This document shows, in pieces, positions 1-64,000 of a stretch of DNA of 64,000 nt; within the stretch, counting starts at the first letter, position 1; the number at the start of each line of letters is the position of its first letter. Made by a program: the position numbers and the translations under genes. Source of the stretch: Flavobacterium jejuense (lineage in GTDB: Bacteria > Bacteroidota > Bacteroidia > Flavobacteriales > Flavobacteriaceae); NCBI RefSeq assembly GCF_006491595.2, contig NZ_VEVQ02000020.1:1-64000 (forward strand). Reading direction: 5' to 3'. The notes below the pieces were generated by a model. That model was given only the letters and a program-made list of their open reading frames with translations, was not told the DNA's origin and did no database searches.

Positions 1-65
1 TTATTGCAGATAATAGTAATTCTTTTTATTTAGTTAACCAATGGGAAGTAACTTGTAAGCAAGAA

Positions 66-102
66 AAAATCCCTTTTCATGCTACTGCTGAAAAGGGATT
101 TT
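66..102. terminator. Intrinsic terminator hairpin
   Basis: A perfect 14-bp inverted repeat (66-79 and 89-102) with a 9-base loop, A-rich on one side and T-rich on the other. It lies just past the 3' end of the minus-strand thioredoxin-like gene and could stop transcription from either side. Confidence 0.8.
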
Positions 103-123
103 ATAGGTTGAAATAAGATTTTA

Positions 124-588
124 TTATTTATTGGCAACGATCTTTGATGCACCATCTAGCCAAACTTTAGGACCACCAGCTACATAGCCAGTACTTCCAA
201 TGCCTTTTAAATTCATTTTACCTTCCTCCGTTTTTTCAGGATTTGCGAACCAAATCGTTGGATAACCTCTTACTTGGAACATATTTTGCATTTGGTAATT
301 TTGTGCTTTAATAGCTTCATCTTGAGGAGTTCTTCTTGGAAAATCAAGTTCCACTAAAATGACATTTTCTTTAGCCCATTTTTCAAATTCAGCAGTTTTT
401 AAAACCTCTTTTTGAAGGCGAATGCACCATCCGCACCAATCAGAACCTGTAAAAAACAATAATAAAGGTTTTTTTTCTTTAATTGATAATTCAGATGCCT
501 TAGCCATGTCTGTATGCCAAGTTAATTCTTGTGCAGTACCTGTTAGACTAAATGTAATGATTGCTATAAATAAAAATAGTTTTTTCAT
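124..588 (-). CDS. Secreted thioredoxin-family protein
   Basis: 154 residues. An N-terminal signal peptide (residues 1-20, hydrophobic core, ending GTAQ) sends it to the periplasm. A thioredoxin fold follows, with the active-site motif WCGWC (Cys52 and Cys55) and the cis-proline loop RGYP (Pro110). This is the thioredoxin_7/DUF255-like group found as short secreted proteins in Bacteroidetes. By family it should reduce or exchange disulfides in envelope proteins; the substrate is not visible. It is a single gene followed by a terminator, and points the same way as the peptidase/transporter unit behind it across a 51-bp gap. The start at 588 is chosen because it gives a complete signal peptide. 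Confidence 0.85.
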   Translation of the reverse strand: MKKLFLFIAIITFSLTGTAQELTWHTDMAKASELSIKEKKPLLLFFTGSDWCGWCIRLQKEVLKTAEFEKWAKENVILVELDFPRRTPQDEAIKAQNYQMQNMFQVRGYPTIWFANPEKTEEGKMNLKGIGSTGYVAGGPKVWLDGASKIVANK

Positions 589-639
589 ATTCTTTAATTT
601 TATACAAAGTTAGGCAAAAAAGATGCCATTTTTTGTTTG

Positions 640-2451
640 TTATCTTACATCATGCATTAGTTTTTTTATAATAGGAGTCATTAAAATAGAGAATACAGCT
701 ATTACTATGGACACAATTGTTAACATCCAAAAGAAGTAGCTTAAACCATGTTCATTAGCTATTTTGTCGATGTTTTCTCCAAATTTACCAGCTCCTTTCA
801 TTCCAATCGCAACGGCTAGATACCATACTCCAAACATAAAGGCAATCATTCTTGCAGGAACTAGTTTACTTACATATGATAAACCTACAGGAGATATGCA
901 TAATTCTCCCATTGTGTGGAATAAATATACTAAAATTAACCAAATCATGCTTACGGAAGCAGTTTTTGCCCCTGGTTCAATGCCTGTTGCCCCAATTGCT
1001 ACGCAAGCCATTCCTAAGGCTAATAATCCCATTCCTACTCCATATTTCATGTTTGCACTAGGGTTATATTTGCTTTCCCACCATTTAGAAAATAACGGAG
1101 CTAATGAAATTATAAATAATGAATTTAAAGTAGAGAACCATGTAGCGGGAACTTCAGTTATAGCTTTTGATACTTTATCTATTTTCAGCATTTCTAATGT
1201 AGAATCTGATAACGATAGAAATCCTGCGGTGTAGAAATCTTTCACTAACATCCATATTGCAATAGCCCATATGATAACGAAACTTGTTGCAAGGATAATA
1301 TTAGCAATAGCATAATTTTTAAAAGTTTGCTTAAAAAGTAAATATAAAACCCATGTAATAATGGCTAAAGGTACTACAGTTATTAATGAGTTTATAATTA
1401 AGAAAAAAGTACTCCAACTGCCAACTAGAACTCTGTCTGTATAATCACTAGCAAAAATTGTTAATGAGTTTGGTGATTGTTCAAAAATTGCCCAAAAGAA
1501 AATAGTTAAGAAAGCAAAAAATGTAACTGCAATTAGTTTTTCTCTTGTTACTTGAGAATATTTTATTAAACGTACTACTAATAAAATAACAAATAATAGT
1601 AAAGCCGAAACAATAGCAATGTTGTTACCATTTTCTCCTAAAAAACCAAATATATTCACTGAACCATTTGAGATTTTTGATGCAGGATCATTAATAATCC
1701 AAAGTAGTCCCAAAATTGAACAAATAATAATTATTCCTAACTCTAATTTTGTAAAAGGATTTCTTTTGTCAGTATCTTCTGATTCTGATTTTGCTTTGCT
1801 TTCTGCTGTTGGTTTTAAACCAATGTCACCAAAAATATTCTGTGATAACCAAAATTGTAACATTCCAAAAAACATAAAAATTCCAGCTAAACCAAAACCA
1901 TATGTCCAGCCAACTTTTTCACCTAAATAACCACAAAGTAATATTCCAAAAAAAGCTCCAGCATTAACACCCATATAAAATAAAGTGTAAGCACCATCTT
2001 TTTTTTCGGGTCTGTGCTTATACATTTCGGAAATAATTGAAGTCATGTTTGGTTTAAAGAAACCATTACCAAAAACTAATAAAATTAAACCTAAGTAAAT
2101 TGAAAATTCTGTTTCAATAGCCATAGACGCATGACCTAATGTCATTAAAGTTGCACCAACAACGACTGCCCATCTAAATCCAATTATTTTATCTGCAAAA
2201 TAACCACCTAACATAGTTGATAAATAGACCAAACCAACATAGGAACCAAATAAAGCAGATGCATTTTCCCTTGTCCAGCCCCAGCCAGGCATTTCACCAA
2301 AAGCAGAAGCAGTTAAAAATAATATTAATAAGGAACGCATTCCGTAAAATGAAAATCGCTCCCACATTTCTGTAAAGAATAATACAAATAATCCAGATGG
2401 ATGACCTAAAACGGTACTTTTAAAAAATTGATCAGTTGAATTTTGACTCAT
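640..2451 (-). CDS. POT-family proton-coupled peptide transporter
   Basis: 603 residues, an inner-membrane major facilitator of the proton-dependent oligopeptide transporter (POT/PTR) family, which imports di- and tripeptides with protons. The family signature FFTEMWERFSFYGMR (ExxERFxxY motif) is in the first helix, and GYFADKIIGFRW, the loop 2-3 motif, follows. There are more than 12 hydrophobic segments. It is longer than its neighbour, with an extra charged cytoplasmic insertion around residues 215-235. It lies 16 bp downstream of a second POT gene and, past that, of a secreted dipeptidyl peptidase, so the three probably form an operon that releases and takes up dipeptides. Substrate range cannot be read from sequence. 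Confidence 0.93.
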   Translation of the reverse strand: MSQNSTDQFFKSTVLGHPSGLFVLFFTEMWERFSFYGMRSLLILFLTASAFGEMPGWGWTRENASALFGSYVGLVYLSTMLGGYFADKIIGFRWAVVVGATLMTLGHASMAIETEFSIYLGLILLVFGNGFFKPNMTSIISEMYKHRPEKKDGAYTLFYMGVNAGAFFGILLCGYLGEKVGWTYGFGLAGIFMFFGMLQFWLSQNIFGDIGLKPTAESKAKSESEDTDKRNPFTKLELGIIIICSILGLLWIINDPASKISNGSVNIFGFLGENGNNIAIVSALLLFVILLVVRLIKYSQVTREKLIAVTFFAFLTIFFWAIFEQSPNSLTIFASDYTDRVLVGSWSTFFLIINSLITVVPLAIITWVLYLLFKQTFKNYAIANIILATSFVIIWAIAIWMLVKDFYTAGFLSLSDSTLEMLKIDKVSKAITEVPATWFSTLNSLFIISLAPLFSKWWESKYNPSANMKYGVGMGLLALGMACVAIGATGIEPGAKTASVSMIWLILVYLFHTMGELCISPVGLSYVSKLVPARMIAFMFGVWYLAVAIGMKGAGKFGENIDKIANEHGLSYFFWMLTIVSIVIAVFSILMTPIIKKLMHDVR

Positions 2452-2467
2452 AGTTTATAATTGTAAG

Positions 2468-4027
2468 TTAGTTAGATTCTTCTTCATTAGTATCGTCGAT
2501 ACCATGCATTAATTTATTAATAAAAGGCGAAAGTGCTAAGAGAATAACACCACAAACGATACCAGTATAAAATAATTTTTCAAATAAGTTTAGATAACTC
2601 ATTTTAGCTAATTGCATATCTGCAACTTCACCTGCTACGGATGGTATGCTAGCAATATTTGCTAATACTGATGCTATATATTCAGCTCCAGCTGTTGCCA
2701 AAAACCAAACACCCATCATAAAACCAACAATTTTTACAGGAGATAATTTTGTAACATAGGATAATCCTACAGGTGAAACGCATAATTCCCCCCAAGTGTG
2801 TATCATATAAGTTAAGACTAGCCAAATAATAGCCACTTCACCTGTTCCGGATATTCTTCCACCATAAACAAGCACTCCAAATCCTAACCCAGCTAACATT
2901 ATTCCAAGACCAAATTTAACTGCAGCATTCGGATTCATTTTCTTTTTGCTTAATTTAACCCAAATCCATGCAAAAACAGGAGCAAATAAAACAATAAATA
3001 AAGCATTAAAGCTTAAAAATATTGAAGCTGGTACTTCATAGCCAAAAACATTTCTATCTAATATTCTATCTGCGAATAAATTTAATGAGGTATAGGCTTG
3101 TTCAAATAATGCCCAGAATAAAACTGAAAATATAATTAAAATAGTTAATGCTAATAATCTATTTCTTTCGATTTTACCTGATTTTGCAATCATGTAGTAA
3201 ACAATATAAACTAGAGAAACAATCCCTGAGCCTAATAATAATTTTTCAACTACTGAATGATTTTGAACCATTTGCCATACTATAATTATTCCTAACGTTG
3301 ACAATATGTATATCCATTTTTCAGTTGAAAGTCCAGCAGTTTTCTTATTTAAAAGTTCTAAATCTTTAGGCTCTGCTTTCCCTTTAAAATATTTTTGTCC
3401 CATTACAAAAGTAATTAAGCCTAAAGTCATTCCTATTCCAGCTGCTCCAAAACCATAACCCCATCCATAGGTTTCTCCTAACCAACCACAGATTATTGTT
3501 GCTAGAAGAGATCCTAAGTTAATTCCCATGTAGAAAATAGTAAATCCAGAATCTCTACGTTTATCACCTACTGCATATAATTCTCCTACAATTGATGAAA
3601 TATTTGCTTTTAAAAAACCAACACCCATAATTATAAATGCAAGGGAAAAGTAAAATATCTGAAGTGCATTTTCATCTCTCTTAATAATTCCATCGGCTAA
3701 TTTTACAGCCTGATTTCCTTCAAAAGCCATTCCAATATGTCCAATAACTAGTAGTATTCCGCCAAAAATAACAGCTTTTCTAAATCCTAAATATTTATCT
3801 GCTAAATATCCACCTAATACAGGTAAAGCATAAACTAATGCTGCATAGCTTCCAACAGTTAAATTTCCAATTTCGTCAGTGAATAGATGATATTTTACAA
3901 GATAAAAAACTAATAAAGCTTTCATTCCATAGAATGAAAAACGTTCCCACATTTCCGTTGCAAATAAAACAAATAACCCTATTGGATGTCCAAATAATTC
4001 TTTTTGATCGATAGTTTTATCACTCAT
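2468..4027 (-). CDS. POT-family proton-coupled peptide transporter
   Basis: 519 residues, paralogous to the next gene downstream. It carries the POT signature FATEMWERFSFYGMK near the N-terminus, GYLADKYLGFRKAV in the loop after helix 2, and the second POT signature FIIMGVGFLKANISS around residues 134-148 with FTIFYMGINLGSL after it. About 12 membrane segments are seen. It starts one base after the stop codon of the dipeptidyl peptidase gene, which strongly suggests one transcript and coupled translation. Role by family: import of di/tripeptides produced by the peptidase. Two transporters in a row suggests different affinity or substrate preference, which is inference. Confidence 0.93.
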   Translation of the reverse strand: MSDKTIDQKELFGHPIGLFVLFATEMWERFSFYGMKALLVFYLVKYHLFTDEIGNLTVGSYAALVYALPVLGGYLADKYLGFRKAVIFGGILLVIGHIGMAFEGNQAVKLADGIIKRDENALQIFYFSLAFIIMGVGFLKANISSIVGELYAVGDKRRDSGFTIFYMGINLGSLLATIICGWLGETYGWGYGFGAAGIGMTLGLITFVMGQKYFKGKAEPKDLELLNKKTAGLSTEKWIYILSTLGIIIVWQMVQNHSVVEKLLLGSGIVSLVYIVYYMIAKSGKIERNRLLALTILIIFSVLFWALFEQAYTSLNLFADRILDRNVFGYEVPASIFLSFNALFIVLFAPVFAWIWVKLSKKKMNPNAAVKFGLGIMLAGLGFGVLVYGGRISGTGEVAIIWLVLTYMIHTWGELCVSPVGLSYVTKLSPVKIVGFMMGVWFLATAGAEYIASVLANIASIPSVAGEVADMQLAKMSYLNLFEKLFYTGIVCGVILLALSPFINKLMHGIDDTNEEESN

Positions 4028-4028
4028 A

Positions 4029-6200
4029 TTATAGTTTTTCTAGTAAAAAGTTAGTCATTTTTGTGTATAATTGAAGTCGGGTTTTACCACCGTAAATTCC
4101 GTGATTCTTATCAGGATAAATAGCCCAATCAAATTGTTTGTTAGCTTGTACTAATGCTTCAATCATCTTCATGGTATTTTGAACATGTACATTGTCATCC
4201 GCTGTTCCATGTATTAAAAGATAATTTCCTTTTAGTTTTTCTACATGGTTAATTGGTGAATTATTGTCATAACCACTAGCATTTTCTTGTGGAGTTTGCA
4301 TGTATCTTTCTGTGTAAATAGAGTCATAGTATCTCCAACTTGTAACAGGAGCTACTGCAATAGCTGTTTTGAAGACATCGTTTCCTTTTAAAATACAATT
4401 ACTGCTCATAAAACCACCATAACTCCATCCCCAAATTCCAATTCTTGAAGGATCTACATAATTGTATTTAGCTATTTCTTTTGCAGCGTCTATTTGGTCT
4501 TCAACTTCATATTTCCCTAATTCTTTATAAGTAACTTTTTTAAAATCAGCTCCTTTAAAACCAGTTCCTCTACCGTCTACACAAATTACTATATAACCTT
4601 TTTGTGCCAACATATAATACCAATAATCATTTGCAGAATTCCATTGATTGGCTACTTGTTGAGAACCAGGACCAGAGTATTGGTACATTAATACAGGATA
4701 TTTTTTTGAAGTATCAAAATCTTTTGGTTTAATAGACCAAGCATTTAAAGTATATCCTTTAGAAGTAGTTAAAGTAAAGAATTCTTTTGGAGCAATATCA
4801 TATGTCGCTACTTTAGCTTCAAGTTCTTCATTAGACTGAATTTTTTTTAATTCTTTTCCTGTTTTGGATTCGTTCAAAGTATATAATGGAGCATTAGTAG
4901 CACTGGAATAAGTGTTTATAAAATATTGAAAATTTGGACTAAATGTAGCGTCATTAGTGCCTGTTTTTGTAGTTAATTTAGTTTTCTTTTTACCAGAAAT
5001 ATTGATGGAATAGACATCGCGATTTATAGAGCCGTTTTCAACAGATTGATAATAAATTGTCTTGTTCTTTTCGTCGTAACCATAATAGGCTGTTACTTCC
5101 CAATCTCCTTTAGTGATTTGGTTCTGTAACTTTCCATTTTTGTCATAGTGGTAAACATGGTTAAATCCATCTTTTTCTGATGTCCAGATAAAACTATTAT
5201 CCACTAAAAAGGTTAAATTATCAGTAATGTCAACATAAGCTTTGTCTTTTTCATTCAAAACAATTTTTGTTTTACCAGAAACAGCATCAATAAAGTGCAA
5301 GTCTAAATTATTTTGATGACGATTCATTATTTGAGCACTTAAAGTATTCGCTTCATTTGTCCATTCAATTCTTGGAATATAAAAATCTGAGTAATTACCT
5401 AAATCAATTTTAGTACTAACATTTGTTTTCAAATCATAGATATGTAAGGAAACAAGTGCATTTTTTTCTCCTGCTTTAGGATATTTAAAAACAGTTTGAG
5501 TTGGATAAAGGCCTTCATTATAAATATCCATTGAGAATTCTGGAACATCAGTTTCATCAAAGCGAATAAAAGCAATTTTGTCTCCTGTTTTGTTCCAATC
5601 AAAAGCTTTTACAAAAGCAAACTCTTCTTCGTAAACCCAATCAGTAATTCCATTAATTATTGCATTTTTCTTGCCATCTTGAGTAATTTGTAAATGAGTT
5701 TGTGTAATTACATCATAAATGTACAAATTGTTTTCAAAAGCGTAAGCAATTTTTGAGCCATCTGAAGAAAAAGTAGGCTCTTGAATTTGTTTCTCTGTGA
5801 ATTTTTTTAACGATTTGCTTTTGATATCGTAAACAAAATAATCAGCAATAAAAGAATGTCTAAAAATAGGGGAAGAATTTGTTGCTAATAGTATTTTAGA
5901 TTCGGTTTTATCGAATGTGTAACTGTCTATTGAAGATAATTCTTGAAAGTCTTTTGTGTCAATTAGTGTAGAGATCTTTTCTAAAGTTGCAAAATCATAC
6001 AAGTCGATTTGCATACTTCTACTAGTTCTGTTAAAATCTAAAACAGTATATTGATTAGTGTTTTTCATGGCATGAAGCTCATCCATACCTTTGGTTCTAA
6101 AGGCTCCCGACCAAATTTCTTCAAGGGTTATTTTTTGTTGCGCAACTATTGAAAAAGAAGCGATAAATAAAAAAAGTGTGGTAATTTTCTTGATTGTCAT
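4029..6200 (-). CDS. S9 family dipeptidyl peptidase (DPP-IV type)
   Basis: 723 residues, with a signal peptide (1-21) for export. An eight-bladed beta-propeller (about 25-470) holds the dipeptide-binding motif DWVYEEE (Glu191-Glu192), which in the DPP-IV family grips the substrate's free N-terminus. An alpha/beta-hydrolase domain follows, with nucleophile Ser593 in GWSYGG, Asp669 in GTADDNVH and His700 in DKNHG. All catalytic residues are present, so it should cut dipeptides from the N-terminus of polypeptides, typically after proline or alanine, in the periplasm. First gene of the apparent operon with two POT transporters. Divergent from the hybrid kinase gene, with a T-rich 132-bp region between them. 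Confidence 0.94.
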   Translation of the reverse strand: MTIKKITTLFLFIASFSIVAQQKITLEEIWSGAFRTKGMDELHAMKNTNQYTVLDFNRTSRSMQIDLYDFATLEKISTLIDTKDFQELSSIDSYTFDKTESKILLATNSSPIFRHSFIADYFVYDIKSKSLKKFTEKQIQEPTFSSDGSKIAYAFENNLYIYDVITQTHLQITQDGKKNAIINGITDWVYEEEFAFVKAFDWNKTGDKIAFIRFDETDVPEFSMDIYNEGLYPTQTVFKYPKAGEKNALVSLHIYDLKTNVSTKIDLGNYSDFYIPRIEWTNEANTLSAQIMNRHQNNLDLHFIDAVSGKTKIVLNEKDKAYVDITDNLTFLVDNSFIWTSEKDGFNHVYHYDKNGKLQNQITKGDWEVTAYYGYDEKNKTIYYQSVENGSINRDVYSINISGKKKTKLTTKTGTNDATFSPNFQYFINTYSSATNAPLYTLNESKTGKELKKIQSNEELEAKVATYDIAPKEFFTLTTSKGYTLNAWSIKPKDFDTSKKYPVLMYQYSGPGSQQVANQWNSANDYWYYMLAQKGYIVICVDGRGTGFKGADFKKVTYKELGKYEVEDQIDAAKEIAKYNYVDPSRIGIWGWSYGGFMSSNCILKGNDVFKTAIAVAPVTSWRYYDSIYTERYMQTPQENASGYDNNSPINHVEKLKGNYLLIHGTADDNVHVQNTMKMIEALVQANKQFDWAIYPDKNHGIYGGKTRLQLYTKMTNFLLEKL

Positions 6201-6332
6201 ATTGTTTTATTTATTAAAAACCCCCCAATAATAGGGATTTTTTATCAAATATCCATCAAATTTAACTTATTTTGGTAAAGATGTTTTTTTTTTCATATTT
6301 TTACAAGCTTAACTTCCTGCTATTTACTGAAT

Positions 6333-9300
6333 ATGATTAAACTTTACCATTTAATTTTATTTTCATTTTTATTACTGATTTCTTTCCCAAATTATAGTCA
6401 GCAATATAACTTTGAAATAATAAATCAGGAAAAAGGTTTCCCTACTTCTTCTGTCAATAAAATATTTAAGAGCAGCAATGGTCTTCTTTGGTATGGATCT
6501 AATGGAACGGGCTTAATTCGTTATGATGGTAATAGTTTTATTAATTATAATAAATTCAAGGATGTAGAGAATTTTTTTATAACCGATATTGCTGAAAATG
6601 ATGGTAAGCTTTTTTTATTAACAAAGTATAGAGGAATATTAGTTTTTAATGGTAAAGAGTTTATTAAAAGTATAGACTATTTGTTTGTAGGTAATGAGAT
6701 TGATGTAATTCGTAAAATCATTAAGGTTGGAGACATAATTTATGGCATTAGTGAAAATAGAATTTATTCTATAGATGAAAATTCAAAGATCCACCCACTT
6801 TTAAGTATTGAAAGCAAAAAAATCACCAAAATAAATACGGTTAGTAAATTAGAAAACAAAAGTTTACTAATAGCAACTGATAAAGGGTTATTTCAATATA
6901 CGGATAATAGATTTTTTTTACTTGACTTCGAAAATAAAGACATCTGTATAACTGAAACTAAAAACACATTTAATTATATAGGAGACGATAAAGGGAATAT
7001 CTATATAGTTCATTTTAACAAGGATAAATATATTTATAATAGATTAATTGCGACTGTTAAAGGAAATTCAGAAGAAAATATTCACATTAATAACATTTAT
7101 AAAACCGATTCTGGAAATATTTGGATTTCAGGTAAAAACTTTGAAGGTGTCGGAGTAGTTTATAAAAGCGGAAATTATACAATTATTGATTCAGAAAATG
7201 GATTTCCAAATACTGAGATTAATGATATTTTTGTTGAAAATAGTAGTTTGTTTTTAGGCTCAACAACGCTAGGTGTTATTCAGTTTAGTAATCAGACTTT
7301 TGTTAAGTATAATAATTTACCTGAACTAAAGACAAAATCCATATTTGCTGTTTCCGAACACAAAAAAGATTTATTTGTTTATAGCAGAGATTATGGATTG
7401 AATGTTTTTAAGAGAAAAGATGTTTTTGATTTAGAATTTAAGAAAAAAATAGATTTCAATACAAGGGTTGTTAATCTTTTAGATTTTGATGAAAAGTTAC
7501 TTATTGGATCTGAAAAGGGGCTTTTTACATACAATAATGATTTAATAAATGAAGTGATACCTGATATTGTCGTTTCTTCATTAAAAAAAGATGATAAAAA
7601 ACGTATTTGGGTAACAACAATAGGAGATGGTCTTATAATTTTAGACTCAGATTTTAAAAAAATTGGGCATTTCTTTAAGAATAAAAAAGTTACAAATGTA
7701 TATAGTGTTGAAAAAGTCAAGGAGAATGAATGGCTAGTAGCTTCAGCAATAGGCTTGTATTCTTTATACTTTGAAAACGAAGAATTTAAAGTTAAGAAGA
7801 AGATACTTAATAAATTATTATTCTTAAGTGCTAAAGATAAATATAATACAGTATGGTATGCTGGTGAAAATAAAATTTATTCTGTAAATAGTGAGCATAA
7901 AATAAAGTCATTTGAAACTAGCGATGGTCTTTCGTCTACATTAATATATACATTAACTGGCATAAATGATAATGTATTAGTCGGATCAAACTTAGGATTA
8001 GAAAGGATTACTACTGGTAAAAACGGAGAAATAATAAATGTAGAGAGTTTGAATTCTAGTAATATGTTTGATGGAATTGAAACGAATACTAAATCGGATT
8101 ATATTGATCATGAGGGCAATATATATTTTGGTACAGTAAAAGGATTATATAAGTATTATTTCAAAAATCAAAAAGAACGCAAAGCTAAAAGATTAACACC
8201 TATTTACATAACTAAATTGCTTGTAAACAATAAAGATTATGATGTAAAAGAAAATAATAAATATTTTAATGTTCCTAACGAAAATCATCGCTTTGGACAT
8301 TCTGATAATTCCCTTAGTTTCAATATTGGACAAATAAATAGTTCTTTAGCTCAAAACAACTATTATTCTTACAAGCTAAATGGATTAAATGATTTTTGGA
8401 CTAAACCTACAAAAAACAAGGATATAAGTTATTATAATTTACCACCAGGGAGTTATAAGTTTTATGTAAAAGAGGTTGATTCATTAGGAAATGATTTAGG
8501 AAGTGTTACGTACTATTCTTTTGTTATTCGAACACCATTTTATAAAACTTGGTGGTTTATTTTGCTCATTTGTTCATTAACAATTTTCGCCTTTAATTAT
8601 CTAGTGAGAGACTCTTCAAGATATAATAAGGATTTTGTGAAAAACATATCTGAAAACGAATTGCAAAATGATTTAAAAAATTACTTTTTGTATTTTGGAA
8701 TAATCATTATTACTACACAAATAGCTTATTTTGTTTTTGAAATTTATAATGAAAATGAGGTAATTACAAAAATTATTCTTGGTTTTTGTTCTGTTTTTTT
8801 ATATCTGTTTTCTTATATTCATAAGATAAAGAAAAATTTAGAATGGATTTTTAGATTCTTTTTTATTCTTATCACGTTAGTTGTTTTGAATAATCTAAGC
8901 TATTCAGAAATTAATTTTGTTAATTTTTCCGAATTTTTATTGTTGCTCTTCTTTTCTTATAATGTTTTTAAAAAATTTAGAAATTACATTATTTACACGG
9001 TTATAATTGTTGCTCTCGTATTGTGTTTATTGATTTTAGAAGATGAAAATAAGGGGATTTATATTCAGTTGCTAAGTGCTTCATTTATAATTACAATTAT
9101 CAATTTCTATAGAAGAATTAACTTCTTGAACACTCATGATAAACTAGTTTTTACAAATAATATTATTAATCAGTCTAATTCTATCACTATTGCTTGTAAT
9201 AAATTTGGCAGTGTTGTTTTCTGTAGTGATTCAATAACAGCAGTATTAGGTTATACACCAGATCAAGTATTAAATTATGAATTTTGGAATTTAACAGAAG

Positions 9301-12299
9301 ATGAAGAGTTTGAAAAAATAGATTACAATATTAAATTTCAGCCAGACACTGTTCATGTTAGAAAATTAAAAACAAGTTCAGGAGATTACAAATACATTCA
9401 ATGGAGTGATTTTAAGTATTCAGATGATTTATTTATTGCAACAGGCCATGATATTACTCAAAAGATAATTGCAGAATATGAATATCAAACATTAATTCAA
9501 AATGCACCAGATATAATATATGATGCTAATAAACAGGGTTTTATTACCCTTATTAATGATGCGACACTTCGTATTCTTGGATATAGGAGAGAAGAAATCA
9601 TTGGTGCGCATTTCACTCATTTTTTAAGAACTGAAGATAAAGCTAAAGTATTGAGGTTTTATATCCCAGAAAATAAAGAACAAAATGATTTTGAGGCTTA
9701 TGTAATACCAGTTAAGGCAAAGTCTGGAAAAATGGTTTGGTTTTCCCAAAAAGTTAGAATTAAGAGGGATTTAGATAATAACTTAACAGGTTTTTCTTGT
9801 GTAATGAGAGATATTACCAATACGAAAAAACTTGAAGAACAAATTATTTATAAAAATAATATATTAACGCATTTATCTAAATACACCAATAAATTAATTC
9901 AAAAAGATGATGTTGATAAAATTTTTGATAAAACCTTAGGTGATCTTGCTAAAGCAATACAGTCTGATAGAGTTTGCTTTTATGAATATGACCCAGAACA
10001 AAAGGTTGTGAATCAAAAATTTGAATGGTTTGTTGAAAAAGAGATATTGAATACTAATAATCCTAATTTTAAAGGATTAAAAACATCTCAATACCCTCAA
10101 ATATTTGAAGCTTTATTTAAAAACAAATCTTTTCAAATCATAACTGATGATATAATAAATGTAGAACATAAAAAAAGTTTAAAAGAAAGAGGAATTCTTT
10201 CATCACTTTTGGTACCAGTTTTTCATATTAATAAATTAATAGGTTATTTAGGTTTTGATAATTTTAAAATTGTTAGAGTTTGGGATAAAGAAGAGATAAT
10301 TATTTTAGAAACATTGGCAAATAATATTGCGACTTCAATCATTAGAATTAAAAATAAAAAAGCACTACAAGAGAGTGAAGAAAAGTTTAAACTATTAGCT
10401 AATAATATTCCAGGAGGAGTTTACCTAGTTAAATTTGATAAAAAAAGAACAAAAGTTTTTCTTAATAATGAATTTGAAAAATTAACAGGTTATTCAAAAG
10501 AAGATTTCTTTTCAGAAAGAGTAAGACTTCATCAATTGTATCATCCAGATGATAAAGCTAAGGCACTTCAAGAAATTGATAAAGCTATAAAAGAAAAAAA
10601 ATCATTTTTAGTAACAAGTAGATTAATTAAAAAAGATGGTACAGAAATATGGATTGAGGAACATGGTGAAGCAATTATAGTTAATGATGTAGTTGAGTAT
10701 TTAGAAGGAGTATTAATTGATATTACAGAAAGAAAAAAAGCAGAAGAGGCAATATTAGCCAGAGAATTAGCGGAAACTTCTAATAAAGCAAAATCAGAGT
10801 TCTTAGCAAACATGAGTCATGAAATAAGAACACCTTTGAATGGAATCATTGGATTTAGTAAATTACTTCTTAATACAAGAATAACAGAAGTTCAAAAACA
10901 ATATTTACAAACAGTTAATCAATCTGCCGAGTCTTTATTAGATGTGGTTAATGATATTTTAGATTTATCAAAAATAGAGGCTGGTAAGTTATCTTTGGAA
11001 AATAGTAAAACAAGTTTGCATACAATTATAAACCAGTCTGTAGATATGGTTAAGTTTACAGCTCATCAAAAGAACATAGAACTTATTGTAAATGTTCAGG
11101 AACATATAGAGTGTAATATATGGACAGATGAAGTTCGTTTGAGACAAATTTTACAAAATTTACTTAGTAATGCAGTTAAATTCACTCTAAAAGGACAAAT
11201 TGAATTAAATATTACCGCTTCAAAAGTTAGGGAAAGTAAATCAAAAATACGTTTTGAAGTAAAAGATACAGGAATTGGAATCAAACCAGAGAATAAAGGA
11301 AAGATATTAGAAGCTTTTTCACAAGAAGACAGCTCAACTACAAGGAATTTTGGAGGGACAGGTTTAGGGTTATCCATTACGAATAGTCTTTTGAAATTAA
11401 TGTACAGTCAGTTAGAGATTAATAGTGAAGTAAAAAAAGGAAGTAGTTTTAGTTTTGAAATTGAACTTAAAACAGAACCGTGTGGGAATAAAAATATTTT
11501 AAATAACAAACTAAAAAGAGCACTTGTAGTCGAAGATAATCCTTTAGTTTGTGAAGTTATTGAAAGAATGTTTCGTTCCTTAAACTTACCATGTAAAACT
11601 ATTTCTACAAAAACAGATTTACCGAGTATAATAACAAATAAGGAAGAGTATGATCTTATACTCATTGATTATGAATTTTTAAATAAGAAAGTTACTCATG
11701 AAATAATCGATGTTGTTAGTCAAAATCAGCATAGGCATCTAATTATCATGCAAAATTCAACTTCCGATTTTATTTCAAACAAAAGTTTTAAGAATATCCA
11801 TAATGTTATAAAACCTTTGAAAATTAATGTACTTCAAAATTATTTAAATAAAATAAATAATCCTTTTCTTGATAATGAAATAGTCGATTTAACCTTAGTA
11901 AATAATGATAAAAATAAAATCAATATTTTAATAGTTGAAGACAACAAAGTTAATATGTTACTTACAAAAACATTACTTTTAAAAGCATTGCCAAATGCCA
12001 TTCTTTCAGAAGCGTCTAATGGACTTCAAGCTATTGAAGTGTTTAAAAAAACAAATCCAGAAATAATTCTAATGGATATTCAAATGCCAATAATGAATGG
12101 TTATGAAGCAACAGAAGTAATACGAAAAATGAATGCAGAAGTAGTTATTATTGCTCTAACAGCAGGTGTTATTACAGGAGAAAAAGAAAAATGTTTAGAT
12201 ATAGGTATGAATGATTTTATTTTAAAACCGATCGATAAAGAATATTTTGAAAAAACAGTAATTAAGTGGATAAAAACGGTTCATAAAATTTCCGTTTAG
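6333..12299 (+). CDS. Hybrid histidine kinase with propeller sensor, PAS/GAF and two receiver domains
   Basis: 1988 residues. Domains in order: signal peptide (1-22); periplasmic two-component-regulator propeller repeats (about 23-640, for example a blade with LLWYGSNGTGLIRYDG); a Y_Y_Y domain (about 645-735); a membrane helix near 740; a group of hydrophobic helices (about 770-925); PAS (about 950-1045); PAS (1052-1165); GAF (1180-1340); PAS (1350-1467); HisKA with phospho-acceptor His1496 in MSHEIRTPLNG; HATPase with DTGIGI and GGTGLGLS; receiver 1 (from about 1727, Asp1779); receiver 2 (from about 1864, Asp1915 in LMDIQMP). Unlike the classic polysaccharide-responsive hybrid regulators (HTCS), it ends in a receiver and lacks an AraC DNA-binding domain, so its output must pass to another protein. 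No partner regulator lies beside it. The ligand is unknown. Confidence 0.92.
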   Translation: MIKLYHLILFSFLLLISFPNYSQQYNFEIINQEKGFPTSSVNKIFKSSNGLLWYGSNGTGLIRYDGNSFINYNKFKDVENFFITDIAENDGKLFLLTKYRGILVFNGKEFIKSIDYLFVGNEIDVIRKIIKVGDIIYGISENRIYSIDENSKIHPLLSIESKKITKINTVSKLENKSLLIATDKGLFQYTDNRFFLLDFENKDICITETKNTFNYIGDDKGNIYIVHFNKDKYIYNRLIATVKGNSEENIHINNIYKTDSGNIWISGKNFEGVGVVYKSGNYTIIDSENGFPNTEINDIFVENSSLFLGSTTLGVIQFSNQTFVKYNNLPELKTKSIFAVSEHKKDLFVYSRDYGLNVFKRKDVFDLEFKKKIDFNTRVVNLLDFDEKLLIGSEKGLFTYNNDLINEVIPDIVVSSLKKDDKKRIWVTTIGDGLIILDSDFKKIGHFFKNKKVTNVYSVEKVKENEWLVASAIGLYSLYFENEEFKVKKKILNKLLFLSAKDKYNTVWYAGENKIYSVNSEHKIKSFETSDGLSSTLIYTLTGINDNVLVGSNLGLERITTGKNGEIINVESLNSSNMFDGIETNTKSDYIDHEGNIYFGTVKGLYKYYFKNQKERKAKRLTPIYITKLLVNNKDYDVKENNKYFNVPNENHRFGHSDNSLSFNIGQINSSLAQNNYYSYKLNGLNDFWTKPTKNKDISYYNLPPGSYKFYVKEVDSLGNDLGSVTYYSFVIRTPFYKTWWFILLICSLTIFAFNYLVRDSSRYNKDFVKNISENELQNDLKNYFLYFGIIIITTQIAYFVFEIYNENEVITKIILGFCSVFLYLFSYIHKIKKNLEWIFRFFFILITLVVLNNLSYSEINFVNFSEFLLLLFFSYNVFKKFRNYIIYTVIIVALVLCLLILEDENKGIYIQLLSASFIITIINFYRRINFLNTHDKLVFTNNIINQSNSITIACNKFGSVVFCSDSITAVLGYTPDQVLNYEFWNLTEDEEFEKIDYNIKFQPDTVHVRKLKTSSGDYKYIQWSDFKYSDDLFIATGHDITQKIIAEYEYQTLIQNAPDIIYDANKQGFITLINDATLRILGYRREEIIGAHFTHFLRTEDKAKVLRFYIPENKEQNDFEAYVIPVKAKSGKMVWFSQKVRIKRDLDNNLTGFSCVMRDITNTKKLEEQIIYKNNILTHLSKYTNKLIQKDDVDKIFDKTLGDLAKAIQSDRVCFYEYDPEQKVVNQKFEWFVEKEILNTNNPNFKGLKTSQYPQIFEALFKNKSFQIITDDIINVEHKKSLKERGILSSLLVPVFHINKLIGYLGFDNFKIVRVWDKEEIIILETLANNIATSIIRIKNKKALQESEEKFKLLANNIPGGVYLVKFDKKRTKVFLNNEFEKLTGYSKEDFFSERVRLHQLYHPDDKAKALQEIDKAIKEKKSFLVTSRLIKKDGTEIWIEEHGEAIIVNDVVEYLEGVLIDITERKKAEEAILARELAETSNKAKSEFLANMSHEIRTPLNGIIGFSKLLLNTRITEVQKQYLQTVNQSAESLLDVVNDILDLSKIEAGKLSLENSKTSLHTIINQSVDMVKFTAHQKNIELIVNVQEHIECNIWTDEVRLRQILQNLLSNAVKFTLKGQIELNITASKVRESKSKIRFEVKDTGIGIKPENKGKILEAFSQEDSSTTRNFGGTGLGLSITNSLLKLMYSQLEINSEVKKGSSFSFEIELKTEPCGNKNILNNKLKRALVVEDNPLVCEVIERMFRSLNLPCKTISTKTDLPSIITNKEEYDLILIDYEFLNKKVTHEIIDVVSQNQHRHLIIMQNSTSDFISNKSFKNIHNVIKPLKINVLQNYLNKINNPFLDNEIVDLTLVNNDKNKINILIVEDNKVNMLLTKTLLLKALPNAILSEASNGLQAIEVFKKTNPEIILMDIQMPIMNGYEATEVIRKMNAEVVIIALTAGVITGEKEKCLDIGMNDFILKPIDKEYFEKTVIKWIKTVHKISV

Positions 12300-12307
12300 T
12301 ATCTTTG
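12300..12307 (+). promoter_or_regulatory. Bacteroidetes -7 promoter element for the HMG-CoA reductase gene
   Basis: TATCTTTG matches the Bacteroidetes TAnnTTTG consensus, is followed by the common CA, and lies 25 bp before the start codon. It begins at the last base of the kinase gene. The -33 element is weak. Confidence 0.55.
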
Positions 12308-12332
12308 CAGTCATTTAAAGAAGATATAGTTT

Positions 12333-13649
12333 ATGACCCAAAATATAAAAGGTTTTTCAAAATTATCTAAAGAAGAAAAAATCAATTGGATTACTGAAAC
12401 CTATTTTTCTAATCCTTTAGAAGCGAAACAAATTGTCACTCAGTATTGGAATTCTAGTGAAAATTTACAAAAATTGCACGATGAGTTTATAGAAAACACT
12501 TTAACTAATTTTTATTTGCCTTACGGAGTAGCTCCTAATTTTGAGATTAATGGAAAAAGCTATACCATTCCTATGGCTATTGAGGAAAGTTCTGTTGTAG
12601 CAGCAGCTTCAAAAGCCGCTAAGTTTTGGGGAGAAAGAGGTGGTTTTAAAGCAACTGTAATTAGTACTGAAAAAATAGGTCAAGTTCATTTTCTTTTTAA
12701 TGGAGATTTTGAAAAATTGCACACTTTTTTCAATCAAATAAAATCAAAATTCTTTGCAGATACGGAAGCTTTTACAAAAAACATGCAAAAGCGTGGTGGA
12801 GGCATTTTGGATATACAATTAAAGGATAAAACAGCTCAATTATCCAACTATTACCAACTGCATGCCACTTTTAACACAAAAGACAGTATGGGTGCTAATT
12901 TCATCAATACGTGTTTGGAACAGTTTGCCAAAACCTTAGAAAACGAAGCACAAGAATATTCAGGATTTACTGAAACGGAGAAGAACATTCAAGTGATTAT
13001 GAGTATTTTGAGCAATTATGTGCCCAATTGTATCGTTAGGGCTGAGGTTTCTTGTTCGATTTCTCAAATGAGTGAAGATCCTTCGATTGATTCAAAAGAG
13101 TTTGCCGAAAAATTTGTAAATGCTGTAAAAATAGCCGAAATCGAACCTTACAGAGCAGTGACACACAACAAAGGTATCATGAACGGTATCGATGCCGTAG
13201 TTTTAGCAACAGGTAACGACTTTAGAGCTATCGAAGCTGGAGTTCATGCTTATGCTAGTAAATCAGGGCAATATAGCAGTTTGTCTCATGCCAAAATTGA
13301 AAATGATATTTTTACGTTTTGGATCGAAGTGCCTTTAGCGTTAGGAACCATTGGTGGTTTAACAACTTTACATCCCTTAGTGAAATTTTCTCTAGAAATG
13401 TTGGGAAATCCAAGTGCTGAGGAATTAATGAAAATTGTAGCTGTAACTGGATTGGCTCAAAACTTTGCAGCTGTTCGTTCGCTAACTACTACAGGAATTC
13501 AGCAAGGACACATGAAAATGCACATCAATAACATTTTAAACCAACACCAAGCAACTAAAGAAGAGAAAGCACAAGTGCTAGATTATTTCAAAAACACTAC
13601 TATTTCGCACAGTTTAGTGGTCGATTATTTAGAAAGTTTAAGAAAATAA
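12333..13649 (+). CDS. mvaA: Hydroxymethylglutaryl-CoA reductase, class II (degradative type)
   Basis: 438 residues, the usual length of class II bacterial HMG-CoA reductases. Family landmarks: AIEESSVVAAASKAAKFW (about 82-99) with the catalytic glutamate; the NKGIMNGIDAVVLATGNDFR segment with the catalytic lysine and aspartate regions; LGTIGGLTTLHP in the nucleotide-binding part; and QQGHMKMH near the C-terminus with the catalytic histidine. The enzyme interconverts HMG-CoA and mevalonate. The 'degradative' family name comes from Pseudomonas, but in flavobacteria the same class serves the mevalonate route to isoprenoids. The GHMP kinase gene 124 bp downstream, on the same strand, supports that role. 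Confidence 0.93.
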   Translation: MTQNIKGFSKLSKEEKINWITETYFSNPLEAKQIVTQYWNSSENLQKLHDEFIENTLTNFYLPYGVAPNFEINGKSYTIPMAIEESSVVAAASKAAKFWGERGGFKATVISTEKIGQVHFLFNGDFEKLHTFFNQIKSKFFADTEAFTKNMQKRGGGILDIQLKDKTAQLSNYYQLHATFNTKDSMGANFINTCLEQFAKTLENEAQEYSGFTETEKNIQVIMSILSNYVPNCIVRAEVSCSISQMSEDPSIDSKEFAEKFVNAVKIAEIEPYRAVTHNKGIMNGIDAVVLATGNDFRAIEAGVHAYASKSGQYSSLSHAKIENDIFTFWIEVPLALGTIGGLTTLHPLVKFSLEMLGNPSAEELMKIVAVTGLAQNFAAVRSLTTTGIQQGHMKMHINNILNQHQATKEEKAQVLDYFKNTTISHSLVVDYLESLRK

Positions 13650-13654
13650 TTTTT

Positions 13655-13760
13655 AGGAGCTATTTCCTGCTTTCCGCTATATCTTTCTTTGCGAGAAACT
13701 AAGTAGTTAAAAACAAGAAAGTAATACGCAAAGAAAGGATGCCGCTGCAATCAGGGCTAA
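13655..13760. repeat. Dispersed palindromic element, copy A
   Basis: The outer parts read GGAGCTATTTCCTGCTTTCC and GGATGCCGCTGCAATCAGGG. Between them TCTTTCTTTGCG pairs with CGCAAAGAAAGGA, making a hairpin. A reverse-orientation relative lies at 14766-14830 and a partial one at 31386-31433. It occupies the gap between the HMG-CoA reductase and GHMP kinase genes and may act as a terminator or mRNA processing site. Confidence 0.7.
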
Positions 13761-13772
13761 AACAAAATAAGC

Positions 13773-14690
13773 ATGCAAAAACAAACCTTTTATAGTAACG
13801 GAAAACTATTGCTTACAGGAGAATATGTCGTTCTAGACGGAGCAAAAGCATTAGCCGTTCCCACAAAATTCGGACAAAATTTAGTGGTTGATTCAGGGAA
13901 AAACAAAGAAATTAATTGGAAAAGTTTTGATTCTGATGCTACAATTTGGTTTCAAGATGTCTTAACATTCGAAGAAATTCAACATAAAAAAGTACAAGAA
14001 TCTAATTCGAAAATTAAAAATACTTTATTAGAAATTCTGCATCAAGCATTTGTTCAAAATCCGAAATTCTTAACTGAAAGTGAAGGCTATACTATAGAAA
14101 CCCATTTAACTTTTCCCCGACTTTGGGGTTTAGGTACTTCTTCTACCTTAATTAACAATATTGGACTTTGGCTTGAAATAGATGCGTTTGAACTACTACA
14201 AAAAAGTTTTGGAGGGAGTGGTTACGATATCGCATGTGCGCAAAATAACAGACCTATACTGTATGCTGTAGAAAATGGAAAACCAACCACCGAAATAGTA
14301 CATTTCGATCCGCCTTTTAAAGAAAACATTCACTTTGTGTATCTCAACAAAAAACAAAGTAGTAAATCCGCTATTGCTAACTATATCAATAAACAACACC
14401 GAGTAGATAAAGTAATTGCAAAAATAAATGCCATTACTCAAGAAGCATTACAAGTAACAGAAGGAAGAGACTTTGCCTTATTAATGGAAAAACACCAAGC
14501 CATCATGAGTGATGTTTTAGAAACTCAAACCGTAAAAGAACAATTGTTCCACGACTTCAAAGGTGTAGCAAAAAGTCTAGGAGCATGGGGAGGCGATTTT
14601 GTTATGGTAATTTCAAAAAACAACCCAAAAGAGTATTTTATAGATAAAGGTTATACTACGATTTTGAGTTATGAGGAAATGGTGTTGTGA
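13773..14690 (+). CDS. GYDIA-family GHMP kinase (mevalonate-pathway kinase-like)
   Basis: 305 residues of the GHMP kinase superfamily (galactokinase/homoserine/mevalonate/phosphomevalonate kinases). The N-terminal strand GKLLLTGEYVVLDG is typical of mevalonate and phosphomevalonate kinases. The ATP-binding loop is the variant LWGLGTSSTL, and the name-giving motif GGSGYDIACA comes after it. The C-terminal part (SLGAWGGDFVMVIS) matches the GHMP C-terminal substrate loop. Position directly after HMG-CoA reductase suggests phosphorylation of mevalonate or phosphomevalonate, but which step cannot be fixed from sequence. Confidence 0.85.
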   Translation: MQKQTFYSNGKLLLTGEYVVLDGAKALAVPTKFGQNLVVDSGKNKEINWKSFDSDATIWFQDVLTFEEIQHKKVQESNSKIKNTLLEILHQAFVQNPKFLTESEGYTIETHLTFPRLWGLGTSSTLINNIGLWLEIDAFELLQKSFGGSGYDIACAQNNRPILYAVENGKPTTEIVHFDPPFKENIHFVYLNKKQSSKSAIANYINKQHRVDKVIAKINAITQEALQVTEGRDFALLMEKHQAIMSDVLETQTVKEQLFHDFKGVAKSLGAWGGDFVMVISKNNPKEYFIDKGYTTILSYEEMVL

Positions 14691-14765
14691 GAATTAATTA
14701 TTTAATAATTAAATAATTATTTTGATTTTAATTAAAATGATGTATAGAAATTCTAAACGTCAATT

Positions 14766-14830
14766 ATAGCCTCGATAGGAACGGCATCCTTTTCTTTTTT
14801 TTAAAGAAAAGATATAGTGGATAGCGAGTG
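14766..14830 (-). repeat. Dispersed palindromic element, copy B (reverse orientation)
   Basis: Read on the minus strand it gives CGCTATCCACTATATCTTTT, a T/A-rich hairpin, then AAGGATGCCGTTCCTATCGA. This matches the layout and flanks of copy A at 13655-13760. The central hairpin is shorter (TTTTCTTT paired with AAAGAAAA). Confidence 0.7.
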
Positions 14831-14999
14831 TGTTTTTCTACCAAAGGACAGTTTTTGTGCTCCAAAAAAATCATAAAATTAGTGTTTTCGATATGGGTAA
14901 AGAGTTGGGAATAAGAATCTTCTTGATTTATTCTTATTGAAAAAAACTACAGTGTTAATCATTTTCTTCTTATTTTTATTTTTTACAAAAAGAAAACAA

Positions 15000-15007
15000 T
15001 ACTTTTG
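15000..15007 (+). promoter_or_regulatory. Bacteroidetes -7 promoter element for GMP reductase
   Basis: TACTTTTG fits TAnnTTTG and lies 17 bp before the start codon. The upstream -33 region is only a T run, so the call is moderate. Confidence 0.45.
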
Positions 15008-15024
15008 GATAAAGCACTATAAAA

Positions 15025-16062
15025 ATGAGAATAGAAACCGACTTAAAATTAGGATTTAAAGATGTTATGATTCGTCCTAAACGTTCTACCTTAAGCAGTA
15101 GGGCGCAAGTAGATTTGGAACGTAACTTCAAATTTTTGCATAGTTCTGTAATTTGGAATGGTGTGCCTATTATGGCCGCAAATATGGATACAGTGGGAAC
15201 TTTTGAAATGGCAATCGAATTGGCAAAACATAAAATATTCACAGCCATTCATAAACATTACACTATTGAAGAGTGGAGTGATTTTCTAAAAAATGCTTCA
15301 GAAAATGTCACAGATTATATTGCAGTAAGTACAGGAACAGGAAAAGAAGATGAAAAAAAGATTAAGGAAATTTTTGAACTTTCCTCTAAGCTTAAATTTA
15401 TTTGCATTGATGTAGCCAATGGTTATTCGGAACATTTTGTAAAATTTGTAAAACAATCACGTAAAAATTTTCCAGATAAAGTCATTATTGCAGGTAATGT
15501 AGTAACTGGTGAAATGGTAGAAGAACTTTTATTAGCAGGAGCAGATATTATTAAAGTGGGCATTGGGCCGGGTTCGGTTTGTACGACTCGGGTAAAAACG
15601 GGTGTAGGTTATCCCCAACTTTCAGCCATAATTGAATGTGCAGATGCTGCTCACGGACTTGGAGGTCAAATCATAAGCGATGGAGGTTGTGCCATTCCAG
15701 GAGATGTAGCCAAAGCCTTTGGAGCAGGAGCAGACTTTGTAATGCTAGGAGGCATGCTTGCCGGTCATGAAGAGAGTGGAGGAGAAGTAATAGAAATAAA
15801 AGGAGAAAAATACAAACAATTTTATGGCATGAGTTCGGAAACTGCTATGGAAAAGTATGTTGGTGGAGTAGCTAATTATAGAGCTAGTGAAGGCAAAACC
15901 GTGAAAGTTGCTTTCAAAGGAAAAGTAGAAGATACTGTTCAAGATATTCTTGGCGGTTTAAGAAGTACATGTACTTATGTAGGAGCTTCTAAGTTAAAAG
16001 AACTCACTAAAAGAACTACTTTTATAAGAGTAGCGGAACAGGAAAATAGGGTTTATAATTAA
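15025..16062 (+). CDS. guaC: GMP reductase
   Basis: 345 residues, the length of the eukaryote/enterobacterial-type GMP reductase. It is a TIM barrel of the IMP dehydrogenase/GMP reductase family with no CBS domains. The catalytic loop is [18 protein letters not shown] with the nucleophile at Cys186, preceded by [11 protein letters not shown] and followed by [20 protein letters not shown], which binds the nucleotide phosphate. It reduces GMP to IMP with NADPH and returns guanine nucleotides to the purine pool. Single gene with its own promoter-like element and a terminator at 16088-16116. It is the last ordinary gene before the first RHS cassette. Confidence 0.95.
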
Positions 16063-16087
16063 TTTTTTTAGTAACTCTATATATGTA

Positions 16088-16116
16088 AAAAAGCAACTTG
16101 TTAAAAGTTGCTTTTT
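16088..16116. terminator. Terminator after GMP reductase
   Basis: A 12-bp stem (16088-16099 with 16105-16116, AAAAAGCAACTT/AAGTTGCTTTTT) and a T run. Similar GCAACTT hairpins follow the other RHS tail loci (31480-31523 and 61560-61585). Confidence 0.85.
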
Positions 16117-16128
16117 GTTCTTTGTCTT

Positions 16129-16180
16129 GTCCACGAGCTAGAAGCTCGCGGAAGCGTTGCTGATTATTTAGAGATGCTCG
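16129..16180 (+). repeat. 52-bp RHS-cassette end repeat, copy 1
   Basis: It starts GTCCACGAGCTAGAAGCTCG, with the internal palindrome CGAGCT-AGA-AGCTCG, and ends GATTATTTAGAGATGCTCG. The copy at 31536-31587 matches at 48 of 52 positions. Each copy lies just beyond the 3' end of an RHS-tail immunity-type gene and next to a GCAACTT terminator, marking the distal edge of both cassettes. It is visibly more G+C-rich than its surroundings. Confidence 0.8.
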
Positions 16181-16200
16181 ACTACCTGAAGAAATCCTAT

Positions 16201-16779
16201 TTAATTACAGTTAGTCACAGGATTGGTGCAAATATTTTCAAATGGTAGCCAGCCTTTTATGTTGTTGTATTTAACAAAAACCCAATCAGAACTACAATTT
16301 ATTACGTTTAATCTAACTTCTTTGTTTATATATCCTATTATCTGTGAGTTTTTAGTAGGTTTTTCGTATAAATTTATCTTATTATCAGCATAATTATTTG
16401 TGCTAATCTCTATATTTTCAGACTTAATCCATAAATTCTCAAACTTTGGATTGAATTCATCTTTGCCAATTTGCAACCATCCATTAGCCGATTTTTTAAA
16501 TAAAAAACCACCTCCATAATCATATTCAAGATCGTCTTCAAATCTAAAATATTTTACGATATTCCCTTCAGGTAACTCAAAAAGCGGTATTGAATCTTTG
16601 TATACAACATAGGTTTCAAAACTACACTTTGTTTCAATTATTAAAGTGTCAATATTTATTTTGTCATTAGTTGATGTTTTACTCAGCGCTCCTGTTTCTT
16701 TATTATTTTTGCAAGAAATTAATAAAAAAATAATTTGAAATAATAAAACACTATAAATAAATCTATTATTTTTATCCAT
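16201..16779 (-). CDS. SH3-domain lipoprotein, likely immunity protein of RHS tail 1
   Basis: 192 residues from the start chosen at 16779 (MDKNNRF). An upstream in-frame ATG at 16821 would add 14 residues inside the preceding gene. A hydrophobic segment ends in LLISC, a lipoprotein signal with the modified Cys near residue 23, so it is probably a membrane-anchored periplasmic protein. The C-terminal 60 residues look like a bacterial SH3 domain (INLYEKPTKNSQIIGYI ... DWVFVKYNNIKGWLPFENI). The start overlaps the stop of the toxin half-gene in the 8-base string ATGGATAA, the tight coupling usual for toxin/immunity pairs. A periplasmic lipoprotein with an SH3 domain fits defence against a peptidoglycan-acting toxin. 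This function is inferred. Confidence 0.7.
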   Translation of the reverse strand: MDKNNRFIYSVLLFQIIFLLISCKNNKETGALSKTSTNDKINIDTLIIETKCSFETYVVYKDSIPLFELPEGNIVKYFRFEDDLEYDYGGGFLFKKSANGWLQIGKDEFNPKFENLWIKSENIEISTNNYADNKINLYEKPTKNSQIIGYINKEVRLNVINCSSDWVFVKYNNIKGWLPFENICTNPVTNCN

Positions 16780-17293
16780 CTTTTTTATCTTTTTTGTCAT
16801 TTTGTTTTTCTGGAAACTCATATTTATCCTTAACTACAGGCAGGTCTGTTTTTATTGTCTCTAACCATGGTGCTACATAAATTTCCATTGTTTCTATTTC
16901 AATTTTTATTGGATTATCTCTATGTACTCCAACTCCAATTTGAGCTTTTACTAATCGATTCTTTCCTATCATCATCAATTTTTCTTTTTTCGAAAATTGC
17001 AGAGAAGCTCCAAAATAGTTAAGTAAATTAACATTTATAATATTCAGCTCTTTATCAATTTTATCGAGTGATTCTTGAGCAAAAACAGATAAAAATTCAA
17101 TATATCTGGCCGGATCTACTAAAAAACAACCTGCTGAAGTTGGACTCTTTCCTCTACTATTGTACCCTGTTACTGGGTCGCTTTTATACTTATTAAAATT
17201 CTTATTCCAAGGATCAGGCCAAGCCGAATGCATATTTTGACCATCCATCCCTCCTTTTGGAATGACCTTGCCAGGACGCACGCACTCAAACAC
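16772..17293 (-). CDS. Detached C-terminal half of an RHS-tail toxin (L,D-transpeptidase-like motif)
   Basis: As it stands the frame opens with antisense RHS sequence (residues 1-14) and only from about 17260 downwards is it a real protein region. That region carries NMHSAWPDPWN and, about 30 residues later, SPTSAGCFLVDP. His plus SxGC in this spacing resembles the L,D-transpeptidase (YkuD-like) active site. There is no signal peptide or sensible start. The first 9 bases of the real part, CCAAAAGGA (coding PKG), form one arm of the inverted repeat at 17252-17260/17877-17885. If the segment between the arms is flipped, this half joins in phase to the RHS core and N-terminal toxin half now on the plus strand. 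If translated alone, Met at 17248 is the likeliest start. Probably silent in the present orientation. Confidence 0.65.
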   Translation of the reverse strand: MFECVRPGKVIPKGGMDGQNMHSAWPDPWNKNFNKYKSDPVTGYNSRGKSPTSAGCFLVDPARYIEFLSVFAQESLDKIDKELNIINVNLLNYFGASLQFSKKEKLMMIGKNRLVKAQIGVGVHRDNPIKIEIETMEIYVAPWLETIKTDLPVVKDKYEFPEKQNDKKDKKDG

Positions 17294-17885
17294 AGCCTAC
17301 CGTTACGGTTTCCAAGGACAAGAAAAAGATGATGAGTTAAAAGGGGAAGGAAATTCTTTAAATTACACTTTTAGAATGCATGACCCTCGAGTGGGTAGGT
17401 TTTTGAGCTTAGATCCTGTTTTTAGAGAATATCCAGGTATCTCAGCCTATAGTTTTGCAGCTAATAGACCTATAGATGGTATTGATCTAAATGGTTTATC
17501 TTGGACTCCTGTAATTGATAAAGATGGTAATGTGACTGGCTTTAAATGGGTAGATGATGCACCTGACCCAGCGAATCAGATATATAAATATGCAGTTTAT
17601 GTTAATGATCCAGGCACTTTTAATCCAGAAAATCCAACTAAAAATCGTAAACAAATAGGTACAGCAACTATAACAACATATGGTCTTACAGAAACTGACA
17701 TAAAAGAGTTTAAAGGAACATCTTATCCAGCTGATATTAAAAATTTACCAACTTCAAAACCAGGAATGTATACTGCTGTTTTAGGAATGCATAAAGGACA
17801 ATATCCAGCTCTTAGAGTATTAGACGGGGGAAGAGTTCCAACAATGAATGATTTTAACCCAGCCAAACCTAACAACCCAAAAGGA
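17252..17885. other. Putative invertible segment in RHS cassette 1
   Basis: 634 bp bounded by a perfect 9-bp inverted repeat, TCCTTTTGG (17252-17260) and CCAAAAGGA (17877-17885). Seen directly: both open frames crossing the arms read PKG in the same phase, and the outer side of the right arm continues as the minus-strand codons for DYYPFG, exactly as at the intact tail 2 (33063-33080). Inverting the segment recreates the junction GGTCATTCCAAAAGGATAG found at tail 2 and gives one 367-codon minus-strand frame ending at 16772. Whether it still inverts is unknown. Confidence 0.7.
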
Positions 17886-17888
17886 TAG
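17262..17888 (+). CDS. Orphan RHS core with N-terminal half of a toxin domain (inverted part of cassette 1)
   Basis: 208 residues. It begins MTLPGRT, the continuation of the RHS DYYPFG motif. The conserved core follows ([20 protein letters not shown], then [16 protein letters not shown] at about 40-55, the usual end of the constant part). The variable tail then begins with ...GIDLNGLSW and contains VLGMHKGQYPALRVLDGGRV, which looks like the first half of the domain whose H...SAGC half lies on the other strand. It stops at a TAG formed by the inverted-repeat flank right after NPKG. There is no signal peptide, YD-repeat shaft or promoter, so it is a silent fragment in this orientation. The start at 17262 is nominal. 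Confidence 0.75.
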   Translation: MTLPGRTHSNTAYRYGFQGQEKDDELKGEGNSLNYTFRMHDPRVGRFLSLDPVFREYPGISAYSFAANRPIDGIDLNGLSWTPVIDKDGNVTGFKWVDDAPDPANQIYKYAVYVNDPGTFNPENPTKNRKQIGTATITTYGLTETDIKEFKGTSYPADIKNLPTSKPGMYTAVLGMHKGQYPALRVLDGGRVPTMNDFNPAKPNNPKG

Positions 17889-18073
17889 TAGTCAAAATGT
17901 GACTAGCATCAGTATTTGCAATATATTACAGCTATGTAAAAATGCTTAAAAATGCACTTTTAGGCGCTTTTCGACATTTTTACGACCTAAAATAGAGCTT
18001 TTTTATGCTGTTTGTAAGAACGTTTTGTTATCTCAAATATAGGTATTTTTTTGAGATGTTTTTTGTGTATTTT
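17877..18073 (+). repeat. 197-bp direct repeat, copy 1
   Basis: Matches 33063-33259 base for base except four substitutions, and both copies end at the same base. It begins with the minus-strand complement of the DYYPFG codons (CCAAAAGGATAGTAGTCA). Inside is a hairpin (ATCTCAAA with TTTGAGAT) followed by T-rich sequence. At copy 2 it is the intergenic region between an RHS tail and a divergent tyrosine recombinase. Here the recombinase is missing and the copy ends 4 bp from the stop of the lipoprotein gene. Confidence 0.9.
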
Positions 18074-18077
18074 GATT

Positions 18078-18509
18078 TTAATTGTAGACTCTTAAAGTTG
18101 TACCATTAACCTGTTGTACACGATATTGTTTCATAGGGTATTGTTTATTTGGTGCTTGACCTGTAAAGAAACTATATTCAGCATCATCACATGCACAAAC
18201 AGCTTTAATGCCATTAATGGTCATAGTTGAACAACTACTTAATGCTTGATTTGGACATGCTGCATCAAAAGCTACATAGTTATTACTACCAGCATTGAAT
18301 ACAAATATTCCTCTTACACCAGCAGCACCATTATTAATGTAGACAGAGTTGCTCACAAACTGTAAGTTATTGTATTCTGGTAAATTGAGATTTATAGTTA
18401 AATCTACAGGATAATTCGGTAAATAAGGGTTTTTGTTGTTTATTGCACTATCTTTACTACAACTTATTAAAAAAATAATAGTGAAGAAATATAGAATTTT
18501 TTTTTTCAT
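18078..18509 (-). CDS. Rieske-like lipoprotein
   Basis: 143 residues. The lipoprotein signal MKKKILYFFTIIFLISCSK places the acylated Cys at residue 17. The C-terminal half has the layout of a Rieske [2Fe-2S] domain, AACPNQ ... CACDDAEYSFFTG ... YPMKQYRVQ, but the two histidines of the usual CxH and CxxH pairs are not there. It is therefore either a Rieske fold that lost its cluster or one with an altered ligand set. It lies upstream of and divergent from greA. Function unknown. Confidence 0.65.
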   Translation of the reverse strand: MKKKILYFFTIIFLISCSKDSAINNKNPYLPNYPVDLTINLNLPEYNNLQFVSNSVYINNGAAGVRGIFVFNAGSNNYVAFDAACPNQALSSCSTMTINGIKAVCACDDAEYSFFTGQAPNKQYPMKQYRVQQVNGTTLRVYN

Positions 18510-18604
18510 TTTTAATGAATATAAATTTTAAGAATCAAATTTAATTTATTTAACTTTGACTAGCTAAAAAAGAGTCATAAATTATATTTAAAAAAAATAA
18601 TTAC

Positions 18605-18612
18605 TACCTTTG
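18605..18612 (+). promoter_or_regulatory. Bacteroidetes -7 promoter element for greA
   Basis: TACCTTTG followed by CG fits TAnnTTTG. It lies 55 bp before the chosen greA start, leaving room for the leader hairpin at 18620-18640. No good -33 match is seen. Confidence 0.5.
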
Positions 18613-18619
18613 CGTAAAG

Positions 18620-18640
18620 GAATCCCATTCGGTGGGATTC
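18620..18640 (+). promoter_or_regulatory. Leader hairpin before greA (possible attenuator)
   Basis: GAATCCCA (18620-18627) pairs perfectly with TGGGATTC (18633-18640) around a TTCGG loop, followed by TTTCTATTTAT. It lies between the -7 element and the start codon and resembles a terminator placed in the greA leader. Confidence 0.55.
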
Positions 18641-18666
18641 TTTCTATTTATATAAACGATGAAGTT

Positions 18667-19143
18667 ATGAGCACAGTATCTTATTACACAGCAGAAGGAT
18701 TAAAAAAACTTAGAGAAGAATTAGATCAATTAAAAAGTATAGAACGCCCTAAAGCCTCTCAAGCCATAGCAGAAGCAAGAGACAAAGGAGATTTGTCTGA
18801 AAATGCAGAATATGATGCGGCTAAAGAAGCACAAGGCCTTTTAGAAATGAAGATTTCTAAAATGGAAGAACTCGTTTCTAATGCTCGTTTAATTGACGAA
18901 TCTCAATTAGATGTCTCTAAAGCACTTGTTTTATCTACTGTTAAATTAAAAAATCAAACTAATGGTATGGAAATGAAATATACCTTAGTTGCTGAAAGTG
19001 AAGCCGATTTAAAAACTGGTAAAATTTCTGTAACTTCTCCTATTGGAAAAGGTTTATTAGGAAAAAAAGTAGGTGAAATAGCAGAAATTAAAGTACCAAA
19101 CGGAACTTTAAATTTTGAAGTATTAGAAATTACAAGAGAATAA
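18667..19143 (+). CDS. greA: Transcription elongation factor GreA
   Basis: 158 residues from the chosen start MSTVSYYT at 18667. An upstream in-frame ATG at 18610 would overlap the promoter and leader hairpin, so it is rejected. The N-terminal coiled coil carries the tip motif RDKGDLSENAEYDAAKEAQG with the acidic residues that enter the RNA polymerase channel, and the C-terminal FKBP-like domain ends GTLNFEVLEI. It rescues backtracked RNA polymerase by stimulating transcript cleavage. It is 3 bp upstream of the HIT protein gene, probably in one transcript. Confidence 0.97.
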   Translation: MSTVSYYTAEGLKKLREELDQLKSIERPKASQAIAEARDKGDLSENAEYDAAKEAQGLLEMKISKMEELVSNARLIDESQLDVSKALVLSTVKLKNQTNGMEMKYTLVAESEADLKTGKISVTSPIGKGLLGKKVGEIAEIKVPNGTLNFEVLEITRE

Positions 19144-19146
19144 ACT

Positions 19147-19536
19147 ATGGCTTCTATTTTTACAAAAATTATTAGCGGAGAGATACCTTGTTATAAAATA
19201 GCTGAGGATGAAAATTTTATTGCTTTTTTAGATGTAAATCCTAATGCGAAAGGACATACTTTGTGTGTGCCTAAGGTAGAAATTAATAAGATTTTTGATA
19301 TGGATGAAGATTTATATCTTGGTCTAATGTCTTTCTCTAAAAAAATCGCAAAAGCTTTAGAAAAATCAATAGATTGTAAACGAGTTGGAGTGGCAGTAGT
19401 AGGTTTAGAAGTACCACATGTACATGTTCATTTAATTCCTTTACAAGATATGGATGATATGCGCTTTCAACGAAAAATAAGTTTAGAAAAATTAGAATTC
19501 GAACAAATTGCAAAAGAAATCGCTGAAAATATATAA
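19147..19536 (+). CDS. HIT family nucleotide hydrolase
   Basis: 129 residues with the histidine triad HVHVHLIP (His91, His93, His95) and the N-terminal IFTKIISGEIPCYKIAEDE block of the HINT-like branch. The family hydrolyses nucleotide-amide or nucleotide-phosphate bonds; the physiological substrate here is unknown. It starts 3 bp after greA and ends at the terminator at 19536-19566. Confidence 0.93.
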   Translation: MASIFTKIISGEIPCYKIAEDENFIAFLDVNPNAKGHTLCVPKVEINKIFDMDEDLYLGLMSFSKKIAKALEKSIDCKRVGVAVVGLEVPHVHVHLIPLQDMDDMRFQRKISLEKLEFEQIAKEIAENI

Positions 19537-19566
19537 AAGAAATCCCGATAAAATCGGGATTTCTTT
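19536..19566. terminator. Bidirectional terminator between HIT gene and histidine kinase
   Basis: A perfect 14-bp stem (AAAGAAATCCCGAT/ATCGGGATTTCTTT) with a 3-base loop lies between two convergent genes and can serve both. Confidence 0.92.
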
Positions 19567-19567
19567 A

Positions 19568-20722
19568 TTACAAAACTTTTTTATTATAACTAACTTGAAT
19601 TGTAGTTCCTTTTCCTATTTCTGAACTAATTACTTTTATTTGGCCTTTGTGATACTCCTGGACTATTCTTTTAGTAAGTGACAAACCAAGTCCCCATCCT
19701 CTTTTTTTTGTTGTGAAACCAGGTTCAAATATCTTTGTAAATTGATTTTTCGGAATGCCTTTTCCTGTGTCTGAAACTTTAATTCTAACTTTGTTTTTAT
19801 CTTCAGTTATAGAAACATTAAGTTTCCCTTTTCCTTTCATAGCATCAATAGCATTCTTAACCAAATTCTCTATTGTCCAACTATGTAAAATGGGGTTAAT
19901 AGGAATCATAATGGATTTTTCCAGACTAGAAAAACTAAATTCTACATGTTTAGAGGTTCTTAGTTTTAGATATTCAAAAGAATTTTTAGTTTCTTCCACT
20001 ATATCTTTTTCTTCCAAGATGGGTTCACTACCAATTTTTGAAAAACGATCTGTTATGGTTTGTAATCGATCAATATCTTTTTCGATTTCTGTAATAGTTG
20101 AAGGTTCTACATTGTCTAACTTGAGAATTTCTAACCAGCCAATCAACGAGGATAATGGTGTCCCAATTTGATGTGCCGTTTCTTTTGCCATTCCTGCCCA
20201 AAGTTTGTTCTGGATAGCCATTTTTGTTGCTCTGTAAAAATTATAGATTAATCCAATAAATAAAATTATAATTAGCAAAAGAGCAATTGGATAAAATTTT
20301 AATTTATTTATGAGGTTTGAATTACCATAATAGAGATATTGAATTTTCCCCTTACTAAATTCCATCTCTAATGGCTTATTTTCCCTTTCTAATTGTTTTA
20401 TCTTTTTTTTGAGTTCTAATGAGTCTCTTACTTCTAAATAGTCAATGTTGTTAATACCTATAACGTTATCATTTTCAGTAAGAATTAATGGAATTGTTTT
20501 GTTGTTTTCTAATATAAATAGATTTAATTCAGGATCGTAGTTTTCTAAATCAGCTGATAATAAATTACTTTGGGCTTTGGCCCAAAGTTCCATTTTATTT
20601 CGTTCATCTTCTTTGAAGATTTGAAAAAAAATATAGGTATTCCAAAGAATAATGATAACAATTAAAAAGGAAGCTAATATGATGAGCCAACGGGTTAAAT
20701 TTCGTTTTTCGGAAAATTGCAT
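19568..20722 (-). CDS. Membrane sensor histidine kinase
   Basis: 384 residues. Two membrane helices (about 11-33 and 143-163) bracket a roughly 110-residue periplasmic sensor of unknown fold. The dimerisation box is AKETAHQIGTPLSSLIGW with phospho-acceptor His184. The ATPase domain shows NLVKNAIDAM (N box), DTGKGIPK (G1) and GWGLGLSLTKRI (G2). It should autophosphorylate and pass phosphate to a response regulator, but none is encoded nearby, so it is an orphan kinase here. It has no HAMP or PAS domain. Confidence 0.92.
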   Translation of the reverse strand: MQFSEKRNLTRWLIILASFLIVIIILWNTYIFFQIFKEDERNKMELWAKAQSNLLSADLENYDPELNLFILENNKTIPLILTENDNVIGINNIDYLEVRDSLELKKKIKQLERENKPLEMEFSKGKIQYLYYGNSNLINKLKFYPIALLLIIILFIGLIYNFYRATKMAIQNKLWAGMAKETAHQIGTPLSSLIGWLEILKLDNVEPSTITEIEKDIDRLQTITDRFSKIGSEPILEEKDIVEETKNSFEYLKLRTSKHVEFSFSSLEKSIMIPINPILHSWTIENLVKNAIDAMKGKGKLNVSITEDKNKVRIKVSDTGKGIPKNQFTKIFEPGFTTKKRGWGLGLSLTKRIVQEYHKGQIKVISSEIGKGTTIQVSYNKKVL

Positions 20723-20852
20723 AAGACTAATTTAAAAGTAAAAATACTAAAAATAGTTCTTGTTAAAAGGGTTTTCAAGTATAAAACGTTCCTTTTACAA
20801 GTATATTTTGTTTTTAGAAAAATAAAAGGAATTGATATAAATCACTTTTCAA

Positions 20853-20883
20853 TTTGGGTTCGATTTAATTTTATGTAAATTTG
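20853..20883 (+). promoter_or_regulatory. Bacteroidetes promoter for flavin reductase gene
   Basis: TTTG at 20853-20856, a 19-bp spacer and TAAATTTG at 20876-20883 fit both parts of the Bacteroidetes consensus. The start codon follows 18 bp later. Confidence 0.75.
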
Positions 20884-20901
20884 TAAAAATCTTATTTACC
20901 T

Positions 20902-21777
20902 ATGGTATCAATAAATCCAAATGATATTTCTCCAGCAAAATTACAAGGTTATTTACAAGGAGCAGTAGCTCCAAGACCAATTGCTTTTGCTAGTACAATT
21001 GATGAAAATGGGAATTCAAATCTTTCTCCATTTAGTTTTTTTAATGTGTTCAGTTCAAATCCACCTATCTTAATTTTTTCTCCAGCTAGAAGAGTGAGAA
21101 ATAATTCTGTAAAGCATACTTTAATTAATTCTAAAAATACTAAAGAAGTTGTTATTAATGTAGTGAATTATGAGATTGTGCAACAAATGTCTTTGTCTAG
21201 TACAGAATATCCAGATGGTGTAAATGAATTTGAAAAAGCAGGTTTAACTATGCTAAAATCTGATTTAGTAAAACCTTTTCGTGTGGCTGAAAGTCCAGTG
21301 CAATTTGAATGTAAAGTAAATGAAATAATTGCATTAGGAAATGAAGGAGGTGCTGGAAATTTAATCATTTGTGAAGTAGTTAAAATTCATATTGATGAAG
21401 CAGTTTTAGATGCGAATGGAATAATTGACCAACACAAAATAGATTTAGTAGCAAGATGTGGCGGAAATTGGTATAGTAGAGCAAATATGGGATTATTTGA
21501 GGTAGAGAAGCCAATTTCAACTCTTGGGATTGGTGTAGATACTATTCCAGATTTTATTAAGAATAGTACAGTTTTTAATGGAAATGATTTAGGAATTTTA
21601 GGAAATATTGAAAGTATTCCATCTGAAGAAGAAATTACTATCTTTGTAAACGAAAATTTTAATGTTAAAGCAGTTTTAAGTGGTGATGATGAAACTAAAA
21701 AACACGAATTAGCCAAACAGTATATTGATAAAAATGAGGTTTTAAGTGCTTGGAAAGTACTATTAGCAAATAAATAA
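20902..21777 (+). CDS. Flavin reductase-like (FMN-binding) protein
   Basis: 291 residues. The N-terminal two thirds is a flavin reductase-like split barrel: GAVAPRPIAFASTIDENGN, NLSPFSFFNVFSSNPPI and VVINVVNYEIVQQMS are the usual FMN-contact blocks. The C-terminal ~80 residues are extra compared with short flavin reductases. The family includes NAD(P)H:FMN oxidoreductases and FMN-binding proteins of uncertain role; the reaction cannot be set. The DUF3127 gene follows after 11 bp and may share its promoter. Confidence 0.85.
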   Translation: MVSINPNDISPAKLQGYLQGAVAPRPIAFASTIDENGNSNLSPFSFFNVFSSNPPILIFSPARRVRNNSVKHTLINSKNTKEVVINVVNYEIVQQMSLSSTEYPDGVNEFEKAGLTMLKSDLVKPFRVAESPVQFECKVNEIIALGNEGGAGNLIICEVVKIHIDEAVLDANGIIDQHKIDLVARCGGNWYSRANMGLFEVEKPISTLGIGVDTIPDFIKNSTVFNGNDLGILGNIESIPSEEEITIFVNENFNVKAVLSGDDETKKHELAKQYIDKNEVLSAWKVLLANK

Positions 21778-21788
21778 ATTTATAAGAA

Positions 21789-22166
21789 ATGGAAGTAACA
21801 GGAAGAGTAAAGGTAATTAATCCAGAACAGCAAATAAGTGCGACATTCAAAAAAAGAGAATTAGTTGTAACGACTGAAGAGCAATATCCACAACATATAA
21901 TGATTGAGTTTACTCAAGATAAAACGGATTTATTAAACAATTATGCTCCAGGAGAACAAGTAAAAGTTTCTATCAACTTGAGAGGAAGAGAATGGGTTAA
22001 TCCACAAGGAGAAACTAAATATTTCAACTCAATTCAAGGGTGGAGAATTGAAAAAATGCAACCAGAAGCTCCAGTAACAGGTCAAATGCCTCCTATGCCA
22101 GCATCAGAGGCTTTTGAGCCAGCTACTAATTTTAACGAAGAAGAGCACGACGATTTACCTTTTTAA
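21789..22166 (+). CDS. DUF3127 domain-containing protein
   Basis: 125 residues. The first ~85 (MEVTGRVKVINPEQQISATF to SIQGWRIEKM) form an OB-like domain of the DUF3127 family, followed by a low-complexity proline-rich linker and an acidic tip ending EEHDDLPF. Such an acidic, aromatic-ended tail is also seen on single-stranded DNA-binding proteins, so a nucleic acid-linked role is plausible but unproven. It is second in the likely unit with the flavin reductase. Confidence 0.85.
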   Translation: MEVTGRVKVINPEQQISATFKKRELVVTTEEQYPQHIMIEFTQDKTDLLNNYAPGEQVKVSINLRGREWVNPQGETKYFNSIQGWRIEKMQPEAPVTGQMPPMPASEAFEPATNFNEEEHDDLPF

Positions 22167-22186
22167 TAAATTACGTCTTAAAGTAT

Positions 22187-22246
22187 AAAGTCTTAAAGTA
22201 TAAAGTCATTTTTCATTGGAATTTTGATCTTTCACTTTAAGACTTT
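22187..22246 (+). terminator. Terminator-like inverted repeat after DUF3127 gene
   Basis: AAAGTCTTAAAGT (22187-22199) pairs perfectly with ACTTTAAGACTTT (22234-22246) across a 34-base loop, followed by a T run. The left arm belongs to a short tandem repeat, GTCTTAAAGTATAAA twice (from about 22175). Confidence 0.55.
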
Positions 22247-22266
22247 TGACTTTTTACAATTTTAAA

Positions 22267-22917
22267 ATGTATTTTCTAACAAAAGATTTGTATTTCCCAC
22301 CAGTGGAGGAAGCTTCACCAGAAGGTATTCTAGCAATTGGAGGCGATTTGTCAACTGAGCGATTGCTATTGGCCTATAAAAGCGGTATTTTCCCTTGGTT
22401 TGAAGATGATGAGCCTATCATGTGGTGGTCACCAGAAGAGCGAATGGTGCTATTTTTTGAAGATTTAAAAATTTCTAAGAGTATGCGAAATGTACTCAAT
22501 CAAAAGAAATTCAAAGTAACATTCAATACTGCTTTTAGAGCAGTTATCTCAAATTGTAAAAAAATCAAACGAAAAGACCAACCTGGAACTTGGATTACTA
22601 ATGAAATGGTGGAAGCGTATTGCAAATTACATGAAATTGGTGTAGCAAAAAGCATTGAAGTTTGGCAAGAAGATGAATTAGTTGGTGGCTTGTATGGAAT
22701 CGATTTAGGTCATATCTTTTGTGGAGAAAGTATGTTTTCTAAAGTTTCTAATGCTAGTAAAGTAGCTTTTATTCACTTAGCAAAACATTTGGAACAAAAT
22801 AACTACAGAGTTCTAGACTGTCAAGTGTATAATGAACATTTAGCTTCTTTAGGATGTGTTGAAATTGATAGAGATGACTTTATGATGGTTTTGAAGTACC
22901 CTAAAATTTCAACTTAA
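22267..22917 (+). CDS. aat: Leucyl/phenylalanyl-tRNA--protein transferase
   Basis: 216 residues from the start chosen at 22267 (MYFLTKDLYFPP). An upstream ATG at 22246 overlaps the terminator stem and adds nothing conserved. Family blocks: PEGILAIGGDLS, YKSGIFPWF, MWWSPEERMVL, GTWITNEMVEAYCKLH, GLYGIDLGHIFCGESMFS. The enzyme moves Leu or Phe from tRNA to proteins with N-terminal Lys or Arg, marking them for ClpAP in the N-end rule. Its 3' end overlaps that of the convergent thiF gene by 17 bp. Confidence 0.95.
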   Translation: MYFLTKDLYFPPVEEASPEGILAIGGDLSTERLLLAYKSGIFPWFEDDEPIMWWSPEERMVLFFEDLKISKSMRNVLNQKKFKVTFNTAFRAVISNCKKIKRKDQPGTWITNEMVEAYCKLHEIGVAKSIEVWQEDELVGGLYGIDLGHIFCGESMFSKVSNASKVAFIHLAKHLEQNNYRVLDCQVYNEHLASLGCVEIDRDDFMMVLKYPKIST

Positions 22918-23611
22918 CAAAATTCCATTCCAGTGTATTAAAAACAATAATTTCATTTGTCAAACAAGGCAAATGAGCTATAATTTTTAAAGTTTCATGA
23001 GCCATCATTGTACCGATAATTCCTGGTAAAGTTCCTAAAACGCCATTCAAACTACAATTTGGTACATCTTTAGGATTAGGTGGTTCTGGAAATAAATGAC
23101 GAAGGTTTTTGCTTCCTTTATTATTGAAAACAGCAATTTGTCCTTCAAATTTTAAAATGCTTCCGTAAACTAATGGTTTTCCCAATTGCACACAGGTATC
23201 ATTCACCAAATAGCGTGTGGCAAAATTATCGCAACCATCAACAATAATATCAAATTGAGAAAGTATTTTTTTGCAATTTTCAGATGTTATTTTTTCTTCG
23301 AAAGAAATATAATTACTATTTGGATTTAATATTTTTAAAACCTCATTTGCAATTTTTACTTTGGGTAAACCAATAGCATGCTCTGAATATAAAATTTGTC
23401 GGTGTAAATTGGATAAGTCTACAAAATCAAAATCAACGATGCCAATAGTTCCTACACCAGATGAAGCTAAATATTGAAGAACTGGACAACCTAAACCACC
23501 TGCTCCAATTACTAAAACTTTAGCTTTTTTAATTTTTTTCTGACCTTCTTTACCAATTTCTGGTAGTAACATGGGTTTTGTATATCGTAAGTAATCTTGA
23601 ATATTAAGCAT
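22901..23611 (-). CDS. thiF: ThiF-type sulfur-carrier adenylyltransferase
   Basis: 236 residues of the HesA/MoeB/ThiF family. The ATP-binding GAGGLGCPVLQYLASSGVG, the R finger in NLHRQILY and the aspartate in IVDGCDNFATRYLVND are all present. It has no C-terminal rhodanese domain and no zinc-binding CxxC pairs, as often in short ThiF proteins. It should adenylate the C-terminal glycine of ThiS, which is coded first in this operon, so that sulfur can be loaded for thiazole synthesis. Last gene of the thiamine operon, 35 bp behind thiH. Confidence 0.9.
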   Translation of the reverse strand: MLNIQDYLRYTKPMLLPEIGKEGQKKIKKAKVLVIGAGGLGCPVLQYLASSGVGTIGIVDFDFVDLSNLHRQILYSEHAIGLPKVKIANEVLKILNPNSNYISFEEKITSENCKKILSQFDIIVDGCDNFATRYLVNDTCVQLGKPLVYGSILKFEGQIAVFNNKGSKNLRHLFPEPPNPKDVPNCSLNGVLGTLPGIIGTMMAHETLKIIAHLPCLTNEIIVFNTLEWNFVKLKF

Positions 23612-23646
23612 TTTTAAGATAGTTAAGAATTGTATTTATTTTGACT

Positions 23647-24774
23647 TTAAGACTTTACTTCATTACTAAATGTCCTGTCCCAATCTTTCCAAACAGGCTC
23701 GTAACCTTTTTTCCGGATAATAGTTGCTATCTCAGCAGCCGAACGTTCATCACTCGTTTCAAATTGTTCTAACGATTGTTTGTCAACACTATAGCCTCCA
23801 GGATTTGTTTTAGACCCTGCACTCATTGTTGTGGTACCAATAGGAATAATATTATCTCTGAACTTTTCATTTTCTCTAGTTGAAATGGAAATTTCTAAAT
23901 CAGGATTCCATATTCGATAAGCGCAAATCAATTGTGTTAAATCTTTATCATCCATAATGAAATTAGGTTCTATAATCCCTTCAGCTGGGCGAAGTCGTGG
24001 AAAAGAAACAGAATATTTACTTTGCCAATATTTTTTTTGTAAATAATCAATATGTAGGGCATTGAAAAAGCTATCAGTTCTCCAGTTTTCTAAACCTAAT
24101 AAAACACCTAATCCTATTTTATGAATGCCAGCCTTCCCAATTCTATCGGGAGTTTCCAATCGGAACTCAAAGTTTGATTTTTTACCTTTAGGATGGTATT
24201 TTTTATAGACATCTTCGTGATATGTTTCTTGATAGACCAAAACAGCATGTACACCTGCTTTGTGTAAAGCCAAATATTCTTCTTCATCGAGTGGCTGAAC
24301 TTCGACCGAAATATGAGCAAAATGTTCTTGAATAATTGTGATGGCATTTAAGAAGTAATTAATGTTCACCGTATAGTTTGCTTCTCCTGTAACCAATAGA
24401 ATATGATCAAAACCAGCTTCTTTTAGTACCTTTATCTCTTCTTTTATCTCACTATCATTTAGGGTTTTTCGTTTGATTTTATTGTCCAAACTAAAACCAC
24501 AATAGGTACAGATGTTCTGACATTCGTTACTCAAATACATAGGAGCATACATTTGAATGGTTTTGCCAAAACGTTGTTTAGTAAGGATATGGCTTTTTTG
24601 AGCCATAACTTCTAAATAATTTTGTGCTACTGGTGAGATGAAATTTAAAAAATCATCGACTGTACATTTGTTTTTAGATAGACTTTGTTCCACGTCTTTA
24701 GCGGTAACAGAATAAATCCTTTCTTGAATGGAATCCCAATCGTATTTTTTGAATATTTCGTTGAATGTGTTCAT
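23647..24774 (-). CDS. thiH: 2-iminoacetate synthase ThiH
   Basis: 375 residues, a radical-SAM enzyme with the cluster motif CxxxCxxC at Cys85, Cys89 and Cys92 (NECQNICTYCGF) and the C-terminal BATS-type region. It splits tyrosine into p-cresol and dehydroglycine, the glycine-derived part of the thiazole ring. A bacterium using ThiH instead of ThiO makes the thiazole by the oxygen-independent route. It is separated from thiG by the inserted GxxExxY unit. Confidence 0.95.
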   Translation of the reverse strand: MNTFNEIFKKYDWDSIQERIYSVTAKDVEQSLSKNKCTVDDFLNFISPVAQNYLEVMAQKSHILTKQRFGKTIQMYAPMYLSNECQNICTYCGFSLDNKIKRKTLNDSEIKEEIKVLKEAGFDHILLVTGEANYTVNINYFLNAITIIQEHFAHISVEVQPLDEEEYLALHKAGVHAVLVYQETYHEDVYKKYHPKGKKSNFEFRLETPDRIGKAGIHKIGLGVLLGLENWRTDSFFNALHIDYLQKKYWQSKYSVSFPRLRPAEGIIEPNFIMDDKDLTQLICAYRIWNPDLEISISTRENEKFRDNIIPIGTTTMSAGSKTNPGGYSVDKQSLEQFETSDERSAAEIATIIRKKGYEPVWKDWDRTFSNEVKS

Positions 24775-24788
24775 GTTGTGTTTTTTGT

Positions 24789-25401
24789 AGCACGCAGATT
24801 TCGCTGATTTTGGCAGATTTTTAATTTTGTATGAATTGCTTTTCTATTCCTGCAATTTGTTTACTATTCGTTTTATATCATCGAGAATTGAAGTTGTATT
24901 GAAATTGACTAGAATTCCTAATTTTTTATCTGTGAGTTTTAAATAATTTGTGATCTGTTTATAATGAATTGGTGCTAAGTCTTCAACTGATTTTAATTCT
25001 ATAATAACTTTGTCTTCAACCAATAAATCTATTTTAAAAGCAACATCTAGTACAATTTCTTCATAAGGAATTGTAATTTCAACTTGTCTCGCAACCTTTA
25101 AATCTAATTTATTCAATTCATAATATAAAGCACTTTCATATACCGATTCAAACAACCCAGGACCAAGTGTGTTGTAAACTTTGAAAATTGCTCCTCTTAT
25201 TTTGTATGATAGTTCATTTTCTGTCATATTTTCTGATTTTAAAATTATTATGAATTATTGTTGCACTTTGATTTAACTGCTTTTACTTATATAAATCTAT
25301 GTAATTTTAATTTTCAGCACTCAGATTACGCTATTTTTAGTAGATTTTTTTATGCATCTAAGTCATTTTTTATCTGCGGAAATCTGTAAAATCTGCGTGC
25401 T
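24789..25401. repeat. Inverted-repeat unit carrying the GxxExxY gene
   Basis: AGCACGCAGATTT (24789-24801) and AAATCTGCGTGCT (25389-25401) are perfect 13-bp inverted ends. Similarity continues inward for about 20 more bases. A further direct relative of the left end (AGCACTCAGATTACGCTATT) lies near 25317, so the right edge can fold into a hairpin. The unit is 613 bp, sits between thiG and thiH, and encloses the GxxExxY gene. The layout is that of a small mobilised cassette. Confidence 0.7.
24844..25227 (-). CDS. GxxExxY protein
   Basis: 127 residues, complete. The family motif GPGLFESVYESALYYEL gives the name, and a PD-(D/E)XK-like core is suggested by DVAFKIDLLVEDKVIIELKSV (D...ExK pattern). 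Biochemical function is not established. The gene is unrelated to thiamine synthesis, interrupts an otherwise tight operon, and lies within terminal inverted repeats, which suggests it arrived as a cassette. Confidence 0.9.
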   Translation of the reverse strand: MTENELSYKIRGAIFKVYNTLGPGLFESVYESALYYELNKLDLKVARQVEITIPYEEIVLDVAFKIDLLVEDKVIIELKSVEDLAPIHYKQITNYLKLTDKKLGILVNFNTTSILDDIKRIVNKLQE

Positions 25402-25432
25402 AAAATAAGTACTAAGTATAAATAAATTCTAT

Positions 25433-26203
25433 TCACTCATTCAAAAAAGCCGTTAACGGACTTGATGCTTGTGCGAAACTAGAAACCGAACCCAATTGTG
25501 CTTCATAAGCTTTTCTTCCTGCTATTACTGCTTCTTTGAACGCTTCTGCCATTAACTTTGGATTTTGTGCGACAGCAATTGCTGTGTTTACTAAAACAGC
25601 ATCTGCACCAATTTCCATGGCTTTGGCAGCATCAGAAGGAGCACCAATTCCAGCATCAATAATAACAGGAACATTACTTTGTTCAATAATAATTTCTAAA
25701 AAATCAATCGTTTTTAATCCTTTATTGCTTCCTATGGGAGAACCTAATGGCATTACGGTTGCTGTTCCAGCGTTTTCTAATAGTTTACATAAAACTGGGT
25801 CGGCATGAATGTAGGGCAATACTATGAAACCTAATTTAGCTAATTCTTCCGTTGCTTTTAACGTTTCAATTGGATCGGGTAATAAATATTTGGGATCGGG
25901 ATGAATTTCTAATTTTAAGAAATTGGTTTCAAAAGCTTCTCTGGCTAATTGCGCTGCAAAAACAGCTTCTTTTGCATTTCGAGCACCTGAAGTATTTGGT
26001 AACAAATTAATATTGGGATGTTTTAAATGGGAAAGAATAGCATCTGTTTCGGTTTCAAAATCGACACGTTTTAAGGCTACTGTTACTAATTCACTTTCGG
26101 AAGCCAAAATAGCTTCTTCCATCTGTTGATTAGACCCGAATTTTCCCGTTCCTAAAAACAAACGGGAAGTAAATATTGTATCTGAAATTTTAAATATTGA
26201 CAT
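25433..26203 (-). CDS. thiG: Thiazole synthase ThiG
   Basis: 256 residues, TIM barrel. The Schiff-base lysine is Lys97 in [17 protein letters not shown], and the phosphate-binding region [20 protein letters not shown] and [13 protein letters not shown] are intact. It builds the thiazole phosphate from deoxyxylulose phosphate, dehydroglycine (from ThiH) and sulfur carried by ThiS. Its start overlaps the end of thiE by 14 bp. Confidence 0.96.
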
Positions 26204-26813
26204 ATAATTTTTCGTTGAGTGTTGTTGTTATTGTTGGGTTTTGAGTTAATAATCCTGAAACAGCAATACCATGAATTCCTGTTTTTAGTAGGGCTGAAAC
26301 ATCTTCCACTTGAATGCCTCCAATAGCAATAAGAGGTGTTGAGATATTATTTTCTTTCATTTGATTTAGAATAGTTTGGTAGCCTTCTAAACCTAAAATA
26401 GGACTTAATTTTTCTTTGGTAGTAGTGAAACGAAAAGGACCAAGACCTATGTAACCACATTTTTCATTTACTCTTTGTAAAATGTGTTCCAACGTATTGG
26501 CTGTTCCACCAATTATTTTTTGGTTGCCCAAAATAGCACGAGCGTCTTTAATTTGCATATCGTCTAAACCTAGATGAACACCATCAGCTTCCATTTGATA
26601 AGCTAAATCTACTTTGTCATTAATAATAAAAGTGGCTTTGTGTTGGCTACAAAGTTGTTTTGTTTTTTCGGCAAGAGTCAAAAGTTGGTTGTAATTGCCA
26701 TTTTTAAAACGCAATTGAATCCAATCGCAACCGTTGTCTAATGTTTTTTCAATGTTATACAATTGTTCGTCAACTGTATTTCCTTGTGAGATATAGTGTA
26801 ATTTACTAATCAT
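26190..26813 (-). CDS. thiE: Thiamine phosphate synthase
   Basis: 207 residues with full ThiE blocks: [59 protein letters not shown] and the phosphate loop IAIGGIQ ... GIAVSGLL. It couples HMP-pyrophosphate with thiazole phosphate to give thiamine phosphate. It is the better-conserved of two ThiE/TenI-family genes in this operon. It overlaps thiD by 8 bp upstream and thiG by 14 bp downstream. Confidence 0.93.
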
Positions 26814-27561
26814 GATGATATCCTAATAATGTATTGTTGGAATGAAGAAATTTTTCGATGTAAATCTTAGCTTTTTGACAAGAGGATGTAGTATCAAATC
26901 CCAAAGCTAAATTTGCAGTAATAGCTGAAGATAAAACACAACCCGAACCATGTTTGCTAAGAATAATTTTGGTTTCTGGTAACAATGTGATAATCTCATC
27001 TTTAAGAAACAAGAAATCGGTTCCCAATGCTTCTAAATTATGACCGCCTTTTAACAAAACAGCACAAGATTTAGAAAGTGATTTTGCAATATTTTCTGGT
27101 GTTTCATTTGAATGACTTAATGTTACAATCTCATTATAATTAGGTGTTATCAAATAGATTTGTTTTAGAATTACTTCTAATTTGGTTTGATTTTCTAGAT
27201 TCATGAAATCGAAATTGGTACTAGATTTTAAAACCGAGTCCCAAATAATTTTTGTTTTCGGAGCTATTCTTTTTATAGTTGAAACTATGTTTTCTAAATA
27301 ATCCAAAGAAGGAATAATGCCAATTTTAACGGCTTTAATTTCATATTTATTACAAAGAACTTCAATAGATTCTATGATAGAGTCCATTGAAATCCATGCC
27401 ATTTTAATGAATTCATTTTCGGTTTGAATCGTGTTTCCTGTTACGATTGCTAAACCGTATACTTGATGTTGCTCGAATGTTTTTACATCAGCTAAAACAC
27501 CAGCTCCACCAGAAGGATCAAAACCAGCAATACTTAAAACGAATGGACGATTTTTTGACAT
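26806..27561 (-). CDS. thiD: Hydroxymethylpyrimidine/phosphomethylpyrimidine kinase
   Basis: 251 residues, ribokinase fold. It shows SIAGFDPSGGAGVLADVKTF at the N-terminus, the anion-hole region KHGSGCVLSSAITANLALG with the catalytic Cys/Asp-type loop, and VLLKGGH. It phosphorylates HMP and HMP-P to the pyrophosphate used by ThiE. It overlaps the thiE-like gene upstream by 28 bp and thiE downstream by 8 bp. Confidence 0.94.
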   Translation of the reverse strand: MSKNRPFVLSIAGFDPSGGAGVLADVKTFEQHQVYGLAIVTGNTIQTENEFIKMAWISMDSIIESIEVLCNKYEIKAVKIGIIPSLDYLENIVSTIKRIAPKTKIIWDSVLKSSTNFDFMNLENQTKLEVILKQIYLITPNYNEIVTLSHSNETPENIAKSLSKSCAVLLKGGHNLEALGTDFLFLKDEIITLLPETKIILSKHGSGCVLSSAITANLALGFDTTSSCQKAKIYIEKFLHSNNTLLGYHHD

Positions 27562-28121
27562 TTTTTAAAATTTTCTATTGGATTTTTACTGTTCCAAATG
27601 GTTCCTAGTATAGCAATATTATCAAAACCATTACTTAATGTATTTTTTATGTTTTCAACCGAAACACCTCCTAACGCAATCAATTTTGTATGTTGATTGG
27701 TTCGTTTTTTTATTTCTTCGAAGGCATTTTTAGTTGGCACATAATTCTCTTTTGATATACTTGAATAAATTGGACTTAAAAAGGAATAATCAAAAATATT
27801 GGGTAAACCATTAAAATCTGTTATCGAATGAACCGATGTTGAAAGAAACCTAACAGGTTTCAAAAACCTGTTAGGTTTAGCAAGTCTGTCTTTTTCAGTA
27901 AAATGAAGTCTCTTTATTTGAAATTTTTCTGCCAATACATGATGTTGATGTAAAACCAATTTTGAATAATAACTCGAATTTATTGCAGACAAAAAAGAAC
28001 GTAATTCTTCTATTGAATAATTTGGTTTTCGAATATGAAATAACTCCATACCTTCTTCAAAAAGAGCATTGATGATGTTTGTTTCATTCACTATTTCCAT
28101 TGGATTTGAAATTACTATCAT
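27534..28121 (-). CDS. ThiE/TenI-like protein
   Basis: 195 residues of the thiamine phosphate synthase/TenI superfamily. Blocks such as GMELFHIRKPNYSIEEL, RLHFTEKDR, LSTSVHSITDF, LSPIYSSISKENY, and the phosphate loop LIALGGVSVENI ... NIAILGTIW are seen. Several ThiE catalytic positions differ, so it may act as a TenI-type thiazole tautomerase or a second synthase. Odd feature: codons for about residues 82-92 consist of a 33-base perfect palindrome, which looks like a repeat inserted in frame. It overlaps the thiD start by 28 bp. Confidence 0.85.
   Translation of the reverse strand: MIVISNPMEIVNETNIINALFEEGMELFHIRKPNYSIEELRSFLSAINSSYYSKLVLHQHHVLAEKFQIKRLHFTEKDRLAKPNRFLKPVRFLSTSVHSITDFNGLPNIFDYSFLSPIYSSISKENYVPTKNAFEEIKKRTNQHTKLIALGGVSVENIKNTLSNGFDNIAILGTIWNSKNPIENFKKCQKIVHSF
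27846..27878. repeat. Perfect palindrome inserted within the ThiE/TenI-like gene
   Basis: AAACCTAACAGGTTT (27846-27860), loop CAA, then AAACCTGTTAGGTTT (27864-27878): a 15-bp perfect stem inside a coding region. The inserted codons read in frame without a stop. Confidence 0.85.
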
Positions 28122-28166
28122 ATTAATTTTGACTAATTACTTTTGACTAATCACTAATTACTATCC

Positions 28167-30014
<1,848 letters not shown>

Positions 30015-30061
30015 TCAAATAGTTTAAAATTTTTTTGATTTTTTGGAACTGAATACTAAAT

Positions 30062-30268
30062 TTAACCACCTTGTGTAGCAGTAATTATTAAAATGTCATC
30101 GGAAGGAGATAGGGAAAAAGTAGTCCATTGGTTTTTGGAAACCACGGTTTGGTTTACAGCAACGGCTATTCCGTTTTGTTTTTCGGGAAGTTCGAAATCG
30201 ATAAGTTCTTGGATTGTAAGTGTTTTACAATCGAAAGTTTTCTTTTGGTTGTTGATTTTTAATTCCAT
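30062..30268 (-). CDS. thiS: Sulfur carrier protein ThiS
   Basis: 68 residues, ubiquitin-like fold, ending in the essential TQGG tail that ThiF adenylates and that carries sulfur as a thiocarboxylate. The segment NGIAVAVNQTVVSKNQW is typical of the family. First gene of the thiamine operon, about 65 bp behind the riboswitch. Confidence 0.94.
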   Translation of the reverse strand: MELKINNQKKTFDCKTLTIQELIDFELPEKQNGIAVAVNQTVVSKNQWTTFSLSPSDDILIITATQGG

Positions 30269-30334
30269 TCCTTTAACTGAATTTAGTATATAGTTATACT
30301 TTAGGAATGGCTATACTAGTACATGAATGTACAA

Positions 30335-30425
30335 AGAAGTCATCTTACTTTTCCCTACGCTAGTATGAACTAGATCAGGTTCAGAGGGTAAAATCTCAGC
30401 CTGTAATATTACAGACACCCCTAAA
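30335..30425 (-). promoter_or_regulatory. TPP riboswitch (THI element)
   Basis: Read on the minus strand: GGGGTGTC at the 5' side, GGCTGAGAT (the pyrimidine-sensing CTGAGA), then ACCCTCTGAACCTGATCTAG and TAGCGTAGGGAA closing the stem. These are the conserved THI-box blocks in the right order. It lies between the -7 element (30434-30441) and thiS and should turn the operon down when thiamine pyrophosphate is plentiful. Confidence 0.95.
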
Positions 30426-30433
30426 GTGAAAAA

Positions 30434-30441
30434 CAAATGTA
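30434..30441 (-). promoter_or_regulatory. Bacteroidetes -7 element of the thiamine operon
   Basis: TACATTTG on the minus strand, 9 bp upstream of the riboswitch. It fits TAnnTTTG; the nearest TTG is about 24 bp further up, wider than usual. Confidence 0.55.
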
Positions 30442-30515
30442 GTGATTTTTTTGTTTCTAAAAAAACAATCGTTTTCAAAATGTAGCTTACGATTGTATGT
30501 TTAAATCAGTGATGT

Positions 30516-30550
30516 ATTGATGGGTAAAAAAGGGGTAAAAACCCATCAAT
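30516..30550. other. Hairpin between thiamine promoter and decayed gene
   Basis: ATTGATGGGT (30516-30525) and ACCCATCAAT (30541-30550) form a perfect 10-bp stem with a 15-base loop, 3 bp past the stop of the decayed gene. There is no clear T run, so its action as a terminator is uncertain. Confidence 0.45.
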
Positions 30551-30553
30551 GGT

Positions 30554-30938
30554 TCATTTGTCAACTGATAGTACAAGACTTACTAATTTGATTTGTGAAT
30601 CATTTTCATAATATTCAATAATCATTTTCAAATTTTTATCATCATATAGAACTCTTAGATCGTGAAATGATTTTGTTTTAATTGCTGTAAAATCTTTAAT
30701 GAACTGATCTTTGTCTTTTTATCAATGCCATTATAATTTCTAATATAGACATTTAACAATAAACTACTTTTTTAGAGGATGTAAAAGAGATCGTATCTAA
30801 GTTTTTGGTTGTTTTTTTTGAATAAAAGTGCTATCAATATTGTTGACTCCCTATTTTTTTTTGAATAGTTACATAATCTAATTCAAATTGAGAAAAAGAA
30901 TAAATAGGGAATAACAGGATAATTATTAAATATTTCAT
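30554..30938 (-). pseudogene. Decayed gene for a small secreted protein
   Basis: An ATG at 30938 opens a clear signal peptide (MKYLIIILLFPIYSFSQ), but the frame stops after about 34 residues. Coherent protein-like sequence then continues in shifted frames and ends with KDQFIKDFTAIKTKSFHDLR ... LVSLVLSVDK and a stop at 30554. At least one stop and two frameshifts are needed to explain it. The parent family is not recognised. The rest of the 30427-30952 gap holds only the riboswitch promoter and a hairpin. Confidence 0.6.
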
Positions 30939-30952
30939 TCATCTTTAAAAAA

Positions 30953-31165
30953 TCAAAATTTCGGCAACGTCTTAACATACAATTCTTCCACTTTTTTTCT
31001 TGCCCAATCGGTTTTTCGTAAGAAAGTTAAACTTGATTTTATCGAAGGGTTTTCAGTAAAACATTTGATTTTAATTAATTCTCCTAAAGTATCAAAACCA
31101 TAGAAATCAACTAATTGTTCTACAATTGTTTTTAAAGTTTTACCATGTAAAGGATCATTGCTCAT
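30953..31165 (-). CDS. VF530 family DNA-binding protein
   Basis: 70 residues, complete. It matches the DUF2132/VF530 family along its whole length: [20 protein letters not shown], then [20 protein letters not shown] and ARKKVEELY. The family is a small helical fold reported to bind DNA; its cellular task is not known. Single gene. Confidence 0.9.
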
Positions 31166-31385
31166 TTTTTTAGATTTTTGTGATTCAAAAATATGTATTT
31201 AGACATTCAAAATAACAAAGAAAAAGGGAAAAGTTGCATTACGTTTTGGATTGCATTTATTTCATAAAGAAATCAACTCATTTCTAAGTTGCTTTTTGTC
31301 TTTTATAATATACTACTATGTCAAAAGACTATTGTGAGTGTGTTAATTTTTTAAGAAGCAGTATAAATATTTTCAGTACAAAATC

Positions 31386-31433
31386 CCACCCGCTTTCCGC
31401 GTTACACGGTAACTTGCTACAATCGGGGCTAGA
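31386..31433 (+). repeat. Partial or variant palindromic element, copy C
   Basis: CCCGCTTTCCGC, a small hairpin GTTAC-ACG-GTAAC and CTTGCTACAATCGGGGCTAG echo the outer parts of copy A (13655-13760), with a different, shorter centre. Confidence 0.5.
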
Positions 31434-31479
31434 TTAGAACTTTAGTCTTTTTATATTACAATTAGTAAAGCTAGGCTAT

Positions 31480-31523
31480 AAAACAACAAAAGCAACTTTT
31501 AAAAGAGTTGCTTTTGTTGTTTT
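31480..31523. terminator. Terminator at the end of RHS cassette 2
   Basis: A perfect 18-bp stem (31480-31497 with 31506-31523) built on GCAACT/AGTTGC, with A/T runs on both sides, so it can act in either direction. Confidence 0.9.
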
Positions 31524-31535
31524 TATAAACTTTGT

Positions 31536-31587
31536 GTCCACGAGCTAGAAGCTCGCGGTAGCGATGCCGATTATTTAGAGACGCTCG
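31536..31587 (+). repeat. 52-bp RHS-cassette end repeat, copy 2
   Basis: Matches 16129-16180 at 48 of 52 positions, including the CGAGCT-AGA-AGCTCG palindrome. It lies 6 bp beyond the stop of the likely immunity gene of tail 2. Confidence 0.8.
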
Positions 31588-31593
31588 GACCAG

Positions 31594-31920
31594 CTAAGGG
31601 CAATTTACTTCTTTATCTATACATAATTTATTAATATTAGGATCATTAATATTGACAATGATCTCAAAGCATCTATTAAGTAATTTTTTGTTAATATCGT
31701 CTACCAAGTAACTCCCTTTATAAATTTTATTTTTAAAACTAAATTTATAAATATAATAAGTTTGAATATTAACAGCAATTTTAATATCAATGATCTTACC
31801 ATGTACTATTTCTTTTGGTTCTAATGATTTTTCCTTATTTAAATAATAAATTAAGAATGCTAAAAACCCAATTATTATAACAGGTACTAATTTTTCCTTT
31901 AATATACTAGTGAAATTCAT
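31594..31920 (-). CDS. Small membrane-anchored protein, likely immunity protein of RHS tail 2
   Basis: 108 residues. One hydrophobic segment (about 14-27, VIIIGFLAFLIYYL) follows a short basic start, then a soluble beta-rich domain (about 38-95: VHGKIIDIKIAVNIQTYYIY ...). No family is recognised. It is 40 bp downstream of the RHS tail gene and ends at the cassette end repeat. That position, together with a membrane anchor and a hydrophobic tail toxin, suggests an immunity role. This rests on context only. Confidence 0.6.
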   Translation of the reverse strand: MNFTSILKEKLVPVIIIGFLAFLIYYLNKEKSLEPKEIVHGKIIDIKIAVNIQTYYIYKFSFKNKIYKGSYLVDDINKKLLNRCFEIIVNINDPNINKLCIDKEVNCP

Positions 31921-31960
31921 GATTATTTTTTAATTTAATAGTTTTTCAAAGCGGAAAATC

Positions 31961-33061
31961 CTAATTAAAACTATTTTTTTTCTTATTACTATTTAGACCA
32001 TTAAGTTGAACTGAGTTTATTTCCTTTTGTTTAATTTCTAAAGATTTAATTTGTTTCTTAAATAAAGAAAGACCTGTCTTTACCATTGTGTTTGAAATAC
32101 CTTCCATATACGCACCCATAGCAGAAGAGCTAAATACTTCCCCACTAGAAGCTGATATAGACTTATTTAAACTACTACTTACTTTCCCTAAAGAAAAGTT
32201 TAGGGCAGTATCAGAGACTGAATTAATTGTAAAAACATCTTCAACTGTAATATTTGTTAATGACCTCATAAATAATCCTCCGTTACCACCGAAAACAGCA
32301 CTGATAGCTACATCACCATAATCCATCTTATCAGTAGTAAAACCATTACCTACATATTGTGAAAAGTAACTACTTCCTCCACCTATAAAAATAGTTCTCC
32401 CTGCATTCAGACTAAACTGACTCTGTAAAGCAGGAATCCAACCAGATCCCGTCACCGTTTCAGCAAATCCTGTTGTCCCAAACCATGCAGTATATGCACC
32501 ATAAGCTTCTAAAGTCCCTACTGCAAAAGCTCCACCTAATAAGCCTACGCTAACTGCTTTCATAGTAGGATCGTGTGCAGCCAAGTAATGGCTTGAGTAT
32601 TGCTTTTGGTGAGACTCAAAAGTAATCCCACGTACTTGTGCTTGAGGAATTTGTACTGAGGGTGTTCTAGCATACGCTTTTAAAGTATAAAAACTTGATG
32701 GATTCTGTATGTTTAAACTTGCAGCACTGTATGCATCATAAAACGAATTAAAATATCCTCCAGTTATAGGTCCTAATGCAGCTGGTCCAATTTGTCCTTG
32801 ACTATTAACAGTCCATCCATCCTCAAGACCTTCAATCTCTATCATATCAATTACGCTGTTACTTGCAAATTGATATGGTGTTAATTCAGGATATTCTTTA
32901 GTCAAAGGATCAGTTGCAAAAAACCTACCCACTCGAGGGTCATGCATTCTAAAAGTGTAATTTAACGAATTCCCTTCCCCTTTTAACTCATCATCTTTTT
33001 CTTGTCCTTGGAAACCGTAACGGTAGGCTGTGCTAGAGCTGGTGCGGCTTGGCAAGGTCAT
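31961..33061 (-). CDS. Orphan RHS core plus C-terminal toxin tail 2
   Basis: 366 residues. The open frame continues upstream through the codons for DYYPFG to a stop at about 33087, so the first Met is that of FGMTLP and the start is nominal. The constant core follows ([20 protein letters not shown] ... [16 protein letters not shown]), nearly identical in DNA to cassette 1, then the variable tail from about residue 72. The tail is rich in Gly/Ala/Ser and has hydrophobic stretches (KAVSVGLLGGAFAVGTLEAY), which would suit a membrane-acting toxin, but no family is recognised. It has no signal peptide and no YD repeats, so it is either a silent donor tail or needs joining to a full-length RHS gene. 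Confidence 0.8.
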   Translation of the reverse strand: MTLPSRTSSSTAYRYGFQGQEKDDELKGEGNSLNYTFRMHDPRVGRFFATDPLTKEYPELTPYQFASNSVIDMIEIEGLEDGWTVNSQGQIGPAALGPITGGYFNSFYDAYSAASLNIQNPSSFYTLKAYARTPSVQIPQAQVRGITFESHQKQYSSHYLAAHDPTMKAVSVGLLGGAFAVGTLEAYGAYTAWFGTTGFAETVTGSGWIPALQSQFSLNAGRTIFIGGGSSYFSQYVGNGFTTDKMDYGDVAISAVFGGNGGLFMRSLTNITVEDVFTINSVSDTALNFSLGKVSSSLNKSISASSGEVFSSSAMGAYMEGISNTMVKTGLSLFKKQIKSLEIKQKEINSVQLNGLNSNKKKNSFN

Positions 33062-33062
33062 T

Positions 33063-33259
33063 CCAAAAGGATAGTAGTCAAAATGTGATTAGCATCAGTA
33101 TTTGCAATATATTACAGCTATGTAAAAATGCTTAAAAATGCACTTTTATGCTTTTTTCGACATTTTTACGACCTAAAATAGAGCTTTTTTATGCTGTTTG
33201 TAAGAACGTTTTGTTATCTCAAATATAGGTATTTTTTTGAGATGTTTTTTGTGTATTTT
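33063..33259 (+). repeat. 197-bp direct repeat, copy 2
   Basis: Four mismatches to 17877-18073. The left edge is the minus-strand DYYPFG site CCAAAAGGATAGTAGTCA; the right edge lies within the promoter of the tyrosine recombinase. The internal hairpin is ATCTCAAA (33216-33223) with TTTGAGAT (33236-33243). Confidence 0.9.
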
Positions 33260-33261
33260 TG
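33254..33261 (+). promoter_or_regulatory. Bacteroidetes -7 element of the tyrosine recombinase gene
   Basis: TATTTTTG followed by CA, 15 bp before the recombinase start. The element straddles the end of the 197-bp repeat; copy 1 reads TATTTTGA at the same place and so has lost it. Confidence 0.6.
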
Positions 33262-33276
33262 CAAAAATAGTTTTTA

Positions 33277-34314
33277 ATGAAAAAACCACTTCTTTTAGTT
33301 CCTTTATTCAAACAATTTATTAGAGATTCTGAATTTGGAAAAAGATTGAAAAAAAACGGAGAAAGAATAACAACTGGTTCCATTGTGAATTATAAATATG
33401 TGCTTCAAAATTTAATTCAGTATAGTACTGAGGCTAATTTTGAACTTAGAGTTTGTAGTATCCTAAGATTAACAGCTCGAGAATTAAAATCGGAAAAAGC
33501 CTATTGGAAAAAATTCTATAAAGGGTTTACTGAATTTATGTATAAAAAAGGATGCTTCGACAATTATGTTGGTGCAAACATAAAAGTGATTCGGGTTTTC
33601 TTTAATTATTTAAAAGAAGAGAAAGATTTATATGTTGGGGATTTTCACAAACAGTTTTATGTAAGAAAAGAAGAAATTGATATTTTAGTTTTGTCCCCTG
33701 ATCAATTAAAATTTTTAATTCACGATAAAGAATTTGAAAAGAAACTCACTTCTACTCAAATTAAACTAAAAGATATTTTTGTTTTTGGTTGTACAACGGG
33801 TCTTCGTTTTTCGGATATCTTTTTGTTGACCAATAAAAATTTTGAAAAAACAAATGAAGATTGGTACTTAAAATTAAAATCAAAAAAGACTAAAACCTAT
33901 AGTTTCATTAAATTACCAAGCTATGCTATAGAAGTGTATCAGAAATACAAACCTTCTAGTAGCAAAACACCTCTTTTTGGTGAAAAGAATTTATCCAACT
34001 TTAATCGTTCTTTAAAAAGAATAGGAGAGCTAGCTGGTTTTACAGATGTAGTCGAAGTGTCAAGAGAAAAGCAAGGTAAAACCAAAAAAGTAAGTAGCAA
34101 AACAAAGGAACGTTTTTGCGATAAAATGAGTTCGCACATGATGCGTCGAACCGCTATTACTACTTTATTAATATTAGGTATGCCTGAACATTTAGTTCGA
34201 AAAATAAGTGGTCATAGTCATGGCAGTAGTTCTTTTAACCGATATGTACATTATGCTCAAGCTTATATTGATAAAGAAATTGAAAAAGTGCATACTAAAT
34301 TAGAAAGTTACTAG
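33277..34314 (+). CDS. Tyrosine recombinase (site-specific integrase/invertase)
   Basis: 345 residues. An N-terminal SAM-like DNA-binding domain (about 1-130) is followed by the catalytic domain with the full set of residues: Arg177 (TTGLRFSD), His287-x-x-Arg290 (SSHMMRRTA), His313 (ISGHSHG) and nucleophile Tyr323 (FNRYVHY). This is the Bacteroidetes phage_int_SAM_5/XerD-like type, which includes element integrases and the Tsr-type DNA invertases. It lies divergent from RHS tail 2 across the 197-bp repeat and is followed by the pseudopilin genes. It is the obvious candidate for the recombinase that moves RHS tails at the DYYPFG sites; that link is inferred. Confidence 0.93.
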   Translation: MKKPLLLVPLFKQFIRDSEFGKRLKKNGERITTGSIVNYKYVLQNLIQYSTEANFELRVCSILRLTARELKSEKAYWKKFYKGFTEFMYKKGCFDNYVGANIKVIRVFFNYLKEEKDLYVGDFHKQFYVRKEEIDILVLSPDQLKFLIHDKEFEKKLTSTQIKLKDIFVFGCTTGLRFSDIFLLTNKNFEKTNEDWYLKLKSKKTKTYSFIKLPSYAIEVYQKYKPSSSKTPLFGEKNLSNFNRSLKRIGELAGFTDVVEVSREKQGKTKKVSSKTKERFCDKMSSHMMRRTAITTLLILGMPEHLVRKISGHSHGSSSFNRYVHYAQAYIDKEIEKVHTKLESY

Positions 34315-34386
34315 TTAAATTAACATAAACAGTATTAAGGTTTTATAAAAAAAACTAACTTGCGCTCGTTTTTAATCACATATATA

Positions 34387-35097
34387 ATGAAGAAGATTTT
34401 TACAATTGTGTTCATCAACATTTTTTTAATATCCTTTACAGATCCGTATACTATTAAAAGAGTATCTGATAAAGAATATAGATATGAGTTTTATACTACA
34501 GATAAAGTGAGTAGTATTAAAAATACAAAAAAATACTATTGGTTCAAAGGAGGATTAATTCATTCTTCACAAGGAGGTGTTGCTGGGCAACTTTTAAATG
34601 ATGATTTTAAGAAATTCTATCATAGTAATCAATTAGCGGAACAAGGGAAATTCAAAAAAGGTTTAAAGGTAGGTTTATGGAAAACATGGTTTCAAAATGG
34701 AACATTAGAAACCACTCAAAAATTCAGTAATGGATTGTCAAGTGGTGATTTTCAAAAATTTGACGGTAATGGTAATATAATTGAAAAAGGGAAATTCAAA
34801 AAAGGAAAAAAACATGGTCAATGGGTCAATTATATTTCAAAAGATACTATCCAATTTAAAAATGGTGAAATTTTTATACCAAAACCAAAATTAACCAAAG
34901 AAGAAAAAGCTTTAGCTAAAGAAGCCAAATTTAAAGAGAAAGAAGCTTTGAAACTTCAAAAGGAGAAAGAAAAAGAGTTAAAAAAAGCTGAAAAAGAAAA
35001 GTCTCAAAATCAAAAAGGAAAATCAAAAGAATCTCCAAAAGAAAAAAACAAAAAAGAGAACTTCTTTACGCGTCTTTTTAGTAAAAAGGAAAAATAA
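34387..35097 (+). CDS. Secreted MORN-repeat protein with lysine-rich tail
   Basis: 236 residues from the start chosen at 34387 (MKKIFTIVFINIFLISF), which gives a proper signal peptide; an ATG at 34360 would add 9 residues. Residues about 75-155 hold toxin-antitoxin/MORN-type repeats (GKFKKGLKVGLWKTWFQNG, GKFKKGKKHGQWVNY). The last ~70 residues are a highly charged Lys/Glu helix. It is first of a run of five genes whose stops and starts overlap or nearly touch; its TAA shares its last base with the ATG of the next gene. The role in the pseudopilin system is unknown. Confidence 0.75.
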   Translation: MKKIFTIVFINIFLISFTDPYTIKRVSDKEYRYEFYTTDKVSSIKNTKKYYWFKGGLIHSSQGGVAGQLLNDDFKKFYHSNQLAEQGKFKKGLKVGLWKTWFQNGTLETTQKFSNGLSSGDFQKFDGNGNIIEKGKFKKGKKHGQWVNYISKDTIQFKNGEIFIPKPKLTKEEKALAKEAKFKEKEALKLQKEKEKELKKAEKEKSQNQKGKSKESPKEKNKKENFFTRLFSKKEK

Positions 35098-36320
35098 TGG
35101 TAAAAGCACATAGTCTATTGTATGCTGTTTATGTTTGCTTACTTGTAGCGATATTTTGTGGAGGATTGTTATTATTATCAAATTTATATAACCAGCTGAA
35201 TTTGTACTATGTCACACATGAAACCTTATTCATAAGTAACCAATCTACAGTAAATTATGCTTTAGGCAATAGTTTAGTTACTGATGAATCTATTTTAACA
35301 GAAGAAGAAACTGGAATTCAATCACAATTTTCTATTAAGAATCATGGTTTATTGCCTTTACTTTTGACACAATCTTATGTGAAAAATGACACCATCTCTT
35401 CTGCACATTTTGTAGGTCAAAAAGTAGCTAGTACTAATATCGCTCTGTATATGGCAAATTTCACCCAACCTTTAAGTCTTTCGGGTGATGTTACTATAAA
35501 AGGAAACCTTTTTATGCCAACCGACCGTATAAAAGAATCTTATATAAATAATAGACCTAATAAAATTAGTATTCAAGGAAACAAAACCATTTCAGAAATT
35601 CAACTGCCTACTCTTTCGGATAAATGCAACTCTATTTTTGAAATCAGAAATAGTTACAAAACAAATTTTAATGCTGTAGATAAGAAAAAGGATTCTATAT
35701 ATGTAAATTCTTTTTTTAATGAAACTATAGAATTTCAAATGAGCAATACAACTTTGGAAAACAAAATCATAAAAGGTAATTTTATTGTTAGTTCCAATGA
35801 TTCCATATACATTAGAAAAAATAATATTTTAGAAGATGTTATCATCATTGCACCAAAAGTAGCCATTGAATCAGGCTTTGAAGGTACTATTCAGGTGTTT
35901 GCTAAAGAGTCAATTAGTATTGAAAAAGAAGTGACATTGAATTATCCTTCTGTTATTGCATTATATAATAATAAAGAAGACCAGAAAGCTTTTGCGTTCA
36001 TTGACGAAGCATTCAAAATTGCCGGTTTAGTAATGCTTTTTGGTAACGATTTAGTTCATTTGAATAAAAACACTTTAGAAATAAAAGAAAAAGGTAAAGT
36101 AATGGGCAATATTTATTGTACTGGTGTTTTAACTTTAAAAAGTGATGTATATGGAGCTGTTTATACTTCAAAATTGAATCACAAAACACTTTCTTCTAGC
36201 TACTCTAATACTATTGCTGACGTTACAATTGATATAACCAAAAAACCAAAAGTTTTTATAGATATGCCCATTTTTAATAATAAAAACAACCGTTATGCCA
36301 TTATTAAAAAGGTATTATAA
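35097..36320 (+). CDS. GspK-like large pseudopilin candidate
   Basis: 407 residues. The N-terminus MVKA|HSLLYAVYVCLLVAIF resembles a prepilin: a short basic leader ending in Ala, then a hydrophobic helix. At the place of the conserved Glu+5 it has Tyr. Absence of Glu+5 is the mark of the tip pseudopilin GspK, and the large size agrees. The body (about 100-390) alternates short beta strands and includes a stretch of repeated turns (KIIKGNFIVSSNDSIYIRKN, then VIIIAPKVAIESGFEGTIQV) that looks like a beta-helix. It overlaps the next gene by 26 bp. No family assignment was possible, so the GspK idea rests on N-terminus and gene order. Confidence 0.6.
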   Translation: MVKAHSLLYAVYVCLLVAIFCGGLLLLSNLYNQLNLYYVTHETLFISNQSTVNYALGNSLVTDESILTEEETGIQSQFSIKNHGLLPLLLTQSYVKNDTISSAHFVGQKVASTNIALYMANFTQPLSLSGDVTIKGNLFMPTDRIKESYINNRPNKISIQGNKTISEIQLPTLSDKCNSIFEIRNSYKTNFNAVDKKKDSIYVNSFFNETIEFQMSNTTLENKIIKGNFIVSSNDSIYIRKNNILEDVIIIAPKVAIESGFEGTIQVFAKESISIEKEVTLNYPSVIALYNNKEDQKAFAFIDEAFKIAGLVMLFGNDLVHLNKNTLEIKEKGKVMGNIYCTGVLTLKSDVYGAVYTSKLNHKTLSSSYSNTIADVTIDITKKPKVFIDMPIFNNKNNRYAIIKKVL

Positions 36321-36621
36321 AGCTAATTCCATAATAGAATCGGTTATTGCATTAACCATCATCTCGATTTGCATTTATATTGCTATAATGGTATATGCCA
36401 ATGTGTTTTCTCCCAAAACATCAATTAAGCAATATTCCCATCAAAATGAAATAAACCAACAGTTTTATTTGATGCAATTGCAAGATGAAACCGAAATTGA
36501 AAATATAGAAGTTACAGAAAATTGGATAAATGCTTATTTGAAAGAAGTAACCCTTATTTATAAAGATAGTTTGTCTACCAATGTTACTAAAACCGTTTAC
36601 ATTCATACTGATGAAGAATAG
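36295..36621 (+). CDS. Small pseudopilin
   Basis: 108 residues. The leader MPLLKRYYKA is followed by NSIIESVIALTIISICIYIA: a type IV prepilin-like helix with Glu at +5 if cleavage follows Ala10. The residue before the cut is Ala rather than the usual Gly. A small soluble domain follows. It overlaps the preceding gene by 26 bp and the following gene by 11 bp. Confidence 0.75.
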   Translation: MPLLKRYYKANSIIESVIALTIISICIYIAIMVYANVFSPKTSIKQYSHQNEINQQFYLMQLQDETEIENIEVTENWINAYLKEVTLIYKDSLSTNVTKTVYIHTDEE

Positions 36622-37093
36622 CAACTACATAAAAGCGTTTTCAATTGTAGAAGTTATGGTTAGCATGGTCATTACTGCTATAATAGTTGGGTTAATTTTT
36701 GGTGTTTTTACAATTGTTTCAGAACAAATTTTAGCATTTAAAAAAGAAAACGAACAAACAGCAGATTTCAACAGACTGTCTTATAGTTTAAACAAAGCCG
36801 TTTTTGATAGTGAGAAAATGATGGTAAGAGAGAATGGAGTTTACTTTCAAACCTATGATGGAGATACTGTTTTTTATCAAAAGGAAGAAACTTACTTTAT
36901 TAGAAAAGCACAAAATTTCACTGATACTTTTAAAATACAAATTAATGAAATCCGTATGGACTCGCTTTTTAATTCAAAAAAAAGTAAAGTGTTTCAAAAA
37001 CTGGAATTGCAATTAGTTATTAATAAAAATATCATACCACTTCGTTTTTACAAACCGATTTATGCCAATCAATTAATTCTTTGGAAAGAATAA
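36611..37093 (+). CDS. Pseudopilin with prepilin-type N-terminus
   Basis: 160 residues from the start chosen at 36611 (MKNSNYIKA). The helix FSIVEVMVSMVITAIIVGLI has the prepilin pattern, Phe+1 and Glu+5 after Ala-1, and the mature body resembles GspJ/PulJ-type minor pseudopilins in size. An ATG at 36581 would only lengthen the leader and overlap the previous gene. The start sits in ATGAAGAATAG, overlapping the previous stop. GspF starts one base after its stop. Confidence 0.82.
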   Translation: MKNSNYIKAFSIVEVMVSMVITAIIVGLIFGVFTIVSEQILAFKKENEQTADFNRLSYSLNKAVFDSEKMMVRENGVYFQTYDGDTVFYQKEETYFIRKAQNFTDTFKIQINEIRMDSLFNSKKSKVFQKLELQLVINKNIIPLRFYKPIYANQLILWKE

Positions 37094-37094
37094 A

Positions 37095-38216
37095 ATGAGT
37101 TTAGATTTAAACAATTACAAAAAAAACAAGCCAAAACAAAAGAAGGATTTTCAATTCAATTTTGGAAAACTCAGTGTTTCCAAAACCTTTTCGGATAAGC
37201 AAAAAGAAATATTCTATAGAGAATTAGGCATGCTCTTAAAATCGGGTGTCGATTTTAAGAAGGCATTAGAAATCTTAAGTCAACAAGTTGAAAAGAAAAA
37301 AGAAAAAGAGCTTATTTTAGAGTTGAAAGATAAAATTGTTCATGGGAAAAGCATCTATGAGTCCATGTTGGAATCCAAACAATTTTCTCCTTACGAATAT
37401 TACAGTGTTCAAATTGGAGAAGAAACCAGAAAACTAGAAGAAGTTTTAACAGAACTCCAGAAGTATTTCAACCGAAAAATTCAAATGCGTAGACAAATTG
37501 TTTCGGTACTGACTTATCCTTCAATTGTAATGTTGGTAACAGTTTTAGTCTTGTATTTTATGTTGAATAAGGTTGTACCCATGTTTAGTTCTGTATTTAA
37601 GCAATTTGGAAGTGAATTACCAAAAAGCACCCAATACATTATCAAGATTTCAAATCATTCAGGAGTTATTTTTCTATTGTTTTTCTTAACGATTATTGCT
37701 TTAGTTGTTACCCATTTTCTATTGCGAGAAAAGGATGGTTATCGAAAATTTATCTCCACTTTAATTTTAAAAATACCTTATTTTGGAAATCTTATTCGAA
37801 AAATATATATTTCTCGTTTTTGTCAATCAATGAATCTATTGATTACTTCAAAAACTACTTTACTAACTTCTTTGTCTTTAACTTCTAAGATGATAAGCTT
37901 TTATCCTATTGCTTACTCCATTGAAAGTATTAAAAATGATATTACTAAAGGAGCCTCCTTGCATGAAAGTTTGAGAAAACATAAAATTTATGAAAACAAA
38001 TTAGTTTCAATGGTAGAAGTTGCGGAACAAATCAACCAACTTGATACTATGTTTGAGCGCTTGTCAGAACAATATAATGAAGAAATAAACCATCAAACAA
38101 AAATGATAGGGGTAGTTCTTGAACCTATGATTATTATTGTTATTGGAATTGTAGTAGGAGTTATTATGGTTTCCATGTATGCTCCTATGTTTGATTTAAG
38201 TAAAATTATTAAATAA
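37095..38216 (+). CDS. GspF/PilC-family inner-membrane protein
   Basis: 373 residues. Two T2SSF domains (about 38-160 and 240-365) each start with the FYRELGMLLKSGVDFKKAL/FCQSMNLLITSKTTLLTSL helical block, with three membrane segments (about 140-160, 190-212, 343-365). It forms the platform of type II secretion or type IV pilus machines. No GspE ATPase, GspD secretin or prepilin peptidase is coded in this window, so those parts must come from elsewhere or the machine is minimal. Last gene of the tight run 34387-38216. Confidence 0.92.
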   Translation: MSLDLNNYKKNKPKQKKDFQFNFGKLSVSKTFSDKQKEIFYRELGMLLKSGVDFKKALEILSQQVEKKKEKELILELKDKIVHGKSIYESMLESKQFSPYEYYSVQIGEETRKLEEVLTELQKYFNRKIQMRRQIVSVLTYPSIVMLVTVLVLYFMLNKVVPMFSSVFKQFGSELPKSTQYIIKISNHSGVIFLLFFLTIIALVVTHFLLREKDGYRKFISTLILKIPYFGNLIRKIYISRFCQSMNLLITSKTTLLTSLSLTSKMISFYPIAYSIESIKNDITKGASLHESLRKHKIYENKLVSMVEVAEQINQLDTMFERLSEQYNEEINHQTKMIGVVLEPMIIIVIGIVVGVIMVSMYAPMFDLSKIIK

Positions 38217-38525
38217 TTTATAAGTGCCTTTTCTAACTTATACAAGTACTAGTGATTAGCTTTAATTTATAGTTTTGTTTTAATTTAAAGATTTCTTGGT
38301 CAACAAACTTTATTTTTAAACTATATGACTAAATGAATTACAATCGCTTCTAAAATGATGCTTTTCAATAATATGGTTTAAATTATTTTACATATTTTTT
38401 ATTAAATAAAATGCTAATGTTAAGACAAAATTATTAAAACTAATTTTATAAAATAAATGTTAACATACTTATTGCTTTATTACTATTAAAGATTTAGTTT
38501 TGCAAATAAGATATCAAATTACGTC
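38217..38525. other. 309-bp intergenic region
   Basis: No coding sequence is seen. It separates the pseudopilin/GspF run from the RHS gene run and holds a well-matched promoter at its right end (38472-38502). It is very A+T-rich. Confidence 0.6.
38472..38502 (+). promoter_or_regulatory. Bacteroidetes promoter of the RHS gene run
   Basis: TTG at 38472-38474, a 20-bp spacer and TAGTTTTG (38495-38502) followed by CA fit both boxes. The first start codon follows 23 bp later. Confidence 0.78.
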
Positions 38526-39029
38526 ATGCTTAAAAATAAATGGAGTCTTTTAGCGTTAATTAATTCTGTATTAATAATTTTATTAACAGGTTTTATCCTA
38601 TACAAGTTTTCAAATTCATCTGAAAAAATAGTTTATGTAGATAATAATAAGCTATTTGAAGAATTTAGAATGACAAAAGAAATGAAAAAGATAGGAGAAA
38701 AAGAATTTAATAAAAAGAAAGCCAATTTAGATAGTCTTTATCTCGAAATTCAAAGAGAAGATTTGTCAAAAGAAATAAAAGAGATAATGATGAAAGAATT
38801 CGTTTCTAAAAGAGATGATTTTGATCAATTTAACCAATCTTTTGCAATTGAAGAATCTGAAAAAATATGGTTAAGAATTGCTAGTTATTCTAAAGAATTT
38901 TCCAAAGAGAATAATTACAAAATAATAGTAGGATCAAACGATAAAAGAAATGTTTTATTTGCTGATGAATCATTAGATGTTACAAGAAAATTATTGGAGT
39001 ACGTTAATAAAAAATATGCTGGCCTATAG
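38526..39029 (+). CDS. OmpH/Skp-like periplasmic chaperone
   Basis: 167 residues. One membrane or uncleaved signal segment (about 8-28), then IVYVDNNKLFEEF, the typical first strand of OmpH/Skp proteins, a long charged coiled coil (about 45-115) and the C-terminal strands YKIIVGSNDKRNVLFADESLDVT. Skp-like proteins hold unfolded outer-membrane or secreted proteins in the periplasm. As first gene in front of giant secreted RHS proteins it may help keep them export-competent, which is inference. Confidence 0.82.
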   Translation: MLKNKWSLLALINSVLIILLTGFILYKFSNSSEKIVYVDNNKLFEEFRMTKEMKKIGEKEFNKKKANLDSLYLEIQREDLSKEIKEIMMKEFVSKRDDFDQFNQSFAIEESEKIWLRIASYSKEFSKENNYKIIVGSNDKRNVLFADESLDVTRKLLEYVNKKYAGL

Positions 39030-39077
39030 TTAGTTAATATGTAATTTCATCTGGAAATAAAACAGGCAAATAAACAA

Positions 39078-39680
39078 TTGAACAAATTTACAATCTTATT
39101 TTTAGTTTTACTTTGTTTTTTTTCGTGTAAAAAAGAAGTAGAAAAAAAGCCTTTAGTTGATGATGGATCTATTCGTTATCAACTTTTTCAATTGGAAAAA
39201 TTTGGCTGGAAATCTAAAGTACATTCTCAAAAAGTTGATGATATCAACTTTACTGCAACTGAAGTACCCATTCAATATTATTTACTAAAAGACCAAGGCA
39301 ATGAAGATCTCTTTAATATTGATTCTTTATATCAAGAAAATAAAACAGAAAGAGTCCTTGAATTTACTTTCGAACAAGAAGATGAAGATGATTTATTAAA
39401 AGATAAATTTACTTCTTTATCTTATGAAGAAGGTGTAAAATACATGTCATTTTCACTAGATAAAGACTTTTACGTAGTGACTTCAAAAAACGACACTATA
39501 CAATGTTCTGGAGTAAGTTATGAAAGAAATTTCAAGGTAGCTCCTTTTCAAAAAGTATTACTTTTTTTCTCAGGAATTGATCCAAAAGAAAAAATACAAC
39601 TCATATACAACGACAAATTATTCAAAAAAGGAACGTTAAAATTCCAATTCAAAGACACTTATACAGAAATACTATTATGA
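39078..39680 (+). CDS. Small lipoprotein in the RHS gene run
   Basis: 200 residues starting with TTG at 39078; no in-frame ATG or GTG upstream gives a signal peptide. The lipoprotein signal NKFTILFLVLLCFFSCKKE places the acylated Cys at residue 17. The rest is a beta-rich domain with no recognised family. Its stop overlaps the next start in ATGA, so it is probably translated together with the 1885-residue protein. Confidence 0.72.
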   Translation: MNKFTILFLVLLCFFSCKKEVEKKPLVDDGSIRYQLFQLEKFGWKSKVHSQKVDDINFTATEVPIQYYLLKDQGNEDLFNIDSLYQENKTERVLEFTFEQEDEDDLLKDKFTSLSYEEGVKYMSFSLDKDFYVVTSKNDTIQCSGVSYERNFKVAPFQKVLLFFSGIDPKEKIQLIYNDKLFKKGTLKFQFKDTYTEILL

Positions 39681-42600
39681 AGCAGATTAGATCTAGTAAG
39701 TTTTCTAAATTTTTGGCATATTATTTAGCCATAATGATGTTTTTACAGGTTACACAACCTTTACAAATGTATGCTTTAACAGAAGGACCATCTCAACCAG
39801 AATTCAATTCCTTTACTCCTATTGGAACTTCAGACATGGTAGATTTAGCAAGTGGTGATTTCAACTACAATATTCCTATTATGGATGTGGGTGGTTACCC
39901 AATAAATCTAGCCTATAACTCTGGTGTAACAATGGATCAAGAAGCATCATGGGTAGGTCTTGGTTGGAATTTAAATGTGGGACAAATTAACAGACAAATG
40001 CGTGGTTTGCCAGATGATTTTAATGGAGATTCTATGATCTATGAAAATAACATGAAAGACAATATCACAGTTGGTTCTGGAGTTGGAATAAATCTTGCTT
40101 TATTTGGATTAAATGAAGACAAAGAAAAAATAATTAAAGGTGGTTTAAATGCTGGTTTAAGTGTAAAGTATAATAATTATGATGGTATAGGGTTTTCTGT
40201 AAATGGAGGATTTAGTTTAGATGTAGGGAAATCTATGGCTGTTGGAATGCAAATGGAATCTTCAGTTACAGAAGGAGTTTCTGCATCGCCTAGTTTGTCT
40301 TTTCACAATAAGAATCAAGGTAAAACTCAAAGAGAAAATGAATTAACAGGAAGCTTAGGAGTAAGCTATAATAGTAGAAAAGGTATTGAAGGAATGAATT
40401 TTTCTGCTAAAAGAAGAAATATCCAATGTTTTGATGTAAGTGAAAATTTAAACTTTTCTGCTGGGCATTCTAAAACTTATTCAAATGGAGGTTCATTATC
40501 TTTCATTGATGCCTCATTTACACCAACAAAAAGAGTGGGTATGAAATCATCAAATTTCATGTTCAATATGGATTTGGATGCTGATATTTATGGACCTGAA
40601 TTAGGATTAAAATTTTCTGGATTTATGACAAAACAAGGAATTGATGATTCCGAAAAATATAAAATAGAAAAAGGTTTTGGATATGAAAATAGTTATAATG
40701 CTTCACAAAGTGATGTTTTAGATTTTAATAGAGAAAAAGACAGAACTGTAAACAAACACACATCTGTTTTACCAATAACTAATTATACTTTTGATATTTA
40801 CACAGTTCAAGGACAAGGAGTATCAGGGATGTTTAGACCTTATAGTGGTCAAATTGGTTATGTCTATGATAATAAAATTGTAGATAAGAGTGTAGGAGGA
40901 AATGCTGGTGGTGAGATTGGACCAGCACCAGCGCAAGAATGGGGTTTTGATGCCACTGTAACAATAGGAAATAGTTATACAAAATTATGGTCTAGTGGCA
41001 ATCAAGCTTTAACACGTTTTAAAGAGAAAAAAGACAATAAGCCTGATTATGAAAGAATATATTTCAAAAATATTGGAGGAAATCATGTTGATAAAGAAAA
41101 AGATATCTTAAATAATGAACTTGGAAAATATGCTCCAATAAAGTTTGATTTATCTGGAAGTAGTTATGCTAGAACTACCACACAAGATTACTATAAGTTT
41201 GATAATAATGTAACAGAAAAAATTGGTAGTACTAATAAAATTGTAAGAACTCAAAGAGTCAATAGAAATCAAGCTATTCAGAAATTAACAAGAAAAGAAG
41301 CTGCAAAATTTGGTTTTAGCAAATCATTTAGTGATTATGCTAAAGACCATCATACAGCCGAAATTAGAATTATTAAAGATGGTGGCGATCAATATGTTTT
41401 TGGTAAAGCATTATATAATCATGTTAAAAGAGAAGTTACTTTTGATGTAAGTAATAAAGATGGGCATGATGGCAATTGTTCAACAGGTTTGATTTCTTAT
41501 TTAAATGGAGATAATTCAGCTAATAATAAAAAAGACGGGGATCAATATTTTAACAGGGTTACTACACCTGACTATGCGCATACCTATTTGTTGACTTATG
41601 TTTTATCTTCTGATTTCCAAGACATTGACAGTATATCAGGTCCGTCTGATGGTGATTTAGGTTCTTACACAAAATTTGTATATGATAATAAAACAAAAAA
41701 AGATGGATTATACAAATGGAGAGTTCCTTTTGGGAAATATAAAGCCAACTATGATGAGGGATTGAAATCTAGTAAAAAAGACGACAAAGGAAATTATCAA
41801 TATGGGGAGAAAGAAATGTCTTATATCCAAAAAATAGAAACAAAAACGCATATTGCTATTTTTGAAATTTCAGAACGGGAAGATGGATATGGTGTAGAAG
41901 GAGAAAATGGAGGATTGAATATTGATTCAAAGTCTTATAAACTAGATAAAATATCATTATATTCTAAGCCTGAATATGACGCTTATCAAGATGAAGCCAA
42001 GCCAATAAAAGTAGCTCATTTTGAATATGAATATTCATTATGCCGAGGGATTGAAAATAATAAAAATTACTCTTCTTACAAAGCAGATTCAAATACAAGT
42101 GATCCTGTTGGTAAATTAACCCTTAAAAAAGTATACTTTACGTATAGGGATTCAAATATGGGAAAATACACTCCTTATGAATTTGGGTACATAAATAATT
42201 TTGATTACGACATGAAAGCCTATGATGTTTGGGGGAATTATAAACCATCACCTGTAGATGTCAGTTGCAATCCTACTTCTGGTTCCATGTCAAATGCTGA
42301 ATATCCTTTCGTTGATCAATCAAATAGAGAATTGGCAGATAAATATGCAACAGCTTGGCATCTAAATAGCGTTAAATTACCTTCTGGTGGGACAATTTCA
42401 TTAGATTATGAAGCGGATGATTATGCATTTGTTCAAAATAAAGAGGCAATGCAAATGTTTAAAGTTATAGGTGCTGGCAATGGGACGCAACAGAATATGA
42501 CTAATAATTTATTTGGTTCTCAATATTTATTTATTAAAATCAATGAAAATATTGAAAATTCAGAACAAGGAAAAGATAAATTCAGAAAAAAATATATTAG

Positions 42601-45334
42601 TGATCTAATAAATCAGCCAATTTATTTTAGATTTTTGGTTAATATGTTTGATCCAAACCCTATGCCCGGAGCTAGTACACCTGATAAATATGATTATGTA
42701 ACGGGTTATTTAAAGCTCGATAATGATTTTAAAGTTGACGGAAGTGATGTAGTAGGTATAAAAATTAAGTGGGCAAAAAAAGGAGATGGAGTTAATGCAA
42801 ATAAGGATGTAAATCCAATTTCAAAAGCAGGTTGGCAATTTGGTCGTACCTATTTGAACAGACTTGTTTATGGAATTACAAATAATGAGGAATCTAAAGA
42901 TTTGAAAAGTATTGTAATGGAGTTAATTGGAACAATTCCATCAGTATTTCAAATATTACAAAGCCCAAATGGAAGATTAGAGGACAAGGGAATAGCAAGT
43001 CAATTTATTACTAATAAATCTTGGATTCGTTTGAAACACCCTGAAAATAAAAAAATTGGAGGTGGTAGTAGAGTAAAACGAGTGAAATTATCTGACGAAT
43101 GGGATATAATGACAAATCATACTGGAAATGCAGCTTATTCACAATCTTATGGTCAAGAATACAGTTATACAAAAGGAGATGGTGGTGAAAACGACAAAAC
43201 TACTTCAGGAGTAGCAACGTACGAACCTCTTGGGTGTAAAGAAAACCCATTAGTCCAACCATTTTATGATAAAACAAACCCAGGTCTTTTATTAGGGCCT
43301 GATGAACAAAATTATGTAGAAGAACCACTTGGAGAGTCATTTTTTCCTTCTCCAAAGGTTACTTATTCAAAAGTTTCAGTTAGAAATTTACCTAGAGAAA
43401 AAGATGTAGATGGAGTCATATTTAAAGTAAAAAAACATGCTACAGGTCATGTTGTAACTGAATTTTTCACATCCTTTGATTATCCAACTTTAGTAAATTA
43501 TACAACTTTATCTTCTCATTATGACAAATCGCCTTTAGCTAGTATTGTTAATATTAACACAAAGCAACACTTGACTTTATCTCAAGGTTTTTCAATTCAT
43601 ACCAATGATATGGACGGTAAAATGAAAAGCCAAAGAGTATATGCCGAAGGACAAACAGCTCATATATCAGGCGTAGATTATAAATACAAAGACAATATAG
43701 AAATACAAAAAATAAAAAGTGATGGACTTCTTGATAATGAAATAACTACCATAAATTCAAACGGACAAGTTCAACAGAATATTGTTGGTGTAGATTATGA
43801 TGTAATTAATGATTTTAGGGAAAATAAATCAGTAACTACAACAGGTGGTATTCGTTTCAACTCTGCTGGTTTACCATTAGCAATAATATACTTAGTCGTA
43901 CCAACACCTTTACCAAAATTCTCTAGACTTGAGGATAAATTAAAAACAGCAGTAACAACTAAGGTGATACATTCATCAGGAATTTTAAGAGAAACAGTAG
44001 CTTATGATGTGGGAGCAGTTGTTTCTACTAAAAATTTAGCTTGGGATGCAGAAACGGGTCAAGTATTAATTACAGAAACAGTTAATGAGTATAATGATAA
44101 ATATTATAGCTTTAATTATCCAGCATATTGGAATGGTGATTACAAAGCTATGGGACAAGCGATAACCAATCTAGATTTAGAATGGAATATTGAATTAACA
44201 GATACTAATAATAATGATGGTCAGTATCGTTTTAAAGGGAACTATAATGCTAAAGATTATCTTTTAGCTGGAGATGAATTGTGGATAACACAAGGTAGAA
44301 CTAATGGATATACAGAACCTCTATATGGAGATAGACCAAGACCATTCAAAGCTTGGGTTGTAGATGTTGAGGATAATGGAGTAATCACATTAATTAACAA
44401 AGAAGGATTACGTGTTGATCAATATAGTGTTAATAATGGCTCTATTAAAGTAATACGTTCAGGATATAGAAATCTTCAAATGGGCAGTATGGCTTCAATT
44501 ACTTCAATGACAAATCCATTGACAAAAAGAAATCCTAATAATTCAGACCTTATTGATCCTAATTTGTTTCAATCTACAAACTGGAATGAATATAGAATTA
44601 TTAATGCTTCAGCAGTAGAATATTCAAATATATGGGCAGGACAATGTGAATGTAAATTACCACAAATGAAATTTGACAATGAAGGTAAATTAGTTTTCAA
44701 TTTTGAATTATTAGATTATGAAAGTGATGAATACGATAAAGTAATTGATGAATCTTATAATCCTTACCTATATAATATATTAGGGAATTGGAGAGCCAAA
44801 AAATCGTATGCGTACTTAACAGGAAGACACCATTCAAATAATGCAACCCCAAGAGTTTCTGGTTTTTATAATGATTTTTACCCATTTTATGTTTATGATG
44901 TTGCTAATAAGTGGAAAATTAACGAAAGCTATATTGACAAATGGACGTTTGCATCAGAAGTTACAAACTATAATCCTTATGGGCAAGAAATTGAGAATAA
45001 AGATGCTTTAAATAGATATTCCTCTGCTCTATATGGATATAATTATAGATTCCCATTAGCTGTTGCTTCTAATACAAAATACAATGAACTTGCTTATGAT
45101 GGTTTTGAGGATTATAACTTTTCAGAGTGTGATTCTTTATCTCACTTCAGTTTTGAAGGTAGTTTAGATGAAAACAATATCACAATTTCAAATACGCAAT
45201 CACATACTGGAAGAAGAAGTATAAGAGTAGCACCAAGTGAAGGAACTAAAAAAAGAAAAGCAATTATTACAAAAAAGATAGTTACTTGTGATGAACCTGT
45301 CTTAACTACTAAAACAATACAAACTAAAAAATAA
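39677..45334 (+). CDS. Large secreted RHS-associated protein (Bacteroidetes type)
   Basis: 1885 residues. Signal-like N-terminus (about 13-35, FLAYYLAIMMFLQVTQPLQM). The region just after (SDMVDLASGDFNYNIPIMDV ... GGYPINLAYNSGVTMDQEAS, WVGLGWNLNVGQINRQMRGL) is a hallmark of giant Bacteroidetes proteins that accompany RHS genes, akin to the SpvB/TcaC-like shell. A middle section has SGGTISLDYEADDYAFVQNK. It ends in NPYGQEIENKDALNRYSSAL and a short Lys-rich tail. In related proteins, as I recall, the chain goes on to a C-terminal segment that here is instead at the end of the next gene. Likely part of the cell-surface shell that carries RHS toxins. Confidence 0.8.
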   Translation: MKQIRSSKFSKFLAYYLAIMMFLQVTQPLQMYALTEGPSQPEFNSFTPIGTSDMVDLASGDFNYNIPIMDVGGYPINLAYNSGVTMDQEASWVGLGWNLNVGQINRQMRGLPDDFNGDSMIYENNMKDNITVGSGVGINLALFGLNEDKEKIIKGGLNAGLSVKYNNYDGIGFSVNGGFSLDVGKSMAVGMQMESSVTEGVSASPSLSFHNKNQGKTQRENELTGSLGVSYNSRKGIEGMNFSAKRRNIQCFDVSENLNFSAGHSKTYSNGGSLSFIDASFTPTKRVGMKSSNFMFNMDLDADIYGPELGLKFSGFMTKQGIDDSEKYKIEKGFGYENSYNASQSDVLDFNREKDRTVNKHTSVLPITNYTFDIYTVQGQGVSGMFRPYSGQIGYVYDNKIVDKSVGGNAGGEIGPAPAQEWGFDATVTIGNSYTKLWSSGNQALTRFKEKKDNKPDYERIYFKNIGGNHVDKEKDILNNELGKYAPIKFDLSGSSYARTTTQDYYKFDNNVTEKIGSTNKIVRTQRVNRNQAIQKLTRKEAAKFGFSKSFSDYAKDHHTAEIRIIKDGGDQYVFGKALYNHVKREVTFDVSNKDGHDGNCSTGLISYLNGDNSANNKKDGDQYFNRVTTPDYAHTYLLTYVLSSDFQDIDSISGPSDGDLGSYTKFVYDNKTKKDGLYKWRVPFGKYKANYDEGLKSSKKDDKGNYQYGEKEMSYIQKIETKTHIAIFEISEREDGYGVEGENGGLNIDSKSYKLDKISLYSKPEYDAYQDEAKPIKVAHFEYEYSLCRGIENNKNYSSYKADSNTSDPVGKLTLKKVYFTYRDSNMGKYTPYEFGYINNFDYDMKAYDVWGNYKPSPVDVSCNPTSGSMSNAEYPFVDQSNRELADKYATAWHLNSVKLPSGGTISLDYEADDYAFVQNKEAMQMFKVIGAGNGTQQNMTNNLFGSQYLFIKINENIENSEQGKDKFRKKYISDLINQPIYFRFLVNMFDPNPMPGASTPDKYDYVTGYLKLDNDFKVDGSDVVGIKIKWAKKGDGVNANKDVNPISKAGWQFGRTYLNRLVYGITNNEESKDLKSIVMELIGTIPSVFQILQSPNGRLEDKGIASQFITNKSWIRLKHPENKKIGGGSRVKRVKLSDEWDIMTNHTGNAAYSQSYGQEYSYTKGDGGENDKTTSGVATYEPLGCKENPLVQPFYDKTNPGLLLGPDEQNYVEEPLGESFFPSPKVTYSKVSVRNLPREKDVDGVIFKVKKHATGHVVTEFFTSFDYPTLVNYTTLSSHYDKSPLASIVNINTKQHLTLSQGFSIHTNDMDGKMKSQRVYAEGQTAHISGVDYKYKDNIEIQKIKSDGLLDNEITTINSNGQVQQNIVGVDYDVINDFRENKSVTTTGGIRFNSAGLPLAIIYLVVPTPLPKFSRLEDKLKTAVTTKVIHSSGILRETVAYDVGAVVSTKNLAWDAETGQVLITETVNEYNDKYYSFNYPAYWNGDYKAMGQAITNLDLEWNIELTDTNNNDGQYRFKGNYNAKDYLLAGDELWITQGRTNGYTEPLYGDRPRPFKAWVVDVEDNGVITLINKEGLRVDQYSVNNGSIKVIRSGYRNLQMGSMASITSMTNPLTKRNPNNSDLIDPNLFQSTNWNEYRIINASAVEYSNIWAGQCECKLPQMKFDNEGKLVFNFELLDYESDEYDKVIDESYNPYLYNILGNWRAKKSYAYLTGRHHSNNATPRVSGFYNDFYPFYVYDVANKWKINESYIDKWTFASEVTNYNPYGQEIENKDALNRYSSALYGYNYRFPLAVASNTKYNELAYDGFEDYNFSECDSLSHFSFEGSLDENNITISNTQSHTGRRSIRVAPSEGTKKRKAIITKKIVTCDEPVLTTKTIQTKK

Positions 45335-45344
45335 TAGTAAAATA

Positions 45345-48300
45345 ATGAATACTTTAAAATTTAAAATACTTTTAAGTGCTGTTTGTTTTATTCTAACAAG
45401 TAGTTTGTTTGCGCAATTATATGAAGATTTTGAAGGATCTAGCTTTCCACCAGCTGGTTGGGCTGTTTTTGATAATGGCATTGGCTTAACACAATCTTGG
45501 AAATCAATATCTAATCAAGGTTATTTAGGAAGTAAAGCAGCGTACATACAAAAAGAAGGTGGAGGAATAGCTGAAGATTGGTTGGTAACTCCTTTAATTA
45601 ATATTAATGTAGATAAGGCTATAGCTTTTTACACAAAATTAACTCAACATGGGATATATGGGAGTGAATTTAGTATCCGAATTTCTACAGGATCTCAAAC
45701 TTCTGTCTCTGATTTTTCTACACTACAAACGTGGAATGAACCTCAATTAATGAATGGAGGAAGTCAAACTAGTTATATTCAAAAAGCTATAGATTTAACA
45801 AATTATACTGGTCAAAGTGTTTACATTGCTTTTGTTATGAAAAACAACAATGGTAATAGTTGGTTAATTGATAATATCAGTTTTGTTGATAGTTGTAGTG
45901 CTCCATCTCAGTTAAATTATTTAAATGTGAGTTCTACTTCAGCTTTTTTGAATTGGAATAATAATGGGATCGCTACTCAGTGGGAGGTAGAATTATTACC
46001 AGTTAATGCAACTACTAATGGTGTAGGAAATAATACAAATAGTAATCCATATTATGTTTCAGGCTTAATACCTTATGAAGAATATAAATTTTATGTTAGG
46101 TCTATTTGTCCAGATGGAATAGTGAAGAGTGCATGGATTGGTCCCAAAACGTTTAAGGCTTTACCTCCTTGTCCAAAGCCAAACCTTAGCAGTTTTCAGA
46201 TTAGTAATTATAATGGAAATTCTGCCAGTTTAAGTTGGAATGCAAACGATCCTTCTAGCCAAGTATCCTCATGGGAAGTTGTTGTTCAGCCTAATAATCT
46301 TGGTGTTCCAAATAACAATACAGGGACAATAGTAACGCAAACTAATTTTCAAATTACAAATTTAAGTCCTAATATTATTTATGAGGTTTACATTAGACCT
46401 ATTTGTAATGATCAAACTTCATCTTGGGTAGGTACAACAATAGTAAACAATAATACAGGAGGATGTACAGGTGAATTTAACTCGGCGGTGTACGTATCAA
46501 ACTTATTTAAAAACTTATTAAATCATTTAAGGCAAAAGGTTAATAATAATGAGCCAATTGTAGATTACACATGTCCTGAGCTAACATTATTATCCCAATA
46601 CATTATAGATCCTAATCCAAAAATATACAACTTTAATGCTACAGATTTTTCTTTCTCATTTCATCCAACAATTCCAGGAAATACACCAGATGTAACTATA
46701 AATAATTGGCAAACTTCTGATGATCCAATAATAAATAGTATAACCATTGACAAGAATTTTGTTAATGCCACAAGTTATACTTATCTTTTAAATCAAATCA
46801 AATTATCAAATAATAACCTAATTTCAAATGCAAGGGTAAAACATATTAATTTTTGTACAAGATGTGTTGTAGGTGAAATAGAACCTAATTCTGATCTATG
46901 CATAAACGAGTCTATTAATTTCTCATTTAATACTATTGAAACGGGTTTAGATTATAACTGGACTTTTTATGACTTAGACGGAACCACTGTTTTGTTCACT
47001 TCCAATGTAGCCAATCCTACAATCAATTATATTGTAGAAGGTTCTTATAAAGTTAAACTAACAGTAGAGAAAAGTGATAACAAGAAATGTACTGGCGAGT
47101 ATTTAAGTACATATTACATAAATGATTGTGAAAACATCCAATCATGTACAGTAACAAATCCTAATTCAAAAGTAGTTAAAAACTTAGTAATAGCCTTAGT
47201 TAATAAACTAGCATCTCTTCCGTCTGGTACAGTAACATCAGGTTTTACTTGTCAAGAATTAACGGATTTAGCTCCTTACATTACTGACACTAATCCAGCC
47301 ATCTATAATTTTTCATACATCAATGACATCATTAGATTTTCTTTTGCTAATCATGGGATTAGCTTAGATGTTTCATTAATAATACCTCAATCTGAATTAC
47401 CAATTCAGGACATAGTATTAAGTAATTACTATTCTTTTGAAAACGAATTTTATCCTGATGTGAAAGGGATTTCAGGACAGTTTTACAATGGAGATGAAAC
47501 TTTTATTAGACATATAGATTTTTGTCCATCAGATACAATTAATTGTGAAAGACACATCGCAATCGTAGTAGACGAATCTGGTTCTATAGATGAAAAAGAA
47601 GCAAGAAAAATTAGAACACAATTAAAATCTTTTGTTACCAAACAACTTGAAGATAATACACATGGAACTAACGTACGTATTTCGTTAATTGGTTTATCAG
47701 ATTCTGATACGGATACTAGAACTAATACAACTATTCCAAATAACGGAAATAATGTTATTTTAAATGAAATTATAACAGCTAATAACTTAGGTCTATACTT
47801 AAACTGGATTAACGGTTACAGAACAAACAGAGTAAGCCCAAATTCTGATTATTGGAATAGTGGTTTAAATAAAGCTTTAGAAATAAATCCAGACTTCGTT
47901 ATTTTAATTACTGATGGTTGCCAAACAGCTATTCCTAAAGCAAATCAAGCTAGCTTATTTAATACCATGAAAAAATTCAACAATAACTATGGTGCTGGAA
48001 CAACACCAGATGGAAAACCTCATTTATTTGTTGTAGGTATTGAAGATGGTTTTTATGTAGATAATGATGCTTCTTCTTCAGCTAGAAAATCGATTTTAAC
48101 CAAAGAAGAAGATCCTAATTTAAACCCTGAGCTTAGTAGAACTTCTAGTACAACAGCTAGAGTATCTTCATTCTTAAGAACATCGTTAAAATATTTAATG
48201 GCATATGGGAATACAGATTTTCCTTCAAATGACAAATACAGCTTCTTAGCAGATTATTATGGAGCAAATGATTTTAATTTCTTTTATGATGAACCTAATT

Positions 48301-48911
48301 ATCTTTCAAATGGTTTAATTGCTAAAAGTGTATCTATTGTAAATGGTGAAACAGATTTATACATTCCTGTTGGAATGAGCTGTGGTCCTTATAAACCACT
48401 TGAAGGATGTAATGATTGTTTGAATTTTAAACCAGAAAGTGGAAAAAAATACATTATCAGTGCTTGGGTAAAAGAAGAAATTAACAAACAAGTTGTTAGC
48501 TATACAAACCCTACTATTCAAATTAAATATTTAGACAATTCAGATCCAAAAATAGAAATTGGAACTGAAGATTGTATTCCTAGTGGCGATATAATAGATG
48601 GATGGCAAAGAATATTTAAACAAATTACTATTCCAGAAAATACAGCTTATATTCAAATTGCTTTAACGAATAACAGCACTAGTATTCCTGTTTATTTTGA
48701 TGATGTTCGTATTCATCCAATGGACGGAAGCATGAAGTCATTTGTATATGATCCAGAAACATTTCGACTAATGGCCGAATTAGATGAAAACAATTATTCA
48801 ACTTTTTATGAATATGATAAAGAAGGTGGTTTAGTTCGTGTTAAAAAAGAAACTTCTAGAGGGGTTAAAACCATTCAAGAAACAAGATCTGGAAACGTTA
48901 TAAAACAATAA
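45345..48911 (+). CDS. Secreted multidomain protein with MAM-like, Fn3, VWA and RHS-type end
   Basis: 1188 residues. Signal peptide (1-24); choice-of-anchor J/MAM-like domain (about 25-185: YEDFEGSSFPPAGWAVFDNG ... DWLVTPLIN); two fibronectin type III domains (about 188-370); a PKD-like domain (about 520-590); a von Willebrand A domain (about 730-950) with MIDAS start VVDESGSID; a carbohydrate-binding-like sandwich (about 1000-1120); and an RHS-type end MKSFVYDPETFRLMAELDEN with STFYEYDKEGGLVRVKKE. The end normally belongs to the preceding type of shell protein. The domain mix suggests surface adhesion or target contact. It lies 10 bp behind the 1885-residue gene and 2 bp before the next. Confidence 0.82.
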   Translation: MNTLKFKILLSAVCFILTSSLFAQLYEDFEGSSFPPAGWAVFDNGIGLTQSWKSISNQGYLGSKAAYIQKEGGGIAEDWLVTPLININVDKAIAFYTKLTQHGIYGSEFSIRISTGSQTSVSDFSTLQTWNEPQLMNGGSQTSYIQKAIDLTNYTGQSVYIAFVMKNNNGNSWLIDNISFVDSCSAPSQLNYLNVSSTSAFLNWNNNGIATQWEVELLPVNATTNGVGNNTNSNPYYVSGLIPYEEYKFYVRSICPDGIVKSAWIGPKTFKALPPCPKPNLSSFQISNYNGNSASLSWNANDPSSQVSSWEVVVQPNNLGVPNNNTGTIVTQTNFQITNLSPNIIYEVYIRPICNDQTSSWVGTTIVNNNTGGCTGEFNSAVYVSNLFKNLLNHLRQKVNNNEPIVDYTCPELTLLSQYIIDPNPKIYNFNATDFSFSFHPTIPGNTPDVTINNWQTSDDPIINSITIDKNFVNATSYTYLLNQIKLSNNNLISNARVKHINFCTRCVVGEIEPNSDLCINESINFSFNTIETGLDYNWTFYDLDGTTVLFTSNVANPTINYIVEGSYKVKLTVEKSDNKKCTGEYLSTYYINDCENIQSCTVTNPNSKVVKNLVIALVNKLASLPSGTVTSGFTCQELTDLAPYITDTNPAIYNFSYINDIIRFSFANHGISLDVSLIIPQSELPIQDIVLSNYYSFENEFYPDVKGISGQFYNGDETFIRHIDFCPSDTINCERHIAIVVDESGSIDEKEARKIRTQLKSFVTKQLEDNTHGTNVRISLIGLSDSDTDTRTNTTIPNNGNNVILNEIITANNLGLYLNWINGYRTNRVSPNSDYWNSGLNKALEINPDFVILITDGCQTAIPKANQASLFNTMKKFNNNYGAGTTPDGKPHLFVVGIEDGFYVDNDASSSARKSILTKEEDPNLNPELSRTSSTTARVSSFLRTSLKYLMAYGNTDFPSNDKYSFLADYYGANDFNFFYDEPNYLSNGLIAKSVSIVNGETDLYIPVGMSCGPYKPLEGCNDCLNFKPESGKKYIISAWVKEEINKQVVSYTNPTIQIKYLDNSDPKIEIGTEDCIPSGDIIDGWQRIFKQITIPENTAYIQIALTNNSTSIPVYFDDVRIHPMDGSMKSFVYDPETFRLMAELDENNYSTFYEYDKEGGLVRVKKETSRGVKTIQETRSGNVIKQ

Positions 48912-48913
48912 TA

Positions 48914-49624
48914 ATGAAGAAAATCTTAACTCTATTTTTAATAACGTTTACTTCCGTTTTTATAAACGCTCAAAATGCTGAAGAGGTATTAAATAAATTG
49001 AATGTTGTTTATTCTGAGAATAGTCCATTACAATTTGAAACGAAATATAACCTTTATAAGAATAAGTCTTCTAAACAGATTTATGAAACTTATAATGGTG
49101 TTTTTAAAAAGAATGAAAAAAACGAAATCTATCAAAAAATAGATAAAACCGAATTTATTTGGAATAAAAAAATGTGTTTAAGCATTTTTCACCCTGATGA
49201 ATTAATGATGCTTTCTTTTTCGCAACCTATTTCAACGGAACAATTTGATTTGAAAAAATTACTAGAAATATGTTCAATAAAAAGCTTTATCAATAAAGGA
49301 AAGTTTTGGGAATTAATAATTGAAAACAAACCCTTTTCTGGATTAGAATATTCCAAAATTGTAATTCAGATTAATAAAAATTATTTTATCCAAAAGCAAT
49401 TGTTTTATTATAATACATCAATTAATTTCTCAAAAGATTTTAATAAGCAAGATTTAGATTTACCTGTTTTAGAGATTGTTTATTCAAATTTTAATCGAAA
49501 TAAAATAGAGAATAGTTTTTTTGATTTTTCAAAATACATTGTTGAATCTAAAAACGGAATACAACCTTCTAAAGCATATTCAAATTATGTTTTAGAAGAT
49601 CAAAGAGAAATTACATTAAAATAA
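48914..49624 (+). CDS. Secreted protein of unknown function in RHS gene run
   Basis: 236 residues, signal peptide 1-19 (ending INAQ). The remainder is a beta-rich domain with repeated aromatic/charged strands (PLQFETKYNLYKNKSSKQIY, NGVFKKNEKNEIYQKIDKTE) and could be a LolA-like half-barrel, but no motif settles it. Starts 2 bp after the VWA protein and ends 17 bp before the giant RHS gene, so it is co-transcribed with both. Confidence 0.7.
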   Translation: MKKILTLFLITFTSVFINAQNAEEVLNKLNVVYSENSPLQFETKYNLYKNKSSKQIYETYNGVFKKNEKNEIYQKIDKTEFIWNKKMCLSIFHPDELMMLSFSQPISTEQFDLKKLLEICSIKSFINKGKFWELIIENKPFSGLEYSKIVIQINKNYFIQKQLFYYNTSINFSKDFNKQDLDLPVLEIVYSNFNRNKIENSFFDFSKYIVESKNGIQPSKAYSNYVLEDQREITLK

Positions 49625-49641
49625 AAATATAGGTATACAAA

Positions 49642-52600
49642 ATGGGAAAGTTAAATACTATTTTTAAAGTACTAATTTTATTAGTCACATTATTGGGTTA
49701 TTCGCAAAAAGAGATTACTAATTCAGCGATATTGACTGGTAATGCAATAATAAACAACGGGAACATAAACTTATCTGTTAGTGACCCTTTATTTAATCAA
49801 TTAAGCAATAATAACGCTAATTTTAAATCAGTTGACCCTGCTGTATATCTGCATTTTGGATATCAAGAGGAGGTTCAAAACAGTTTAAAATATCAGGCGA
49901 TTTATTATAGTGAAATAAGTTATTCTATTTTTAATACTGTTGTAGTATCTTCTGGACAATCACAAGGGACTACTCCTTTAACTGGAACATTAAAGATATA
50001 TCATAACAATATTACTAATGATTATAAGTTAAAAGATTATGCAGTAGTTAAATTCCCAGGAATTCATAAATCTGATTTAACAATCACAAGTGTTAAATAT
50101 TATGATTTTAACAATGCTGTTATTACAAATTTTGATCAGTCAAAAAATTCTACCTATGTAAAATTATCTTTTGAAACGGAGAGATATTATAATATTGCCA
50201 GTACAAAATTAAACTTGACGCATTCCCTTATTAAATATAACGGAACTGTGGAAAATAATTTAGGATACATTGCAGAATCAAATAACGAAGAAGAACTTGA
50301 AATTTCTTGGTCGATTGAGAACAATGGTAATAAACCAGTTGAGTATGAACTAGAATGGACTTGGGTTGATAATTATGCTGATGTCTATACTAATGAGCTC
50401 TCCAAAGAAGATATCGATTTAACAGAATCTGACTTTCAAAGAAATAGTACAAGAGTTCAAACGAAAGATACTAAGTATAGAATTCCATTGATTTTTAACA
50501 AAGGGTATCTAATATATAGAGTTAGACCTGTAGGCCGTTTTTTAAACAATATAAACAAAGTGTATTACGGGAGTTGGACAACTGATAGTTCAACAACAAC
50601 TTACACAACCGTAGATGATTGGCCAAATGTTTTAAAAATTAATCTACCTCATGAAAATGGCTCTAAAAACTGGCAATATCAAGCTAGCTATGCAGAAGAC
50701 GGAAAAAAGAAAGATGTAGTTAGTTATTTTGATGGTAGCTTAAGAAATAGACAAACAGTTACTAAAGTAAATACCGATAATCAAACAATAGTTGGTGAAG
50801 TAATTTATGACAATCAAGGAAGACCTGCTATTGAAATATTACCTACACCAATAGGTACTTCTGGAATTAGTTATTTTGAAATGTTGAACAGAAACATGAC
50901 TGGTACAACATATTCTCATAATGATTTTGACTGGGATGATCCTACTATTAATGTTTGTATTCCTGAATCTATTGAAGGTATGTCACCTTTTTCAGGAGCA
51001 AGTAAATATTATTCTCAAAATAACGATCAGTTAAATAATTATCAAGATTTTGTTCCAGATGCAGAACTATATCCATTTTCGCAAATAGAATATACTCCAG
51101 ATAATACTGGTAGAATAAGAAGAAAAGGAGGTGTTGGTGAAACACATCAAATAGGAAAAGGACATGAAATGAATTACTTCTACTCTCAAGCAAAACAAGA
51201 AGAATTAAATAGATTGTTTGGCTATAAAGTAGGAGATTTTAAGAGATATAAAAAAAATGTTGTGGTTGATCCTAACGGACAAGTTAGCATCAGCTATATA
51301 GACCCGCAGGGAAGAACCATTGCAACAGCTTTGACAGGAGAAAGTCCAGCGAATTTAGATCAACTAGATGGTGTGTTGGATGGTGAGTTAACGGTAAATA
51401 TTTTAAGTGATAATGTTTTATATGCTTCAGGATTAAATGGAGTGTTAAACGATGGTTTTCGTTTAAATACGCAAGTAGATGTTGTAAAAGAAGGAACACT
51501 TGAATTTGAGTACAGTTTTGCAAATGCGCTAAGTGCTTTTGTTTCAGACTGTTCAGATTCTTATCCTTTTGTTTATGATTGGTCAGTTAGTCTTTTAGAT
51601 GATTGTGCTACAGAACGATTTGTTGGTAGCGGAACAGATTTAGCAACTGAAATCGATAATGATTTTAGCACACAACTAGATTCTGAAAGCTTAAAAGTAG
51701 GAACCTATACTTTAAACAAAACGCTAAAAATCAATCAAGCCAAGTTAGACGAATATACAGACCAGTATATGGCTAAAATTACTGATGTTAATGGAGGTTG
51801 TTACCCAAATATTTCTTTTGATACAGGTGCAAGTATTGAAGACTGTAACGTGTCTTGTTTAAGTTGCGAATTATCTTTAGGAGAAAGGTATTTGACACCT
51901 TCATCCTATGCAACTTTTGAAGGGTTAATTCCAATAATACCTTATGATCCAAACAATTCAGATTGGGATTCATATGAGGATTATTTAGCTTCTCCACAGT
52001 ATGCTGCACAATTCATTCTAGGAGATGTAAGTTTAAGATATCCTTTCATACAAGAAATGCGCAATCAATATGTTATTGAAAATTTAGATATACTTTTTCC
52101 TGATAATGCTTTTAGCTATATTGGAGGAAGTGTAACTCCCACTTCTCCTGAAATAATTCTTGCAGAGTCACAATTGCAAAATGAATTCGATCAATTGTTA
52201 GATACTTGTAGAAATTTATGTAATCAACCTTATGATACTTGTAATATTAGTTATGAAGTATTACTAGGAGATGTAAGTCCTACAGGACAGTATGGAGCTG
52301 TTGATTCTTCATCAGATGATGACGAGGAAGAAGATGACTCAAATGATCCTGACCCAGATCCTTCAACAACACCTACTACTAATTTCGAATCATTAAGTGT
52401 TTTTGATGAATATAATGGTTTAGTTTATGGAGGAGTAAATTCATCAACTGGTCTTACAAACTTTAGCTGGAGAAATCCTGACCCCTTCGTTCCTTATGCT
52501 GATGCATTTGGCACTCTGGCAACTATTGAAGTTATTAAAATAGATGAAAACATTTACGATCCTGCTATATTAATTGATTCTCCATTAACTGACGTAACAG

Positions 52601-55600
52601 GTTTAACATTTCTTAACGGCGATGAAGAAAATACCAAATTTTATGTTTTACCACAATATTTGGCGAATGTTGATGATTTCTTAAATAATTGGGAACCTTC
52701 TTGGGCAAATTCTTTAATTCAATACCATCCAGAATATCAATATTATAAGTATTTTAAAGAATTATGTGAGAAAAAATTTAATGGACTTAATTCAGATACA
52801 TTTGATCAAAGTTTATTAGAAATTGAGGATTATGATAGTAGTGTTATTTCAGATATTTTAAATATAGTTGATGATCCTTATTATAATTTCTCAACATATT
52901 CATTTGAATCTCCTATACCAAATGTAACTCCCACAATTACAACTTTTGATTTAAGAAAAAGTATATTAGAAGAAACTCTAAATGAAAACTATGACGGTTT
53001 TAAGTTGAATGTTAATGGAACAGAATATCCAATGCATATGCTTGCGGTAGCTTATTATACAGTTATGTTTAGTAATGGATTAGCACCTAATAGTCAATTT
53101 GGAGATTTTTTAAATTCTTCAACTGTAAAAACACCACAACAATTATTAGATTTCATTAATAACCCAATTAATCAAATAAGTGCTTATCAAAAAAATAGAA
53201 TTTGGGAAACCTTTAGAAATTATTATACAAGTACAAAAGAAAAAACTAAAACTGTATTTTCTCACATTTATGCATTAAGAAGAAATGGCTATAATGCTTG
53301 TATGGGTGACCCAGAATTTACAGATACATTCTATACCTTGTTTAAAAAACAAACAGCAAGTTACCCTGATTTGCTTGTTGCGATGGATAATGCATTAAAC
53401 CCTTCTAATGTTGTTACCAATAATAATGATAAATTCACTAATCCTGTTTGCGATAATAACTCATTACAATATTATAAAGACAAGGAAAAACGTTTTGTTT
53501 CTGCTGATTATGGTTTTGATTCTGGCATTCCTGATGCAATTGTAGGTGCAAGTGCTACTCTAGATGCAGATTCGGCAATGTTTTTAGAAACAGGGAAATG
53601 TCCTTTATTAATAGATATAGAAAATGTCCTAAATGGTTTAATTGATCAAAGTCTAAGAGAGAATGGTACTCTGACTATTTCTACGACTGATCAACTACAA
53701 TTATCAAGTATGCCTTATTTATCACCAGATCTATATATAGCTCTTGGTGGTAACACAGATTTTCCTAATGGAGTTGAATATATTACAGCTGGTCAAGTGA
53801 CTAATTCACAACAATGGGAAGTAAAGATTGGAAATTCTAGTGCAATACAATTAGAAATAATACCTTCGGGTAATTTTACTAATCCATGTCTAGACAGTAA
53901 TGCTTTACCTTTGATTTGGACAAATTATGGTCAAGGATTTACCATTACTAAATTTAAAAATATTTACTATGTACCAGGAACAACTACTCCATTTGAATTC
54001 AGAATTATAGCAGAAATTACAAGATTAGGAGGGCAAACATTAGATCCAAACTGTCCTAAAGAAGAAATAATAATTAAAGGTTTCACAACTGCCGCAATAG
54101 GAAATTGTCAGTTTGATTCACCTGATAATCCAGGATTAAGCACAAATGCAGAAACGGAATCAGGTTCTGGTTGTTACAATAAAACACGTTTTGAAAAAGG
54201 ATTAGTACGTTTGATGAATGAGTTAAGAGGAAATGTAGCAAACAATAATTTAACAAACTTTGGAAACCTAAATACAACTCTACCAGGCATTTCATTAATT
54301 CAAGCAACTACAGCTGTTGATACTTATGGATATGGACAAGGTATACTTCCTGAATTACTAAACGATACTAATTTAGAAGGTATCTGGGTTTATAATGGAA
54401 ATGGTAGCTATAGTATTATAATTGGTGGATTGCCTATTTTTAATTTAAATACTCCAATCGATTTAGTAACTGATGCTAAAAAAATAACTAGTATTCAAAT
54501 ATCAGATCAATTAGATAATAATGGTAATTTAATTATTACATTATACTATTTAAAATTAGATGGAACTATAGAATCAATATCAGGCACAATAACAAATATC
54601 GACTTTGGTTGTAAATGTACAGAAAGAGTATATAGTTATGAAGGAACTGATATTATTTCTGTGAAAGGATTTTTTGGTAAATTATTAAATAAAGTACATA
54701 CTACTTTTATTCAGGGGCAAACAATAAACGATGGTTATTTATATGGAGACCCAAACATAATAGGAATTCAAAGTTTTATACCTTCTGCACAAGGAATTTA
54801 TGGATTTGAAAGTCAATGGGAAGATAACCAGGGAAATATAGTACTTGGTATGCATTTTTATTTGGATAAAGGGAGAAATTGCCCTATTACAATTCCTTAT
54901 TACTCTCAGCCTAAAAAATGTGATGGAATTTTGCACCCAAATGTTTTTGAAGCTATTCAAAATGCTCCTCATGCAGCATTTGGATTGTCTCTTGTAGACA
55001 TACTAAATGTTGAAAATAATGGTAATTTCTCATTTTCTGTAGCTTTTACTCATTCTGAATATCCATATTTTGATGATAATTGTAAAAAAATAGTAAAAAA
55101 GGGAGGGAATACTTATGTAACAGGAACAGGGACATGCGCTATTACCAGTTGTAAAGAACTAGTCTCTGCCTCAAGTGGCCTTCAAGATGTTTTAAATAAT
55201 TTAATTCAAACATATGTTAGTCAAGGTTTAGTTCCAAACGGAACAAATCCAAATAATTACGCAAACTTAACACAGTATATTTCAAATGCTGGAACAGGAG
55301 TGTATAACTTCTTTGCTTCTAATACAGAAAATGGATGCCAATTAGGATTCAATTTTTCTGAAATAGGTACATGTAAAGTATTGTTTTCAATACCTGAATT
55401 TACTTTGGCGGAAGTTGCTAATTATAGTATCACAAATTTAGAATTTAATGAGCATTTAAATGCTTTTACAGCTAATGTCTCTGATGGTAAAAAGATTAAT
55501 GTAATAGCTAATGGGACTATTTCTTGTCTAAGCATTGATGCATGTTATAGTGATGTCATTATTCCATGTGAGACATGTATCCCTACAGCCGTTGAACCTG

Positions 55601-58600
55601 TAGATTGCGCTTCTGAATGGGATGAGTTTCTATCTAATTTTTATAACGAAGTTACAGGGTCTGCTAATCCTTTTTCAGATCCAAAAGTAGCTGTCTTGCC
55701 TTTACTCGTTAAAATATTTCCTAATGAAATAGACGAAGATTTAAGCGATGGTATAACACAAACAGAGCTTCAAAAAGCATATAAATTATTCTGTGAAGCA
55801 AATTATAGTTATATCGCAAAAGATTATATACATTATTTAGCTAGTTTTAATTTACTTGACGGTGTCGCAAATGTGTATCCTGATCCTTTTAGAAGTAATA
55901 ATGTTTCTGATGTACAGAATCCTTTATTTATAACATTAGGAGAATTTGGTGCTTCCAAATTAAACTACGGATATGCAGCTACTAAAGATGCAATAGACGA
56001 ATATGTTGCTTATGTTACTACTCAAGCATCTAGTTTATTTCCTGTTAACACATTAAGATGGATAGAGTATATAGACCAAGTGTATACAATAGAAAATCAA
56101 GTTTGTCCACCTGCTCCATTAATACCTAATCTAACCATTGATAATATTCAAGTTTATACTCCTTGTGAAGTATTCAATGCAAATATTCAAGGAACTTATG
56201 AGTCCCAATTACTAGAGGCTCTTTTTGAAGAAAAAAGACAAAACTTCAGAACCGAATATATAAAACAAGCATTATATGATGCTGAAGAAACTTTTACAAA
56301 AAGAGGTTTTGATGGAGAATACCAATATACTTTATATTATTATGATCAATCGGGTAATTTAATACAAACAGTTCCCCCACAAGGCGTGCAAACATTACCT
56401 CAAACAAGCAATGTTGCCATAGATGCTATAAGAAATGATATTACTCCCGCTTTTACATTATTAGATGAAGCAAGTAATGGTAATACTGTTCCTAGTCATT
56501 CAATGCAAACAGAGTATAAATACAATTCTTTGAATCAGCTAGTTTGGCAAAAAACACCAGATGGAGGTGAAACTCGTTTTGCATATGATGCATTAGGAAG
56601 AATTGTGGCTTCTCAAAATGCGAAACAATTAAAAAATTCTACTGTTAATCAGACAGGTATTTTTAGTTACACTCGTTATGATCAACTAGGCAGAATTTTT
56701 GAAGCAGGTGAGTTTATTGCAAGTATTAACGATTATAAGATTGATGATACAGGTAAGTTATTGTATAATAATAATGATCCAATTGATATTGATTTTGATT
56801 CAACTAATAATTATAATGATAGTTTTCCAAGAAACATTGCTTCAAATTTCAAACAAGTTACCAAAACTATTTATGATCAAGCCTTTCAAGGAGCAGCATC
56901 TTTTTTTACAAACTATGGTTCAGATAATACTTTTAAAAGAGTAACTGCTGTGTTGTATTTTGATACTTATACAAATACAACACTTGACTCAGAATATGAC
57001 AATGCTATATTTTATGATTACGATGTTCATGGAAATGTAAAAGAACTAGTGCAACGTGTTAATGACACAGAATTAAATGAAGCACATAGAACTAAAAAAA
57101 TTGTATATGATTACGATCTAATTAGTGGTAATGTAAATAGTGTAACTTATCAACCAGATAATAAATTAGAGCAATTTGTACATAAATATACTTATGATGC
57201 AGATAACAGAATAACCGAGGTTTACACTAGTAAGGATAAAATAGTTTGGGAAAAAGAAGCGAATTATGAATATTATCAACATGGTCCTCTAGCTAGAACA
57301 GTAATAGGTGATAAAGAAGTGCAAGGTTTAGATTATATCTACACACTACAAGGCTGGTTAAAAACCGTAAACTCTGAAACAATCGGGAAAGATTACGATG
57401 CAGGTAAAGATGGCTTAAATGTAGCTCAAGATGCATTTGGTTTTGCTTTAAATTACTACAATGGAGACTACAAGTCACGATTCAATACAACTACTCCATT
57501 CAAGTTGTCAAAAGAAAATTCCTTAGAAGGCAACAGAGATCTTTATAATGGTAATATTAAGGAAATGGTTACTTCATTAATAGATGAAAACCAGAGTGCA
57601 CTCTCTACTCAATTTAACTATTATAAATATGACCAGTTGAATAGAATTAAGGCTATGGATTCTAAAAGTATTGTGGTTGATGCTAACGGTAACATTGCTG
57701 GTACGCCTACAAATTCTTATGCTAGTTCATATAGTTATTATAAGAATGGAAACTTAAAATCTTTAAAAAGACAAGTACCGCATGTGTCAGCTGACGGTGA
57801 TGTCACTTTGAAAGATATGGATGATTTTTCGTACAAATACAATACAGTAAAAGGGAATAATCAGCTAACAAAGCTGTTTGATGCAGCACCTAATTTATTT
57901 GGTAATGGTGTGGATATTAAAAATAACCTAGGTAGTTTGTATGATGTAAATGATAATTCAACCCACAACTATCAATATGATGAAATTGGTCAATTAACTA
58001 AAGACCTTTCAGAAGGATTAGATATTGAATGGAGAGTAGATGGAAAAGTTGATCGAGTTATAAAAACAGATGGTACAATTATTGAGTTCGATTATGACGG
58101 GCTTGGAAATCGTATTGCCAAAAGACATACGTCAAATGGACAAGTAACCACTACTTATTACCAAAGAGATGCTCAAGGGAATGTCATGGCTGTTTATGAA
58201 AATAAACCAATAGAGAGTACTACTTCTAATTCATTAGAAGAGAATCTTTATTTAAACAACTACAACATAGATTATGAAGATTCCAAGATAGCTAAAAATA
58301 TTTATGTATCAAACGATGGGAATCCTTCTGTAACAAGTGCTCCAAACGGTAATGTTACATTACAAGCTACCCAAACAATAACTTTAAAACCTGGATTTAA
58401 AGCAGAAAATGGAAGTAAATTCCTAGCAAAAATAACCACAGTAGATGACACTCCTATTCTTACTGAAGGAGAGTATGTGTTAAAAGAACATCATATTTAT
58501 GGAAGCAGTAGATTGGGTATTGAAAAATGGGATTTAGTTATTCCGGTTCCTAGTGTTTCAAAATTAGTTAGCAAAGCATTAGCCTTTACTCAAGAAGCTA

Positions 58601-61029
58601 AGATTATTACACAACCAGTTGTAATGAATGCTACTGTTGCACCAGAAACTTCAGGGTTAGAATTTAATGGAAATAACGCTACCACTTGGGCTGATAATAA
58701 TTTAAACTTGAATTTCTTTAATAGTGTGGGAGCTCTAACATCTCAAATTAATTTTGAAAGTAATTTAAAGATTGGTAATTATAGTAATGGAGAAACTAAA
58801 TCATTTTTTCAATTGATGGGTAAAAAAGGTTTTCATGAAAATTTTTATCAAAGTACATTTCTTTTTAGAATAAAAAAAGAGAATGATTTATATTATCCAG
58901 AAATTCTAATTAGAAAATATTATTATCATTATCATTATAAGAGAAGAGGTAGATATCGCAAAATTCATGAAGTAATTACTAAAACTTTAAAAATTAAAAA
59001 TTTTGTTGGTATCCCTGAAAATGAATGGAGTTTAAAAGGTGAAATATTTTTCGATAATAACAATATAAGTCCGTCTTTAAATATTAATGGGAATGTTTAT
59101 ACAGATTTTGAGTCAAGTGAGCAAAAATATAGAAAAACAGAAAGATATCAAAGAGGAAATGATTTTCCAGTAACTATAAATTCTCTTGGTAGCTCAAGTT
59201 CAATTGTTCCATATAATTTTGTTTATCTAGGAGGAATTATTGCAAATTCTGGTTTACCTTCTCAAATTTGTAGTTTTTCTTATTCAATAGATAAAAATCT
59301 TAAAGATTTTGATGATCCATCTATAGAAAACATTTTCTTATTTGATGTTCAAAATAATCCAACTATTGCAGAAAATGGATTAGAAATGAATACTAATGGT
59401 GTCCCTTTTGTACAAAGCTTTTGTGGTACAGGAGAAATGGATACAGATGGAGATGGTATTGTGGATAGTATTGACAATTGTCCATATACATTTAATCCAT
59501 TACAAGAGGATACAGAAGACTTAGACGGAGATGGAATTCCTGAGGGAGATGGTATTGGAGACTTATGTGATAATTGTAAAACTACTATTAATCCATTGCA
59601 GGAAGATTTAGATGGAGATGGAGTTGGAGATGAGTGTGATAATTGCCCAAAAATTAGTAACTTTGATCAAACAGATTCAGATTTAGATGGTATTGGAGAT
59701 GTTTGTGATAATTGTCCTAATTCAGCAAACCCTAATCAAACTGATACTAATCAAAACGGAATTGGTGATGATTGTGAAGGAGATGACCAAGGAAATGGTG
59801 GAGATTTAGCTATAATAACAGATCCTATTGATTATTATAGAACAGTAGGAGATAAACAATATGAGTTATCAAACCATTTAGGTAATGTACTTTCTGTTAT
59901 TACAGATAGAAAGTTAGGAGTTACTTTAGGAGTAAATAATTACCGTCTTTTACCAGACGTAATTAGTTACAATGACTACTACCCCTTTGGTCAGTTACTG
60001 CCGGGAAGGTTTCATGTAGATCCTTCGCAGGATTACAGGTATGGTTTCCAAGGACAAGAAATGGATAATGAGTTAAAAGGAAGAGGAAATTCTTTGAATT
60101 ATACTTTTAGAATGCACGACCCAAGAGTGGGTAGGTTTTTGAGTAGAGATCCTCTTGCTCCTCAATATCCATGGAACTCACCATATGCTTTTAGTGAAAA
60201 TAGGGTGATTGATGGTATTGACTTAGAAGGTAAAGAATTTACAATAACGCCAACAGAAGGAGGTTTTAATATTGATGTTAGATTTAGAGTAGTAAATGAG
60301 TCTGAATTACCTTCAATGACCAACTATCATCTAATTCAAATGATTAATCAAATTAGTCACGATATTTCACAATTTGGAGGTATAGACATGGAAGGTAATA
60401 GAATTAGTTTTTCAGCAACATATGATAGTGATGCAACTTTAAATGTGCTTTTTACAGATAAATTTACTCAGCCAAAATCATTTGGTAAAGAGATTGAATA
60501 TGGTAAAGATATTGAGTTTAAGTATGCAGATATGATTGCATTAGGTATGGTCCCTTCTTCTCAAAAAGGAGATGTCTTGACAGGGACTGTATTAATTAAT
60601 GCAAAAAGTGCATCAACTTCGTATAAATATGCTGTAGGTCCATCAGGGACTCCATACTCAAATGCCGCTTTTACCGTTTTTCATGAATGGTTTACTCACT
60701 TAATTAGCCCTCCAAATCAATCTGGGGATGTTGACCATGATGATCAGCAAGAGATTTTAAATAGCCCACAATCTGCTAAGGGTAGGTTTGATGGCTCTCC
60801 AGGGAAGGGATATATTGTGGATTATAATTTAAAAGCAGAAGAAACTGAAAATAATTTAAATTCTCCTACTGCTCCAGACAAACCAAATTATGAGTTAACG
60901 AAAAGCCAATTATCTAGGATTTTTAGATTTATACAGGAAGGAATTAAAAGGCAAACGGAAAACCCAAATACTAAAGTTGTAACTCCTAACAAGGATGATA
61001 TTATTAAGAATAAAGATGTTAAAAATTGA
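49642..61029 (+). CDS. Giant RHS/YD-repeat protein with TSP3 repeats and C-terminal toxin tail 3
   Basis: 3795 residues. Signal peptide (1-21); large beta-rich front part with [20 protein letters not shown]; an acidic linker (about 890-915); YD repeats (about 2285-2850, for example [30 protein letters not shown]); a 3-coathanger-stack segment ([16 protein letters not shown], about 2915-2930); calcium-binding thrombospondin type 3 repeats (about 3266-3382, [15 protein letters not shown]); the DYYPFG site (about 3445); the core [19 protein letters not shown] and [16 protein letters not shown]; then a ~265-residue tail. The tail contains VFHEWFTHL, a histidine/glutamate pattern like a zinc protease but with one extra residue between the motif halves. 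YD repeats should wrap as a shell around the tail. The short lipoprotein gene downstream is the likely immunity gene. Confidence 0.9.
59973..59990 (+). other. DYYPFG junction site within the giant RHS gene
   Basis: TGACTACTACCCCTTTGG differs at two wobble positions from TGACTACTATCCTTTTGG, found on the minus strand at 17877-17894 and 33063-33080. It is in the same phase and codes the same residues, in opposite orientation to the copy beside the recombinase. Confidence 0.7.
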
Positions 61030-61054
61030 TTAGGAATTAAAATTATTTTATAAT

Positions 61055-61498
61055 ATGATGAAAAATTTTGTTTATTTATTTATGTTTTTTATTACATCAT
61101 GTAAGACATCTTATATTGTTGAGTATATAGAGACTGATGTAAATTCAACTTTTGAAAAGAAAATTGATGGAACACCTAATTTTTTTAATTTATTTATTGT
61201 TATAGATAAGTCGTTGATAAATAATTACATTAGTGTAGAAACAGGTAGTCTATCTGGAACAAATGTAATTTATAATGAAACATTTCAATTGAAAGGAGAA
61301 AATGAGTTTTATAAAGTGATTAAAGCAAAAAATACTGAAAATATTTTAATAACAATAAATAAAAAATATTTTCCCATTGAAATTAATAAATACCAGAAAT
61401 ATAGATTTCTATTTATAAAGAAAATGAAAAGATCTATATATCTAACTTATTCTAATAAATTACCTGATAATCTAAACCAGCTCTCCGAAGAGTTCTAA
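61055..61498 (+). CDS. Lipoprotein, likely immunity protein of RHS tail 3
   Basis: 147 residues (start 61055, or 61058 one codon later). The signal MKNFVYLFMFFITSC gives an acylated Cys at about residue 17. The rest is a small beta-rich domain with no recognised family. It starts 25 bp after the giant RHS gene. Its last seven codons (NQLSEEF and stop) lie inside a repeat that recurs at 61951-62033, so its 3' end coincides with a recombination-type junction, as at the two other tail loci. Confidence 0.65.
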   Translation: MMKNFVYLFMFFITSCKTSYIVEYIETDVNSTFEKKIDGTPNFFNLFIVIDKSLINNYISVETGSLSGTNVIYNETFQLKGENEFYKVIKAKNTENILITINKKYFPIEINKYQKYRFLFIKKMKRSIYLTYSNKLPDNLNQLSEEF

Positions 61499-61564
61499 AT
61501 AAAAACGCACACGCTCTACGATGGTCTCCTGACCTCGTAGCGTAGCACAATAAAAAGACAAAGC
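61477..61564 (+). repeat. ~85-bp RHS-locus end repeat, copy 1
   Basis: Begins CCAGCTCTCCGAAGAGTTCT and continues CACACGCTCTACGATGGTCT, CCTGACCTCGTAGC, ending AAAGACAAAGC. The copy at 61951-62033 matches apart from a few small changes and short indels. The first 22 bases code the end of the immunity-type gene. Confidence 0.85.
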
Positions 61565-61585
61565 AACTTTTAAACGAGTTGCTTT
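61560..61585. terminator. Terminator between RHS locus and truncated regulator
   Basis: AAAGCAACT (61560-61568) and AGTTGCTTT (61577-61585) form a 9-bp stem followed by a T-rich run. It is the same GCAACT hairpin type as at 16088 and 31480, placed between convergent genes. Confidence 0.8.
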
Positions 61586-61593
61586 TGTTGTTT

Positions 61594-61950
61594 TTAAAGG
61601 TTAGCTATATTGTTTTGCAGATAATCTTTAAAGCGTTTTTTAGAAACAAAAGTTTCAATAAGTTTAAGAAGTATTGTTTTTTCTTCTAAATCAAGTTCAT
61701 TAATAAGTTGGAGTTGTTCTAATGTGGCTTTATCTTCTAATGAGATTTCATTAGGTATTTTACTGTTATCAAAAGAAACAATATCATCTAAAGACATGTT
61801 AAAATGTTTAGAAAGGAGAATTAAAGCTTCAATAGAAATATCTTGTTGATTGTTTTCTATTTTAGAATACCCAGAACGATGTGTATGGATTAAATCAGCC
61901 ATTTGTTGCTGGGTTAATCCTTTGTTTTCTCTTAAGCTTTTTAAATTATC
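61594..61950 (-). pseudogene. XRE-family regulator, 5'-truncated by repeat
   Basis: Helix-turn-helix sequence can be read from the repeat junction at 61950 downwards: DNLKSLRENKGLTQQQ, then MADLIHTHRSGYSKIENNQQ and ALILLSKHFNMSLDDIVSF, followed by a helical tail ending NNIANL at 61594. An ATG at 61902 opens a 102-residue frame, but it starts in the middle of the DNA-binding domain. Upstream of 61950 the frame runs into the repeat and a stop with no start codon. The original start was therefore lost where the repeat copy 2 begins. Probably non-functional as a repressor. Confidence 0.7.
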
Positions 61951-62033
61951 CCAGCTCTCCGAAGAGTTCTAATTAAAGCACACACGCTCTACGATGGTCT
62001 CCTGACCTCGTAGCACAATATAAAAGACAAAGC
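61951..62033 (+). repeat. ~85-bp RHS-locus end repeat, copy 2
   Basis: Second copy of the 61477-61564 repeat. It abuts the broken 5' end of the XRE gene on one side and a GCCAC terminator on the other. Confidence 0.85.
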
Positions 62034-62050
62034 CACTTAATTGTGGCTTT
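62029..62050. terminator. Terminator after intact XRE gene
   Basis: AAAGCCAC (62029-62036) pairs with GTGGCTTT (62043-62050) around TTAATT, followed by a T-rich run. It lies past the stop of the minus-strand XRE gene. Confidence 0.75.
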
Positions 62051-62077
62051 TGTTGTTTATAGTGTTGTTGTAAATAT

Positions 62078-62419
62078 TTAAGAAAATTGTTTTTGAATAT
62101 CTTTTTGAAAGACAAATGCAGTAATAAGGTCTTTAACGGTTTCTTTTTGTTTATCAGACAAATGCTGTACTTTTTTAAACAAAGTAGCTAATTCTTTATC
62201 ATTTATATCGTCTTCGGCATTTTTTTGTCCAAATACTAAAGTATCAATAGATACATTTAAAACTTCTGCTATTTTTTGCACAACTTCTAAAGAAGGAGAA
62301 GACAAACCTCTTTCATAGCGTGACAAATGTGTTACGTGTACACCTATTTCTTTAGCAAAATCTGCTTGAGATAGTTTTTTAGTAGCTCTTAAATGTTTTA
62401 AATTTTCTGCAAATAACAT
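62078..62419 (-). CDS. XRE-family transcriptional regulator
   Basis: 113 residues. N-terminal helix-turn-helix (about 5-60: NLKHLRATKKLSQADFAKEI, GVHVTHLSRYERGLSSPSLE) as in Cro/C1-type repressors, and a C-terminal helical segment (LSDKQKETVKDLITAFVFQK) probably for dimerisation. It is similar in layout to the truncated regulator beside it. Divergent from the ATPase gene at 62585, so it may control that promoter. Confidence 0.9.
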   Translation of the reverse strand: MLFAENLKHLRATKKLSQADFAKEIGVHVTHLSRYERGLSSPSLEVVQKIAEVLNVSIDTLVFGQKNAEDDINDKELATLFKKVQHLSDKQKETVKDLITAFVFQKDIQKQFS

Positions 62420-62467
62420 AACGTATAAAAGATGTAAAAAGGGTTATATATAGCGTAAATACTTATG

Positions 62468-62475
62468 CAAAGCTA
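62468..62475 (-). promoter_or_regulatory. -7 element of XRE gene
   Basis: TAGCTTTG followed by CA on the minus strand fits TAnnTTTG, 48 bp before the XRE start codon. Confidence 0.5.
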
Positions 62476-62550
62476 TTAAAATAAATCTTTTGTGCTAATA
62501 GTGTTGAAAAATAAAAGTATAAAAGATTTTTAAATTAAATCTTATTTGCT

Positions 62551-62558
62551 ATGTTTGT
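62551..62558 (+). promoter_or_regulatory. -7 element of ATPase gene
   Basis: TATGTTTG fits TAnnTTTG, 26 bp before the start codon at 62585. The -33 side is unclear. Confidence 0.5.
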
Positions 62559-62584
62559 AAGCATATTTGCTAATACAGAAACTT

Positions 62585-64000
62585 ATGAACAATTTAAACA
62601 CTACCAATCCAAACCACTACCTTTTTGAAACCAAACACTTAAAAATAGCGATATTAGGTGGAATACGATTCAATAATTTAGAAGCGTTACGAGTAACATT
62701 AGGTATAAGCAAACAAAAGTCAGAGCAAGTTTTACGACAAAACATCGATTTATACAATGACACATCCATAGAAAAACTTACAAGAAAAGTAGCAGAACGT
62801 TTAGAAGTTGGTACAACCATAGTAAGAAGAGATTTAGACAGTTTAACAAACGAACTAGAGAATTACAGATTACAGGAAGTAGAAAACCAAAACAAGTCTT
62901 ACGAAAAGCAAGTAAAAGTTTTAACCGAAAAAGAAATCAAACAAGCAAAGGAATTTTTACAAAACCAAAATTTAATCAACAACACACAAGAACTAATTGG
63001 AAAATCGGGAGTAATTGGCGAAGAAGTCAACAGGTTATTAATGTATTTAATTTTCACATCAAGAAAAACTAACAATCCATTACACTGTATCAGTCTAGGA
63101 AGTAGCGGAGCAGGAAAAACACATTTACAAAGCAAAGTAGCAGAACTCATTCCTGAAGAAGACAAAATAGAAATGACGGTATTATCTGCAAACGCTTTTT
63201 ACTATTTTAATAGAACAGAGTTACAAAACAAACTCATATTAATAGAAGATTTAGACGGAGCAGAAAGTGTGCTTTATCCACTTCGAGAATTACAATCTAA
63301 AAAACGAATTACCAAAACAGTAGCGCACAAAGACAAAAAAGGAACAACAAAAACCATCCATTTAACGGTAGAAGGTCCAGTAAGTGTAAGTGGTTGTACT
63401 ACACAAGAAAGTATTTATGAAGACAACAGCAACAGAAGTTTTCTTTTATACATAGATGAAAGTGAAATCCAAGACGAGAAAATAATGCTTTTCCAGCGTC
63501 AACTATCAGCAGGAAAAATAAACCATGAAGAAGAGCACGCATCGCGTGATTTATTACAAAATTGTCAACGACTTTTAAAAACCATAACCATTAAAAATCC
63601 TTTTGCAGAATATCTAACCTTACCAAACAGCGTATTTAAACCAAGAAGAACCAATGCCCATTATTTACAATTTATAGAAGTCATTACCTTTTACAAACAA
63701 TACCAAAAGTTCCACCACATCGATCGTGAAACAGGAGAAGAATATATAGAAACTAGTATAGAAGACATACAAGAAGCCAACGAACTCATAAAAGAAGTGT
63801 TGTTAAGAAAAAGCGATACACTCACAGGAGCAAGTAGAAACCACCTAGAAAATCTAAAAGAGTATTTAAAACGAAACAATCAAACCCAGTTTACCAATAG
63901 TGAAATCAGAAGAAATTTAAGAGTAAAGGAAACCACATTAAGAAGATATAACAATCAGTTATTACTAGAAAACTACATCAAGAAAGTACAAAACAAAAAC
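62585..64000 (+). CDS. P-loop ATPase of mobile-element type, 3' end outside window
   Basis: At least 472 residues, open to the window edge. It starts MNNLNTTNPNHYLFETKHLK. Residues about 20-110 look like a helical DNA-binding front part (RFNNLEALRVTLGISKQKSE). The Walker A motif is GSSGAGKTHLQSK (about 174-186) and the Walker B is LILIEDLDGAE (about 218-228); a C-terminal helix-turn-helix (TNSEIRRNLRVKETTLRRYN) lies near the edge. In Bacteroidetes such proteins are found in plasmids and integrative elements, often with a CHC2 zinc-finger primase next to or fused to them. It suggests a mobile element begins here, beside its XRE repressor. Confidence 0.8.
   Translation, partial: MNNLNTTNPNHYLFETKHLKIAILGGIRFNNLEALRVTLGISKQKSEQVLRQNIDLYNDTSIEKLTRKVAERLEVGTTIVRRDLDSLTNELENYRLQEVENQNKSYEKQVKVLTEKEIKQAKEFLQNQNLINNTQELIGKSGVIGEEVNRLLMYLIFTSRKTNNPLHCISLGSSGAGKTHLQSKVAELIPEEDKIEMTVLSANAFYYFNRTELQNKLILIEDLDGAESVLYPLRELQSKKRITKTVAHKDKKGTTKTIHLTVEGPVSVSGCTTQESIYEDNSNRSFLLYIDESEIQDEKIMLFQRQLSAGKINHEEEHASRDLLQNCQRLLKTITIKNPFAEYLTLPNSVFKPRRTNAHYLQFIEVITFYKQYQKFHHIDRETGEEYIETSIEDIQEANELIKEVLLRKSDTLTGASRNHLENLKEYLKRNNQTQFTNSEIRRNLRVKETTLRRYNNQLLLENYIKKVQNKN

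What the first reader, a model, noticed from the sequence alone, without database searches (positions are those of the whole stretch)
34387..38216. Compact pseudopilin/GspF run upstream of RHS genes, without ATPase or secretin
Five genes overlap or nearly touch: MORN protein, GspK-like protein, two pseudopilins, GspF. They lie between the recombinase and the RHS shell genes. A link between a type II-like machine and RHS display in Bacteroidetes would be unusual, since large surface proteins there normally use the type IX route. The missing GspE, GspD and peptidase may be coded elsewhere.
Basis: partly seen in the sequence, partly recalled or inferred. Interest (0 to 1): 0.68.

Follow-up and report, generated by a model that had tools for sequence, protein, structure and literature searches.

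The report
Pilus-like secretion machine paired with RHS toxins
A Flavobacterium-like genome carries a type II-like secretion machine whose genes lie around a set of giant RHS toxin-like genes, and the same pairing recurs in many related bacteria, which suggests that this poorly understood machine exports RHS proteins.

Summary
The five-gene run is real but is only the front half of a machine. The missing parts are in the same genome: major pseudopilin, peptidase and ATPase 33-36 kb downstream on the same contig, and secretin with L/M/C-like genes at the start of another contig. The RHS block lies between gspF and gspG.

The RHS link is no local accident. Of 199 family genomes, 39 have this GspF; all 39 have an RHS core domain, against 33 of 160 without it. 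The shell protein RhsA (26 of 199) and its neighbouring lipoprotein (25 of 199) occur only in GspF-positive genomes. RHS lies within 25 kb of gspF at 35 of 41 loci, in several different arrangements.

No type IX signal was found in RhsA, RhsB or RhsC, though the genome has 100 matches elsewhere. The 'GspK' is modelled as a beta-helix minor pilin. One such cluster is in print for F. psychrophilum (PMC5808330); eight paper searches found no wider account. Export is inferred. gspD looks split by a repeat in this assembly.

The parts
31961..33061 (-). orphan RHS tip with RHS core domain
   Evidence: TIGR03696 1.2e-9
34387..35097 (+). exported MORN-like protein, first gene of the run
   Evidence: MORN_2 0.0066, below cut-off; conserved beside K in many relatives
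35097..36320 (+). K: minor pilin with N-terminal helix and beta-helix domain
   Evidence: alignment of 30 relatives; AlphaFold2 pLDDT 89.1, pTM 0.86; ComZ among best fold matches
36295..36621 (+). minor pseudopilin 1
   Evidence: N_methyl 0.035, below cut-off; conserved position
36581..37093 (+). minor pseudopilin 2
   Evidence: N_methyl 3.3e-5, over cut-off
37095..38216 (+). GspF/PilC-like platform protein
   Evidence: PF00482 6.8e-45; GspF model 246 bits, cut-off 424
38526..39029 (+). OmpH/Skp-like periplasmic chaperone, first gene of the RHS block
   Evidence: PF03938 1.4e-11
39078..39680 (+). lipo200: lipoprotein that accompanies RhsA
   Evidence: conserved lipobox cysteine; 25 of 199 genomes, all GspF-positive
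39677..45334 (+). RhsA: large exported shell protein
   Evidence: no believable Pfam or NCBIfam match; relatives in 26 of 199 genomes, all GspF-positive; RhsA profile and RHS core in one protein in L104 and L105
45345..48911 (+). RhsB: large exported protein with a choice-of-anchor J domain
   Evidence: NF038128 2.1e-21
48914..49624 (+). 236-aa exported protein between RhsB and RhsC
   Evidence: no family over cut-off; profile found at 8 clade I places
49642..61029 (+). RhsC: 3795-aa RHS protein with RHS core and C-terminal tip
   Evidence: PF05593 1e-7, DUF6443 6.8e-7, TSP_3 1.1e-12; TIGR03696 1.8e-9
61055..61498 (+). small lipoprotein behind the RhsC tip, candidate immunity protein
   Evidence: related protein behind the related orphan tip: 3e-12 and 7e-48

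Best explanation
The run is the front half of a complete type II-like, pilus-derived secretion machine whose main cargo is the RHS complex coded beside it. RhsA, RhsB and RhsC enter the periplasm by Sec. The OmpH/Skp-like chaperone and the lipoprotein lipo200 keep them competent while they fold into a shell around the C-terminal tip. ATPase E, platform F/L/M/C, major pseudopilin G and a tip of minor pilins that includes the beta-helix protein K push the folded complex through secretin D to the surface or medium, where the tip acts on other cells. Small lipoproteins coded behind each tip protect the producer. Shown: the gene set, the co-occurrence, the linkage in several arrangements, no type IX signal found. 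Inferred: export by this machine, the multi-protein shell, the role of K, toxicity and immunity.
For: Rest of the machine present in the genome, one strong ATPase, one GspF, one secretin. Of 199 family genomes, 39 have this GspF and 39 of 39 an RHS core, against 33 of 160 (Fisher 8e-22, kinship not corrected). RhsA in 26 of 199 and lipo200 in 25 of 199, all inside the 39. RHS within 25 kb at 35 of 41 GspF loci and within 10 kb at 27 of 41. Linkage kept in at least four arrangements: after gspC; divergent before the MORN gene; between two divergent half operons; between F and G here. Of 80 named GTDB loci, 54 show RHS within the flanks held and 8 more only the chaperone or lipoprotein gene. No type IX signal in RhsA, RhsB or RhsC, against 100 TIGR04183 matches in the genome, none on contig C20.
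Against: No experiment. 33 of 160 GspF-negative genomes have RHS cores too, so RHS can exist without this machine. The genome has 19 RHS core matches, many away from this contig. 6 of 41 family loci lack RHS within 25 kb (one at 129 kb, one with only a sub-threshold fragment, three near contig ends, one with none in 40 kb); 18 of 80 named loci show neither RHS nor partner genes; outside the family 6 of 16 K-positive loci show none in the stretch held. A related machine in Cytophaga hutchinsonii is needed for cellulose use (PMC5553014, passages), so cargo may be wider. gspD appears split by a multi-copy repeat here. Kinship and genome size not corrected.
Confidence: 0.68

Rival explanations
1. 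The machine is a general exporter (hydrolases, adhesins and other proteins), and RHS operons settle beside it because both sit in a variable, recombination-prone island. RHS proteins leave by another route.
For: Recombinase genes and orphan RHS tips around the locus; cellulose phenotype of the related machine in C. hutchinsonii (PMC5553014, passages); RHS cores in 33 of 160 GspF-negative genomes.
Against: RhsA and lipo200 were found in 0 of 160 GspF-negative genomes. Linkage is kept across different arrangements, and gspC overlaps ompH in several genomes.
Confidence: 0.2
2. The RHS proteins are exported by the type IX system, directly or on a partner with a sorting domain, and the pilus-like genes make an unrelated pilus or DNA-uptake device.
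For: The genome uses type IX heavily, 100 TIGR04183 matches. K resembles the competence pilin ComZ. Another Bacteroidetes polymorphic toxin class was proposed as type IX cargo (PMC7073777, passages).
Against: No sorting domain found in RhsA, RhsB or RhsC nor any TIGR04183 match on contig C20. A device unrelated to RHS does not explain 39 of 39 co-occurrence.
Confidence: 0.08

Closest known systems
Third CC-ST10 cluster of Flavobacterium psychrophilum, FPSM_02418 to 02439 (PMC5808330; section 17 read)
   Same: T2S genes in two opposite loci, an OmpH/Skp-like chaperone beside GspG, and proteins with ABC-toxin (RHS shell) domains in between; the same plan as the divergent arrangement seen here.
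   Different: Described as one island of one species, with possible links to virulence; no survey of how general the pairing is in the section read. Our locus has the RHS block inside the operon.
Putative T2SS of Cytophaga hutchinsonii and other Bacteroidetes (PMC5553014 and PMC6668835; passages)
   Same: D, E, F, G, peptidase and divergent L/M/C-like genes; Fjoh_0611-0622 and FP2299-2302 are listed as orthologues.
   Different: Known there for cellulose use. PMC6668835 finds it clusters with T4aP, away from T2SS, and raises a new secretion system; no RHS link in the passages seen.
ComZ, competence pilin of Thermus thermophilus (PDB 6qvi)
   Same: Pilin bearing a beta-helix; first in Foldseek (E 1.7e-3, prob 0.90), Z 11.7 over 213 residues.
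   Different: 8% identity; low TM-score (0.26); ice-binding beta-helices score alike (Z 12.3 and 11.8); only the beta part is aligned.
Tc/ABC toxin BC shell
   Same: Shell proteins coded as separate genes, the last with an RHS core and variable tip (my reading; the Tc comparison is recalled and is also made in PMC5808330).
   Different: No shell modelled here; no injector protein searched for.

Membership tests
Type II secretion system | Assembly ATPase, platform protein and secretin | tested here: met
   One PF00437 gene over cut-off, one GspF, one PF00263 gene in the genome
Type II secretion system | Core proteins reach the curated T2SS cut-offs | tested here: not met
   GspE 482 of 630 bits, GspF 246 of 424, GspD 115 of 351, GspG 24 of 89; PilB (471) and PilQ (115) models score alike, also below cut-off
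Type II secretion system | GspK tip pseudopilin | tested here: inconclusive
   No GspK family match; modelled as beta-helix pilin
Type II secretion system | GspL, GspM and GspC | tested here: inconclusive
   Candidates C14:1849-3027, 3027-3554 and 4528-5025; only a weak PilN match in the first (0.0037); named by position and by eye
Type II secretion system | Exports folded proteins from the periplasm | not testable with these tools
   Needs secretome work
Type IVa pilus | Retraction ATPase PilT | tested here: not met
   Only one PF00437 match over cut-off in the genome; two others at 22.3 and 18.9 bits
Type IVa pilus | Phylogenetic place of core proteins | not tested
   No tree built here; PMC6668835 reports clustering with T4aP (passages)
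RHS polymorphic toxins | RHS/YD repeats and RHS core before a C-terminal tip; orphan tips nearby | tested here: met
   PF05593, TIGR01643, TIGR03696 in RhsC; TIGR03696 in three orphan ORFs
RHS polymorphic toxins | Toxic tip and cognate immunity protein | not testable with these tools
   No family found for the tip or its neighbour; only a paralogous tip-lipoprotein pair
Type IX secretion substrate | C-terminal sorting domain | tested here: not met
   None in RhsA, RhsB or RhsC (NCBIfam); positive control 100 TIGR04183 matches in the genome

The most novel reading that the evidence does not exclude
The Bacteroidota 'T2SS' that bears the beta-helix minor pilin K is a secretion system of its own, derived from type IV pili, whose main and perhaps ancestral job is to export multi-protein RHS shells with dedicated chaperone and lipoprotein partners. 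It would be an RHS export route different from types VI and IX.
Probability: 0.4. Interest if true: 0.82.

Novelty: new variant of a known kind. Interest (0 to 1): 0.66.

Why it matters
How large RHS proteins leave Bacteroidota cells is unclear, and the so-called T2SS of this phylum has been flagged as a possible new secretion system with few known cargoes (PMC6668835, passages). If the pairing is functional, each question answers the other: a pilus-like machine gets a cargo, and RHS proteins, whose exchangeable C-terminal tips leave no room for a type IX signal (inference), get an exit. The claim can be tested by deleting one gene in a laboratory Flavobacterium.

Tried and rejected
Rejected: a degenerate machine lacking its engine (searches found the parts). 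Rejected as main reading: chance neighbourhood. Rejected: the 143 of 395 phylum genomes with GspF at E up to 1e-20 as a count of this system; the list breaks between about 4e-49 and 2e-33, and the weaker matches sit in ORFs of about 450 aa with another gene order (one looked at, L117). I used the K profile instead: 28 of 395.

Led nowhere: the lipo200 model is of middling quality (pLDDT 73.7) and its best fold match is a DUF4426 protein at E 1.7e-3, not pursued. No family for RhsA, lipo200, the 236-aa protein or the RhsC tip. The VIA-align list is filled by beta-helix proteins, so ComZ does not stand above ice-binding proteins. My label 'LolA-like' for the 236-aa protein in scripts and notes was a guess that no call supports. 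Iterated profiles for G, pp1 and pp2 drifted into each other, so their labels are interchangeable in places.

Not done: trees, kinship correction, signal peptide prediction by program, folding of RhsA or RhsC, inspection of the first 28 kb of the window beyond base composition and tRNA scan.
Full report
What is there. The run at 34387-38216 is as described: five + strand genes that overlap or touch. GspF is clear, the second small pseudopilin is over its cut-off, the first is below, and MORN is weak. The fifth, 'GspK-like', has no family. Behind it lie an OmpH/Skp-like chaperone, a lipoprotein, RhsA (1885 aa), RhsB (1188 aa), a 236-aa exported protein, RhsC (3795 aa) and a small lipoprotein; from the chaperone on, spacings are +48, -4, +10, +2, +17 and +25 bases, which looks like one operon.

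The missing parts. Genome searches found one strong ATPase gene at C20:72768-73862 and one secretin gene at C14:1337-1843. Reading these places gave gspG-like (C20:71558-71998), an A24-like peptidase (71998-72480) and gspE (72483-73886), then on C14 gspD, L-like, M-like, an FN3 lipoprotein and C-like genes. So 33.3 kb separate gspF from gspG. That stretch holds the RHS block, two regulator-like ORFs, ORFs that by eye look like an ATPase and tyrosine recombinases, and two orphan RHS tips with small neighbours.

A caveat on this isolate. Contig C20 ends 190 bases after gspE. Those bases begin with a short frame that resembles the start of gspD in relatives, and then leave it. The last 110 bases recur at two other places in the genome, one of them the very start of contig C13. 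C14 starts inside gspD. The simplest reading is that a multi-copy element interrupts gspD here, but an assembly fault is possible.

Is the RHS link general? Of 199 genomes drawn from the family, 39 have this GspF. The RHS core model TIGR03696 matches 72 of the 199, including 39 of the 39, against 33 of the 160 others. RhsA matches 26 of 199 and lipo200 25 of 199, all of them GspF-positive. The Fisher values (8e-22, 3e-23) ignore kinship and genome size. In the 41 GspF loci of the 39 genomes, an RHS gene lies within 10 kb at 27 and within 25 kb at 35. The six others are one at 129 kb (G195), one with a fragment below my threshold (G138:C85), three near contig ends (G069, G079, G130) and one with none in the 40 kb held (G084, whose RhsA is on another contig).

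How the linkage looks. In G036, G059, G072, G114 and G179 one operon reads K to C and continues into (OmpH)-lipo200-RhsA; OmpH was not called in G179. In several Flavobacterium loci (L125, L127, L133, L134, L135, L136) the RHS block points away in front of the MORN or K gene. In the more distant GspF group the block lies between two divergent half operons, G-A24-E-D-L-M and FN3-C-K-pp1-pp2-F (G018, G019, G077, G083, G123, G127, G156 among others). Here it lies between F and G. gspC and ompH overlap by 4 or 8 bases at nine loci, eight of them distinct. Repeated rearrangement with kept linkage speaks for function rather than a frozen neighbourhood (inference).

Named and wider relatives. Of 80 named GTDB loci (the best 80 of 575 confirmed; a few duplicate the unnamed sample), 54 show RHS, 8 show only the chaperone or lipoprotein gene and 18 show neither in the stretch held. 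They include Flavobacterium, Aquimarina, Kordia, Flavivirga, Polaribacter, Pedobacter, Mucilaginibacter, Sphingobacterium and Carboxylicivirga. In 395 phylum genomes, K matches 28; 17 are outside the family, 16 of these were fetched around GspF, and 10 of the 16 show RHS in the 20-40 kb held. My RHS profile was built on the family, so it may miss distant ones.

RhsA as shell half. RhsA itself has no believable family match. In L104 and L105 one protein carries both the RhsA profile and an RHS core, which supports RhsA as the front part of an RHS shell that is split here. That three proteins build one shell is inference.

K. The aligned family (30 sequences) starts with a hydrophobic stretch preceded by Lys-Ala. 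The model is confident (pLDDT 89.1, pTM 0.86): a helix at residues 4-57, then beta structure. Foldseek gave no match at E up to 0.001; the first three rows are ComZ of Thermus (best 1.7e-3). In VIA-align ComZ has Z 11.7 over 213 residues, level with ice-binding beta-helices. I read K as a minor pilin carrying a beta-helix, in a place where GspK would stand.

Exit route. NCBIfam found no type IX sorting domain in RhsA, RhsB or RhsC, while the genome has 100 TIGR04183 matches, none on C20. T2SS and T4aP models both fit the core proteins below their cut-offs, and no PilT-like ATPase reaches the PF00437 cut-off. This agrees with PMC6668835 (passages), which places the Bacteroidetes system apart from T2SS.

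What is known. PMC5808330 (section 17 read) describes a 35-kb cluster of F. [quoted passage not shown] That is the closest precedent and takes first claim to the idea. PMC5553014 (passages) links the C. hutchinsonii machine to cellulose use. PMC7073777 (passages) and PMC5524665 (passages) do not make the link. Eight searches of the held library gave no listing that points to a survey of it; subscription papers and preprints are not in that library.

Verdict. Export of RHS by the machine is the best explanation (0.68) and untested.

Noticed in passing
C20:73887-74075 and C14:1 (beyond the window): gspD start and body are on different contigs; the last 110 bases of C20 recur at two other places in the genome, as if a multi-copy element interrupts gspD.
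   Followed up: partly
61055-61498; L004:8494-9705 and 9710-10135: The RhsC tip and its small lipoprotein have a paralogous pair behind the mobile-looking stretch (7e-48 and 3e-12). Both tips contain a His-Glu-x-x-x-His stretch by eye; a periplasm- or envelope-acting tip would fit lipoprotein partners.
   Followed up: no
L004:1568-5034 (C20:62567-66033): A 533-aa ATPase-like ORF and two ORFs that look like tyrosine recombinases lie between the RHS block and gspG; named by eye only.
   Followed up: no
Genome G000: 19 RHS core matches in one genome, several at contig starts, so many orphan RHS tips are scattered.
   Followed up: no
L117 (G415:C1:615000-634999): A 445-aa GspF-like protein stands beside two ATPase-like ORFs (591 and 424 aa); weak GspF matches of this kind are common in the phylum sample. 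Possibly a second pilus-like system.
   Followed up: no
L178: A record titled Glaciecola amylolytica (a gammaproteobacterial name) holds the whole cluster with RhsA, at 50% GspF identity; wrong label or transfer (GC 0.394).
   Followed up: no
C14:3566-4525 (beyond the window): An FN3-domain lipoprotein gene sits between the M- and C-like genes in most loci; it may be a new outer-membrane partner of the secretin.
   Followed up: no
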